From: Protonemura montana
Taxonomy: Eukaryota > Arthropoda > Insecta > Plecoptera > Nemouridae
Direction of reading: 5' to 3'
Assembly: GCA_947568835.1 (NCBI GenBank)
Contig: OX387611.1
Location: 12,872,350 to 12,936,349, forward strand
DNA: 64,000 bases
The position numbers and the translations under genes are program-made. This document shows positions 1 through 64,000 of the stretch, piece by piece. The notes under the pieces were generated by a model. It saw only the letters and a list, made by a program, of their open reading frames with translations, did no database searches and was not told the DNA's origin. Position 1 is the stretch's first letter. The number at the start of each line of letters is the position of its first letter.

Positions 1-410
1 TCTCCTATAAACACCGGCTTGTACTCCGGTCAATTGATTTAAAGCAAACACAGAATAATGACAGATAACAAAGTTTATTGATGAATAAACAGACTTGATT
101 TAATGATTAGATAGATATCCAGCAAGTACCCAAACAAAACAAGCTGATCTGTCATCAGCTTAATAAGGGTTTGGATTGGGAGATGTTAGGCAGTTTCTAC
201 TTTTTAATATGCACTGTAATCTTTGTTTACCATCGAATGAAACAAGCATTTCATAAAACTTAAAAAATTCATATTTGTAGTTGAATAACTAATCCTCAAT
301 TCACGGCGTGTCAGGTTCTTGGCTATGTTTGCTCCGAACATTCAGTGGTTGCTATAAAGCGAATATAGCCGAGTCTACGCTAGATTGTAAATCTAAATAT
401 CAGGGCATCG
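1..410. other. No recognisable feature
   Basis: AT-rich sequence with no frame or repeat that I can support. Confidence 0.5.
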
Positions 411-546
411 AACCCGAACCCGAACCCGTAACCCGAAAAAACCGTAATTATGTGTGGAACCCGAACCAGAATCCGGAAAATTTGGAAACCCGAACCCGAA
501 CCCGAACCGGAACCTGTATTATTTCTCGGGTTTTTTCGGGTTTTTG
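411..546. repeat. CCCGAA-type simple repeat with foldback partner
   Basis: Runs of CCCGAA/AACCCG occur at about 411-445 and 485-512. The complementary form (CGGGTTTTTTCGGGTT) follows at about 527-543, so the A-rich variant AACCCGAAAAAACC near 432 can pair with it. The stretch is open in two frames and gives Glu-Pro and Arg-Thr repeats, which is the usual by-product of such a repeat. I do not read it as coding. Confidence 0.7.
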
Positions 547-1482
547 CACATGTTGCGTTTTATTTAAAATTGTGCAGATATCCTTCCAGGAGAGATGCAA
601 GATATTTTTGTTTAGCGGAACTTTATCAAACCTTTATCTTACCCACCTATTTTCTGTGGGTAATCACAATTACGCACCTTTACTTGTCTATGTACCTGAC
701 AGACGTCTCATTGCGCAGTCGGGCTCAAGAAAAATAAATATTTTATACGGTTTACATCGGTGACTGAGAAATCTTTTGAAATTTCTGCAGAAAACTCAAC
801 CTACAAGAGCTGTAACTTGTAAAGATAGCGTGGCTATCAGCGAACTCGTAGCTTCTCTTGAATATCAACAGTGGTTCTACCAACAACTAGCTTTTATATA
901 GCGTCGCATTGCTTTGTCGGGCAGCGTCGATAAAGCAATGCGACAGTATGGTACAAAAACAAAGACAAACTGGGTTGGGTATCGAGTGAATTGTTTCTAG
1001 TTATGCATCGTCTTTAATTTAAGGCTTACCCGCTTATTTTGTTACAAATCAACCACTTTAATACCATTTCAAGGGAAATGGACAAAATGTTGGGAACTGG
1101 GAAGGGATTATCTTCTATTTTAAGAAGTAGCAAGTTTGCACTTGACCAACTTACAAGCAAATGTGTTGCTTGCTTTGGCTTGTTCGGTCAGTGTCAGTCT
1201 TTTTTCATCCGTCATAGGAGGTGGCCGTAATACGCTCTTGTGTTTTATGTACATCTTTGAATCATGGGGCGCAAACAAGAAAGCAAGATCAGGAAATATT
1301 TCAGTTATAGCTACGTCAAAAAGGAATCAAGTTGCAGAATTGTCGGCTGTAACGTGATTATGAAGGTAAATTTGCAAATGTATTTATGAGTACATTGTAT
1401 CGACTGTCGAGACCCAGTTTACAGTCTGCAGTTCGTTTCTATTTCAAACCTATTTCGTAGGACATATTAGTTATTAGTATTA
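547..1482. other. No gene seen; one hairpin inside
   Basis: Apart from the perfect hairpin at 903-944, I see no supported coding or repeat feature here. Confidence 0.5.
903..944. repeat. Perfect 13-bp inverted repeat (hairpin)
   Basis: GTCGCATTGCTTT at 903-915 is repeated exactly, in inverse complement, at 932-944 with a 16-nt loop. It could be a transcript hairpin or the ends of a tiny foldback element. No function is assigned. Confidence 0.75.
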
Positions 1483-2002
1483 TTAACCTTATTATATAAA
1501 AGCCTTAAATTGCGATGTTCAACTTTTTTAGTTTGTCTCTGGCTGCTGGCTGGGGTAACATTTTTTCTGTACATATTGATGGAAATTGCGAAATTTAGTT
1601 AAAAACGTGTGCAATTGGGTTATAATTGTTCAAAATTAAAATCTTAACACTATTGTGACACTTTGAGGGTGATTTGAAAGTGTTTTTTCGGTGAAATATT
1701 GATAATTGTGTTTGCATCGTGGCTGGCGAGGCGATTTAAAGCCATGTCTTACAGCTCGATTTTTATTTGATTCAAAACTTGTCTTTAAATTACTTGCAGC
1801 ATCTCGATAATACTGTTCATGCATGTCCATGGAAGTTGTTGAAGAAATTGAGCCCAAACGCTGTTATTTAAGCGCGTTTTACGTGAAATATAAATAATTT
1901 TGCAAAAAGTTTGACAGATGCATTCATTTGTTTGGTTTTTTGACCACTGCAGGGTGAACGAATTCTTCAACTTATCTTTGATGGCAGTGCATTCAGGATA
2001 TT
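1483..2002. repeat. Direct duplication, copy 1
   Basis: This 0.52-kb segment, which starts near TTAACCTTA and contains the phrase GTTTGTCTCTGGCTGCTGGC, recurs at about 2423-2953 with roughly one difference per ten to fifteen bases. Copy 1 runs into a short GTCAAT-type hexamer run at 2008-2037. Short minus-strand frames in both copies share a similar start, but the sequence drifts without respect for frame, so it looks non-coding. Confidence 0.8.
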
Positions 2003-2007
2003 CAAAC

Positions 2008-2037
2008 GTCAATGTCAATGTCAACGTCAATGTCAAA
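2008..2037. repeat. GTCAAT/GTCAAC hexamer run
   Basis: About five tandem copies of GTCAAT or GTCAAC lie directly after copy 1 of the duplication. The run is absent after copy 2. Confidence 0.8.
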
Positions 2038-2422
2038 TTCTTTTCAAAATCTCTAGAACTGAAGGGAAATAAATGACAGAACTGAAAAAAACTGAAATAT
2101 TGTTGGTGTCTTGGCTAGCAAGATTGGCTAGCCCATATTGTAAAAGGTATATCACAAGTTTCACTCTCTAAGAAATATTTCAAGAAATCTAACACGAAAC
2201 AACAGCCAACGTCGTTTGTTTTCGAAATTGTCATCGTGGTCACTTTGGAATTCACAGAGTTTCCACAATGAAGTGACCCCGAGTGACATAAGCGGCAAAT
2301 TTCAAACAAAATAAACGGGGGTACAGTATGGTATTGCATGGTACTTTTGGTTGTGGTCCCATTGAAACCAAAATGCCCACTTTCTCAAAATCTAAAGCGG
2401 CCGTAGGCAGCGGGTACTGCTA

Positions 2423-2953
2423 GTTAACCTTATATAAAAGCTTTAAAATGGCGATGTTCAACTTTTTAGTTTGTCTCTGGCTGCTGGCTGCTGGCTGCTG
2501 GCTGGGGTAACATTTTTTTCTGTACATGTTGATGGAAATTGCGAAATTTGGTTACAAACGTGTGCAATTGGGTTATAATTGTTCAAAATTAAAATCTTAA
2601 CACTATTGTGACACTTTGAGGGTGATTTGAAAGCGTTTTTTTGGTGAAAAATTGATAATTATGTTTGAAATTTCCTGCCTAGGAAAATTGGAGCCATGTC
2701 TGACAGTTCGATTTTTATTTGATTCAAAACTTGCCTTTAACTCACCCGCAGCAGCTCGGTAATACTGTTCATGCATGCCTATGAAAGTTATTGAAGAAAT
2801 TGAGCCCAAACGCTGTTATTTACGTTCGTTTTACGTGAAATATAAATATTTTTGCAAAAAGTTTGACAGATGCATTCATTTGTTTGGTTTTTTGACCACT
2901 GCAGGGTGAACAAATTCTTCAACTTATCTTAGTGGCAGTGCATTCAGGATATT
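2423..2953. repeat. Direct duplication, copy 2
   Basis: Second copy of the 1483-2002 segment in the same orientation. It carries an expanded CTGGCTG trinucleotide-like stretch (GCTGCTGGCTGCTGG) near 2470-2500, where copy 1 has a shorter one. Confidence 0.8.
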
Positions 2954-3407
2954 TCTGGGAAGCAAATGCCACTTGGCCGTGATATTGCGAACATTAAATT
3001 CAGTGGCTAACTTTGGAAGACTTTGCGGCCGTACTGCTCTAAATGAACCACGTGCTAAAACATTACTCTCCTTGCTATGGTTACAAACTGAAGCAACTTT
3101 GCTGTGTTAAACTATCAGTGAGATTTCGGGTTCCCATTCCACTTGTTGCTGATGACATACATCGGACAATGACTGGTGCGGCGTCATTCAATTGAGTTCA
3201 TTTATCAAGGTTTGTTTTTATTAAATTTCTCTTCATTTCATTGCTCTGTCTACAATTGTAACTATCGGTAACAAAGCTTATCAAGGGTTGGGGTTGGGTC
3301 TGGCATTACTCAAGCATTCAACCCAAAAACGATGTCTTCTAGTTTTGTCTCGTAGCGCTTTAAAGCCCCACAGAAAGTTTCATTTTGGGATTCGTACTAG
3401 TTTACTT
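2954..3407. other. No recognisable feature
   Basis: Unique sequence between the duplication and the 41-bp minisatellite. No supported frame. Confidence 0.5.
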
Positions 3408-4289
3408 GAGATCAGCTGGCTGGATCCTATGTTCTATCCATGTTACTTGAGATCAGCTGGCTGGATCCTATGCTTTATCCACGTTATATGAGATCAGCTG
3501 GCTGGATCCTATGCTCTATCCATGTTACTTGAGATCAGCTGGCTGGATCCTATGCTCTATCCACGTTATATGAGATCAGCTGGCTGGATCCTATGTTCTA
3601 TCCAGGTTATTTGAGATCAGCTGGCTGGATCCTATGCTCTATCCAGGTTATTTGAGATTAGCTGGCAGGATCCTGTGCTCTATACAGGTTATTTGAGATC
3701 AGCTGGCTGGATCCTATGCTCTATCCAAGTTATTTGAGATCAGCTGGCTGGATCCTATGTTCTATCCAGGTTATTTGAGATCAGCTGACTGGATCCTATG
3801 CTCTATCCACGTTATTTGAGATCAGCTGGCCGGATCCTATGGTCTATCTAGGTTATTTAAGATCAGCTGACTGGATCCTATGCTCTATCCAGGTTATTTG
3901 AGATCAGCTGACTGAATCCCATGCTCTATCCATGATATTTCAGATCAGCTGGCTGGATGCTATGTTCTATCCACGTTATTTGAGATCAGCTGGCCGGATC
4001 CTATGGTCTATCTAGGTTATCTAGGATCAGCTGACTGGATCCTATGCTCTATCCAGGTTATTTCAGATCAGCTGGCTGGATCCTATGCTCTATCCAGGTT
4101 ATTTGAGATCAGCTGACTGGATCCTATGTTCTATCCACGTTATTTGAGATCAGCTGGCCGGATCCTATTGTCTATCTAGGTTATTTGAGATCAGCTGGCC
4201 GGATCCTATTGTCTATCCAGGTTATTTGAGATCAGCTGGCTGGATCCTATGTTCTATCCATGTTATTTGAGATCAGCTGGCTGTATCAG
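3408..4289. repeat. 41-bp minisatellite, about 21 copies
   Basis: The unit starts GAGATCAGCTGGCTGGATCC and continues with TATGCTCTATCCAGGTTATTT. Successive GAGATC starts at 3408 and 3449 fix the period at 41 bp. Units differ by scattered substitutions (CTGGCTGG, CTGGCCGG, CTGACTGG; CCAGG, CCACG, CCATG), so the array has aged moderately. Each unit contains the palindrome CAGCTG and a GGATCC. Confidence 0.95.
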
Positions 4290-4699
4290 CTGATACTTGA
4301 TTGAGATGATCTAAGAAATGTTGCTATCGGTTCTTGTTGGTGCCAACATGTGCAGAGATGTGTCAGCTTTCAGCTGTGGTATTGGTGAAAATAATCTAAT
4401 GCTTTCTTTTATTGATTTGCTTGTAGGCGTGTGCAGGATGCTGGATGCAGGATGGTGGACGCAGGATGCAGGGGAGTCAACAATGGCCGCCACGTGACGC
4501 TGCTTGAAGACAAGGTACGTGGACATCCTTTATACAAACTCATTTCATGCCCGACACGACTCCACTTTATGCAGTATAGCCGTCAAGTTAGTTGAGACTA
4601 GGCGCTGATTTGCACCATGGAAACATATAATGCTAGAATATGATCGTAGTGAATCTGAAAGAACTGAGCCAATGTTACATGCAACCAATGTTCAACTAA
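4290..4699. other. No gene seen
   Basis: Short GGATGC/GATGCAGGA-like runs occur near 4435-4475. Nothing else is supported. Confidence 0.45.
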
Positions 4700-5552
4700 A
4701 ACAATTTTTTTAGCTTCACTCCTCTTTAACCTCGATGATTTCCCAAGGACCAGTGTATACAACTCGCCAAACAGTTCTGTGGTCACCCTTTCAATACCTA
4801 CCCTAGCCAGTGTTGCTTAACATTCATCCATCCAACCTCTCTCCCAAATAGAACTGGTCATGTGTATAATGGTCACCCATGCAATACCTGACCCAGCGCA
4901 ATGTTGCTTAACTTGCATCCCTCCAACCTCTCTCCTGAACAGAACTGGTCATGTGTATGATGGTCACCCATGCAATACCTGACCCAGCGCAGTGTTGCTT
5001 AACTTGCATCCCTCCAACCTCTCTCCCGAACAGAACTGGTCATGTGTATGATGGTCACCCATCCGATACCTGACCCAGCGCAGTGTTGCTTAACTTGCAT
5101 CCCTCCAACCTCTCTCCTGAACAGAACTGGTCATGTGTATGATGGTCACCCATCCAATACCTGACCCAGCGCAGTGTTGCTTAACTTTCATCCCTCCAAC
5201 CTCTCTCCTGAACAGAACTGGTCATGTGTATGATGGTCACCCATCCAATACCTGACCCAGCGCAGTGTTGCTTAACTTGCATCCCTCCAACCTCTCTCCC
5301 AAAACAGAACTGGTCATGTGTATGATGGTCACCCATCCAATACCTGACCCAGCGCAGTGTTGCTTAACTTTCATCCCTCCAACCTCTCTCCCGAACAGAA
5401 CTGGTCATGTGTATGATGGTCACCCATGCAATACCTGACCCAGCGCAGTGTTGCTTAACTTTCATCCCTCCAACCTCTCTCCCAAACAGAACTGGTCATG
5501 TGTATGATGGTCACCCATGCAATACCTAACCTAGCCATTGTTGTTAAACATT
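4700..5552 (-). repeat. 91-bp tandem array derived from a 5S rRNA-like sequence
   Basis: The phrase GGTCACCC recurs at 4781, 4871, 4962, 5053 and onward to 5509, which gives a 91-bp period and about 8.5 units. Read on the minus strand, each unit contains GTTAAGCAACA, then GGATGGGTGACC. These match in order the middle of 5S rRNA (GCTAAGCA or GTTAAGCG) and its C-box region (GGATGGGTGACC in plants, GGATGGGAGACC in animals). After the last unit (4700-4780) the minus strand continues with a diverged stretch like the 5' half of 5S rRNA (ACTGGTCCTTGGGAAATCAT). A related single copy lies at 52240-52352. This is probably a 5S-derived SINE or pseudogene whose 3' half was amplified in tandem. It is not a functional 5S array, because the 5' half is absent from the units. 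Confidence 0.7.
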
Positions 5553-5918
5553 GTTGTTTCAACAAACGTACTGTTTTATTGAGGCACAGAGTTCCACAAA
5601 GTCGTGAACACTCACCTTATAAAAGTGCATTTCTCCTTCAGTCTAAAACAAAAGACATGTGGTGCCTACAATTAAAGAAGGAGAACTCCAATTTTACAAC
5701 ATAATAATTTAGAACAAAAACTTGCACTGGGAATATTTACCTCAGAGAATCAGCAACTTCACGATGAACAGTCTTATCTCGCTGACCTCGTGATTGGATG
5801 CACGTTCGCGGGGTAAATCGAGTGCCCTTATTGGCTTAATTTGAAATATGTCTTTGCTGTTTTTAGTCGGCTTATCAATAATATTTTGTCAGCGTAGTTA
5901 TCACGTCAGCAGCAGATG
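5553..5918. other. No recognisable feature
   Basis: Unique sequence between the 5S-like array and the first LINE 3' end. Confidence 0.5.
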
Positions 5919-6790
5919 AATAATAATAATGAGAATGTTTTTTTATTCCGGGAACAAAATATACATACAAATAAACAGAAATATTGTTATCGAATAAGTC
6001 AGTTATAGTTATATTGTAGGATTTGAATAAAATGTTTACAGGATGACAGTAATTCAATAACATTTTTAGTGGCAGACGACCTTATGGGTGCGGTATTCTT
6101 CAAGGGAGTATGGGCAAAGCTTACAGAGGAATTCCTTCAGGTCGTTTTTGAATTGACTCGTATCTCGTTTGTTTTTCAACGCCAGAGGGAGGTCGTTGAA
6201 GAGAAACTGCCCCTGAAAGAGTGGGCTTTTTTCGTAGGTGTGCATGTTGTGGCTGGGTCGAGCGAAGTGCGTCCTATTTCTGGTTACTTTTGATTCCGGA
6301 TATGGCGTTGGGAGCAGTGTGTTGTTTATTGTAGCGAACATGATGGTATGATAGATGAATAGTCCATGGAGAGTCAGTCATTTCTTCTCGGTGAATATTG
6401 GTCTACAGGTCGCTCTGTACAAGGCCCCTGCTAGAGCTCTTATTATCGCTTTGGCTATTTGAAGACTCTTGCTGTCTGTGGCGCTGCACCCCAGAACATT
6501 ATTCCGTATGAGAGGTGTGAATTGACGTAGGAGTGATATGCAGTTATTACTGAGGGCGGGTTTGCTATTTTCCGAAGGTGGCGTAGGAGATATGGCGCCG
6601 AGGCGATCTTCTTCATGACATGTGTGATGTGGTCTGTCCAGTTCAGAGTGTCGTTAATTATTATGCCCAAGAATTTGGTCTCAGAGGATGTCTGCAGGCA
6701 TTTCCCCCGAAGTTTGATAAGTGAACTACTGTCAATGATAGTGTGTGGTAGGTGGAATTGCAGGCATAGAGATACATAATGATATCGAAA
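5919..6790 (-). mobile_element. 5'-truncated LINE end (reverse transcriptase C-terminus)
   Basis: Minus-strand frames give the end of a jockey/CR1-type LINE protein. First come KFLGIIINDTLNW and HITHVMKKIA at 6720-6600, then AYHSYVNSHLSYGIMFWG (the HLSYG..WG block after the RT core) to about 6480. The typical tail follows at 6341-6066, with GQFLFNDLPLALKNK and QFKNDLKEFL, ending with a stop. The parts lie in different frames: a shift is needed near 6458 and an in-frame stop falls near 6370, so this copy is dead. The 3' UTR runs from 6065 to a short ATT tail at 5919-5930. Clade assignment within the jockey/CR1 group is not certain. Confidence 0.8.
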
Positions 6791-6980
6791 ATATTAAACC
6801 ATCTAATGATATAATTATCATGCCCCACTGACGAACATACGGAAACATATTTTAAATCCATCACATATAACATTCCTATGTAAAGAACGAAATATATTCC
6901 TGCAAACATTATGCAAAGAGTTTGTAGTGACGGCAAAACCAGCCTGAACCTACCTAAATTAAACACATTTGTAGACTTAC

Positions 6981-7570
6981 AATAATAATAATAATAATAA
7001 TATCAGTTTATTATCATTTTGGTCAGGTGACATGTGACAGTCGGATACAAATGCGGTTTAACATCATTTGCAGTTTAAAAATTCTTGTATAGAGTAAAAA
7101 CATTTGTCGATAAGATAAAATTTCACATTGCTTTGAAAATCCTAGTCATTATTTGTAGATTTTAAAAGGATTTCCCGCGGCAGAGCGTTAAAAAGTGTTC
7201 TACCCTCTTCCAATGGTCCCTTCGATACCTTTGCAGTGGTTCGGGTTAGCAGGCCAATGCTGCGGCCGGTGCCCTTGACAAGAAGATGCCTAGAATTAAA
7301 AACATATAGGATTGTACAGTATATGTATAAACAGGGGAGAGTCATTATTTGAAATTTCTTAAAATGTGGTCGGCACGAGTCCTTATAAAACACCACGGCG
7401 CAGGGGTCGTGGCTGGCTCCTGCCATAAATCTAATTGCTTTTTTCTGTAGGACGAAGAGTCTCTTCGAATGTCTGGAGGCCCCAATGCTTTTTAATGTAA
7501 CACTTGCCGATTTGTTTGAGAGATTTTGGATTATTGAGTGATTTAAATAAATCGGTGCCGGGATCACGCA
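6981..7570 (-). mobile_element. Second 5'-truncated LINE end with (ATT)n tail
   Basis: One minus-strand frame (7567-7142, 141 codons) carries the LINE C-terminal block: LQKKAIRFMAGASH, then CRPHFKKFQIMTLPCLYIYC and RTLFNALPREI. This is the usual arrangement after the RT domain in jockey/CR1-like elements. The coding end is followed by about 140 bp of UTR and a clear (ATT)7 tail at 6981-7001. It lies head to tail with the LINE end at 5919-6790, and both end in ATT repeats, which suggests the same or sister families. The RT core itself is absent. Confidence 0.85.
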
Positions 7571-10500
7571 TGCATCCGTACGTTCAAAAAGCTATAATTA
7601 AAAAGCTAAATCAAATTTAAAAATATATAAGTATGATATGTTTTTACTTCAAAATATGCCTCGGCTGCAGACAAGTCGGATTGTCCATCCTTAGCCGTAG
7701 CCTTAGCCATTTACTGGTACAATTTGAAGCCGGTAGATGAGACGTACCTGTTAAGGCAGAATATCACTTTATTGAAATCGTGCACTTCTTTTAGGCAGCC
7801 TCTTATCAAGCTCGGATATCGACTTTAACGGCGGGGATCTGAAATCTTTATAGTTGAAATATGTTTCCAGTTTTTGAATTGTTCGTGTTCGTGCACTTTT
7901 GCTACTTCACCCATGAATTACAGGGGTAGTCTTTCTGTTTGATCTTAACGAGTGCCGTCCGTGCAAACATTCTGTAACATGTGCATGAAACTCACTTCGA
8001 TGTAAGAGATTGCAGACGTGTTAAATGTAAGAAAGTCTTTCTGGCTGGAGAAATTTACAGCAGGCCACGAAAAAAATTATCATTGGTGTAAAGTTTAGAA
8101 ACGATATTCTATCGCTTGCAACCTCTGGCGTATAACGCAGCTCCAGCTTGGTCCTGCACCAGCGAAATCTTGCCTGTGATGTTACTGAGTGTCTGGTAGA
8201 TACTGTGTTTTTCAATACGTGTCGCTTTGTCTTCAGCTAACTAAAGTCTAGTGGTCAAACTAGCACCGAGACTGGTTGCAAGGTAAAATTCAGATTCTAT
8301 AGAAGTCAAATCTAGACATACTACATGGAGTACTCCAACGAGATTGCTTTACTCTCATTGCACGCAGAGCTGCTAGCAATTGATGGATCTTATTGCTTGC
8401 CATGCAGAAATGTTTTCATTATATCGCTTCTATACGTTTGTTTTAACGTTCCGAGTGGAACTAAAAATATTGATATTGACTCGCGGTCACTGCATGTGTA
8501 TTCCAGTCAAGTGCCCCAACTGCAACTAGCTCACAACACGTGGCACAGAAACGCAATGCCAGAAGCAGTCGATTCATTTTTCCCCTTAAGTTGTTGGGAT
8601 TTCCATTGCCATGGAATCAAACAGTTGCAATACTGTTTGCCTTCCATTGTTGGCGGAAACGAATGAAGCACTCTTTCTCGGGCCATTTCTACAAGGCCGA
8701 GGAAGTACATGACATTGTTCTCTAACAGCTCACCAGCTTCATCCTATTATTCGTCTGTGAAGATAGATCTGTCAGGCACAAGTTCTTGTCTCATTGGCTT
8801 TGGATGGCTGGAGACTGCCCAAATATTGTTAGTGGTTGGTGGTGGACTTGGCTTCGGAGAAAATAGCTAGGGTTACTAAAGACAGACCCAATATTTCATG
8901 TCATTTAATGAAGAGTGAAATTAATCTCGGATTTTGCTCCCGAAAATGTTTAGTACTTCTCGCTCCCTATTATCGGTATTGTCGGTGGAATATACATAAA
9001 TAAATTGCACCTGTCAGCCTGCACGGCCCGTTGGCTGCATTTAAATAAAACAATTGAGCATTGGCGATTGAATATTGTCTCCGTGGCCACAGTTTCTGGG
9101 CTCGGGTTCAACATTGGTTCAATATAATTTTGATGTACATCGAAATATAAAAATGAAATAAGGTGTTCATGTGCAGTCGTTAAATCGGATAATTGTTACT
9201 TCTGCACAAATAGAGCCGCTTTAGTCTTTATGGATCCTAATCATTCTAAAATGTATTAAAATTAACCTCCGGGGCTCCTGACACAAAATTCGTGTTCGTG
9301 TATTCGGTGCAATGTAACGCAATTCTTACGAGTTAGTGCTGGCTAGAGTATAATGTGTTTCATGACCGTCATTCGTACAGATTACAGGCCCATACAACCT
9401 CAACAATTTCCTTTGATGGCAGCTGCTTCAAATCAAGTGTGCGACGTGGCCGAGTCGCGTGGCCGATGTTGAATGTGCTACGGAATAGGTACACTTGGCC
9501 GAGGAAATGATACATTTGGTTAAAAAAATGGAAATAATCTTACTATCGTCTTGCCAACATGTGTATAATTTACATGACAAAGTCTTGTCCCTTATAAAGC
9601 CTGTTCGCCTTGTGATGGAAATCTTGCCTTGTGACGAGTTGCTTGGTCTGGTGGTGTCATCAAGGTGTAATCGATTTAGTGTTTCTCTCTGGCCACTGCT
9701 GTTGACTTGGTAAACGCTGTAGTTCAGATCTGCACCGGCAGACTGGTTAGTTGCCATCGTATTAATCAGGAACCACTGAGAGTATATAAACGGTATATAA
9801 TGCGCTTGTAAGTCTTCTAGCTGTAGTATTGTTAATTTTTCTGCCCTCTTCTGGCAGGTGTGTTACTCGATATTTGATTCAGCAAGGAAAACTGTAACTG
9901 TTCTTAAACCATTCGCATATCCAGTTATCAGCCGTTTGGTTTAAAAAAGGCCGATATCAGTGCCAAGACCCGCTAGATTGTTAGCTATCTCCATGAAGTT
10001 ATTGTCTACTCTGGTGGAACAGCCATGGAAAACAAACGGGGAAAAGTACAAATGGTCGGCGAATAGGGTGAGGAATTATTTATAATAAAGTAAAAAGTGT
10101 TCAAACAATTAAAAATGATTTAATTATTGTATATTTTTTAAAACGTTCACTTATTTCATGTGTTAAATTGGTCGCAAATGGATTCAAACACGAAGCTTGT
10201 CTTTAGCCGAGAGACTTAAGACGCGTTGCAATGGTGATTATTCTTATTCTTGATGATCTAGTGTTAAATCTTGAGGCATCTCGAGTTTTCTATGTGATTG
10301 CATTATTATCGGTCGGGACTCGTGTCCTGGGGCTGTCGCAAGTCGCTTGGGTTGGCGACGATCCTCGCCTGATCTGTTTAAGCTGGTAACTTCGCGCTTC
10401 TGGTTTTGTGTCGTGAACCACTGTGGCCAGAAACCGAGATGCTGTCCGCGACGTGCACTGAAGTGTCGCTTGAAAAAAGTTGCTGGTTGGGTCGCCCGCG

Positions 10501-12382
10501 TCAGGCACAGTGCCGTCCTAGATGGTGGCGATCTGGATCAGTCCCGAACTGGGACATCTTTTGTAGGATCTAGTTTCATTCTATTGTGCTAACTAGAGTA
10601 TTTGTGGGAGTTTACTGGGAGCTCGTTTGAAGGGCTAAAGGAACCGAAAGCCTGGGAAATTTTTGCAGGAGAAAAAACTATGGATTTAAAGAGATGGCGG
10701 GGCAGTGCTTCCGTAAAAGAGGCCAACGCCGTAAAGAACGCCAGCGACGCATCAAACCTTTACAAACGACGCAATGTCGCTTCGGCCAAGATGCCACGCG
10801 AAAAATGAGGAACGCGGGCTTAAAGACGGGCACTAGGAACGGGGGACGGGATCGTATGCTGACGAAAATTATTGTCCTTAAAAATTGCTGAGCTAACTGG
10901 AAAGTTCGTGACTCCAGCTTTGGCTCGCAAGTGCAGCGTTTTCATAAATTTTAATTTATGAAATTTTAATTAAATTAAATTTAAATTAAGGGCATCACAC
11001 TTTATTTTCTAAGCATTTTCTTAGTACCCACTCTTGGTTGTCGACCGGGTATTAGAGGCTTTGGAAAGGGCATCTGACCAAACTCCCTCGACATCAACAG
11101 CGGCTGTCAGGCACCGGGTACTGCTAGTTGACATACTACTAGTTGCCATGGGTTTGCTTGCTCATGAGTTATTACTTGCTCCCGCTAATATTCTGGTGGC
11201 ACTTTTCTGAACTTCATTCTTGCTTTGAACGGTACTACGTGTAGATTGTTTGCAGTCATATTTCCCGTACCGAGCCCGGTACTACCTAGTTGTCATTTTT
11301 GTGATATTTTCTTTCGAGTTAATTCCATTATTTACTTGCTACATTCATCAGCCAAGAGGTCCTTTTGGTCTTTTGTATATTTTTTTCTCTTGGCACTAGG
11401 AAATTGCCATCTTATGAGACCATTTCGGCCCTTTTCAAGTGAATTGGGCTTGTTTCATTGTCCTTTAAGAGGGCAATATCAAGTTGTCTATGTATATCTG
11501 TATTTCTAAAATACCAGGATGACTTGGTACCGAGTCTTAAAGCTAGCTAAGTTGTGTATAGTCTGTAAACCTTTCAATGTTGTTGTGGATAAGTTGCCCC
11601 AGACAGCACTGGCATATGTCATCGGTAAGATAAATGTTCTGTAGAAAGTCGATCCATTTCATCGGTTGACGAGATTTATTTTCTTCTGTTATTTTGTCAA
11701 TATTTTCGGGCTCCTGGAGCGTCCTGCTGGCTGTCAACGAGCCTGCACAACTCGTTCTGTCTTGCCTGGTTAGGCAATAAATACTACCGGACCCGCCACC
11801 GCGGTGGCCACTTTGTTCTATTTGCTCGACCCAGCAACATCTTCAGTCACATGTTAAATCGTCGGGGGCTTGCTGGTAATTATTTCGCTGCACCGACATT
11901 AGGTTCCGGTCGTCAATATATTCACCTCACACTGAAACAGCTTTTCCTCATTTCGATCGCTCATGCAGCTGTTGTTGCTGCAGCCGATTTTTCTTCTTGT
12001 GTTTGTGTTTTTAATTGTGTTTGCAGTTCCTGCTTCTGCATCTGGGACTTGTCCCGTGCGTGGATTGGGATAATGCCTACTATTCATTGCGAATTTCCAC
12101 TGTAAATATTTGTTGAGTTTGTGGCATACTTACCGTTTATGTCCGTCGCAAGACCATTTTACCCTTTCTTCATGTCAATGAGCTTGTGGCAAATATTACT
12201 ATCTAGCAAGCAGCAAATCAAAATCTACCACAAATCACAAATTGTGTGCTAGCTAGAAATTAATTAAGCATATTTATTATTGAGCCAAATAATTTCAAAA
12301 GATAACTTGAATCGATATTTTTTTTTAAATTAAGATATAATCAAAACTCCGTTATTTCTGGTTTCTTATTATTTTATAATAA
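7571..12382. other. Long stretch without a recognised gene
   Basis: All frames are short and none shows a motif I know. A 14-base match (GCACGGCCCGTTGG) to the dispersed module found at 16581 lies at 9021-9034. An AT-rich hairpin lies at 10941-10962. The phrase GGGTACTGCTAGTT occurs at about 11116 and also at about 2411. A frame at 10694-10891 is rich in Arg and Lys but has no recognisable domain. Confidence 0.5.
10941..10962. repeat. AT-rich 9-bp hairpin
   Basis: TTCATAAAT and ATTTATGAA are perfectly complementary with a 4-nt loop. They sit in a 50-bp stretch made only of short A/T words. Confidence 0.7.
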
Positions 12383-12580
12383 TGTAACGTAGTACACACG
12401 AGTCGTGAACAGTTTATGTTTATTTACAAGTGTACAATATTACTTTAATATCTAATATATGAAAAGATCAGACGACAAGTCTATCCTAGAGAGTCTGAGA
12501 ACCGAGTGAGTCTCTAAAACAGTTGCCCCGCTCTCCTTCTTCTCATCCACCCTGCCTGGTGGATTGTCAGAGTCAGAGTC
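12383..12580 (-). repeat. Gypsy LTR (3' copy in element orientation)
   Basis: About 198 bp, starting TGTAACGTAGTACACACGAG in plus-strand reading and ending near GTCAGAGTCAGAGTC. It is nearly identical to 15718-15915. Confidence 0.85.
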
Positions 12581-12914
12581 AAACTGTTCACGACTCGTGT
12601 GTACTACGTTACATTGGTGACCCCGACGTGATTTGCAACCGACCTACGATGGCTACAAACGAATCCGCATCGGTAGACCGAATTAGCTGCAAGATTCCAT
12701 CGTTCTGGATCGAAGACCCTACACTTTGGTTTGCTCAGATAGAAAGCCAGTTCAAATTGAGCAAACCAAAGTGTAGGGTCTTCGATCCAGAACGATGGAA
12801 TCTTGCAGCTAATTCGGTCTACCGATGCGGATTCGTTTGTAGCCATCGTAGGTCGGTTGCAAATCACGTCGGGGTCACCAATGTAACGTAGGACACACGA
12901 GTCGTGAACAGTTT
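12581..12914. repeat. 156-bp near-perfect inverted repeat inside the gypsy element
   Basis: Arms at 12581-12736 and 12759-12914 are inverse complements with about one mismatch, around a 22-nt loop. Each arm holds the end of the LTR, the primer-site region and the beginning of gag, so the same element end is present head to head. This could be self-integration, a template switch during reverse transcription, or an assembly artefact. Confidence 0.9.
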
Positions 12915-12965
12915 ATGTTTATTACAAGTGTACAATATTACTTTAATATCTAATATATGAAAAGA

Positions 12966-14890
12966 TCAGACGAAAGGTCTGATTGGCACGAAAGGTCGTT
13001 CTACTAGTGTCGATGTGTCGCAGTAGATCGTGAGGTTCGCGTCCTCGAGGCGTCGTGACTGTATGTGTAGCGACGTGTTGGACTGAAGAAATGCTCGAAG
13101 TTCATCATCGTCCTTCTGGGCTTGGGCAATTGTCTCGAAGCTCACTGGAGCAGAGATCGCTTCTACTCGAGATAAAACTGCTACAACGTTTTCTTTACCG
13201 GGAATATGGCGGATGTCTGTTGAAAATTGTCCGATGTAGTCGAGATACCGAAATTGTCGAGGCGAACATTTGTCTGATTTCTGCTGGAACGCGAATGTCA
13301 AAGGTTTGTGATCGGTATAAATGGTGAATATTCGCGCTTCTACCATGTGTCTGAAGTAGCGTATAGCCTCATAAATGGCCAACAGCTCGCGGTCATATGC
13401 ACCGTAATTGCGCTGCGCTTCGTTTAATTTGCGAGAGAAAAATGCCTGCGGTTGCCACCCTGTGTTCGTTCTCTGTTGAAGCGCAGCTCCAATACAAATG
13501 TCTGAGGCATCAGCGACGATGGCGAGTTCTGCGTTCGGATTCGGGTGTGTAAGAAGCGTAGCTTGAGAAAGACTTCGTTTGCAACCTTCAAACGACCTCA
13601 ACAGTTCTGGTGTCCAAACGATTGGTGTCTTGCCTGACTTATCGGCGCCAACGAGAAGGTTATTGAGAGCTGCCTGAAGTCTAGCAGCTGATGGTAGATG
13701 ACGGCGATAAAAATTTAGCATCCCTAGAAATTGTCGTAATTGTTTCACATTGCTTGGCGGTGAAAACGAAACGATTGCTTCGACCTTGTCGTCAAGGGGT
13801 CGTGTCCCATCAGCGTTGACAGTGTGGCCAAGAAATTTCACTTCAGATGCGCCGAAGACACACTTGGAAAAGTTAATTAAAACACCATATTCGGAGAGCC
13901 TAGCAAAAAGCAGGCGAAGATGTTGTTCGTGCTCCGTTTGTGACGATGATGCAATAAGAATATCGTCGATGTAGGCGTAGGCGAAATCCAAATCACGAAG
14001 GGCTTCATCGATAAATCTTTGAAAAGTTTGAGCTGCGTTCCTCAAACCAAAGCTCATGAACGGAAATTCGAATAAGCCAAAGGGGGTCGTTATCGCCGTT
14101 TTGGCAATGTCTTCTGGCGCGACGGGAATTTGATTGTAAGCCCGAACTAAATCTACTGTTGAAAATACGGTCTTACCGGTAAGCGCTTGAGCAAAATCTT
14201 GTATATGCGGAACAGGATACCGGTCTGGAATGGTCCTGCTGTTCAAAGCTCTGTAGTCACCACACGGTCTCCATTGGATGTCCTTTTTGGGAACGAGATG
14301 AAGGGCAGCCGACCAGTTACTGGATGAACGTCTAGCTATGCCTGTCTTAAGCATAGTGTTGAATTCAGCCTTGGCCATTTGTAGTCGATCTGGTGCTAGG
14401 CGTCGAGGTTTGCACGACACTGGATGACCAGCTGTCGTGTGGATGTGATGCAATGTTTCGTGTTTAGTTTTGCGCGAAATACCTGCTGGTCTCGTGATAT
14501 CCGGGAATTCAGCAAGAATGGCATGGTATGGCGAGTGACCATTGACTGCTTTGACATGTTGCTGGTTGTCGTTGATCAACTTGCCGGCGATAGCAAAAGA
14601 TGTGAGACTGTCGATAAGACGATGGTTTCGGATATCCACCATTAAACTGTAAAATGATAGGAAATCAACACCGATGATAGGTTTGGATACGTCGGCGACG
14701 ACGAAACTCCAGGAGAAATTGCGTTTAAATCCCAGATTTAAGTTGAGGCTAAATGCACCGAATGTAGATATGATTGAACCATTGGCGGCGAATAGCTCAT
14801 ATGTGGACCTTTCGCGAGTTCCTTTAATCATCTTGCGCGGGTAGACACATAAATCGGATCCGGTGTCAACAAGGAACTGTTGCCGGGTTG
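12966..14890 (-). pseudogene. Gypsy pol region: protease, reverse transcriptase, RNase H
   Basis: Retroelement polyprotein region in a long minus-strand frame. A retropepsin-like DTGSD lies near 14865. The RT follows with the palm sequences [30 protein letters not shown] and [10 protein letters not shown]. RNase H then shows [30 protein letters not shown] and [11 protein letters not shown]. Order and sequence are typical of Ty3/gypsy. It is part of the broken element 12383-15915. Confidence 0.95.
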
Positions 14891-14941
14891 TGATATCTGT
14901 TACGAAAAGGCGACGTGAATTTGGACAGCCGTCCGTCGCGT

Positions 14942-15703
14942 CTACTGACTGTCCTTCGAGTTTTTTCCGTCAAAACTACAGGGTTGACGACACATTTTCG
15001 CTCGTGCGCCAAACTTATGGTGATACCAACACATACCATCCGTTAATGAACGTGGATTGGCCGGCAGTCGCACCCGATTCGATGGTCGTTTACCTGAGAG
15101 TGCTTCAATTTGGCGCGACAACTCTTCAACCTGCATTCGAAGTTGGTTGTCGTCGTTGACTACCGCTATGCGCATAGGACATGAGGCGTCCTCGTGAATC
15201 CGATCGGCGATCTCGGAGAGGGCGTCCAGGTCGTCAGGCGGCGACGCGGAAAGGACATCTCGCATCCTAATTGGCAAACGTTCGAGCCATAATATCCTTA
15301 AAACTTTGTCGGTCACTTCTTTGTCCGCTAAGCTTCGCAATTGCAATAATAATTCTGATGGTTTTCGATCACCCAACTCTTCATGTTGAAGAAGTCGCTT
15401 AATTTGAACTTCAGACGACTTCGAGAAACGACGAATAAGTTCCGATTTGAGACGTTCGTATTTGCCTGTCTCGGGTGGACTTACTATGATGTCGCGTACG
15501 GCGGTAGCATATCTGTGCTCCAGGGCACTTGCAACCTGGCAAAACTTCGTTGAATCACTTGTAATTCCACTCAATTTGAACTGGCTTTCTATCTGAGCAA
15601 ACCAAAGTGTAGGGTCTTCGATCCAGAACGATGGAATCTTGCAGCTAATTCGGTCTACCGATGCGGATTCGTTTGTAGCCATCGTAGGTCGGTTGCAAAT
15701 CAC
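14942..15703 (-). pseudogene. Gypsy gag region
   Basis: A frame of about 250 codons beginning just inside the primer site. It has a capsid-like segment (FWIEDPTLWFAQIESQF, then a helical region with LLQHEELGDRKPSELL) and a C-terminal zinc-knuckle-like CWYHHKFGARAKMCRQPC. This arrangement is common in arthropod gypsy elements. It is a fossil of the same element as pol. Confidence 0.9.
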
Positions 15704-15717
15704 GTCGGGGTCACCAA

Positions 15718-15915
15718 TGTAACGTAGTACACACGAGTCGTGAACAGTTTATGTTTATTTACAAGTGTACAATATTACTTTAATATCTAATATATGAAAA
15801 GATCAGACGACAAGTCTATCCTAGAGAGTCCGAGAACCGAGTGAGTCTCTAAAACAGTTGCCCCGCTCTCTTTCTTCTCATCCACCCTGCCTGGTGGATT
15901 GTCAGAGTCAGAGTC
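15718..15915 (-). repeat. Gypsy LTR (5' copy in element orientation)
   Basis: Partner of 12383-12580, with about two differences in 198 bp. Just inside it, in element orientation, lies the TGGTGACCCCGACGTG primer-site-like sequence. Confidence 0.85.
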
Positions 15916-15924
15916 GCCACAGCT

Positions 15925-16113
15925 GTAACATGGTGCCACGCCTGTTAGCTGGAGTTTGCGCCAGGTTGGATGCCCGTAGTGGAAGAAGCAGTCGTGGATT
16001 TCTTCTGCCGGAGAAGCTACCGTCAGGGAATTGCGAAATGCCCCATGAGAGTCCCAGACAATCCTGGCAAACTCGGTTCTATGATCGCTAGCTACTTGCT
16101 TTTTCCTGCTCAT
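15925..16113 (-). pseudogene. MULE-type transposase fragment, copy 1
   Basis: The minus-strand frame contains SPAEEIHDCFFHYGHPTWRK followed by QLTGVAP. It matches the block of Mutator-like transposases in which a GCxFH(F/Y)xQxxWRK segment follows the catalytic core. Upstream residues (RTEFARIVWDSHGAF) are present but weakly conserved. The fragment is cut at 15925, where the gypsy LTR begins. Its fuller relative is at 36510-36881. Confidence 0.6.
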
Positions 16114-16208
16114 AGAAGCTGGATAACGACTGAAAACGCTTGAAGTTGCACTGAAGTCGTCTCCTGCAATTCATGTATCTTTTATTTCTTATCATTTACC
16201 GTCCAGTC

Positions 16209-16275
16209 TCGGTGGCTGATTGGAAAAGTTGCTTCTCTCTGACTCACTCCAGACTCGAATCCTGTACACTCCGCT
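16209..16275 (+). repeat. tRNA-like (Ser/Leu type) SINE-head fragment
   Basis: TGGCTGATTGG fits the RNA polymerase III A-box consensus TRGYNNANNGG, and ACTCGAATCC, 36 nt further on, resembles the B box with two changes. Spacing and order fit a tRNA-derived SINE head. No full cloverleaf can be drawn. The same sequence recurs at 36961-37027 within duplicated block 1. Confidence 0.45.
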
Positions 16276-16311
16276 CTACGTTAGCAAAAATTAGCAATAG
16301 ATTTTGCATCA

Positions 16312-16509
16312 ATGCGAGAAGAATTGCAGCACGCTGCTTGCGATAGTGTTATGCACCGCGATATCGTAGCAGCGTTTTTGCCAAATATTCATGTGATAGT
16401 ACCATTCAAACCACTCCTGCCGATGAAAGTCCGCCGTCTTTGCAACGATGGATATCTGACGGAACAGTTGCTACAAGGCACTGCAAAGTCGCGGCAGCCT
16501 AGAAACTAG
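16312..16509 (+). CDS. 65-codon frame, unrecognised, kept in two copies
   Basis: The frame starts MREELQHAACDSVMHRDI and ends with a stop. The copy at 37065-37262 has the same length with only a few amino-acid changes. I do not recognise the product. Because the whole surrounding kilobase is duplicated at similar identity, preservation of the frame is weak evidence for coding. Confidence 0.2.
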   Translation: MREELQHAACDSVMHRDIVAAFLPNIHVIVPFKPLLPMKVRRLCNDGYLTEQLLQGTAKSRQPRN

Positions 16510-16539
16510 TATCTTTTGTCGCGGCGCTGTGAACGGTAG

Positions 16540-16578
16540 GGTTCGCTTCGCTGATGGTGCTTGAGAAGCGAAGCGACC
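16540..16578. repeat. 13-bp imperfect hairpin
   Basis: GGTTCGCTTCGCT (16540-16552) pairs with AAGCGAAGCGACC (16566-16578) with one mismatch. It lies immediately before the 100-bp module. It is present also in the 37.3-kb copy. The 38.8-kb copy begins inside it, with only the right arm. Confidence 0.75.
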
Positions 16579-16580
16579 AG

Positions 16581-16680
16581 CGGCACGGCCCGTTGGCACA
16601 ATGCACGGACATGTTTCTAGGTGGCGTGGTCTATGAAAGCCAGCGACTCGCTGCAGCTAGGCTCGGTCTCTCCGATTCTC
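16581..16680. repeat. 100-bp dispersed module, copy 1
   Basis: Begins CGGCACGGCCCGTTGGCAC and ends CGGTCTCTCCGATTCTC. Related copies are at 20078-20176, 37334-37434, 38855-38955 and 42636-42735, with a partial one at 45204-45258, all in the same orientation. The family is unknown to me. Confidence 0.85.
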
Positions 16681-16926
16681 CCAAATGGTAATCATCAGCC
16701 TGTGCCAAGGCTTTGGTTCAACCCCTCGCTGCCACGACATTTAAGTTTTGTTTTATGTCTAATGCGTCGTCTTATTTTGGCTGCAAATGATTTATTTTTA
16801 AGCTCGTCAGGTTTTTAAATCGTCATTTCACTGGGTTATTTTACACGAGAACGGTTGTGCTTGCGCACACTCTTAGTTTCCCGCGTTGTCCTGTGGCAGT
16901 CGCTCCTTCTTCATCGACAATGTATC

Positions 16927-17795
16927 ATGGCGGACGGTGAGAATCAGCGCGGCAGATTCAGTCTGGCCGTCAGGATACTGCAACGCATGAGGAAGCCGAG
17001 CTACAAGGAACTCTCCCCCGACGAACGAGACCTTGTCGACAACGTCACGCTCACAAAGCTAGATGTTATCCTGGCAATCCGTTTGGATTATTATGGATCG
17101 AACTATCATTCAAGTATTCAACTATTCAACTATCATGAATAGCTTTCCTCTTGTCCGTGGGTGTATCGACTGCACTCACGTGAAAATCCAATCTCTAGGT
17201 AATAATTCCCAAAAACTACCTACTTACATTCTATACTTTCCTGTCATATTACCAACCTGGTTCCTTTATCTTCCCATATACTTCAGGAGGAGATAATGCT
17301 GAAGACTTCAGAAATAGGAAAGGTTTCTTGTCACTGAACGTACAAACTGTTAGCGATGCACAGTTGCGCATATTAGATATAGTTACAAGGTGGCCAGGAT
17401 CAGCACACGATCAGACCGTTTTCAACAACTCTGTCCTTCGAGCCCGCCTTGAAACAGGGGAGTTTGGAAATGGTTTGATCCTGGGTGATTCTGGCTACAC
17501 CGTAAAACCGTATCTATTAACGCCTCTGCGTAATCCCAACCTCCCCGAAGAGCTATTGTACAATGAGAGCCAAATTCGAACACGCAGTACCGTAGAGCGG
17601 CAATATGGGACATGGAAACGTCGCTTCCCTGTGCTGTCTCTGGGGATGAGACTTAAAAATCTAGCCAACATTCAGGCGGTAATCGTGGCCTGTGCTGTCC
17701 TCCACAATCTGGCCATTGATCAGCATGAAGACGAGCCACCCCATGACCCCGAGTTGCCGCACCTTGATTTGGAGAGGGATCAAATGCTGTGCTAA
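16927..17795 (+). pseudogene. PIF/Harbinger-type transposase (DDE_Tnp_4 family), N-terminally reduced
   Basis: Three catalytic blocks of Harbinger transposases are visible. SFPLVRGCIDCTHVKI near 17140-17190 carries the first Asp. WPGSAHDQTVFNNS at about 17394 and ILGDSGYTVKPYLLTP at about 17480 form the second block. RSTVERQYGTWKRRFPVL near 17586 carries the Glu. A short intron (17199-17286) joins the first block to the rest in phase, restoring GGDNAEDFRNRKGF, which is typical of the family. The N-terminal region (MADGENQRGRFSLAVRILQR...) does not resemble a normal Harbinger N-terminus, and a frame change is needed near 17100, so the gene is probably defective. A Myb-like partner lies convergently 72 bp downstream, as in complete Harbinger elements. 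Confidence 0.8.
17199..17286 (+). other. Intron in the Harbinger transposase
   Basis: Starts GTAATA after ...CTCTAG and ends CTTCAG before GAGGAGATAATG. The 88-bp removal keeps frame and completes the family's conserved stretch around the first Asp. Confidence 0.7.
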
Positions 17796-17866
17796 ATGCG
17801 GTCATTGAACATTTTAGGCAACTTCTCTAGAAATTTTTGACGATTCAATTACAATACAGTTCATTT

Positions 17867-18150
17867 TTATTCATTTTTATTCCTAAGAATATCAAGCTGC
17901 GCTTGTTTGATTTCCGCATCAAGCAAGGCTGCTTGCAGCTTTGCTTCATTGATTGACATTTTCAGTTTATGCAGCTCCGTTTTCTCCGCTTGCTCTGTGG
18001 CTGCAGCGACCTTCATAAGCTCGGCCAGCTCCCGCTTGGACTTGGCCAGCAGAGCGTAGTTTGATGAGCTACCGGATGGTAGGCTCTGTTGGCCAAGTCC
18101 AAGAGATGGTGTCCGCCTTCGCACCCAGTCTTTATTGTGAACAGCTGCAC
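17867..18150 (-). pseudogene. C-terminal exon of a Harbinger Myb/SANT-like partner protein
   Basis: The minus-strand frame ends in a charged coiled-coil-like helix (LLAKSKRELAELMKVAA, then KLQAALLDAEIKQAQLDIL and a stop). This tail shape is usual in the Myb/SANT-like second protein of Harbinger transposons. A splice acceptor (TTTCTTTTCACAG) sits at about 18151, so this is a last exon. The upstream exons with the SANT domain are missing, because a LINE end and a duplicated block begin at about 18325. The assignment rests mainly on position and composition. Confidence 0.55.
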
Positions 18151-18324
18151 CTGTGAAAAGAAAGGACATAGGGGAGTAGGCTAGAACTAGGTCTTTCACT
18201 TTTAATTTAAGGCCTAGCCTACATTGGTTTTTGTATTGAGGATTAAAATCTGTCCTGGACTGAAATATTTTTTTTAAATATTGATGTTAAAAAAATGAAG
18301 TACATGAACTACACTTATTTTGTA

Positions 18325-18690
18325 TTTACATTTTCTTTTGCCTTTCCATTTAAAAAATCTGTACTTGAATAAAAACAGTTTTCAATAAAATATGCCTTCA
18401 GGAAGTCTTTAAAATTAGTCTTACTTTTCAATTCTTTTAAATCTTTAGGCAAGCAATTAAAAAATTTGTTTCCTGCATAGCTTGGTCTTTTTAAAATAAC
18501 TTAAGATGGTGGCTTTCTTCCCTCAGATGATCTCTATTTCTAGTATTATAATTCCTTTTTGTTTCCACCTCAATTTTGGACCATTCTAAGACATATATAA
18601 TTGTACAGTACATGTATAAAGAAGGCAACGTCATCATTTTGAAATATTTCAACAGAGGCTTTGTCGTATCTTTATAAAAAATCTCCGCGC
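18325..18690 (-). mobile_element. LINE end, copy A
   Basis: Minus-strand sequence nearly identical to the LINE C-terminus at 40890-41250 (blocks KPLFKYFKMM, MYCTIIYVL, GNKFFNCLPKDFKELK). At least one shift breaks the frame here. It has the same 5' junction as the 40.9-kb copy, so both come from one insertion duplicated with its flank. Confidence 0.8.
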
Positions 18691-19129
18691 GTGCCTGGCT
18701 CTCGCACCTCGGCCAGGTTCTTCTTGCTCTGCTCTCACAATCCTGGGCAGAACATTTGTTTAGTTCTTCTTTTAGCTTCTAGGAAGCTTCATGAAACTTG
18801 TTATTTCCGTTCTACTTGGGGCCTAACATTGCTATGTCACATGCACCGTTGTTTTCCCTCTCTTTGTGCATAAAAGATATAAAGCTCACAAGCAGCTGCC
18901 AATCGAGCCGCTATTAATATCGTGTGTTGACTTGACCGATATTTTCCCGCTGTAAAAGTTGGAGCCACATATCACAGTTCGCTATCACAGAGAGCCGCTT
19001 AGCAGATCCGTTCGAGCTGCTTCCGCAGGGCCGTGAGGTTCTCTTAGATAGCTTTCAAAGGATACGGTGAGTGCGATTTACTCGATTGCCTCCTGGTTGT
19101 CCATCTTGAAGACAGCCGGACGTGGTATG

Positions 19130-19190
19130 GCACCGACCTGGATTCAAACCCGTGATCACCTGGTTGTTGATTGGTAACCAAGTCTTGGTC
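19130..19190 (-). repeat. Possible pol III B-box (tRNA-like)
   Basis: On the minus strand GGGTTTGAATCCAGG contains a B-box-like GGTTTGAATCC. No convincing A box is found. Present also at about 41690-41750 in the other copy of block 2. Confidence 0.2.
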
Positions 19191-20077
19191 GTCGCCTTCA
19201 CGAGCTCTTATCAGAGAAATGAGTTTGATGGTCGCCTTGGCGTTTGAATCTCCTCTACCAGGGAATTCTTTTCTTGAGCATCAAGTACTTGTGTAATGGC
19301 AAGCGAATAATCTGCCCGAGTCTGTGCGGAAGTAATCCAAGCCATTGCTGCTTCTCTAGCGGTCGCCATCAAAATTATTTGTGGCTCTTCATGTTCCTTG
19401 CTGGATTGCTTAGAGGCTACCTGTGTATTTAACTTACAGCTAGTACCTGTTCAGTGCCGTAGGACTCATGAATCGAGGCGTTGATACAGCAGGCTTCCTC
19501 TTTCTCTTTTCCACACCCTCTTTCTGACGCTTTGGTCAATGCCAGTCTCTGTTAAGTTGTGTCATTTTTTTAAATACTTGTACTGGCATTTATCGTTCTA
19601 AGAAGCAGGCCTTTTTCATGAAGCTATGACAATAAAAATGAAAATTGATAAGACATTAAAGTACACTATTGTACAAACGTTATTATTATTGCTCCTTGAC
19701 ATCAATTACCAATTCATCAATCATTCTTTCTCCAACGCTAGAGGCTTTTTGTTTTTGTTTTCGCTAATCGTCCTCCAATTGTTTAAAGGCGATTTCTGCG
19801 TTGCTCTTCTTATTGCTACAGCGTAAGCAACTTCAAGAAAGTTTTTTGGATTTCTTAGAAATTTTTCCATACAATCTATCGTCATTTTCTTGTCAGTATT
19901 TTTCTAATGCTGCTTGGCTCCTTTTTGGTTAGGGCAGAGTTTGACAAACGGGAGTGAAAATAACTTGCCATTGTACTGCAATTGACCAGTTTTGGATTTC
20001 ATCAAATGTTTCCTCTGCTAAAACTGTACGTGTTCATTGAATCTTCAGAAATAAGTTGTACCCAACCAAGTACCTAG

Positions 20078-20176
20078 CGGCACGGCCCGTTGGCACTATG
20101 TGCGGACATGTTTCTAGGTGGCGTGGTCTATGAAAGCCAGCGACTCGCTGCAGCCGAGCTCAGTCTCTCCGATTCT
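20078..20176. repeat. 100-bp dispersed module, copy 2
   Basis: Same module as 16581-16680, with ACTATGTGCGGACATG and CAGCCGAGCTCAG variants that are shared only with the 42636 copy. Confidence 0.85.
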
Positions 20177-22110
20177 CTAAACTATTGATTATAGACCGTT
20201 GCCATGGCGTCGGTTGTTAGGCTACGTTTGGGATATTACTCGATGCCAAGACTGGTTCGTCAAGTCTAAATTCACTTCAAATTACGGACACTCTTCTTTT
20301 TTCGCTCGGTCGGCCGGCCGACTTGGCAGGAGCGCGGACACTTTACTCTGCTTGCGGTGGAACAATAGCGCAACGCGGTACGATCGGCGTTCATTGAGGT
20401 AGCATCGTCCTGACGTTGAACATCACGCTCTCAACTTTCGTTGACGCTATTTGCCTAACATTCCTGTGCCATGCAGACGATGGTTCAATATATATTTCGT
20501 ACTTTACCGATGTTCATTTATCTAGTTAAATTGAAGAAAAAAATCACTTAGCCTGTCTGATAGAAGAACTGCCACCTGGGACTTATCTTTGCTTCGCCGA
20601 ATCGTTTTCTTTTTGATAAGTGACATCGGCTTTCGCCATTTGTTGGCTCTGCCTTACATTCCAGTGCCATATTGATTTTGGTTCTGTGAACATGTAGCGC
20701 TCTGGAATTAGAGTTCGTTAATACGTCTTCTTTTCATTCCGTAGTGCGCCATTATTAGTTAATCGATTCTTTGTTTGGATTCTTTGTGTCGCGGATCGTG
20801 TCGAGGTTGCTTGAGATGGACTGGAATAGTTTCGGAACACGCTGCCTGATCGCGCCACTGGCAAAAGTTCCCACCGAAAACCACACGATTGAAACAACCT
20901 TGTTTCAGTGATTGTTTTGATTTGCTTCTGGAAAAGATTTTCCGATATTATTGCTGTACAATTTTTTTTGTACTAACAGTAAAAACCAGCTTTTCTGCTC
21001 GGTTGTTAACATTATTTTAATTTTGTAATTTTGAAGTCGTTTTATATCACCGATCTTTAGAAATCCTTCGTGTTTTTAAATACCTCTTTGGCCATTAAGT
21101 CTAGAGACCGGTGGGCTCCTAGCAACCGAGTTTGTTTGGCTACTTTCGCCTTGGTGACACGCTAGTTTGGTGTAAGCTTTGAGATACGAGATTTCGACTG
21201 TTTCTAATTTCTGATTAAGTGCAATCTTCACTGCATCGTCCCACATTTTTTTAACCAGGCCTTCCTGACCATGGCAACTAAGAGACCGTTTTGCAATTAA
21301 CATTTGTCAACTTACTTTCCTGCTTCTTCTGGAATGAGTCGCCACCGGCTTGGGAGCTGGTTTCACAGAGCATCTTACAGCCATTGTGTAACGCTTCAAC
21401 GTTCACATCGTAGAGGCGTTGAACGGCAGTGAGCAGTCATTCTAGCAAAGCAGAGTATGGAGTCATTTCATGTTTCTGAACGAGTGGAACGCATCGGTTG
21501 TGAATCAGATTTCAGTAAAATATTAACTTTTCCCAAATATTTTTGAAATGCTTCTTTGGATTTGTATTCCAGATTAGTTACAAATAACATTGGAAACGTC
21601 AGAGTTCCAGAAGATATTTATAATTCGTTCATAAGGAGTAGACAGAAATATGTTTTAATTTTATTCGTTGTTTATCGATCAACAATGAAGGCAAGTCTAC
21701 AAGTGTTGATGTAATAAAATTAGAATAATTTGTACATGAAACAAGAACGATTAAAAACATGACTATATACAAACGTACGCTCAAGTTGAGACGTAACATG
21801 CAACGAGATATTACAGTGGGTAATTAATATAATAACAAGTTTTCATGGGTAGCTGTCTGGTCATGGTCTTTAAGTTGTTGGTCTTGTTGGCGCATGTAAA
21901 GTGTGCGCCGGTAAATTTTTAAAATTTCTAATTTCGCGTCCGTGGCGGCGGAGACGGCAGAGAGGTCGGGCGCATCACGTCACTTTCAACGCTCTTGCTG
22001 GATACTTTAAAGAAAACAAATCAATTAGTATTTTTTTATTACTCAAACACGGCTTGCCCACATTTACGCCAGGAAGTAAGATGCCCATAGGTACAGATGT
22101 GCATGTATGT

Positions 22111-23266
22111 ATCATGGCGGACGGTGAGATTCAGCGCGGCAGATTCAGTCTGGCCGTCAGGATGCTGCAACGCATGAGTGATCAATTGTACCATTTCAAG
22201 TGTGCGGGAGGAAATGCAAAGGTTTGTGGCGAAGAAAACAGCGAAATTTGGATCTGTTCAGAATGCTTGGGTGTATGGGTGTAGAGTGGGTGTTCGAATG
22301 GGTGTAGAGTCTCAATGCAACTGTAAAGGTTGGGTTTTCGGACCTCATACTCCTCGCAATCGACGAAATCTTCTAAATCTTTAATAAGACATTTGAAGAC
22401 TGCCGCGTCCCAATCTATGGGAAATTCGTCCCAAGAAATTTAACAGTGACGCTTCTGGCCTCATGTGCGGTCAGCCAGATTCAATAAATGGCCCGCCTGT
22501 AAAAGCGCTTAGCCCGACACCTAGGAGCGTGCTAGCCCGTGCAGTTCTCTAAGATGGCAGTTCCTCGACAACAACTTGTTGTCGACTATTCGTTTTGTTT
22601 TCTTGCTCTTTTTGCATATGCTATTTGCAATAACTCTGGAGAAATTTTCTTTTGTGGCCTGTGCCGCCGTCATCTTGCTATGGCACGTATTCAAAGTAAT
22701 GAAAACACGATTTATACATGATCTCACACCTAAGTACATATGTAGAAGGTGTATGACTCAGGAAATCTCTTTGGCACATTTTTATATGCGTATTTGCCGC
22801 ATGCTGTTTCCCAGGCTCTATGATTTGGTAATATTTCCACCAGCGCGACATGGACGTCTTATCTTCTGTTAATTTACTGCGGCAACACGAGAAATGGTGG
22901 CGGATTATTATTCATGCTTCCAGACGCCATAAAGTTGGCCCTGATTTGCTTCCCCCAAAGCATTGCCCCGACTGGCAAGTCTCAAATCACGTGACTGGGT
23001 GAAAGATAGTTAAACCACTCATTTAATATCTCACATTGAAATATTAGCTCTCATATCCGAGCTATAACAGAAATATATTCTGGTTCTTTTTTGGTCGAGA
23101 AGATTTAGCAAAATACTTCTAGTTTTGCCAGGATACAGTTTAGTCCTACTTTTTTGCTGGGTAACCGATCATGTGGACATTCGGGTAAATAAACTGGCTG
23201 ATCGAAGACTCCTGTAGTTCATTGCAGCTGGTGGTGTTTAACATTGTAGACAGAACTTCAACGACT
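22111..23266. repeat. Duplicated block 3, copy A
   Basis: Nearly identical to 37678-38836. It begins ATCATGGCGGACGG, the same leader that begins the Harbinger frame at 16927. After CATGAG it follows TGATCAATTGTACC instead of the transposase sequence. A perfect 19-nt palindrome-like CGACAACAACTTGTTGTCG lies near 22567. A 98-codon frame (22576-22872) is partly shared with the other copy, but I do not recognise it. Confidence 0.85.
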
Positions 23267-26200
23267 AAACTTCATTAGTTTATTTGCCGATATCACCTGC
23301 CACTTCTTTCATAGGTGATTTTTGATAAAAATACGTTGGTACATACGTGTGGTTATTACTTTCTAACAAAAAGACTAAGCCGAGGCCCGTCAATGTGCTG
23401 TATACGAGGACGCCCAACTTCACTGCTATTTAGTGCATGGGGATGAATATTCTCTGGCTTGTAGTTTTGGATTATCACACCATTTTCCATCCACCCGTCT
23501 TAATGGACGACGTTAAAGGTGTGTACTTGAGAAGCGGAAAGTTTACACCGGTGTCTTAGCAGGGTGCATGCTGTCAGTAATAAGCAAACATACCACTGCA
23601 GGTATCAATTGATTCGAGGGTCGAGTCCCAGGGCATTGTGTGCCGTAACACCCAGGTGTCAGCTTCATTCCGTTCGGACAGGAGGTGGTCGTGAGGTAAT
23701 TTAACCTAGAGTTACGTAGAACGATAGGGATTTTGCCGACGTACAACTCGATGTGGGTCGACAGAAAACTATGAAGTTGGTCTAATTTCCATCGAGTGTC
23801 TTGATATGTCCTCAGCCTGGCACTGGTTGGCCCACTGAGATCTGGGTCTGTTGACCCATTCGTCGTTTTTTGTTGAGTCCATATTAGGTAGAAAACGACG
23901 TGGATTTTAGTTGAGAAAGAGAAATAGTCTAAGAATGTTTTGAAGAAAACAGTCCCTACATAATTAATACTCAACATGTCTTCAGGTCATTGATGAGAAT
24001 GCGGTCGGTTGACGGGCAAGTTCAGTTTTCGGCCGACGGGTTGTTATTTCTAGCAGGACGAAGGGCTTCAGTCGGTTGGCCGCTTTCGTTGGCGTTCGTG
24101 TGTTGCATTGAATAAGATGGCAGATCTTTAGGCCGTGCGTGCCAGGTATGCTGGTAGGAGTGGAGCCTTATTTTGGGCGTCGAGAAGTGTCTGCGTCTCA
24201 TGCCCTCGAGTTCTATAGTGGGCATCGTGGCTGACGGTTGTATGTTAGCTGAAAGAAGATGCCTCGGGCTTGTCCGGGTCCTGCCTGCTCTTCTCACGAC
24301 TGCCAAGCGTGTCTTTAAGGTGTGTCTGTGCTCACGAACTATCGTCCTCTGTTGCCTGTTCTTCTGTCAGTGTTTGGAGGCAGCGAGTCGCTCTCGAGCA
24401 TGTTGGAATGCCGGGTACCCCTGTAGCTTGCAACATCTGCTAGTGGTGAACCAGGCCCTTCTGCATTCGTGTGTTGCGTGGTCTTTCACGCATTTCATGC
24501 ACTAGTTTGGCAGCACAGAACTTTTGAGGTTTGCCCAAATCATTGGACTGGCTCATTTGGTATCTCTCCGTTGTTATTCCACTGTAGTACAGTTTTCTGA
24601 CGTGCCTGATATGGGTGGCCGTTTCCTTTGTCGCCATTTTCTTCCAATGAGTCTAGGCAAATCTCCAGATGTTACACATCATTTTTAGGTTTTATTTTTT
24701 TCCTACTGCCGGCGTCTTGTTAGTGCAGTCGTTTTTTTGTCTTCTTTTCTTGTTTTCTCCTGTCTTTTTGTCTACAGCCTAGTCCTCTTCAATCTTTTTT
24801 CTTTTATTTTCGTTTGTTCTTCTGTCACCCATGATGGCCCGCACCTCGTCGCAACCTCAGATTCGTTGTGTCGGCGTTGGCGCGGAGGATCGGGTTTGAC
24901 CCCGTTGTCTCTGGGCGGCTGTGGTGGCGTGACTGGTTACTGATAGTGCTTCTTTCTTTTATGCAGACCTTTCGTTCTATGAAAGGTACTTGCTTGGATC
25001 ATAGAAACTAGTGCCCTGGTCTCCGCACAGCCATTCGATCCTGTCATTCAACTTATCAATCGCGGAGTCATGCAGATTGTCGCGGTAAAATATTTTGCCT
25101 CGGCCCACCAAACTATTACTGCATCAATTCGGTCGTTTAGTTCCATAACTAGGTGAGTCGGAGACCGCTTTGCACCCACTTTCACGACAATGTCTTCGGG
25201 CACGCTTCGTTTTCCTCAGTGAGGTACATTTAATTGTTTAGTTCCTTCACCTGTATGTCTGTGCAGTTGGTGACTTTGCTCCCTTCGGCTATACAGAGTT
25301 CCAGGAAGGTTTAGCCGTCGATTCACTGCATTATTTATCATCAAAGTCTTAAGTATTTGTTGTTCCATTTCAATCCGCCAGCCGCTGTTCCCCGACTGGG
25401 TCACAGGAGTGCGTGTGGTGCAACCGTAGTGACCGCCGGTGGATGTAGAAGGCACGTGGTCCCGGCAATCCGCTGCTACCAGTCTGGAACTCCGTCTTTC
25501 GCTAACCGTCGCGAGATCTGCCGTACTGATTCATTTGCTGCTATGCCGCAGTCAAAAAGAAGTGCATCTTTGATGTAATCTTCGGGCACCGACGCGTCGA
25601 TGCAACGCGAGACTCGCTTCTGTAGTATGTTATCCATTTCAGTGAAGGTGTGGTAATCAATGCCCATGCATGGGCAGTTTCGTGGCTGCCCTTTAATCTA
25701 ATGCATCTTGAACGGCGAGTCCCGTTGACCGTTACGTTTATTTTCTGTAAGCACTGGTTGCAAACCAAGAGCGCCAACTGCTGTAGCCAGATCTCATGGC
25801 TTTTGATCTTGTCGGCTCGTTCCTTACCCTTTAAGCAATCTTTTCTTCGTTTAAGTTTGTTTATTCAAGCTTAGGAGTACAATACATTAATAATAATAGA
25901 ACAAGTCTGAACAAGTGTACGAATTCTTCTTGGCCTAAAAATTTGAAACAGGCTGACATGCTAACCTGGTTGTTTGTTCGCGTGCTTCATTTTCATGTGC
26001 TTGATCTCATCGGCACGCGCTGGCGATTTTCTTGCCATAATGAATCGGGGAGATAGTTCTCAGTCCTGTGATAGGCCGAGACGTACCATCAATCACTGAA
26101 TTGTTAATTCTTAGTAAAACGTTTCAGCAATTAAATGGCTTCGTCAAATTTTTTTTTTAATTAATACACGTATCTTTGACAGTCTTGGTCGAGAGTTAAC

Positions 26201-27239
26201 GCCATTGTTGGCGCACTGGAATTGGGAGGAAACCCAGCACGCTGTCGACAGACTTTGGAACTCGTTCGAGTCGTTAGAGCTGTAGCCCTGCTGGCGACTC
26301 AATGCTGTAACGATGGCAACAAGCCAGAGTCGGCCAACACAGCGTCGGGTCGGTGAGGGCGTTCCACATCCAAAACACGTGGAGTCTGAAATCTTGTGGC
26401 TCTTCGTCTGTTTACCTGCTGAGAAACAATGTTGTCCTTTTACTCTTTAAGTAATTCACAAAGCAAATGCAGGTAAAACCTTTTGAAATCACTGCCATGC
26501 AGTGTGTGGTTATACGAGTTGCACGTTTCAAAATGTCTTAACAAGCAACAGAATCGATCCGAAACTTTTAAATTGTGATAAAACAATGGCAAGTCTAAAT
26601 AAAACAGACCGTGCAAGAGAATTGTCCATGGGTTTCGATGCAGTGCAGGGTATCGTCGGTTGCTACTGACAACTAAGTGTGCAGTGCCAGGCCTTCAAGA
26701 GCCTCCACATTTCCGTCACAATTCTGCAGCTTGACCTACAGAACCTTTGCATCCTTCAAGACACTGACTGGCCAACAGAACCCGAGGATTCATTCCCAGG
26801 ATCACCTCACTTCTAGTACCACGTCTGACAGGTACCCACCCGGCCAGCTGGAGTGCAGATTCTTTCATTGGAATGAATTTCTGTCGTTCTTCTTCTGTCT
26901 TTAAAAGTTCGGCATTCATATTTTCTGTTGTGCCTAGTAAACAATAAATACATGTGCAATGCAAAGTTTTTTATAAGCGACAAAGTCATCCAAACCATAG
27001 CAAACATTGCCTAACAATTTTACTAAGCAAAAGCCAAGCAAAAATTAATTAGATAATGAATTGTGCATCTAGATTTCTTATCTGCCTTCCAATAGTTTCG
27101 TCGCGCTGGTTGGTCAGTAGCGATAAGGGTGGAGACAACTGGCACTAGTGGAGAGAAAACAATATCTACCATAACACAGACGCGGCCAGTTTGATAAACT
27201 CGGCTCTCGGCCAGGCAAGCGCACATTTTTTTTAACCGG
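23267..27239. other. No recognised gene (about 4 kb)
   Basis: Many short frames, none with a known motif. The most gene-like area is 25440-25870 on the minus strand, listed separately. A B-box-like GGGTCGAGTCCCAGG lies near 23618 without a matching A box. Confidence 0.5.
25476..25870 (-). pseudogene. Unrecognised possible coding remnant
   Basis: The minus strand reads KGKERADKIKSHEIWLQQ then LALLVCNQCLQKINVTVNG (with CNQC), and after one frame change CPCMGIDYHTFTEMDNIL and ANESVRQISRRLAKDGVPDW before a stop near 25476. Composition is protein-like over about 130 codons, but I know no family with these blocks. It may equally be chance. Confidence 0.2.
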
Positions 27240-27475
27240 GGCTTCCATCCCGCCACGGCTGCATGGCGATCGCTTCACACTACATCGCCTCTGCCTTGCA
27301 CTACCAAAGATTGTGCAGCCCGTTGCAAGCAACAGGAATCTCTGATGTGCGGACATGCAAGGATTCATGCAAGGATCAACAATGTCGTGGAGGTAGAATG
27401 CATTGTTCAGCTTTTCGGATGGTATAATGCTGTCATGCTTGGTTGTTATTTGGTTTGACAACATCTCGGCTGCTT
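27240..27475 (-). repeat. Inverted duplicate segment, copy 1
   Basis: Reverse complement of 47437-47660 at roughly nine in ten bases. Both copies are open in the same frame (TTKHDSIIP..., LNNAFYLHDIVDPCMNP, RFLLLATGCTIFG). Most base differences change the amino acid, which argues against selection on a protein. Family unknown. Confidence 0.75.
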
Positions 27476-27740
27476 TATGAGGGATCGGATCGCCGTGCTT
27501 CGACTTCATTTGTTTCAAGACGCTCGAGAGTCCGTGTGTGTGTTTTAACGCATTTTAAAACTGTTTATTGCGCGAGACTCGTTCTTGGTACTGGCGTCCG
27601 AGGCTTGCCAACAAGGCCATCCGCTGGAGGCGCTGCACTCGGAAGCTTCTCACTGCGTCGGCGCTCAGACTCGGAGGAAATTAATCGATCTCTTCTAAAG
27701 TTCTGCCTCAGTTGTGCGTAAAAAGTAAAAATTATTTTAA

Positions 27741-29452
27741 ATATAATTTGGCTGCAGTCAGCCAAGGGCTGGACCTCGAGATGGCGCTCATTCGAGCGTG
27801 GAGAGTGCTGCCGCCTGGTGGTCACCTGTATAAAGCTGTGTGGTGATATATAATTTGGCTGCAGTCAGCCAAGGGCTGGACCTCGAGATGGCGCTCATTC
27901 GAGCGTGGAGAGTGCTGCCGCCTGGTGGTCACCTGTATAAAGCTGTGTGGTGATATATAATTTGGCTGCAGTCAGCCAAGGGCTGGACCTCGAGATGGCG
28001 CTCATTCGAGCGTGGAGAGTGCTGCCGCCTGGTGGTCACCTGTATAAAGCTGTGTGGTGATATATAATTTGGCTGCAGTCAGCCAAGGGCTGGACCTCGA
28101 GATGGCGCTCATTCGAGCGTGGAGAGTGCTGCCGCCTGGTGGTCACCTGTATAAAGCTGTGTGGTGATATATAATTTGGCTGCAGTCAGCCAAGGGCTGG
28201 ACCTCGAGATGGCGCTCATTCGAGCGTGGAGAGTGCTGCCGCCTGGTGGTCACCTGTATAAAGCTGCGTGGTGATATATAATTTGGCTGCAGTCAGCCAA
28301 GGGCTGGACCTCGAGATGGCGCTCATTCGAGCGTGGAGAGTGCTGCCGCCTGGTGGTCACCTGTATAAAGCTGTGTGGTGATATATAATTTGGCTGCAGT
28401 CAGCCAAGGGCTGGACCTCGAGATGGCGCTCATTCGAGCGTGGAGAGTGCTGCCGCCTGGTGGTCACCTGTATAAAGCTGCGTGGTGATATATAATTTGG
28501 CTGCAGTCAGCCAAGGGCTGGACCTCGAGATGGCGCTCATTCGAGCGTGGAGAGTGCTGCCGCCTGGTGGTCACCTGTATAAAGCTGTGTGGTGATATAT
28601 AATTTGGCTGCAGTCAGCCAAGGGCTGGACCTCGAGATGGCGCTCATTCGAGCGTGGAGAGTGCTGCCGCCTGGTGGTCACCTGTATAAAGCTGCGTGGT
28701 GATATATAATTTGGCTGCAGTCAGCCAAGGGCTGGACCTCGAGATGGCGCTCATTCGAGCGTGGAGAGTGCTGCCGCCTGGTGGTCACCTGTATAAAGCT
28801 GTGTGGTGATATATAATTTGGCTGCAGTCAGCCAAGGGCTGGACCTCGAGATGGCGCTCATTCGAGCGTGGAGAGTGCTGCCGCCTGGTGGTCACCTGTA
28901 TAAAGCTGTGTGGTGATATATAATTTGGCTGCAGTCAGCCAAGGGCTGGACCTCGAGATGGCGCTCATTCGAGCGTGGAGAGTGCTGCCGCCTGGTGGTC
29001 ACCTGTATAAAGCTGTGTGGTGATATATAATTTGGCTGCAGTCAGCCAAGGGCTGGACCTCGAGATGGCGCTCATTCGAGCGTGGAGAGTGCTGCCGCCT
29101 GGTGGTCACCTGTATAAAGCTGTGTGGTGATATATAATTTGGCTGCAGTCAGCCAAGGGCTGGACCTCGAGATGGCGCTCATTCGAGCGTGGAGAGTGCT
29201 GCCGCCTGGTGGTCACCTGTATAAAGCTGTGTGGTGATATATAATTTGGCTGCAGTCAGCCAAGGGCTGGACCTCGAGATGGCGCTCATTCGAGCGTGGA
29301 GAGTGCTGCCGCCTGGTGGTCACCTGTATAAAGCTGTGTGGTGATATATAATTTGGCTGCAGTCAGCCAAGGGCTGGACCTCGAGATGGCGCTCATTCGA
29401 GCGTGGAGAGTGCTGCCGCCTGGTGGTCACCTGTATAAAGCTGCGTGGTGAT
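27741..29452. repeat. Highly uniform satellite: 16 x 107 bp
   Basis: Exactly 16 units of 107 bp (1,712 bp) starting ATATAATTTGGCTGCAGTC. By eye the only variation is T or C at unit position 99, with C in units 5, 7, 9 and 16. Each unit holds a plus-strand GGACCTCGAGATGGCGCTC (positions 31-49) and a minus-strand TGACCACCAGGCGGCAGCA (positions 66-84). Both resemble the vertebrate CTCF consensus core CCASYAGRKGGCRS, at 12 and 13 of 14 positions. TATAAAG lies at unit positions 89-95. Small inverted repeats are GGCTG/CAGCC, CGCTC/GAGCG and GGTG/CACC. No frame crosses the array sensibly. Confidence 0.95.
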
Positions 29453-30218
29453 CGGTCCTCGGTTTTGTCTGTCCAAGTCGCTCGAGTGGGAATTGTCTGG
29501 TCGCTCTCGGCGGTGTTGCCAAGTTCATGCGGTTCATTTTGTTTGGTTGGCATCCGAGACATTGTGATATTGTTGGCCGTGAGTACAAACAAATGCACTG
29601 AGTTCTAATTACTTGGCACTTTTATCGAACTGCTTTCAACTGTTTCTAGCGAAGCATGAATATTGTTTTCTTTCTGTCCCATGCCTCGTTTTTTAATACC
29701 TTGGTAAATATCATCCAGTGATATTCAATGTACGTCTTAAGTTCAGCGACCCACGAATGCCTTCTGTGCTCGAAGGGTTAAAACGTAGTCAATGTTTGTT
29801 ATTCAATTGCTGAAACGTTTTGTCAAATTGCTTTGAATTATTCTTGCGACTTTCCGCGAAAACAATATCGGTGGGTCATCAAACTGGCTGTGAGACATTC
29901 ATAGTTTCTGATGTTTTTTTGCCCCGGCACTTGGCTCTTCTCGTGTAATCTCTGATTGTCCTGACACGGCTGCCTGGAATTACTATGCTATGGCGTTATG
30001 CATGGGTACCTTGACAGGATGGAATCTCCCAAATATCATATATCTTCTATCTCTTACCATGCCTTCCACCCCTTGAAGATTTGTTTGCATATGTTTATTC
30101 TGTCATGAAGTATTATCTTGTAAATATCGCATTCCGTTCTGCTCAATTTACCTTAGAACTTGAAACCAGCTCAAGTCTAGCAAATATTGTACTTATTTTG
30201 TCCGCTAGTATTGCAAGA
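29453..30218. other. No recognisable feature
   Basis: Unique sequence. Nothing supported. Confidence 0.5.
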
Positions 30219-30476
30219 TTAACTGAAAGGAGAACAAGGTGTTGATTCACTTAAAATTATTAAATTACACGGAACGTTTAATTTCAAATGTAAAACCATC
30301 GTACGTCTAAATGAATTCAATCTCTGGCACGGGTTCGAGAGGGCAGTGAGATCGGATCGGTAGTCAATTGTTTCAAACGCCACGAGTTTGTCTTCATATT
30401 CAGGCTGCTTCTTTGGGTCGCACTTCATTGTTGTGAACAGAACGGTCTTGCCGAACTTTGACACAATGTTCGACAT
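30219..30476 (-). pseudogene. Possible Pif1/Helitron helicase C-terminal remnant
   Basis: The minus-strand frame of 85 codons contains RLNSFRRTMVLHLKLNVPCN. This resembles the block LNSLxPSGxPPHxLxLKVGxPxxLLRN near the end of Helitron Pif1-like helicases. The preceding residues (KLVAFETIDYRSD) sit where those proteins have a sFDsid-like stretch. The match is weak and partial. It lies on the same strand as, and in the right order for, the helicase fragment at 35623-36330, but is separated by 5 kb. Confidence 0.3.
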
Positions 30477-30564
30477 TTTGTAATCACAGCATTACTTCAT
30501 ATTATGATGAATATTTTGAATATTAACAGTGCAATGTGAAAGCTTTACATACAAATATACAACC

Positions 30565-30612
30565 CGGCCAACAACTGGGAGGTCCCGGGTTCATATCCCG
30601 GTTCGGTTACAC
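30565..30612 (+). repeat. tRNA-like T-arm (SINE-head fragment?)
   Basis: CCGGGTTCATATCCCGG forms a perfect 5-bp stem with a 7-nt loop, exactly like a tRNA T arm, and GGTTCATATCC is one change from a B box. No clear A box precedes it. Confidence 0.4.
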
Positions 30613-33600
30613 ATTCGGTTCGGCATTAATGCGTTCTAACGATAACGTTTTTAAAAAAAGTCAAAAAGTTTTTACAAATCTATACGAGCCAAAAAGTAGC
30701 GCAAAAAATGCAAAACAAATATATACCATTTTTCACTTAATGCCACGGGAACAAATATTAGCCAAATGTTATAAAACGAGTTTGTAAAGAGAGCTCAATT
30801 CATTGTCTACAAGATCGCAGATCTAACTTTTTGAACACGTCAAGTTGACAACTGAGATGTTTGCTTCTCCCTACGAGAGGTAAACTCTTGGCGCGCTCTC
30901 AAGCGCCGATAAGCCGTGCGGCTGGCTGGTAAATAGCATGCGTAGTGTGCTTTGACTGGCATGACTGGCCGGTCAATAGAAGAGCCACCATCTCTGCTGC
31001 GAACAGCGTCAAGTCTATCTCGAGTTAATTTTCTTTTTATTGGGTCACATAGTGACGGCAGGTCACAGGATGCTCTCTGCACATTTTGTTCGACTTTCGC
31101 ACCGACTTTATGACAATTAGCTTGAACGACGGCAAACTTCCTTGTGTACCATTTTGTAGCACATGAGAAAGTTGGAAAGATAATTATTGCTCACATGCGT
31201 AATTGATACAGTACAGGCATGAGTATGTTACAGTTGCCACATAACAAGTTTCTTTTATGTTAATGCCATTCACAAATTCTTGAATTGTAGTCGGACCTTC
31301 AATGCGAATTTGCCAAAAACATCATCTCTAGTTATTAGTTGTCAAGTACTAGCTGGCCGGCTCCGCAGTCTGTTTCACCAGTCGCAATTTGTAGCCCTCT
31401 TGATAAACCCCTTTTGACTGCCAATGGTTTATCTACCATCGTCACCCAATTTTTTGGCCAATTTGGCAGGTTTTTCATGTTGCCTCCTTATCTCCACTGC
31501 CTACGCAAACGTTTTCATAATCTGGTGCTCCGTGGGCTGAAACTTTACAGCCTTGGTCCTGTAAAAACGAGGCGTGAAGGTCTTGACAAGAACGTTAGTG
31601 AAGAACTTTGGTAGAGACGGACGCCGTCGTTTCTTCCATGGCATTGTCAAGCACAGTCCCTTGGCAAAGTTGTATTTCTTTTCGTGGCTATAAAGGAGAA
31701 ATCTCACAAACAAGGGCAAATATCTGAATAACACAACGCATTGAAGCTAAAGATAATTTAGTGAATGGCTGCTAGTTTTTGTTGCAGGTTTTCTTAACTA
31801 AAATAACTCGCAGCTGAGGTACATTTTGTTGTTAAGGAAATTTAATCTACTTTCATTAACACAAGGCGTCCATTACAAGGTCTGTAGCTCCACAGCCTCT
31901 ACGTTCACCTATTTAATTGTTGTGGGTCTCGCCTGTAGGCATCGTTTTATTTGGTTCATCTTAATGGAAGCCTAACTGCATTACAAATATTAGGAACGTG
32001 TCGCACAAGAGGCAACGAACGCTTCCGGTGGCCTGTTTGTTGATGAAATGCAAGGGGTTGGGTTTTTTACAAAAATAAAAATTGCCGACAGAGGTGCATT
32101 GAATTAACCGATTTTCAGTACTGTTTTTAGTAGAGCTTGATGACGTTCAGCCACGCCACCTCGACTGTCTTCTAAAGTTTCGTTTTGTTGGCAGGCTAAT
32201 TGTCCCCCGGGCTAATTGGGACGGTCTCGCTATCAGCCTGTGGAGCGATCCACTCGTGCAACAAGCGGGTGTAGTTTGTTTGGCGTGCTTTGAAAGTTAA
32301 TTAGGGATATAACTTCTTCCGTGTGGTTCCACGATATTATGTAAACGTTGTTTTTTACTTTACCTGCTGGAAAGTTAACCCTACAGGCAATGCTCTCATT
32401 TAGGATGTCTCAGTACCAGAACGCTGGGGTCTAGTCCCAGGCGCTAACAAAGAAGCGCCCGCTTTGTTGGCGCTGGATAACGTTCTCAGGTTCTCAGAAT
32501 TGCTCGGTCGATTTACGATTTGGTGGCCGTTGTTTGCAAAAGAAATTGTCATTTCGTTGAAAAAAACGACGCGACCCAGTCGTTGGATGTCGATTAAATT
32601 AATTTTATTTCAACAAATTTGTACATATCTGCACTTTGTCTGAGTGATATTTTCACTGAGGTCAGGAATTCTTTTGCCACGGCTTGTCTGGCTACCAGAG
32701 CGTCTCGCGGAGCCGCCTCCTGGCGGTCCTGCTGCAGCCAGGGAAATTGCTTGAAACTGTCAACTACGTTGAAAGGTTGAAGGGGTTGGCTGTGGCCTAC
32801 GTCGTCAACGCCGCGTCTTGGGCCGACCTAAAATAAGATCGCCATTTAGTTCACAATCTTGTGGGAGGTGACTGTGATTCGACTCGGAAGCAGGTTCGGA
32901 AGTGGTTTTCTTTTTCCATCTCTAAATGAGAAAAAGCCTATAATTGCAGAAATTGTGCCACAAATTAAGTTTTCATTTGCATCCAGGTTTCCTCTCACTT
33001 CCACTGGACAAACTTACACGCGATATTAATTCATATCTTGTAATTTGCAGAAGATCTAACACTACCTGAAAGCACCCCTGCGAAAATACTTGACAGATAC
33101 CACTGATAGATAATAATAATAAATTGGGTTTTTCACATGTACATGATATCAATCATTAAAAATTATCATCAAATTAAAAACAATATTAAACCGGGATCTT
33201 TTTTTCATAAAATTCAAAAGAGCCGAGTAAGCAAAGACCATGTGTTGAACGCTGCCCGAGCGCGTGCCGAATTCCAAATCTTTTTTGGCTTTTTTTTAGG
33301 GTACGTACCCAAGATATTTGAACTTATCACAAAATGTGATGCAAAAATATTTCAGAAAAACCGAACGGATTTTCATACAAAGTGTCCGCTATCATAGTGA
33401 TCTTGCATCGATATTTCTTCCGCGGGGTTCATTATTACCTCCGGTAACTGCAACCAGTGCGCATAATTTTCCGCGGCGCACGTCTGCTTGGCCATCAGAG
33501 AATAAATGGTTTTCTTTGCATTTCGAAAGACTTTGTCATCTCGGTGCATTAGAGATTGTCAAACTATGCAGAGCTGTATCTCACTCGTGGGCAGCGACTA

Positions 33601-35620
33601 ACTTTACAGCAGTTTCTTCCTCTAATTTTCTGCGCTTCATGGTATTCACGTTCCCTAGGCTCGGGTATCGACTTTAAATTCCGTTGATACGCAGGGCCTC
33701 GGCTGCGGCCATCGACTTCAAGAGCTTTTCCTGGTTGACATTCACTTACCCCGCGGTACATAAAGTCGACCAGCGCTACGATATTCCACAATCACGGGTT
33801 CTGATCATGAAGCTCGTTGATGGTGTCCTTAGAAGCGTCATATATGATAAACCAGGTCTTCCACCACCCGTTTGGCCATCCCACACACGCTTTCTTTTGC
33901 AGTAGTTAGGAATGCTGAGGGTTTTTGCTTGTTGGAGAGAGCCAGTGCTCGGTGCGGCAGAGAAATGTTGGTCAGTGTTAGCATGAAAGTAGTTCAAGAA
34001 CTAGTTCAAATAGTTCCGTCACCTGTCAAAGGATTTTCTCGATAAATAATGACATAGAATGCAGAAAAACTGAATTAAATATGCATAGTTTAACAGAACT
34101 GAGTAAAGTTAGGTTTAAGTATGACATCAAAGTTGACGTATCACGTATTAATCCAGCACTCGCCCACGCTAGGTAAAACGTAAAATAACATATAAAAATC
34201 AATAAAATATATCCTGATACTACAAAAGAACTAAATTATACTCGAACAACTATGGAAAACTGAATCGACAGCTTGAGCACAATTACAAGAACCTCCACGC
34301 GATGATTTTAGTAGAGCGTCCTTCAGAATTACCACGCAATAGAAGTTACTGCTTAGACCACCTCCCGTGCAGGTCTAAGCAGAGTTAAATTTGCACCCAA
34401 GGTATAGTGAGAATTAGCGTACGAGAATCGACATTTGGTTTAGATCTCGTTAATTCTGCTTAAAACCTGTACGTGACTTGGCCCCCCCGGCGTGTGGGGC
34501 ACTGTAAGCTCCTAACTGTTCCTGGCGGATGGCTGGTCCCATACCTCTGCGTGGCTTCACTCTGTGTGGCTCGAAAGTCTCTTTGCTGCCACTCTTTAGG
34601 TAGGGAAGCCATGTGCCTGCCATTTTCGTAATTATCCTCGGTCTTGAGTTGCCAGGGATTACGAACTTCCTCTTGCTGCATTTTCTTCTTCGTCTGACTC
34701 CCTCGTTCAAGTATTCTCTTCCATTTAGCACTCCTTGCTGTTTTTATTTCACACATCGTACATCCGGGATGTGTACTGTGATTTTCATGTTTGCCTCTTG
34801 GAAGATGTCATTAATCACTCGCTCAGCCATAATCTCAGCTTAGTCTATCTAGTCCGCATCTTATCTTTGGTATTGCTAGTTTATCTATTTTTAGCTCGAT
34901 GCAACGCTGCTTTAGTAACATCAACGCTTGCGTAAAGCTGACAACACAAGGCGTATCTTTCGAGTTTGCTTGATAAGGTAGGGCTTTGGTTATCAGGTAG
35001 AACAGATTCTATTGCAGACAGTTTTTTCAGCTACTTCTCCCACTCCCTTGTTTTGATAAATTAGTTTTTCAACTCCACCGTATCTTGGCTACTGGCTACT
35101 AATGACTTTTGCGCAGCCATTCCTTTAGCCATAAGCATATCCGCTGAACACAGTTCTCTAATGCGTAGTCATCTTCTAGCTCATCTAGTGGGAGCGCCGT
35201 CCTCACGGGCTCGTTAAAACTACGTTGGCGACAAGACAGGCGCTCGTGGCGGTCAGATCGGACTCGAGCTTGCAGTTGGAGCAGGCAAAGACACAGAACC
35301 AATGTGGAACGCACGGGTTTCGATTCCGAGCTGACGGGCGTAGTCGTCTCTGTAGTATAAATAGTGCTTCACTTTCTTGCCAAGGGCTGGGACAGGCAAT
35401 ATTTTCCAGGATTTATATTCTTTGAAGGAGCTCATAGCCGGTCTAAATGTGTCAACAGCAAGGGTCTTACATAAAATCCTCCATTTCTAAAAGAGCGCTT
35501 CCGTGGCGTCTGGTAAACTCAGCTCGACGATGACAGTAATATTTGTGTAGACTTGATGGAGCCTGGCCTGTATATTTACCCTGGTATTTTCAAAGCAATA
35601 TTTCTTACCTGGAGACTTTT
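30613..35620. other. No recognised gene (about 5 kb)
   Basis: Frames are short and lack motifs. A T-arm-like CTGGGGTCTAGTCCCAG lies near 32423. Two overlapping minus-strand frames at 34450-34756 are long for the region but unrecognised. Confidence 0.45.
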
Positions 35621-35622
35621 TA

Positions 35623-36330
35623 CTATACACGTGCTATCCATTGTGCGTGCATTTCTAGCACCCGATTAAAGCGTGCTATACTAGAAAAGTACCGAGGCTG
35701 TATTTCAGAGATTTCTGCAATTTGGGGGAATGATATGAAACGATCGTGCAGCGATGCAACAGCCACTAGACGAACTGTTCCTCGCCCTCGTTGGCACGCA
35801 TGTTCGCGAGCAGTTAGAGCGTGCGTAAAAGCGGCCAGAGGGCGCAACGTTTGAGCCACTGCTCGGTGATGGTGGCGCGATTGCCGTTGCAAGCACTGCC
35901 GGAAGTCCCCGCTAATTAACACAACCTTGCCACCCATTATGTCACACACCGTGCGGTGGATGGCGTTCAGCGCCATCGACGGTGCCATGGGTGCTTCGTC
36001 CAAGATAATAGCCTTGGCCGTTCTCAATGCACCGCCTTCAGCGGAATTTAGCTAGTACTGTTTTCCACGATGGGCAGAGGTAGCCGAAATCAACAGTGGC
36101 AAGTCCTCCCACCTATCAACAGTGTTGCCGCGATGCTCGGATCACCTCGGGCTCACAACACTGATCAGGGTGGCGTAGAGGAAAATCTTTCCACTGCCCC
36201 CTAGACCGTCCAGATAGCAACATCACTGCTCAGCCTCTGGGTTGTCGACAGCTGACACGACTGCGTCAAGTGCTTCTCGCTGACGTCTGCTAAGGAGTGT
36301 CACATTTCTCTCAGCTTCAGCCATTTCGGC
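35623..36330 (-). pseudogene. Helitron Pif1-like helicase fragment
   Basis: Read on the minus strand in the helicase order: RQREALDAVVSAVD near 36300, then Walker A YLDGLGGSGKIFLYATLIS (about 36220-36160). Walker B follows as AKAIILDEAPMAPSMALNAI with GGKVVLISGDFRQCL (36027-35895), then LWPLLRTL and LLANMRANEGEEQF (about 35850-35770). These are motifs Ia to III and onward of the Helitron SF1 helicase. The blocks lie in at least two frames, and stops interrupt the last part, so the gene is dead. The Rep/HUH nuclease half was not seen upstream. The next sequence upstream is MULE. Confidence 0.85.
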
Positions 36331-36370
36331 AGCCCATTATATTGGGCTGTGCTGCCCATTATATTTAGAA
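36331..36370. repeat. Short palindrome and direct repeat at the Helitron/MULE border
   Basis: CAGCCCATTATATTGGGCTG has 7-bp arms around TTATAT, and CTGCCCATTATAT repeats right after. This may mark an element end, but I see no CTRR terminus to prove a Helitron end. Confidence 0.4.
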
Positions 36371-36509
36371 TGCATTCAACTCCTGCAGCCGCATGTTTGT
36401 GTTTAACATACTCAATTTAATATTACGATCAGGAGAAAACTCTATTGCATCTTTTCCATATGTTAAAACAAACAATTTCCTTCCTCATGTCTGCTACTAC
36501 TTGGCTCTC

Positions 36510-36881
36510 AAAGCCGACAAAAGTTGCTTGGCAAAAGGTTCGGTCTGCTTCTGCTTTGTGATTGTTGATTTAATACCTCCAGATCTTGCACAGCTTCGAC
36601 AATTTTGTCGACTGGTAGGAGAGGCAAAGCGATGACCTTTTTCACAAAATGTCTGGCATCTACAACATTGGCATTGGCAACAACATATTGCTGTAATATG
36701 GTGCCACGCCTGTTAGCTGGCGTTTGCGCCAGGTTGGATGCCCGTAGTGGAAGAAGCAGTCGTGGATTTCTTCTGCCGGAGAAGCTACCGTCAGGGAATT
36801 GCGAAATGCCCCTTGAGAGTCGCAGAAAATCCTGGCAAACTCGGTTCTATGATCGCTAGCTTCTTGCTTTTTCCTGATCAT
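36510..36881 (-). pseudogene. MULE-type transposase fragment, copy 2
   Basis: The minus strand reads SPAEEIHDCFFHYGHPTWRK and QLTGVAPYYSN, then after one frame change near 36690 VDARHFVKKVIALPLLPVDK and IVEAVQDLEVLN, with a stop near 36510. The series FFHY..xxWRK, then Y, then R.xVKKxxALPxLP follows the C-terminal half of Mutator-like transposases. The catalytic core upstream is not recognisable. The sequence shares 36690-36881 with copy 1 at 15935-16113; copy 1 lacks the rest. Confidence 0.65.
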
Positions 36882-36960
36882 AGAAGCTGGATAACGACTG
36901 AAAACGCTTCAAGTTGCACTGAAGTCATATCTTTTATTTCTTATCATTTACCGTCACAGT

Positions 36961-37027
36961 CTCGGTGGCTGATTGGAAAAGTTGCTTCTCTCTGACTCAC
37001 TCCAGACTCGAATCCTGTACACTCCGC
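36961..37027 (+). repeat. tRNA-like fragment, second copy
   Basis: Duplicate of 16209-16275 with the same A-box-like TGGCTGATTGG and B-box-like ACTCGAATCC. Confidence 0.45.
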
Positions 37028-37333
37028 TCTACGTTAGCAAAAATTAGCATTAGATTTTGCATCAATGCGAGAAGAATTGCAGCACGTTGCTTGGGATAGT
37101 GTTGTGCACCGTGATATCGTAGCAGCGTTTTTGCCAAATATTTATGTGATAGTACCATTCAAACCACTCCTGCCGATGAAAGTCCGCCGTCTTTGCAACG
37201 ATGGATATCTGACGGAACAGTTGCTACAAGGCACTGCAAAGTCGCGGCAGCCTAGAAACTAACATCTTTTGTCGCGGCGCTGTGAACGGTAGGGTTCGCT
37301 TCGCTGATGGTGCTTGAGAAGCGAAGCGACCAG

Positions 37334-37434
37334 CGGCACGGCCCGTTGGCACAATGCACGGACATGTTTCTAGGTGGCGTGGTCTATGAAAGCCAGCGAC
37401 TCGCTGCAGCTAGGCTCGGTCTCTCCGATTCTCT
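37334..37434. repeat. 100-bp dispersed module, copy 3
   Basis: Same module and same preceding hairpin as at 16540-16680. Confidence 0.85.
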
Positions 37435-37677
37435 CAAATGGTAATCATCAGCCTGTGCCAAGGCTTTGGTTCAACCCCTCGCTGCCACGACATTTAAGTT
37501 TTGTTTTATGTCTAATGCGTCGTCTTATTTTGGCTGCAAATGATATATTTTTAAGCTCGTCAGGTTTTCAAATCGTAATTTCACTGGGTTATTTTATACG
37601 AGAACGGTTGCGCTTGCGCAAACTCTTAGTTTCCCGCGTTGTCCTGTGGCAGTCGCTCCTTCTTCATCGACAATGTA

Positions 37678-38836
37678 TCATGGCGGACGGTGAGATTCAG
37701 CGCGGCAGATTCAGTCTGGCCGTCAGGATTCTGCAACGCATGAGTGATCAATTGTACCATTTCAAGTGTGCGGGAGGAAATGCAAAGGTTTATGGCGAAG
37801 AAAACAGCGAAATTTGGATCTGTTCAGAATGCTTTGGTGTATGGGTGTAGAGTGGGTGTTCGAATGGGTGTAGAGTCTCAATGCAACTGTAAAGGTTGGG
37901 TTTTCGGACCTCATACTCCTCGCAATCGACGAAATCTTCTAAATCTTTAATAAGACATTTGAAGACTGCCGCGTCCCAATCTATGGGAAATTCGTCCCAA
38001 GAAATTTAACAATGACGCTTCTGGCCTCATGTGCGGTCAGCCAGATTCAATAAATGGCCCGCCTGTAAAAGCGCTTAGCCCGACACCTAGGAGCTTGCTA
38101 GCCCGTGGAGTTCTCTAAGATGGCAGTTCCTCGACAACAACTTGTTGTCGACTATTCGTTTTGTTGTCTTGCTCTTATTGCATACATATGCTATTTGCAA
38201 TAACTCTGGAGAAATTTTCTTTTGTGGCCTGTGCCGCCGTCATCTTGCTATGGCACGTATTCAAAGTAATGAAAACACGATTTATACATGATCTCACACC
38301 TAAGTACATATGTAGAAGGTGTATGACTCAGGAAATCTCTTTGGCACATTTTTATATGCGTATTTGCCGCATGCTGTTTCCCAGGCTCTATGATTTGGTA
38401 ATATTTCCACCAGCGCGACATGGACGTCTTATCTTCTGTTAATTTCCTGTGGCAACACGAGAAATGGTGGCGGATTATTATTCATGCTTCAAGACGCCAT
38501 AAAGTTGGCCCTGATTTGCTTCCCCCAAAGCATTGCCCCGACTGGCAAGTCTCAAATCACGTGACTGGGTGAAAGATAGTTAAACCACTCATTTAATATC
38601 ACACATTGAAATATTAGCTCTCATATCCAAGCTATAACAGAAATATATTCTGGTTCTTTTTTGGTCGAGAAGATTTAGCAAAATACTTCTAGTTTTGCCA
38701 GGATACAGTTTAGTCCTACTTTTTTGCTGGGTAACCGATCATGTGGACATTCGGGTAAATAAACTGGCTAATCGAAAACTCCTTTAGTTCATTGCAGCTG
38801 GTGGTGTTTAACATTGTAGACAGAACTTCAACGACT
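37678..38836. repeat. Duplicated block 3, copy B
   Basis: Counterpart of 22111-23266. It begins at the ATCATGGCGGACGG leader, takes the TGATCAATTG path after CATGAG, and stops at ACGACT, where a second partial block 1 begins. Confidence 0.9.
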
Positions 38837-39196
38837 GAGAAGCGAAGCGACCAGCGGCACGGCCCGTTGGCACAATGCACGGACATGTTTCTAGGTGGCG
38901 TGGTCTATGAAAGCCAGCGACTCGCTGCAGCTAGGCTCGGTCTCTCCGATTCTCTCAAATGGTAATCATCAGCCTGTGCCAAGGCTTTGGTTCAACCCCT
39001 CGCTGCCACGACATTTAAGTTTTGTTTTATGTCTAATGCGTCGTCTTATTTTGGCTGCAAATGATATATTTTTAAGCTCGTCAGGTTTTTAAATCGTCAT
39101 TTCACTGGGTTATTTTACACGAGAACGGTTGCGCTTGCGCAAACTCTTAGTTTCCCGCGTTGTCCTGTGGCAGTCGCTCCTTCTTCATCGACAATG
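38837..39196. repeat. Third, partial copy of block 1
   Basis: Begins GAGAAGCGAAGCGACC (the right arm of the hairpin), includes the 100-bp module at 38855-38955, and ends at CGACAATGT, where a LINE tail starts. Confidence 0.9.
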
Positions 39197-39500
39197 TTAT
39201 TTATTTTATTATTTTGACATCTATTTATTTATTCTCAAGTGTCAATACATAAAGTAATGTGGGTAATTGTGTGTGTGTGTGTGGAAATTATACAATTCAC
39301 CTAGAATGCTTACAAAATAATAATAAATCAAAACAGAGAGATGGCATCAGAAGAGTTTCAGATTTTGTCGGCAATGGTTTGTGTGTACATAAGACTTTTG
39401 ATTGCATATTTCTTGAAATTGGTAATCTTCTCTAATGTCTTCCGTGTTTTGGTGAAAAACTTTCGGACCAATGTAGTCTGCTTTTCTTTGGTCAATGGAA
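39197..39500 (-). mobile_element. LINE 3' end inserted in the block 1 copy
   Basis: The minus strand shows a C-terminal LINE-like tail in two frames (KADYIGPKVFHQ and TNFKKYAIKSLMYTQ, then a stop). It is followed by about 150 bp with a TG run (39266-39282) and an A/T-rich TTTA-type tail ending at 39197. The tail abuts CGACAATGT of the duplicated block, which places the insertion point. The frame is broken. Confidence 0.5.
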
Positions 39501-39850
39501 CTTACTTTTGTTGGCAATTTTATTTTATTTTATTTCAGTGCTTGCCTTAAGCTCCTCGCTTGTTCTTCTGACATTCGAGGCGAGGTTTCCATCCCAACTA
39601 TTCTCTCTCTCTCTCGGGTCGTTTCGCAAACCTGTCGATTCCTGATCCCAGTTCAAATCAGAAACAATTTTAACATTAGATCCACATTTTTAATTGAAAT
39701 TTTCTGCCGGCATACAGGAACAAGTTTATCGTGCTGCAGTTTGTCTCCAATTGCTTTGAAATATATGAGATTTACAACAAACAACTGGATGTAATTTAGT
39801 ACAACAGAGTGGATTGTCCACTGCGTCTCGAGACTTGAAGTGGTCCATCA

Positions 39851-39900
39851 GATCGACGTAGCTCTAGAGTTGGTAGAGCAGGCGACTGCCGTGAGCCTCG
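39851..39900 (+). repeat. tRNA-like D-arm / A-box fragment
   Basis: TAGCTC, a 3-nt insert, then AGTTGGTAGAGCAG reproduces a tRNA D arm. GGCGACTGCCGTGAGCC follows at the anticodon-arm position. No intact T arm follows. Probably the head of a tRNA-derived SINE. Confidence 0.45.
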
Positions 39901-40647
39901 TTCGGGTGCTAGAAGATGTTGGTCATCGCCTTCAAGTGACAGAAGAACCGTGACAACATCTAGAGTTAACAGGCAGCCTGGGTTTCAAGAAGGCTACTTG
40001 TCTTGGGTTGGGCAATCCCAAAACCAAACTTGTCGGTACTCTGTGAAAACTAGGAAGGGTCATTCTTTCGTTACTGGTACAAGCTGGCAGTGCACCATCT
40101 TCCATGAAAGCCAGCAGACATTTTCTAGGATTAAATAAAGTGAACACTAACTACAAACATAGGGGTCAGTTTCTAAATTAAAACTGGGCAGTTTTTGCTT
40201 CTTGAACGCTATTCAAGAAGGAATCTGAACATGTTTGTCTTAAAATGTTGATACTCAATAAACAAATGCAGAGCGGACATTGGCCATAATAGCAGTTGTT
40301 TTTCCATGATCTGTTCGTGCACCGCCGAGTGGAGACTGCAGCACGCGGGACAATATGGCATCGGTAGTTTTAAACAAATCTAAAACAATCGAGAGTTGAA
40401 CTGCAGCCTCCGTTTGCAGCTACATTGACAGATACATTGACAGAGACAAAGATATCTTCGTGTTTGCATTGACCACGGATCTCGGCCTCTGAAATTGGCA
40501 ACGGGCAATTTTCTATCGCACTCTCTTCTCAACTCGACTGTTAAACCACTGCCATCCTGATAATTCCCTTCAACTAGCTACCTAGCGGACCGCTCACTTT
40601 CTCTGGCTTGCCGCTCATAGTCGGGGCTTTCGTTGGCTTCTTGATTT

Positions 40648-41250
40648 TAAATAAATAAATAAATAAATTCTTTATTTGTCATTAGATTCTATACATAGAA
40701 TATGGACAATTGTCAACTTATTACTACACTTATTTTGTGATGTCAACATTGTGTGTCATTGTGTTTTAGTATAGTACTTAGTTTTAATTCTTAAAAATAG
40801 TCTGTACGTTCTGCTGCATAGGTATACCTACAGTATGAGAACTTTTTGACTTAAATAAAAAATAAATAAATAAATAAAAATATTAACATTTTATTTTGCC
40901 TTTCTCTTTAAAAAATCTGTACTTGAATAAAAACAGTTTTCAATAAAATATGCCTTCAGGAAGCCTTTAAAATTAGTCTTACTTTTCAATTCTTTAAAAT
41001 CTTTAGGCAAGCAATTAAAAAATTTGTTTCCTGCATAGCTTGGTCTTTTTTTAAACAACTGAAGATGGTGGCTTTCTTCCCTCAGATGATCTCTATTTCT
41101 AGTATTATAATTCCTTTTTGTTTCCACCTCAATTTTAGACCATTCTAAGACATATATAATTGTACAGTACATGTATAAAGAAGACAACGTCATCATTTTA
41201 AAATATTTGAACAGAGGCTTTGTCGTATCTTTATAAAAAAAATCTCCGCG
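40648..41250 (-). mobile_element. LINE end, copy B, with TTTA tail
   Basis: A single minus-strand frame of 125 codons (41268-40891) carries CGDFF-like FFYKDTTKPLFKYFKMM, then LYMYCTIIYVL and KFFNCLPKDFKELKSKTNFK. This is a LINE RT-protein C-terminus. The 3' UTR continues to 40668 and ends in AAAT repeats (40648-40667), with another AAAT run at 40859-40879. It is more complete at its 3' end than copy A. The first residues (MREPGTRG) lie in flanking sequence beyond the truncation. Confidence 0.85.
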
Positions 41251-44200
41251 CGTGCCTGGCTCTCGCATCTCGGCCAGGTTCTTCTTGCTCTGCTCTCACA
41301 GTCTTGGGCAGAACATTTGTTTAATTCTTCTTTTAGCTTCTAGGAAGCTTCATGAAACTTGTTATTTCCGTTCTACTTGGGGCCTAACATTGTTATGTCA
41401 CATGCACCGTTGTTTTCCCTCTCTTTGTGTATAAAAGATATAAAGCTCACAAGCAGCTGTCAATCGAGCCGCTATTAATATCGTGTGTTGACTTGACCGA
41501 TATTTTCCCGCTGTAAAAGTTGGAGCCACATATCACAGTTCGCTATCACAGAGAGCCGCTTAGCAGATCCGTTCGAGCTGCTTCCGCAGGGCCGTGAGGG
41601 TCTCTTAGATAGCTTTCAAAGGATACGGTGAGTGCGATTTACTCGATTGCCTCCTGGTTGTCCATCTTGAAGACGGCCGGACGTGGTATGGCACCGACCT
41701 GGATTCAAACCCGTGATCACCTGGTTGTTGATTGGCAACCAAGTCTTGGTCGTCGCCTTCACGAGCTCTTATCAGAGAAATGAGTTTGATGGTCGCCTTG
41801 GCGTTTGAATCTCCTCTACCAGGGAATTCTTTTCTTGAGCATCAAGTACTTGTGTAATGGCAAGCGAATAATCTGCCCGAGTCTGTGCGGAAGTAATCCA
41901 AGCCATTGCTGCTTCTCTAGCGGTCGCCATCAAAATTATTTGTGGCTCTTCATGTTCCTTGCTGGATTGCATAGAGGATACCTGTGTATTTAACTTACAG
42001 CTAGTACCTGTTCAGTGCCGTAGGACTCATGAATCGAGGCGTTGATACAGCAGGCTTCCTCTTTCTCTTTTCCACACCCTCTTTCTGACGCTTTGGTCAA
42101 TGCCAGTCTCTGTTAAGTTGTGTCATTTTTTTAAATACTTGCACTGGCATTCATCGTTCTAAGTAGCAGGCCTTTTTCATGAAGCTATGACAATAAAAAT
42201 AAAAATTGATAAGACATTAAAGTACACTATTGTACAAACGTTATTATTGCTCCTTAACATCAATTACCAATTCATCAATCATTCTTTCTCCAACGCTCGA
42301 GGCTTTTTGTTTTTGTTTTCGCTAATCGTCCTCCAATTGTTTAAAGGCGATTTCTGCGTTGCTCTTCTTATTGCTACAGCGTAAGAAACTTCAATAAAGT
42401 TTTTTGGATTTCTTAGAAATTTTTCCATACAATCTATCGTCATTTTCTTGTCAGTATTTTCCTAATGCTGCTTGGCTCCTTTTTGGTTAGGGCAGAGTTT
42501 GACAAACGGGAGTGAAAATAACTTGCCATTGTACTGCAATTGACCAGTTTTGGATTTCATCAAATGTTTCCTCTGTTAAAACTGTACATGTTCATTGAAT
42601 CTTCAGAAATAAGTTGTACCCAACCAAGTACCTAGCGGCACGGCCCGTTGGCACTATGTGCGGACATGTTTCTAGGTGGCATGGTCTATGAAAGCCAGCG
42701 ACTCGCTGCAGCCGAGCTCAGTCTCTCCGATTCTCTCAACTAGTCAACATAGACCGTTGCCATGGCGTCGGTTGTTAGGCTACGCTTGGGATATTACTCG
42801 ATGCCAAGACTGGTTCGTCAAGTCTAAATTCACTTCAAATTACGGACACTCTTCTTTTTTCGCTCGGTCGGCCGGCCGACTTGGCAGGAGCGCGGACACT
42901 TTACTCTGCTTGCGGTGGAACAATAGCGCAACGCGGTACGATCGGCGTTCATTGAGGTAGCATCGTCCTGACGTTGAACATCACGCTCTCAACTTTCGTT
43001 GACGCTATTTGCCTAACATTCCTGTGCCATGCAGACGATGGTTCAATATATATTTCGTACTTTACCGGTGTTCATTTATCTAGTTAATTTGAAGAAAAAA
43101 ATCACCTAGCCTGTCTGATAGAAGAACTGCCACCTGGGACTTATCTTTGCTTCGCCGAATCGTTTTCTTTTTGATAAGTGACATCGGCTTTCGCCATTTG
43201 TTGGCTCTGCCTTACATTCCAGTGCCATATTGATTTTGGTTCTGTGAACATGTAGCGCTCTGGAATTAGAGTTCGTTAATACGTCTTCTTTTTATTCCAT
43301 AGTGCGCCATTATTAGTTAATCGATTCTTTGTGTCGCGGATCGTGTCGAGGTTGCTTGAGATGGACTGGAATAGTTTCGGAACACGCTACCTGATCGCGC
43401 CACTGGCAAAAGTTCCCACCGAAAACCACACGATTGAAACAACCTTCTTTCAGTGATTGTTTTGATTTGCTTCTGGAAAAGATTTTCCGATATTATTGCT
43501 GTACAATTTTTTAACAGTAAAAACCAGCTTTTCTGCTCGGTTGTTAACATTATTTTAATTTTGTAATTTTGAAGTCGTTTTATTTCACCGATCTTTAGAA
43601 ATCCTTCATGTTTTTAAATACCTCTTTGGCCATTAAGTCTAGAGACCGGTGGGCTCCTAGCAACCGAGTTTGTTTGGCTACTTTCGCCTTGGTGACACGC
43701 TAGTTTGGTGTAAGCTTTGAGATACGAGATTTCGACTGTTTTTAATTTCTGATTAAGTGCAATCTTCACTGCACTGTCCCACATTTTTTTAACCAGGCCT
43801 TCCTGACCATGGCAACTAAGAGACCGTTTTGCAATTAACATTTGTCAACTTACTTTCCTGCTTCTTCTGGAATTAATCGCCACCGGCTTGGGAGCTGGTT
43901 TCACAGAGCATCTTACAGCCATTGTGTAACGCTTCAACGTTCACATCGTAGAGGCGTTGAACGGCAGTGAGCAGTCGTTGTAGCAAAGCAGAGTATGGAG
44001 TCATTTCATGTTTCTGAACGAGTGGAACGCATCGGTTGTGAATCAGATTTCAGTAAAATATTAACTTATTCCAAATATTTTTGAAATGCTTCTTTGGATT
44101 TGTATTCCAGATTAGTTACAAATAACATTGGAAACGTCAGAGTTCCAGAAGATATTTATAATTCGTTCATAAGGAGTAGACAGAAATATGTTTTAATTTT

Positions 44201-44650
44201 ATTTTTTGTTTATCGATCAACAATGAAGGCAAGTCTACAAGTGTTGATAAAATAAAATTAGAATAATTTGTACATGAAACAAGAACGATTAAAAACATGA
44301 CTATATACAAACGTACGCTCAAGTTGAGACGTAACATGCAACGAGATATAACAGTGGGTAATTAATATAATTACAAGTTTTCTGTCTGGTCTGTCTGGTC
44401 ATGGTCTTTAAGTTGTTGGTCTTGTTGGCGCATGCAAAGTGTGCGCCGGTAAATTTTTAAAATTTCGAATTTCGCGTCCGTGGCGGCGGAGACGGCAGAG
44501 AGGTCGGGTGCATCACGTCGCTTTCAAAGCTCTTGCTGGATACTTTAAAGAAAACAAATCAATTAGTATTTTTTTATTACTCAAACACGGCTTGCACACA
44601 TTTACGCCAGGAAGTAAGATGCCCACATAGGTACAGATGTGCATGTATGT
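40882..44650. repeat. Duplicated block 2, copy B
   Basis: Counterpart of 18325-22110, ending at the same GCATGTATGT but followed here by unique sequence (AATTGACTTACC). It has small indels relative to copy A, for example near 43330 and 44385. No gene is supported beyond the LINE end. Confidence 0.9.
42636..42735. repeat. 100-bp dispersed module, copy 5
   Basis: Counterpart of the 20078 copy within block 2. Confidence 0.85.
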
Positions 44651-46029
44651 AATTGACTTACCGATGCGTTTGCAGCTCTGAACAGCATCGCAGAATGAAC
44701 TGCCAGCACGGACAACGGCACACTCAACACCGGTGGTGGGTCTCAAACGTTACTGAACCAATCACTGCATTTAGATAAATTCTTCGTGGGTCTTTTGCTG
44801 TTAACTGATAGATACTTTGTGCAGTGCATCTACCAAGAAACAGTTTTTTTTTTTTTACTTTTTCTCAAGTAATTACTTGAAACTTGGCTTCGGTTAAGAG
44901 AAGGGCGCTTTTTTCTTTAGCCTGCTGACGGTGCGACATGAAAGACCTGAAACATGTTATGATATATATCTTAGGTGTAACTTCATAAATGAAAGATATG
45001 AAAATGAATTAATTTTAAACATTTTTCCAGACCTGGCCGGAAGGACAGAATTCTGTAACTTCTTTACTTAACAGTAAAATTCGGTCAAACTGTGTCAACT
45101 GACGTGCTAATGCTCAATGAAGCTAATTTTACCAAGCTTGCAAACTAGCTTGGTCTTGCTAAATTGCTGCGCGAGCTGCTGGACAATTGACGTAGTTCTC
45201 AGCTGGCACGGCCCGTTGGTACATGCACGGACATGTTTTTAGGATGCTTGGTCCATGGTTTATTCAGTACTACCAGGTTAGCTCATGCCGAGGTAGAGCT
45301 GTGATTGGTTGGAATTTCGTGACGTATATCGGAGACCTCGTTCTGCCGGGAAACGTGAATTCACTGCATTGTGGGCTGTCAAAAAACGACTAATGCGTTT
45401 GAAATGATTTCTATTCGCGTGTAGGTTACTACTTATTGTAATAACATGCCAAAGAGTGAGATGAATAATTATTATTTTAACTAAAATATTGTAAGAATCA
45501 TTGGTTTGTGACAAAAATGACCATATTAATTCAAAGTCTTTTAGCTAGGAAGTGTGGGAGTGTAGAGGCAAGCAAAAGGGTAATCATTAAAAACTTCACT
45601 GATATTTATTTAAACTTATCTGATGGAAATAATATCATATTTGGAAGTTAAACAATACGGACAAATTCAGCAACATTTACATGAATAACCTCTCTTCCAT
45701 CACAAAGAGATTCTCGAGTCTTGACAATTTTCCAACGATTCATTGGTTATCACTTATCACGCATTAAAAATACAAAGAAAATAATATACAGTCCACGTCT
45801 CTTCTATCACACCGATAATTTTCACAAATCAATCGAGTCCATAGCTCTATCCATCACAGCAGCTATCAAATATTATACTTCCATAGAATAATATGATAAC
45901 ATTTCACTCATGAAAACAGTATGGTACACAGCTATTTCCATCAAATCAAGATTCTTAAGTACCTTTGCATATGACTAATGAGTTATCAAATAGATACACA
46001 ATAATATAGAATAGTAACATGGAAAAATG
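44651..46029. other. No recognised gene; partial module inside
   Basis: Contains the partial module at 45204-45258. Nothing else is supported. Confidence 0.5.
45204..45258. repeat. 100-bp dispersed module, partial diverged copy
   Basis: TGGCACGGCCCGTTGGTACATGC, in two parts with CACGGACATGTTTTTAGG, matches the first half of the module with several changes. It lies outside the duplicated blocks, so the module moves or is shared independently. Confidence 0.7.
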
Positions 46030-46942
46030 TTACAAACCATACTTATTGAGAAAACGTAAGCGGATAATAGTTTTTAATTTAACAAATGTTTTGATAGCAG
46101 CTTTATCCAGACTTGAGAACATGGCAGACAACTTGTCAGTGAGATTATTTACAACATTTCTTCCATTTACGAAAGATTCACCATGATGCTCCAAGAACAG
46201 CTGGTCCATTTCACTAACGTTAAGTCTCCACTCTGCACTCGGCTCGATGAGACCACCATACGACAGCTGTTAGATCCACAACGGGAGAGCATATGCATGA
46301 TCTTTTCACAGCTTATAAGTATATCGTCCGAGTTCTGGATGTGTTGCTTTGTGTTTCTTGGCAACCCAACCCGCGATAGAAGTCAGACATAAGTCATACT
46401 GGAGAGCATTCAGAGGAGTTTGATGGTCATTCAGACCGCCGTTTGTCCGTAATTGAGAACAAGTGTTCTCTAACGCACCTTGATTAAGTCGATGTGTTAA
46501 AAGATATGTCATCCCAAATCTAGAAGATAAAAAGATTTTTCATAGACTTCGTTGACTTCACGATTCCTTTTTAGAATTGTTGCAAGGAAGTTTTGGTGCA
46601 AATACGCATTGTTTGCGCTGTGACACTGCGAAGACTTTGTCCAACGCATCAGATACCTTCTAGTGTTGGTCTGAAAGTTTGACTTTGTCTCGCTTCAACG
46701 ACCGAATATCTGTCTTTAGCATGGATAGCTCTTTTCTCATAGCATTTAAATTATTTGATGATCTCAGTTTTCTTTCTAGATTTTCCACCTTCGATAGGTG
46801 TGGCTGCGATCAGTAAATTCGCGACTTGTCTTCTGCATGTCCGGCGCTGTTGCCGCTTCTCAACTTCAGCTACTCGAATCTGATCTTGTTCGGTCTCATT
46901 TCCCCGTAGGAGGAGAGACGGTAACGCGGTCCTTTTGAGAAC
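46030..46942 (-). pseudogene. P-element/THAP9-type transposase with internal deletion
   Basis: Read on the minus strand. An exon begins after an acceptor (TTGTTGTAG) at 46942 with VLKRTALPSLLLR, which resembles the end of a THAP zinc-finger domain (LKxxAVPSLF). A heptad-rich coiled coil follows (KVENLERKLRSS, LNAMRKELSMLKTDI), after a one-base frame change. The catalytic core is then missing, and at 46512 the C-terminal block begins: YLLTHRLNQGALENTCSQLR, NGGLNDHQTPL, LSYGGLIEPSAEW and VKLKTIIRLRFLNKYG. These follow the THAP9/P-transposase end (LNQDxLENxFSxIRxxGG). The C-terminal block has two in-frame stops (near 46304 and 46270). It is an internally deleted, non-autonomous copy. The THAP zinc ligands lie in an upstream exon I could not find. 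Confidence 0.75.
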
Positions 46943-47269
46943 CTACAACAAAAAGAATAGCATATTCTTGGATGAATGCTGCCCAACCCTCTTAATATAA
47001 AAAATAAATTGCCAATTGACAAATAAATATTATGGTAAATAATAAGTTACCAGCTGGAATATAAACTGGAAAATCGTAGGTATTCCCAGTTTAGTTATTT
47101 ACCACATAAACAGTTAGAGTATCATACTTAAATATGGCATAAGAAGCAGCTACATCAAACTTCATGACAATTTGACAAATGTTGACAAACTTTCATCACT
47201 TAGGAAAGCAAATTTACTGTACTGTACAAACCTTGGGCTTGGTCTATAAACAGCAAGCGACTGTTGCTA

Positions 47270-47312
47270 CCAGCAGGGGCTCGAACCCTGGACCCTTAGG
47301 TTAAAAGCCACT
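47270..47312 (-). repeat. tRNA-Lys(UUU)-like 3' half (SINE head remnant)
   Basis: On the minus strand GGCTTTTAACC (47299-47309) matches the tRNA-Lys anticodon loop region. TAAGGGTCCAGGG follows, then TTCGAGC, then CCCTG, which gives a perfect 5-bp T arm. The D-arm side upstream is degenerate and the anticodon stem does not pair, so it is not a working tRNA gene. It is best read as a tRNA-Lys-derived SINE or pseudogene. Confidence 0.6.
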
Positions 47313-47436
47313 TCTAGTAGGGATGCAACCTGCTCTTCTCTATCTGCATGTCACGACAGAGTTTTTGATCGTCACAATCTTACTGTCGTTCCGGTCTTTT
47401 TACTGCCTTTCTCTCACTTCTCGATTCCATCTTAGA

Positions 47437-47660
47437 ATGTCAAACCAACTAACAACCAAGCATGACAGCATTATAGCAGCCGAAAAGCTGAACAATGCAT
47501 TCTACCTCCACGACATTGTTGATCCTTGCATGAATCCTTTTATGTCCGCACATCAGAGATTCCTGTTGCTTGCAACGGGCTGCACAATCTTTGGTAGTGC
47601 GAGGCAGAGTCGATGTAGTTTGAAGCGATCGCCATGCAGCCGTGGCGGGATGGGGGCCAC
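47437..47660 (+). repeat. Inverted duplicate segment, copy 2
   Basis: Inverse-complement partner of 27240-27475, 20 kb away. Starts at ATGTCAAACCAACTAAC and loses similarity after GGCGGGATGG. Confidence 0.75.
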
Positions 47661-48869
47661 GGCTAAATTAATTAAAAAAAAAGCTACCAGGCTCATTTTC
47701 TCCGCGTCTCTGAAGCAGTGAAAAAGCTACTCACCGTCGCCATGACGTCGATTCCTGGGCTTACTTGATCATTCTACATCACTTAAGTGCCAAGCCACAC
47801 TTACCTATACTGGAAATGCATGGACCAGCCTGTCTACTCCAGGAGACTTGTTCGTCTTGAGTCTTGCTTTACAACAACATCGATGGCTGTGGGTAAACAA
47901 ACATTTGCAGATCGTATTCATCGGATCTGTTCCTATAATTCTCTTTTACCAGCTTCGAGGCTTGTATTTTAACAAAGATGCTCGCAGTGAAACAAATTTT
48001 TGTGGTTAATTCATTCGCTTTTGTTGGACCTACTTGGTGACAGCATGGAAGCTTATGTTTGGCTGGCCAACAATGGTAATATTTGGTGATCTGAAGAGTT
48101 ACTGCTTGAAAATCTTGCAATACGCTTTAATCATGACAATGTATTTCCTTGGTTGTTTTGTGTTTAGTGTTAAATGTTGAGTGCTATTTACTTTAATTAT
48201 GGGCAGTATTTCTTAGCAGTCTCCCCTTCCAATGCGAACTCCGTTCTGTTTTATCAATCGCCTTAGTCTTATTAAATGCCATGAATGCAGCAGCCTCGTG
48301 TTCCTTCGGATTGTTACTGATATATGGATTGTATATTGTTATTTTGTTTCAATTTCTTATTACAAATGGTACATGCAAACAGCCTCGGATTTGTGAAGCT
48401 GCCCATTTGACGTCCGAGGCCTTCTATACGGATGAAAGTCTTGGTTCATCTTTCACATGCATGGGGTGATAACATATGGGCTGCTAAGGGAATAAAAACG
48501 GGACAACTTATTATGGCATGTCGTCTATTCGTACAAGTTTTTTTATTGTTGAACTTAACGTACTTATTGTTGGGTTTTAGCCAAACAAGCTAAGGCTTGT
48601 GTGGGCTTGTTTGTTGTAGCGTACCTAAGGTTTTAGTATCCGTGAATGTGTTATTACTTTCGTTAATGGCGCAGAGCCCCATCGCAGCGCTCTGTTAGTG
48701 GTGCCTGGCCAGGAGCTTCGAGAGCATCTTACACTGCGAACTCGACGCACGCGCTTTTTCCACTCAAAGATAGTCCCGACTGCAAACGGGGGATGTCGGG
48801 TTTTAGACTGTAAAAGGCAGTGAAAGTCGAAACGAGGAACATGGATTGAATGAATGAGATTGTACTATT
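47661..48869. other. No recognised gene
   Basis: A 62-codon frame at 48281-48469 begins with a hydrophobic, signal-like stretch (GLLLIYGLYIVILFQFLI) followed by four cysteines. I do not recognise it and would not call it a gene without transcript support. Confidence 0.4.
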
Positions 48870-49420
48870 ATCTACTATTATACTTTATATATAAGGGCTC
48901 TAAATTAATTAGATACAAAGTTGAAAGTTCACTGTATTTATTAATAATATCTCACACGTACATACGATGACTATTCACTCAAGACTGCCCAGCCATTTTT
49001 GTCGTCTGCCGCTACAAATGTAAATGTGTTGAAAGCTTCTAGCGCTTCATCTTCTATTCGACTAAGCAGAATCGCGACCTTCTCCTCTACACTGTCCTTG
49101 TATGATTTTGTGGCCAGCATGTAAATATCAAATTTCTGCTTCCAGCGTTTCCAGTTCTCACTTACATTGCCAGTGAGCTTAAGCTCTATCGGCGGTCTGT
49201 GTGTGTGTTCGCCATCGAATTTTATTATCCGACGTTATTTCGGTGATCCTTCGGGATCTTCAAGATGTTTCAGTGACAACCACTTCTGACACCATGTACT
49301 ATTCTTAAGGGCTCTAAATTAATTCGATACAAAGTTTATAGTTCACTGTATTTATTAATAATATCTCACACGTACATACGATGACTATTCACTCAAGACT
49401 GCCCAGCCATTCTGGTTGTT
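48870..49420 (-). mobile_element. Remnant of a second LTR retrotransposon (Ty3/gypsy-like gag)
   Basis: A fossil on the minus strand. Two direct repeats of about 110 bp (about 48893-49007 and 49310-49415; shared GGGCTCTAAATTAATT and CATACGATGACTATTCAC) look like partial LTRs. Between them lies a gag-like stretch (GNVSENWKRWKQKFDIYMLA, EKVAILLSRIEDEALEAF). TGGTGTCAGAAGTGG at about 49281-49295 fits a primer-binding site next to the LTR edge. It is strongly reduced and broken. The gag blocks are typical of gypsy-type elements widespread in invertebrates. Confidence 0.75.
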
Positions 49421-51624
49421 GCCAACCCCCTCTATCTGTTAATCCCTAGACCAGGGTTACCAACGTATCACAGGGATAGTCTAACTAGAGTCGCAGATTT
49501 CGAGTCTAGAAGACCGGCCTATACTAAAATCAACTGGATTACTACTGGATTCTTCTATGGGTAACATTTGATATTCTCTAAATGTTGCTACGTTGTGGTT
49601 TACTTTCGGTAAATGAGCCGAGTCGACATTCACAGGACCTAGTCGTGTACGCATCACATTATAGTTGCAAAGGATTGGTTTACGACCGTTTTCCACGATG
49701 CTCTTTCCGGAAATCTGACAGATGGCTGAAATACCAGGAGGCGCTGTTACATTCATTTGGCTTGATCTCATCTTCCGGTGAGTCTTTCTCGACGCTGAAA
49801 CTGCTGGAACTATCGTCGCTCGAGTCGCAACAGTTCTCGACATGTTGGCGCTCGTTTCATCGTACGTGTTTGAACAACAAACCTCTTCCATCGCAAGTGT
49901 CACCTGTACTTGGGCCAATCTTTCTTGCAGCCTCCCCTGAGCGTATCCAGCTTGCCGTGCTGCCAAACACATTTTTTACAATACTTTACCTGAGAGCTGA
50001 TCGAGTTATCACACACAATTTTCACTCCCTTAGCATTACTGATAACGGTAATATTGGATCTCAGCCGTATTTTTGAAGTGCCTCCCTTGCTGTTGCCTTT
50101 AATCCCAACCTCATGCTCCCCATGCCGTCCAAGTTATAGCACTGGCGGGTCGGCCATTTGTGACGCATGCAGTAGTTCTTCGCTGGCATAAGCCACCATC
50201 TCTCCGGGAGCCTGAGCCATGTTGATGCAAGCTTCATGAAATGTTTTAAGGTTGACATGTCGTTGAACTCAGCCACTGAAGGACAAAAGTCTCGACTTTT
50301 AGTCTCGTCCTGTTTTAGCAGTTGAGTGACGGATTCCTTGCATCGCATGTGAGAAACAGATTCTTGCTCGATTAATCTTGTCTGTGGTTGGTGATTTTGT
50401 TGTTTCCTTGTCCTGGTCTCACCAGAGGCGGTTGAGATGGCAGAATTCTTTTTAATCTCGATTAATTACATCTGCAAAGACGGCAATTTTATCTGCAGCA
50501 AACTAAATTGTTTCCTTACATTTTCGTTTCAATTGTTATGCTTCTCTATCTTCAGTGTCATCTCTTTTATCCAGACCACATGCCAAAATAAAAACAAATG
50601 TCATTACTTCCAGGGGCTTATGGGCTGCCTGTCCAACTGCATGCCGTGGTAGCAAAGTTTGTTAATAATTACCAAACATTGGCCCTGCCATGCGATTTCC
50701 TCGAAGCCCGGCATTAGATGTAAAGTCACAAACTTGGTGAAAATTAACTGTTTTTTTGCCCAAAGCAGTATATTTTTTAATGTTATGTTAATAGAAAAAG
50801 CTGCAATAATGAATGTAAACGTACTCGGTATCCACATGCATTGCAATCACGTCAGAATTGCCTTAGGGACGGATTCTACCCGTCTCTTTATTTAAGCACC
50901 GTCCAAGAAAATCCAAGTTTCGTCTACAAATATTGGGACTAGTGGTACACCTGATTTTTCGCTGTCAAAAAAGTGTTTGGCTTTCAGAAAGGTGAAGACT
51001 TTTTGTTGGATGTTACGCTTCAAAGGTGCTCCGTCGGTCGTCGAATCGAAAACGATGAAATTGTTTTGTTGTCAGCAGGCCGTGATGGAACAGTTTCTCT
51101 TCGAAAAGCTGATATTACCTTGTGACATATTCACTGGCTCTCCAGTTGGTTCTGAGCCGAGCTCAATTTTAACTAGTCTTGGTCTGCGTCCTCGCCGGGA
51201 ACCTGGCGGGTAAAGACTGACCGGTTCAACCCTCTCCAATGAAGATGATGACAGACATTCAAATTACGATAGCGTCCTGTGGAAATAGACTTGAGCGTTC
51301 TTCTCTGAAACTGGGCTCCTGGAATAAAGGGTATTTGTTCCCCCTCCAAGAATTACGATTCTCGATCACGATGAGGTGAAAAGATGTGATGATTGCGTTT
51401 TAAGGCCACCCGGAGGCTAGAATTAGAACATTTTTTGTTTTTTTAAATTTATTTATAAATTACTTTAATATCTTAGGATTGTTATTAACTAACCACGGAT
51501 CGAATATATTGATTATTGTGTCCACAAAAAGTTATTTGGTTTTTCCGTGTGTGACTGTTTTCTGCTCAAAACCCATCGCGTAATATCGCGTTATCTCAGT
51601 TCGACGTTTTTACATTTTTGAAAC
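49421..51624. other. No recognised gene; long overlapping frames
   Basis: Overlapping frames of about 163 codons run on both strands at 49481-50076, and a 95-codon minus frame lies at 50061-50348. None shows a motif I recognise. The minus strand near 49,900-50,350 may be the body of a degraded mobile element (FNDMSTLKHFMKLAS, KYCKKC), but this is not supported enough to name. Confidence 0.35.
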
Positions 51625-51950
51625 ATTTATCTCGGGACTTCCCTGCTGAAAATTCTTAGCAAGATCTTGCAAGATCTTGCAAGATCTTGGCAAGATCTTG
51701 GTAAGATGCAAGATCTTGCCAATTTCTTGGCAATTTCTTGAAAACATTTAAGATTTTTCCCTTCAGACAAGATTTTTTCAAGATCTTGGTAAGAAATTGA
51801 CAAGATCTTGACACGGTCCCGTGGGATCTTACATGGCTGCAAGATTTTTGGAATCTTGGCAAGGAAACGATATCTTGGCAAGTTCTTAGCAAGTTCTTGA
51901 AATAATTTTTTGTGTTGCGATTCTTGAAAGATCTTGCACGCAGAATTCTG
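51625..51950. repeat. AAGATCTTG palindromic array 1
   Basis: Repeated variants of the self-complementary word CAAGATCTTG, spaced about 10-20 bp (GCAAGATCTTGCAAGATC, GGCAAGATCTTGG). A stray copy (GCAAGATCTTGC) lies at about 51992. Every unit is its own inverted repeat, so the array can fold on either strand. Open frames across it give a QDLARSCKIL-like repeat peptide with no sign of function. Confidence 0.9.
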
Positions 51951-52239
51951 CGTTTCCGACTTTAAAGTCTTCTAAAATAATAATTGATAACTGCAAGATC
52001 TTGCTCGGTGCGAAAACGCACTCGTGAATGGAGAGCACACAAATGAGATTAATGTTTGTCTTGTTGAATGCTCTGGTTCTGGATCTGATCCCTCTGATTC
52101 TGAGTTTCTGGACAACTGGACCATGATCCAGTTGTAACTTTTTCTGCGTAAAGGTTTACAACGTCATTATACTTAGGGGTCGTTGTGACAACAATACTTC
52201 GTAAAACTGTGAAATTTAACGACGCATTGTTTCTATAAC

Positions 52240-52352
52240 CTCTCTCCGGTACAGAACTGTGTGTGATGGTCACTCATATAATACCCAGCGCGTGTTGCTT
52301 GACTTCGGTGTTCTCACGAGGACCGGTGTTTCCAACATGCCAAATCGTTCGG
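52240..52352 (-). repeat. Lone 5S rRNA-like sequence (SINE head or pseudogene)
   Basis: The minus strand reads GGAAACACCGGTCCTCGTG, then AGAACACCGAAGTCAAGCA, then ATGAGTGACCATC and a few tens of bases more. In order these resemble 5S rRNA ACACCGGATCCCATCAGAAC / CCGCAGTTAAGC / GGATGGGTGACC. It is related to the array at 4700-5552, with which it also shares the following CTCTCTCC/ACAGAACTG stretch. Changes in the C box and a shortened middle suggest it is not functional. Confidence 0.65.
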
Positions 52353-52875
52353 TGATAAGCTGAATGTCGGTTTAATGTGAATATATGATGCGATTCTCCA
52401 TTCGGGCTCTATGGTATTGCAATATATCTATTTTTCATTCTAAATGATAAATACTCATGCTAAGTTTTGTTTAGTAGGTATGTGGCAATTGTTGGACTGG
52501 GACCGAATTTTGGCCTTTCAACTGATATTTAATATTTCTACTAATAAATTTACATTTTATTATTTTCTCACAGAGTCGTACATTTTGTACCACAAGATGC
52601 ACATTATTGTAAATGTTTAATTATATTTATTTCAATCCGAGGATTCTACGGAATTATTTGAAACTCCACAGGAATTTTGCATTGCATTCAGCAATGCACG
52701 ACCTTTTCAATCCTAAGTTACAATAAACACCATCATCATCCACTGATTAACCGACGTCTTTAGGCCGCTGACAACGATGGCTGTTTGCAAAATAGTGCGT
52801 CGTTGAACACTTTGATCAATCAACTGTGTTATTATGCAACTATAGCAAATATCACGGAAGGTATTGTTCTCAAAA

Positions 52876-53040
52876 ATGCCTCGTGTGCTTTTCTCTACGT
52901 GGATGAGAGCTTTATCAAACATTGGTGCTGGGCCCTATGTGATTTCCGAAGAATTAAACTCCCAAATTCGAAGAATTGGCTTGATGTACAAGCGTACTTT
53001 CTTCTGTGTTTTCGACCAACGAAGACTTTCGAATTCACAA
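52876..53040 (+). CDS. Possible first exon, unrecognised
   Basis: ATG in a good context (AAAAATGCC) opens 55 codons (MPRVLFSTWMRALSNIG to FDQRRLSNSQ) that end exactly at a strong splice donor (CACAA then GTAAGTACG), phase 0. No family is recognised. I could not find a phase-matched next exon with confidence. Confidence 0.3.
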
Positions 53041-53403
53041 GTAAGTACGAAACAAACTTATAGTCAATACGGTACATACATTTACTTTGTAGACTTTGCA
53101 CTCAAGATTTTCTTTTGGCGAACCTATACAATATTGGTTATTTTGTGTATACGTTTCGCTGTTATGCAAGTTGTTATTTTGGTAAGAACAAAAAATACCC
53201 TCGATTATCTCTGAAAACGCTCTTATAATCACAGTGAATTTACTGTGTTTTTTCATTCACAGTGAATCTCAGGTATAAACAAAACAAATGACTGGATTCC
53301 AATTTAACGCTCGGCTATAATAATTGTCATTTTATAATCATAACATGGTCATTGGTGATAGGTGACATGTGTGTGAAACATTCGGCTGACAAATAGTGGC
53401 GCG

Positions 53404-53601
53404 ATGGACCAATACCTTGTTATAGTTCTTTCATTTATCTCAACAGCAATTCTTTACTTTTCTGTCAAGAGAAAAAATGTGCTGATGCTGAAATGTAGTG
53501 CGTCTACTCAAGTTGAACTCATACTCGAGTTGCTGTTGCAGATAAGAAAACTAGACTCCAACGACTCATTCTTTATTAGCCGGGCTATATATGCATTTTA
53601 G
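53404..53601 (+). CDS. Small frame with N-terminal hydrophobic segment, unrecognised
   Basis: 65 codons starting MDQYLVIVLSFISTAILYFS, a membrane-anchor-like start, followed by a leucine-rich part (ELILELLLQIRKLDS) and a stop. It could be a short protein or chance. Confidence 0.2.
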   Translation: MDQYLVIVLSFISTAILYFSVKRKNVLMLKCSASTQVELILELLLQIRKLDSNDSFFISRAIYAF

Positions 53602-53862
53602 CAGACTTGCAAAATGATACTCGTAGCGAGCAGCGTTCCTCAGTATGAACTAGATTTCGACTGGTGGAGATGTGTCGCGTCGCGTCGCGTTGCTTTGTTT
53701 AGTCTCTAATTGCACAAATTATTTGTCTTTTTCGGCAATGTGATTGTTAGAAATAGGAAGTCATTTTTACCGTCTGCACTGTGGCATTTTTTGTCTTCGG
53801 GGTTTGAAGTTAATAGGGGAGACCTTTCAATTGATTTGTTTCGTGTAATTTGAAGGTACGCA

Positions 53863-54284
53863 TCACTGTTACATTCAAACGCATCACTTCTTGAATATCG
53901 TTTGTCTAGAAGCAAATTGGAAACATCACCTTATCAACATGCTTCCTACTTTTTCAGTCTTGGAGCTCAAAACGTTGCTGCGTTCATCAGTACTGAATTG
54001 GAAGACAGATGCTCCACTTTATTCCCTGACAAGCTGCCCTTGTCCACAGTAGAAGCAGCTATATCGCTTGAAGATGGCGTTGCGATGTCAACGGACAATT
54101 TCACAACTCTTGGTAAGTTTGCTAGGATGCAACTACAATAATCAATTAATTTTCAGTAACCTATGGTGGCATTTATTGATCAGGAGGTGCTAGTACAAAT
54201 GATGCTTGTTTCCATGTGTTTAAAACCGCAAATTTTTTATTGCAGTGCTGTGAATCTCTCCTGGCTGGTGGCAACAACCTCTGA
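53863..54284 (+). CDS. Two-exon reading frame, unrecognised
   Basis: The frame (LETSPYQHASYFFSLGAQN, DRCSTLFPDKLPLSTVEAAI, GVAMSTDNFTTLG) runs to a canonical donor GTAAGT at 54113. Joining phase 1 to an acceptor at 54183 continues as GASTNDACFHVFKTANFLLQ, CCESLLAGG and a stop at 54282-54284. The intron would be 71 bp. An alternative acceptor at 54156 gives an early stop. An upstream acceptor (TTTGTCTAG, ending about 53909) is possible. The composition looks protein-like, but I cannot name the family. Confidence 0.3.
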
Positions 54285-55554
54285 GATTCCATGCCCATGG
54301 TGTGATGTCCCAACTTATTTCTGCCCTCCATTCCAAGCTCCATTGGAAGAAAAATGATTATGGTAAGTTAATTTGAATTTTCCTCCAAAATCTATGTTCG
54401 TACTATCTATTTAAATAGCATTTGTTAACATATGCGATTTCTTAGACGCAAATTTTTTCACGTAATATACAAGTACTCCAAAAAACTACTTGGTGGGCCC
54501 CTTTAACTGCTTTACCAACATTTTGTAACCTTTGCTAGTTGCTTTCTCAAGGTAAAATGTTTGATGGATTTGACAGGATAAACAAAATATCAAGAAGAAA
54601 TTATATATTTCCCAATGATTCCTTGAATCAAAATAGTTCGATAATTATTCCAGCTAAATGAGGCTTTTTGAATAAAAAATCCCAAAACCACAAAAAATGG
54701 CATATCTAAATCCATTTACTTACCACCTCTGTTATTATTCTGTGATAGTACAACAAAAACAAATTTGTTTACTCTGTAAAATCAGTGATTCATTGAAAAA
54801 AAAGTATATCACAGATTTAAAAAATTTAGAAAACAGATGCTCTTATTTATTTGTTTTGGCTGTTATTTGTCTGGCGACAAAGCTTTTACACATTTACTTT
54901 TTTTTTTACAGATACAGTAAGACATCCTAATTGACAGAGGGTGCACTGCACTTCCTGGCCGGCTGTTCCTCTCTTCTCTTCATGTTCATTAAGTACCTTG
55001 TTTGAATTTTGTGCTGATTTAGGTTATTATTTTTGCATACTTATTATATTTCTCAATCAAGAGTTTCTTACAGGGTTCTTTTTTACCATTTTTATCTTAA
55101 TATTGTTTAAAATATTTATTGTTATATGAGGCATTCATGATTTTTATTTGCCAAGTTTTAAAGTATTTTATTTTTATTTTTGGGAACACCTATATAGGTA
55201 TACTGAATTGCATTCATACAATTCTTATACTATATTTTTCAATTAATAGAGCTTTGATTCTATTTGACAATTTTTTTCTTAATTTTGTTTCATGTTTACA
55301 TCCTACAAAAGATAGGGCATTGATAGTTTGTATTCGCAGATTTTCAATTCTTATTTGATTTTTGTTTGTTTTGTTTTGAAGCTGTTTTGAAGTTGTTGGA
55401 AAGAAGAAAGTATATCTAAACTGCAATTTCTGTAATTTGTTATACAGTGCATACAGTTTTGCAATTTTAAAATAAATTTGGTAGCATCTCTAATATGCAT
55501 TCATTTTTTTGTAAACCTACTTTGCCTTTCCGTGCCATTTTACAGTGAATCTTA
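54285..55554. other. AT-rich stretch without a recognised gene
   Basis: Very T-rich on the plus strand. The frames present are rich in Phe and Ile and show no motif. Confidence 0.5.
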
Positions 55555-55940
55555 GGAAATCTTGCAAGATATTCAAACAAGATCTTATCAGATCGTAGTA
55601 AGATTTCATGAGATCGTGGCAAGATCTTATAAGAACTTGGTAAGATCCTAAACAATCGTGGCAAGTTCTTGGCAAGATCTTACAAGATCTTATAAGAACT
55701 TGGCAAGATCTTAAACAATCGTGGCAAGTTCTTGGCAAGATCTTACAAGATCTTGATTCAAGATCTTGCAAGATCTTATAAGATCTTGCAAGATCTTGTA
55801 AGATCTTGCAAGATCTTGTAAGATCTTGACTCAAGATCTTGCAAGATCTTATAAGATCTTGCAAGATCTTGTCACAAGATCTTGCAAGTTTTTCTTGACA
55901 AGATCTTGGTAAGATCTTACAAGATCTTACGTAAGATTTT
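55555..55940. repeat. AAGATCTTG palindromic array 2
   Basis: Longer relative of array 1, with more than twenty AGATCTT cores, many in the form CTTGCAAGATCTTGCAAG or TAAGATCTTATAAG. A higher-order repeat of about 65 bp (AAGAACTTGG...AACAATCGTGGCAAG) is visible at about 55630-55745. Confidence 0.9.
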
Positions 55941-57003
55941 TCAGCAGGGTTACTCTATGGATCAGTTTGACAATTTTACAGCTTGTTCATTGATAGTAGA
56001 CTTGAGTTTTAACATGGACTTTTTGGGTTTTTCTTTTTTTTTTGTTTGTGTGATTTTTTTAAGCCAAATATTTTTGGTTTTTCTTGTAAAATGGTAAAAT
56101 TGAAGTAAAACAATAAAAATAAATATTTTGAAAAAATCTCGTGTCGATTTAAAGAGAATAGTCCCAGGAATGTTCCTAATTTATTTAAGCTAATATGGTT
56201 CAGCCACTAGTCAGGAAAATAAACCTAAAAATGGTCAAATTAACATTGTTACCATACAAGCTACGGCCAGCCTCCGGGTGGCGACTAACTGCATATTTCG
56301 TGGAGGGAGCAAAAATTGTATCAATGAGACGAATTCTTGGACAGCGCCACTTACCGAACCGTGGCTGTCGGTCGTGGATTCGGGATTGCCGATGACCAGA
56401 ATGTGGGCGTGCGGGAAAGATCCTCTCTTTAAGCACTCGATCACGTGGAAGTGAGCCATGGGCACGTCCAGCACGTGTCTCTTTGTCAGATCAATCATGA
56501 GTTCCTCGAGTTAAACACTCAGGCAGGCGGTGAGATCGGTTCGGTTCTCGGCCCACGCCGCAAGGCTCGCCTGAATCTCGGCTGAAGACGTCAGTTTCGC
56601 ATTCGAGGATCAATGCAGTACTATTCAATTCAATTCAATTCAATTCAATTCAATGTTTCTATTTTTCATTTATTTTTACAGAATACTCGTGATGTTTAAG
56701 AAAAACAATGAGCATGAAAAAAGTCAAGAACAGACACTTATTACAATTAGACTGCGATAAAAACATCCCGCAACGTTTAGGCTATGACGTGAGAGCTGCC
56801 TTTTAATAAAGAAGCTGGCTTTTCAAGAACGATGTCTGTGGTCGTAACTGGCTCGAGTAGATTCTTCCTCTTTCTTAAAATACACTTTATTAGTTTGCTC
56901 ATTGCACATTGATAATGTGTCTATTGTTCGAAAATATATATTACTTGCACACGCCATCACTTAAATTTACTATCAGTTGAACATGCTACCAGCTGAAAAC
57001 GCT
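55941..57003. other. No recognised gene
   Basis: Contains a (CAATT)n run at 56625-56653. Overlapping minus-strand frames at 56200-56498 are not recognised. Confidence 0.45.
56625..56653. repeat. (CAATT)n microsatellite
   Basis: About six tandem CAATT units. Confidence 0.9.
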
Positions 57004-57605
57004 ACAGTTGTGTTAGCCTAACCTTGCCACAGCCTGGTGGACTCTGACTACAGTTGTGTTAGCCTAACCTTGCCACAGCCTGGTGGACTCTGACTACAGT
57101 TGTGTTAGCCTTACCTTGCCACAGCCTGGTGGACTCTGACTACAGTTGTGTTAGCCTTACCTTGCCACCGCCTGGTGGACTCTGACTACAGTTGTGTTAG
57201 CCTAACCTTGCCACAGCCTGGTGGACTCTGACTACAGTTGTGTTAGCCTCACCTTGCCACAGCCTGGTGGACTCTGACTACAGTTGTGTTAGCCTAACCT
57301 TGCCACAGCCTGGTGGACTATGACTACAGTTGTGTCAGCCTAACCTTGCCACAGCCTGGTGGACTCTGACTACAGTTGTGTTAGCCTAACCTTGCCACAG
57401 CCTGGTGGACTCTGACTACAGTTGTGTTAGCCTAACCTTGCCACAGCCTGGTGGACTCTGACTACAGTTGTGTTAGCCTCACCTTGCCACAGCCTGGTGG
57501 ACTCTGACTACAGTTGTGTTAGCCTAACCTTGCCACAGCCTGGTGGACTCTGACTACAGTTGTGTTAGCCTAACCTTGCCACAACCTGGTGGACTCTGAC
57601 TACAT
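57004..57605. repeat. 46-bp minisatellite, about 13 copies
   Basis: The unit ACAGTTGTGTTAGCC continues with TAACCTTGCCACAGCCTGGTGGACTCTGACT. Starts at 57004 and 57050 fix the period. Units are nearly identical (TAACC/TTACC/TCACC and a few point changes), so the array is young. It lies 0.34 kb beyond the 3' end of the transposase-like gene. Confidence 0.95.
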
Positions 57606-57930
57606 GTTGCCAACTTTAGAATGCAAAATAAAGTCAGTCTTCACCGGGGAGTTTGAAAATTAACCAGTAAATTATGATCAAACAATGCATCATGCACTTA
57701 AATTCTTTGTGAATTGAACAGTTTGTTTACGTGAAATTAATTCCATTTAAAAATAAGAACTTAAATGCAAAACTAAAAGTTCTAATGGCTTCTGCTAAAT
57801 ACCTACCGTACACTAGCGGATTCTAGCAATGGCTGCCAAAACGCAGTTTGCAAGCTTGGTTTCCTGCCAAAACCCAATAAAAGTTAAAAGTAATCCAAAA
57901 TATATTAATTGTAACTTTGGTTGATTAACA

Positions 57931-57936
57931 TTTATT
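57931..57936 (-). terminator. AATAAA polyadenylation signal
   Basis: AATAAA on the minus strand, 9-14 nt beyond the TAA stop of the transposase-like gene. Confidence 0.5.
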
Positions 57937-57944
57937 GTTTTTCA

Positions 57945-60056
57945 TTAAATCTTTTGTATTAAATTTAGTCCCTCGGAAGAATCTTGAAAATGTAGAAAGT
58001 CTACGTTTTTCATCTGCAAAATTTCTAGATGGGCTCGGGCTGTGTTTAACTTAAGCAACCTACGTAGTAGAGACACCGGACTGAAAATTTCTACAGATTT
58101 TAACCCTCTGTCAATTTTACTGTGGATTGCATCCACTTCTTGTAAATTACCGTGGCCCGGCTCAGAATATTTCTGCTCTATACTTTGAATGGTAACTTGA
58201 TCGTCAGCGAGAAAGGTTGTGATTGCAGTGATAGAGTTTTTATTCTGTGGGACGCACGAATCTGACCAAAGTATTACTTTCTTGAGCTGGGGATATCGCT
58301 GTTGGACGGCATATAGTATTTTAACCATAGCGCTTGCAATGTGGTTACCTGCACGTCCGGATATTCCCTCGTTCCACAATGCACAGAACGTTACGCCATC
58401 TAGGCTGCAATGGGCTGTCAAATTATAGCAATTCAACTTTCGTAGGTAGAAAAAGCTTGATATTTCGGATTTAGGCAATGAAATAACCCTCTCCATATCG
58501 TAACAAATCACCATAGTCTCTACGTCAGGGGAATTTCTTTTGTACCGCTCCCGATCAGTATCTCGCTCAGCTTTTCCCAAAGTCTTCCTCTTTAAATGAG
58601 CATCGTGGAGTTCTAGCTCTGCAGTGCTTGGCTGTAGGATCATTTTAAAAGCCTCACAACTGTCACATCAATCTTTCTTTGGGTGATGAAATGCTAGGTT
58701 GAACTCATTCATGAAGATTTGTCTATACTTGCTTCATTTTACTGGATTTTCCTTATTAAAAAAATCACTGTCTAAGAAAAGCTGATGCATTCCAGCTACT
58801 GTCAGAGACGGATCTAAATACTTTTTGGTAGTTTCTGATTGACAATAGTGGGAATCCACAGTCGGGAATGCCCTGATGTGTGCTCTGACCCCATCCAAAG
58901 CTGCTGGATCGCAAACCTTCTTGATGTGTTTGCCTTTAGTTGGAGTGCATGCAACCCCAGTTTGAGAATTGAATTTGGTTTTAAAAAAGTAATAAACCCG
59001 TTGCTTGCTTATGTTCAAGGCTGTCAAAAAAAATTCTTGGCATACTCGAATCCGCTCCCCGTCCACTTCAAAATAGTAACAAAATGAGTTGGCGCGTCGA
59101 CTAATCTCCGCTACTGTGCGCTTCCGGGCTTTGGGCAAACGCTCAATAAACTTAGCGTAGATATGCAATTTTTTTTTCATCCGACAGTTTCCAAAACCGC
59201 TGAAAAATGTTCAATTGATCGGCTCTCGAAACCCCTAGCATACATCTGAAACTGCAATCTTCACGGCACTGCCTGTTTGACGCACGGGCTGCATGCTTAT
59301 TGCCTTTCCCGTCGGAGTACGCTTTCCCCGAGGCTCGGTTTAGGTTTTCAACGTTACGCGGCCAAAGATGGGGTCTCTGCTGCCTTTTCGATGTCCTTGT
59401 AGCCCTGTAAATTTATTCAAAATTTATCACACTTTTGTGTACTACCACATCACATCTTTTTTGTAATTCAATCATTGCAGGTATACACTTACTTAACAAC
59501 TAAACCAATAACAGCTGCTGACTCTTGCTCGCAATCAGTCTCCGCTTCGCCTTCACTTAACAAGTAGTTTGGATCATCGGCATCATCACTGTTTAAACAC
59601 GAGGGAAAAAGGCATTAAAATTTTGAAGGCTTGAGTTCATTAAAGTTTGATTTTGTTGTACGTTTTGACATACCTATCTTGCACACTTTCTGGAATAACG
59701 GTGAATCTTCGAGCATCAGATTCATCGTCGCCGACCTCGGACGTCTCGGCGAGGTTTTCGTCATTGATGTCGTCGCTGCACTCGCTTTGAAATGATGCTG
59801 CATCATCCACTTCAGGCATCTCCGGCAGAACATCGCTGCAACCGCTTTCGCTCGTATCATCGAGAATGCTATTATCGAAAGAAAGAGCACTGATTATTTT
59901 GCTTTATTTAAACCATTATTTCCATGCCAGATTTTACTAGGAGATTTATTACAAATCTAGAAGTACTTACCCTAAATCCAAACAGACTGGCAGATCCGGG
60001 GCTGGCGACGACATGGGTTCATCTTCACTATCCCCATATTCCATAATTTGATCCAT
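57945..60056 (-). pseudogene. Four-exon transposase-like gene (DxCxxQNKN family), interrupted
   Basis: Four exons on the minus strand join in phase: 60056-59971 (ATG start), 59868-59674, 59588-59493 and 59404-57945, with donors GTAAGT, GTATGT and GTAAGT and acceptors ATAG, ACAG and ACAG. The first 125 residues are acidic (SEDEPMSS, DDTSESGC, DDADDPNYLL). Next comes a Cys-rich part (KAYSDGKGNK, CREDCSFRC). The core follows, with FNLAFHHPKKD, a CxxC pair (CDSC), YDMERVISLPKSE, a nuclease-like WSDSCVPQNKN and EPGHGNLQEVDAI. The core blocks match a transposase-like family spread through invertebrate genomes (D, then DSCxxQNKN, then EPGH..xD); I cannot assign the superfamily surely (Sola is one option). 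Exon 4 has a one-base excess in an A run near 59170 and two in-frame TGA codons (about 58732 and 58672), so the copy is probably dead. Total is about 610 codons. Confidence 0.7.
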
Positions 60057-60356
60057 ATCAAAGAAATATAAAAATCACGGTCATTGAGAATAAACAAATC
60101 TTTACCAAAGTTTATACCTATAACCTACAATAAGCCACAAGCACACGACGAGATTCGAACCTAATTCGAACGGCGCGAAAATACTCGATCGTGATTGGTC
60201 GAAACATACTGAATCCGGTTTGTTGGAGCATAGTTGGAGTTAGAACAAATAAGCATTAACTTTGATCGGTTTCGGGTGGATACAGACCACGATTTATTCC
60301 AGAAAAGCAGTGTTAGGGACATATTTTCATGCAGGTCAGCTTGTTTTTGCATAAAT

Positions 60357-61432
60357 TCAGACCTTCACAGATCGAAAGCTCATCACGTACTCTATCATCT
60401 GTGAAAATTTCAAGGGAGTAGCCCCCCTTCATTTTCTCGCAAATAAATGATAACCAAATTTTTTTATTGTTAGTCTGTTTCGTTCAGTACATCACGTATT
60501 TTTTAAGGCTAGCGCTTATGAGTTTTGTAGGCTTATTCTCATTTCTGTCCAGGGCTGGGCCAAAAATTTAGACTTTCACGGATCGAAAGCCCATCACGTA
60601 CTCTATCATCTGTGAAAATTTCAATGGAGTAGCCCCCCCCCCCCTTCATTTTATCGCAAATAAATGATAACAAAAATTTTGTAAAAGTTAGCCTTTTTTT
60701 GTCCAGGGCTGGGCCAAAAATTTAGACCATCACAGATCAAAAGCCCATCACGTACTCTATAATCTGTGAAAATTTCAAGGGAGTACCCCCCCTTCATTTT
60801 CTCGCAAATAAATGATAACAAAAATTTTGAAAAAGTTAGCCTATTTTTGTCCAGGGCTGGGCCAAAAATTTAGACCATCACAGATCAAAAGCCCATCACG
60901 TACTTTATCATCTGTGAAAATTTCAAGGGAGTACCCCCCCTTTCATTTTCTCGCAAATAAATGATAACAAAAATTTTGTAAAAGTTAGCCATTTTTTGTC
61001 CAGGGCTGGGCCAAAAATTTAGACCATCACAGATCAAAAGCCCATCCCGTACCTTATCATCTGTGAAAATTTCAAGGGAGTACCCCCCCTTTATTTTCTC
61101 GCAAATAAATGATAACAAAAATTTTGTAAAAGTTAGCCTTTTTTTGTCCAGGGCTGGGCCAAAAATTTAGACCATCACAGATCAAAAGCTCATCACGTAC
61201 TCTATCATCTGTGAAAATTTCAAGGGAGTAGCCCCTTTCATTTTCTCGCAAATAAATGATAACAAAAATTTTGTAAAAGTTAGCCATTTTTTGTCCAGGG
61301 CTGGGCCAAAAATTTAGACCATCACAGATCAAAAGCCCATCACGTACTTTATCATCTGTGAAAATTTCAAGGGAGTACCCCCCTTCATTTTCTCGCAAAT
61401 AAATGAAAACCAAATTTTTTTATTGTTAGCCT
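60357..61432. repeat. 148-bp tandem array, about 7 copies
   Basis: The phrase GTCCAGGGCTGGGCC recurs at 60547, 60701, 60849, 60998, 61146 and 61293 (periods 147-154). Each unit has ATCACAGATC, then ATCATCTGTGAAAATTTCAAG and CCCCCCTTCATTTTCTCGC. The first and last units carry a different edge (CGTTCAGTACATCACGTATT, TTAAGGCTAG) at 60480 and 61438, so the array sits between two copies of a boundary sequence. On the minus strand the units are open in one frame (GLNFWPSPGQK, FVIIYLREN, YSLEIFTDDKVRD). It lies 0.3 kb upstream of the transposase-like gene. Confidence 0.9.
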
Positions 61433-61712
61433 GTCTCGTTCAGTACATCACGTATTTTTTAAGGCTAGAGCTTATGAGTTTTGTAGGCTGTTTTCTCGTT
61501 GCGCTATGTTGAGTTGGTGCCTTTAGATGGCGTTTAAGATTTTGCGAGCTAAGTATCCACTAGTCCGATTTGTTCGTGGGAAGTAAGCCTCAGCCTTCGC
61601 CTTAAAAAGCTCGGAATTGCTCGGAATTGCTTAGCAGACTATGTTAACAAACCGCAGTAAAAACAGTGTGTACAAAAGGAACAGCACATAAATATTCCAC
61701 CCTTAATAACGC

Positions 61713-61976
61713 ATGAAAGCAAATAGTAACATCATTGAATTTTTCACAGTAAATAGAACACGTGATGGGCTTTTGATCCGTGATGGTCTAAATTTTAAGC
61801 CCAGCCTAGGAAAAAATAGGCTAACTTTGACCAAAATTTGCTTTTCAATTATTTGCGAGAAAATGAAGGGGGGGTTCTCCCTTGAAATTTTCACAGATGA
61901 TAGAGTAAGTGATGGGCTTTCGATCCGTGATGGTCTTAATTTTTGGCCCAGCCCTGGACAAAAGAAATCTCGATAA
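61713..61976. repeat. Inverted copy of the 148-bp unit
   Basis: The plus strand here matches the minus strand of the 60357-61432 array, and it encodes the same repeat peptide in the plus direction (GLLIRDGLNF, GGFSLEIFTDDRV, GLNFWPSPGQK). About 1.7 units are present. With the main array it could form a stem of over 200 bp around a loop of about 0.3 kb. Confidence 0.85.
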
Positions 61977-62064
61977 AGCCTGGAGGCTACATCGAGATTT
62001 CTATAATCAGTTGAACATGAAACGGCAAATCGACTGCATCTACCAGAATAAAATCGTGTGAAAC

Positions 62065-62365
62065 TCAAAATCTTGTAAAATTATAAAAACAAAATAAGGT
62101 CCCTTGAGGTAGACGCAAATTTTGTGCCCAAATTTTCAAAATGGGTTTTAAATCATCCAACACCCAACAAAGACACAATTTCTTGTTACATTGAGTTACT
62201 AAACCGGCTCTAACTACCAAACGAAATCCCGGCCCAACTCAAAAATCTTTGTAAAATGATCAGAACATACAGAGGTACCTCAAGGCAAAAGGAAAATGTG
62301 GGCCGGATTTTCTGAAGGGGTTAAACGGCGTCTAAACCCAACACCAATACGATTTCTTGGGTTAT
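62065..62365. repeat. Two diverged direct repeats of about 170 bp
   Basis: AAATCTTGTAAAATTATAAAAAC at about 62070, in part, followed by GGTCCCTTGAGG, AAATTTTC and ACACAATTTCTTG, is mirrored in the same order at about 62240 (AAATCTTTGTAAAATGATC, GGTACCTCAAGG, GGATTTTC, ATACGATTTCTTG). Similarity is modest. Confidence 0.55.
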
Positions 62366-64000
62366 CCACTGCTGTCGCCTGTATGTATGCAACCCACACT
62401 ACATACAAGCACACAGAATTGCGTTACGACACGGCGTTGTCATTGCCCGTTTGATTCTACGATTCTACCGTTCCTTGCGCCAGAACAGCTGTTTTGAAAT
62501 AGTAACCTCTACGTTTGTAGAGGAAATGTCATCGACCTATTGCAAACGAAAATGATTTCACATTTATTTATCATACTACGGGTGTTTATTCACTTAAATA
62601 ATTTTACAAGTTATCAATGAATACTTAGTGAGAAGGTTTACGTAACCGTAACAACAGAAATTATAATTCAGAACTAGAATTCGAACTGCATTGATACGGC
62701 CAGGACAAGGTGTGAAAGATTGGTCTGAAACTAATTATGTGCCTTCTCATTTAAATGATTGTAAGTACGATTTTACTGTTATTTATTTGTGTGATCTCGT
62801 TTGAATGTTTCTAAATGTTTTCTCGACAGATAGTTTGAGCAAAAACTCTCTTTTGTAACTCCAACAAACCGCCGTATGAACGTCACGTTGGATAAAGCTT
62901 ACAAATAATGTTAATTTTACAACCATTTCCAGTTGTTTCCAATCAATTTTCACAATCTCTATTTGGGGTGTCGATTTCCAAGTGAATGTCGCGGAAAAGA
63001 CAGACCACTTACCGATGTATGTGGTAATAACCCTTGTTACATGAAATTACACAGTTTTCACATTTTGTTTGGCTTTCTTGGTTTTATCTTTCGACGAGCT
63101 AAAATCCTGTAAACTGCTGATTCACGATCTAATCACGAATTAAGCTTTAAATAACTTTGACCGTTTTCAATCACTTTTGACATATTGGCATACCTCTCTG
63201 CGGAGAGGGTCACATATTTCTCAGCGAATTTTTACCACACAAAGGACAGGTATGTGATTAGGTAATAGTTGAGGTACGCATTGACCGTTGTTCAGCTATT
63301 TATAGAAAATAACTGCCTCGTTTAGTTAGACCTATTGTCTATGTATAAATCCACCAATTATGTAGGCCGTCGATATCAAAGTTTTATCCAAACTAACAAA
63401 ATGCTACACGATCAAATAAATCCACTAGAATAGGAAAGTGAGCAAGAAAACTCAACAAATATTCACTTATCTTAGGCTTCGAGCCTTTTTCAGAGCTACC
63501 AAAAGTATTTTGAGAAAAAGGAATTCCTAATTTTCATATTTTTTTCTTAAATAATAATTTTAAAGACCGTTGACAATGACATTGCACACTACGATTCTAA
63601 TAAAATCTAGCGCTATGCTCTTGTAATTATAAAGATCAACCGCATAAAACACTGCTATTAAAACGCCATCATTTATGTACCTAGCGAGCTATCCATCTAT
63701 GCATGCAACTGGGTAAGTAGCTAGGGTACACACATATTTACCAAACTATATTTATTTTGTGAAATTGTACGGTTTATAAATTTGTTTCGTGCGTGCAAGG
63801 AAAATTTGAGCCGAGGAATATGTTTTCTCTTGAATGTGTTCATATTTTCCGAGCAGTTCGGCTAAGTACCACTGCATGCAGCCAGGTGGCGTCGTTCAAT
63901 TAGCAGGTAGTCCACTTCCCGCCAACACGCACCAACCGTTTACTGGCTGTTTTTAGCGGAGCTCGGGCATTCGCTTCTGAACTCTCCGACGAGAACGTTG
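62366..64000. other. No recognisable feature
   Basis: AT-rich unique sequence. No frame or repeat that I can support. Confidence 0.5.

Follow-up and report, generated by a model that had tools for sequence, protein, structure and literature searches.

The 64-kb window, that is, the whole stretch of DNA that was analysed, carries a tandem array of sixteen 107-bp units, each holding two CTCF-like sites that face each other. In our judgement, this pair remains improbable by chance even when hundreds of motif families and the 14 tandem-repeat places in the window are taken into account; a single site would not. We see about an even chance that the array is a CTCF cluster capable of being bound, derived by amplification of a single-copy segment with a facing CTCF-site pair. 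The features of the array are listed below, with coordinates in the window.

27741..29452, no strand: tandem array of 16 units of 107 bp (Tandem Repeats Finder and unit-by-unit comparison)
27748..27765 in unit 1, no strand: inverted repeat TTGGCTG/CAGCCAA with a 4-nt loop, present in each unit
27771..27789 in unit 1, plus strand: site A, CTCF-like GGACCTCGAGATGGCGCTC, unit positions 31-49, 16 times, every 107 bp (matrix and core match)
27806..27824 in unit 1, minus strand: site B, CTCF-like TGACCACCAGGCGGCAGCA, unit positions 66-84, 16 times, every 107 bp (matrix and core match)
27829..27834 in unit 1, plus strand: TATAAA, unit positions 89-94, one per unit
27839 in unit 1, plus strand: unit position 99, the single base that varies among units, being T in twelve of them and C in units 5, 7, 9 and 16 (unit-by-unit comparison)

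Sixteen Near-Identical Units

Tandem Repeats Finder describes 27741-29452 as a repeat with a 107-bp period, 16.0 copies, 99% matches and 0% indels. The copies lie head to tail in an integer number, with a partial unit at neither end. The first-pass annotation had spoken of sixteen practically identical units, and the unit-by-unit comparison bears this out: 12 of the 16 are identical to the consensus, and the remaining four carry a single T-to-C change at position 99, which falls outside both site A and site B. On average, two units differ by 0.4 base per unit, or 0.37%. The presence of the C variant in units 5, 7, and 9 suggests that it spread, or that the array slipped, in two-unit steps.

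Within the 64-kb window we found no further copies of the unit, the best matches reported being only 11-12 nt long. Exact patterns taken from it gave 0 matches in viral contigs (28 bases) and 0 in prokaryote genome contigs (33 bases), collections in which an animal repeat is not expected. The array has a CpG observed/expected ratio of 0.67, lower than that of its surroundings; the ratio for the window is 0.91, and GC content outside the array is about 42%. The 500 bp to the left of the array contain 32 CpG, where the 90th percentile of 500-bp windows is about 31, and the 500 bp to the right contain 25.

Several other identities were considered for the repeat and rejected. As regards a ribozyme satellite or other structured RNA, no Rfam family reached its gathering score anywhere in the window, and none appeared at E <=5 in 27600-29600. 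The fold z-scores were only -0.53 for the plus strand, not better than shuffles (49 of 200 as good), and -1.81 for the minus strand, mildly better than shuffles (8 of 200 as good). No tRNA was found in a search run with the bacterial code setting. As for a protein-coding repeat, 107 is not divisible by three, so one frame followed across three units traverses all three frames, and on each strand this frame hits three stops. Among the listed frames of at least 90 aa, two enter the array ends (27565-27864 and 29320-29604, both on the minus strand) and none crosses the array. A transposon with inverted ends was also dismissed, as the best inverted match between the 1-kb flanks was equalled by 17 of 100 shuffles; the direct flank-to-flank match is 19 nt, equalled by 4 of 100 shuffles.

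Position and Strength of the Two Sites

In all 16 units, site A matches the CTCF core CCASYAGRKGGCRS at 12 of 14 positions and site B at 13 of 14, and the two 19-mers are separated by a 16-nt gap with their 3' ends facing each other, exactly as had been noticed by eye. The array therefore holds 16 core matches at 12/14 and 16 at 13/14, while in the rest of the window (62,288 bp; 124,550 positions on both strands) there are seven at 12/14, two of which fall in a 46-bp array, and one at 13/14. Sites A and B face each other inside a unit and stand back to back between neighbouring units, so that centre-to-centre spacing along the array alternates between 35 and 72 bp. They are identical at only 10 of 19 positions, and so neither is an obvious inverted copy of the other. 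The 32 potential insulator-protein sites counted in the first-pass annotation reduce to two independent sites, each copied 16 times, the other 30 being copies.

Scores were obtained with the vertebrate CTCF matrix (JASPAR MA0139.1) and the fly CTCF matrix (MA0531.1), both entered by hand and not fetched from the database. Against a background of window composition, the vertebrate matrix gives 20.8 bits to site B (p 6.3e-8 per position) and 16.3 bits to site A (p 1.3e-6), for a maximum of 28.9; the unit's own GC-richer background lowers these scores to 17.8 and 13.3 bits, respectively. Where the core has K, site B carries a C, a base with only 12 of 911 counts in the hand-entered vertebrate matrix. 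With the fly matrix, whose 15-mer begins at unit position 34, site A reaches 17.3 of 23.5 bits (p 8.7e-7) and site B is rejected (-4.35 bits).

Elsewhere in the window, meaning the 64 kb minus the array, one vertebrate-matrix match exceeds site A and none exceeds site B. The strongest of these outside matches, CTGCCAGAAGAGGGCAGAA, lies at 9839-9857 on the minus strand and scores 19.1 bits. CTCF-like cores are also found on the minus strand of an array of 13 units of 46 bp (57002-57609), twelve times at 11/14 and twice at 12/14. Its best copy, at 57163, reaches 14.3 bits with the vertebrate matrix, and this array is unrelated to the 107-bp unit.

An upstream CTCF motif was examined as extra support and dropped. 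In vertebrates this motif lies 5-6 bp from the CTCF core (PMC5498337), and PMC12885311 gives a spacing of 2-7 bp. In the 107-bp unit, CTGCAGTCAG (unit positions 12-21) agrees with the upstream motif CTGCAGTTCC at 7 of 10 positions, but it stands 9 bp ahead of the site A 19-mer and is thus out of register. At 2-7 bp ahead of the 19-mer, the best match to a CTGCAGTTCC- or CAGCTGTTCC-like motif is 4/10 for site A and 6/10 for site B. Excerpts of two papers describe the upstream motif of strong vertebrate insulator sites as common to lamprey too (PMC5504073) and as being without enrichment in flies (PMC12885311); given the latter, a missing upstream motif decides nothing for an invertebrate host.

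Significance of the Motif Pair

Array copies are not independent, and the chance test was therefore confined to one circular unit, with the unit's own composition as background. Using the vertebrate matrix, a second site at least as good as the weaker one was found in none of 20,000 dinucleotide-shuffled units, with none of 20,000 column-permuted matrices applied to the real unit, and in none of 3,110 overlapping segments of 107 bp taken from elsewhere in the window. Considered singly, the strongest site was equalled in 4 of the 20,000 shuffles, with 3 of the 20,000 permuted matrices, and in none of the 3,110 segments, and any single site at the weaker level occurred in 51, 49, and 7 of them, respectively. 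For the fly matrix, sites as good as the top one turned up in 30 of 20,000 shuffles, with 19 of 20,000 column permutations, and in 5 of 3,110 segments; the second site is unremarkable, being equalled in 7,832 of 20,000 shuffles.

The 14-letter consensus provides a test that is independent of the hand-entered matrices. A 13/14 match together with a separate 12/14 match to the core was obtained in 0 of 5,000 dinucleotide shuffles and with 1 of 5,000 permuted consensuses, and two core matches of at least 12/14 in 2 and 5 of 5,000, respectively. Among the 13 other tandem-repeat places in the window, the consensus units of four arrays have a best core match of 9-11/14. Examined copy by copy, the 41-bp array has one 11/14 core, and two other tested arrays, beside the 46-bp one, have none.

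The CTCF resemblance thus outlasts matrix scoring as well as the shuffle and permutation controls, and is statistically stronger than matching by eye could show.

Genomic Setting

The window looks like part of a transposon-rich animal genome. Ty3/gypsy-type polyprotein frames (reverse transcriptase and RNase H, with DUF7041 in the upstream frame) are found at 12966-15748 on the minus strand, a DDE_Tnp_4 transposase frame at 17199-17795 on the plus strand, and a PIF1-like helicase fragment at 35623-36051 on the minus strand; five of the ten window frames submitted to the domain search had no match. Arthropods often have gag-like frames of this DUF7041 kind. In the ten frames flanking the array, no Pfam domain was detected at the curated cut-off. 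Matches below the cut-off were to Helitron_like_N in the frame 30219-30491 (17.7 bits, cut-off 28.9) and to DUF282 in the frame 26144-26446 (18.1 bits, cut-off 22.8).

Similarities within the window were listed for matches of at least 40 bp at E <=1e-4, one per mirrored pair, omitting in-array matches and direct matches less than 400 bp apart. A 3.8-kb duplication (18323-22111 and 40881-44651) is 97% identical, and pieces are also common to 15922-16991 and 36690-37744 and to 22107-23266 and 37673-38836; the duplication and the linked pieces are likely young mobile elements. A perfect 181-bp inverted match (12581-12761 and 15570-15750) is found around the gypsy-type frames, with direct matches near it (12381-12580/15716-15915 and 12758-12980/15594-15817), an arrangement that suggests a rearranged element end. 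A 230-bp dispersed repeat, present on opposite strands at 27231-27460 and 47438-47667 with 95% identity, ends 280 bp left of the 107-bp array. Other tandem arrays, with units of 41, 91, and 148 bp, lie at 3402-4287, 4780-5547, and 60541-61419, and two arrays of near-palindromic CAAGATCTTG-type units (51654-51754 and 55578-55930) are similar to each other on both strands.

Possible Origin and Function

The integer copy number and the lack of a partial unit lead us to infer that the array was amplified from a once single-copy segment; before that, unit and flanks probably formed an uninterrupted sequence. In the reading put forward at the outset, this segment would already have borne the facing CTCF sites, 16 nt apart, and the TATAAA; tandem duplication, with recent expansion or homogenisation, would have turned it into 16 near-identical copies. 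Given a host CTCF with a vertebrate-like preference, the 1.7 kb would then become a closely packed, two-directional cluster of bound sites. With sites spaced at 35 and 72 bp, ordinary nucleosomes would not fit between occupied pairs, and the cluster would be expected to insulate strongly or to block cohesin arriving from either side; these effects on nucleosomes and cohesin are extrapolated from known CTCF behaviour. Because the fly matrix accepts only site A, binding of both sites is plausible only for a CTCF with a vertebrate-like preference, and a fly-like host CTCF would be expected to bind site A alone.

CTCF itself was present in 105 of the 110 species of a screen covering 100 insects and ten outgroups, according to an excerpt of PMC5094011. 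Clusters of CTCF sites can be functional: in a Sox2-locus screen, as told in PMC12885311, insulation required 2-4 tandem copies of a CTCF site. CTCF motifs are reported at domain boundaries in cephalopods (PMC12407938, in excerpt) and, according to PMC13317027, as enriched at the boundaries of sea urchin and sea star, less than in zebrafish. The same source reports no orientation pattern of CTCF motifs at these echinoderm boundaries and no loop-anchor enrichment, so the facing arrangement of sites A and B may mean nothing. We find it doubtful that, outside vertebrates, this 1.7-kb array of 32 sites forms a copy-number-tunable, two-directional boundary convergent with mammalian DXZ4 and with CTCF/BORIS-bound VNTRs.

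A neutral minisatellite is a possibility that we take seriously, while rating its chances at below even. A segment with one or two CTCF-like sites, whether in use or not, would have been copied by slippage or unequal exchange to no advantage; CTCF may bind the array, which would have no notable effect. Tandem expansion is common in this window, as shown by the 13 other tandem-repeat places (including those with units of 41, 91, 46, and 148 bp); near-identical units require recent expansion only, and the variants at units 5, 7, and 9 are suggestive of two-unit slippage. However, a comparable motif pair is present in 0 of the 4 other units tested, and the pair is improbable by chance, although this argues for an ancestral segment and not for selection on the array.

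Of less weight, and in our view improbable, is a promoter or enhancer array whose unit is a former promoter segment, with TATAAA and zinc-finger sites, and whose last copy would drive a transcript rightward. The first-pass annotation had noted a TATA-like box in every unit, and this holds insofar as TATAAA occurs once per unit, above background; judging by the window outside the array, about 0.10 occurrences would nonetheless be expected in 107 bp, and TATAWAWR, a stricter consensus, has no match in the unit. TATAAA would lend weak support to a promoter. By eye, a splice-donor-like GTGAGT is present at 29579-29584, 145 bp beyond the point where the last TATAAA begins, but no Pfam domain passes the curated cut-off in the ten flanking frames. 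Site A could be a target of YY1 or of some other zinc-finger protein, since ATGGCG is also part of the YY1 site; site B, compared by eye with the YY1 motif, is unlike it.

Very improbable, finally, is a fortuitous resemblance, which the numerous motif families and arrays open to comparison, the shuffles that reproduce one site at the stronger or the weaker level, and the strong vertebrate-matrix match at 9839 would favour insofar as they weaken single-site claims, but which two separate strong sites in one unit, never obtained with the shuffles or the permuted matrices, speak against.

If both sites bind CTCF, the amplified segment would let nature show how the strength of a boundary depends on the number of sites, their spacing, and their facing orientation. 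In an invertebrate host, this could be studied where orientation rules appear absent, as in flies and echinoderms (PMC13317027, in excerpt), and if copy number varies among individuals, the array would provide an allelic series at one locus.

Comparison with Known Tandem CTCF-Site Systems

The published systems compared here are described from excerpts of the papers cited. By title, no description of this array was found among the matches listed in the open-licence literature on CTCF tandem repeats or VNTRs and on 107-bp satellites. The string GAGATGGCGCTC was found in four papers, on unrelated subjects as judged by title and the start of the abstract.

The first-pass annotation had likened the array to CTCF-site macrosatellites in compact form. 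This is a comparison of function only, since macrosatellite units are mostly >2 kb (PMC3491370) and the unit here is 107 bp. DXZ4/Dxz4 resembles the array in its tandem organisation and in having a CTCF binding motif per unit (PMC3491370, PMC3218863), and the bipartite folding of the inactive X requires Dxz4 (PMC5899087). Its unit, however, measures about 3 kb in primates and 3.8-5.7 kb in mouse, and it has up to 100 units in primates with demonstrated CTCF binding, whereas the present array has 16 units and motifs only (PMC3491370). In the D4Z4 macrosatellite, the tandem unit acts as a CTCF-dependent insulator, but it is 3.3 kb long and its function was tested, as opposed to sites predicted from sequence in a 107-bp unit (PMC2639723).

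The tRNA VNTR at human 1q23.3 is a tandem array in which CTCF is bound in each unit, and beyond the tRNA genes only its 24-bp CTCF site is conserved to mouse (PMC4041453). Its 7.3-kb unit contains tRNA genes, in contrast to the array here, which has no tRNA or Rfam match. The subtelomeric 61-29-37 repeats of TERRA promoters similarly combine short tandem repeats near a promoter with a CTCF site, which in that case follows the 29-bp repeats at a distance of about 300 bp on their downstream side (PMC6600276). No telomere-like repeat is present among the tandem arrays that Tandem Repeats Finder lists in the window.

The human VNTRs co-bound by CTCF and BORIS are similar in that short tandem repeats build clustered CTCF sites; among the 171 ChIP-seq-validated repeats that make up the co-bound class, most are simple tandem repeats (PMC5007689). 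Like this class, the array is a head-to-tail repeat of short units with an above-chance core motif in each unit, as scored with a hand-entered matrix, and by unit size its nearest known kind would be these VNTRs and not the macrosatellites. In the dominant type of human VNTR, each unit has a short signature and the cluster forms across units (PMC5007689), whereas here each 107-bp unit holds two full-length facing sites, known from sequence where the human ones come with occupancy data. Tandem arrays of CTCF sites are thus already known in mammals, and what sets the present array apart is its pair of full, putative CTCF sites facing each other within every 107-bp unit.
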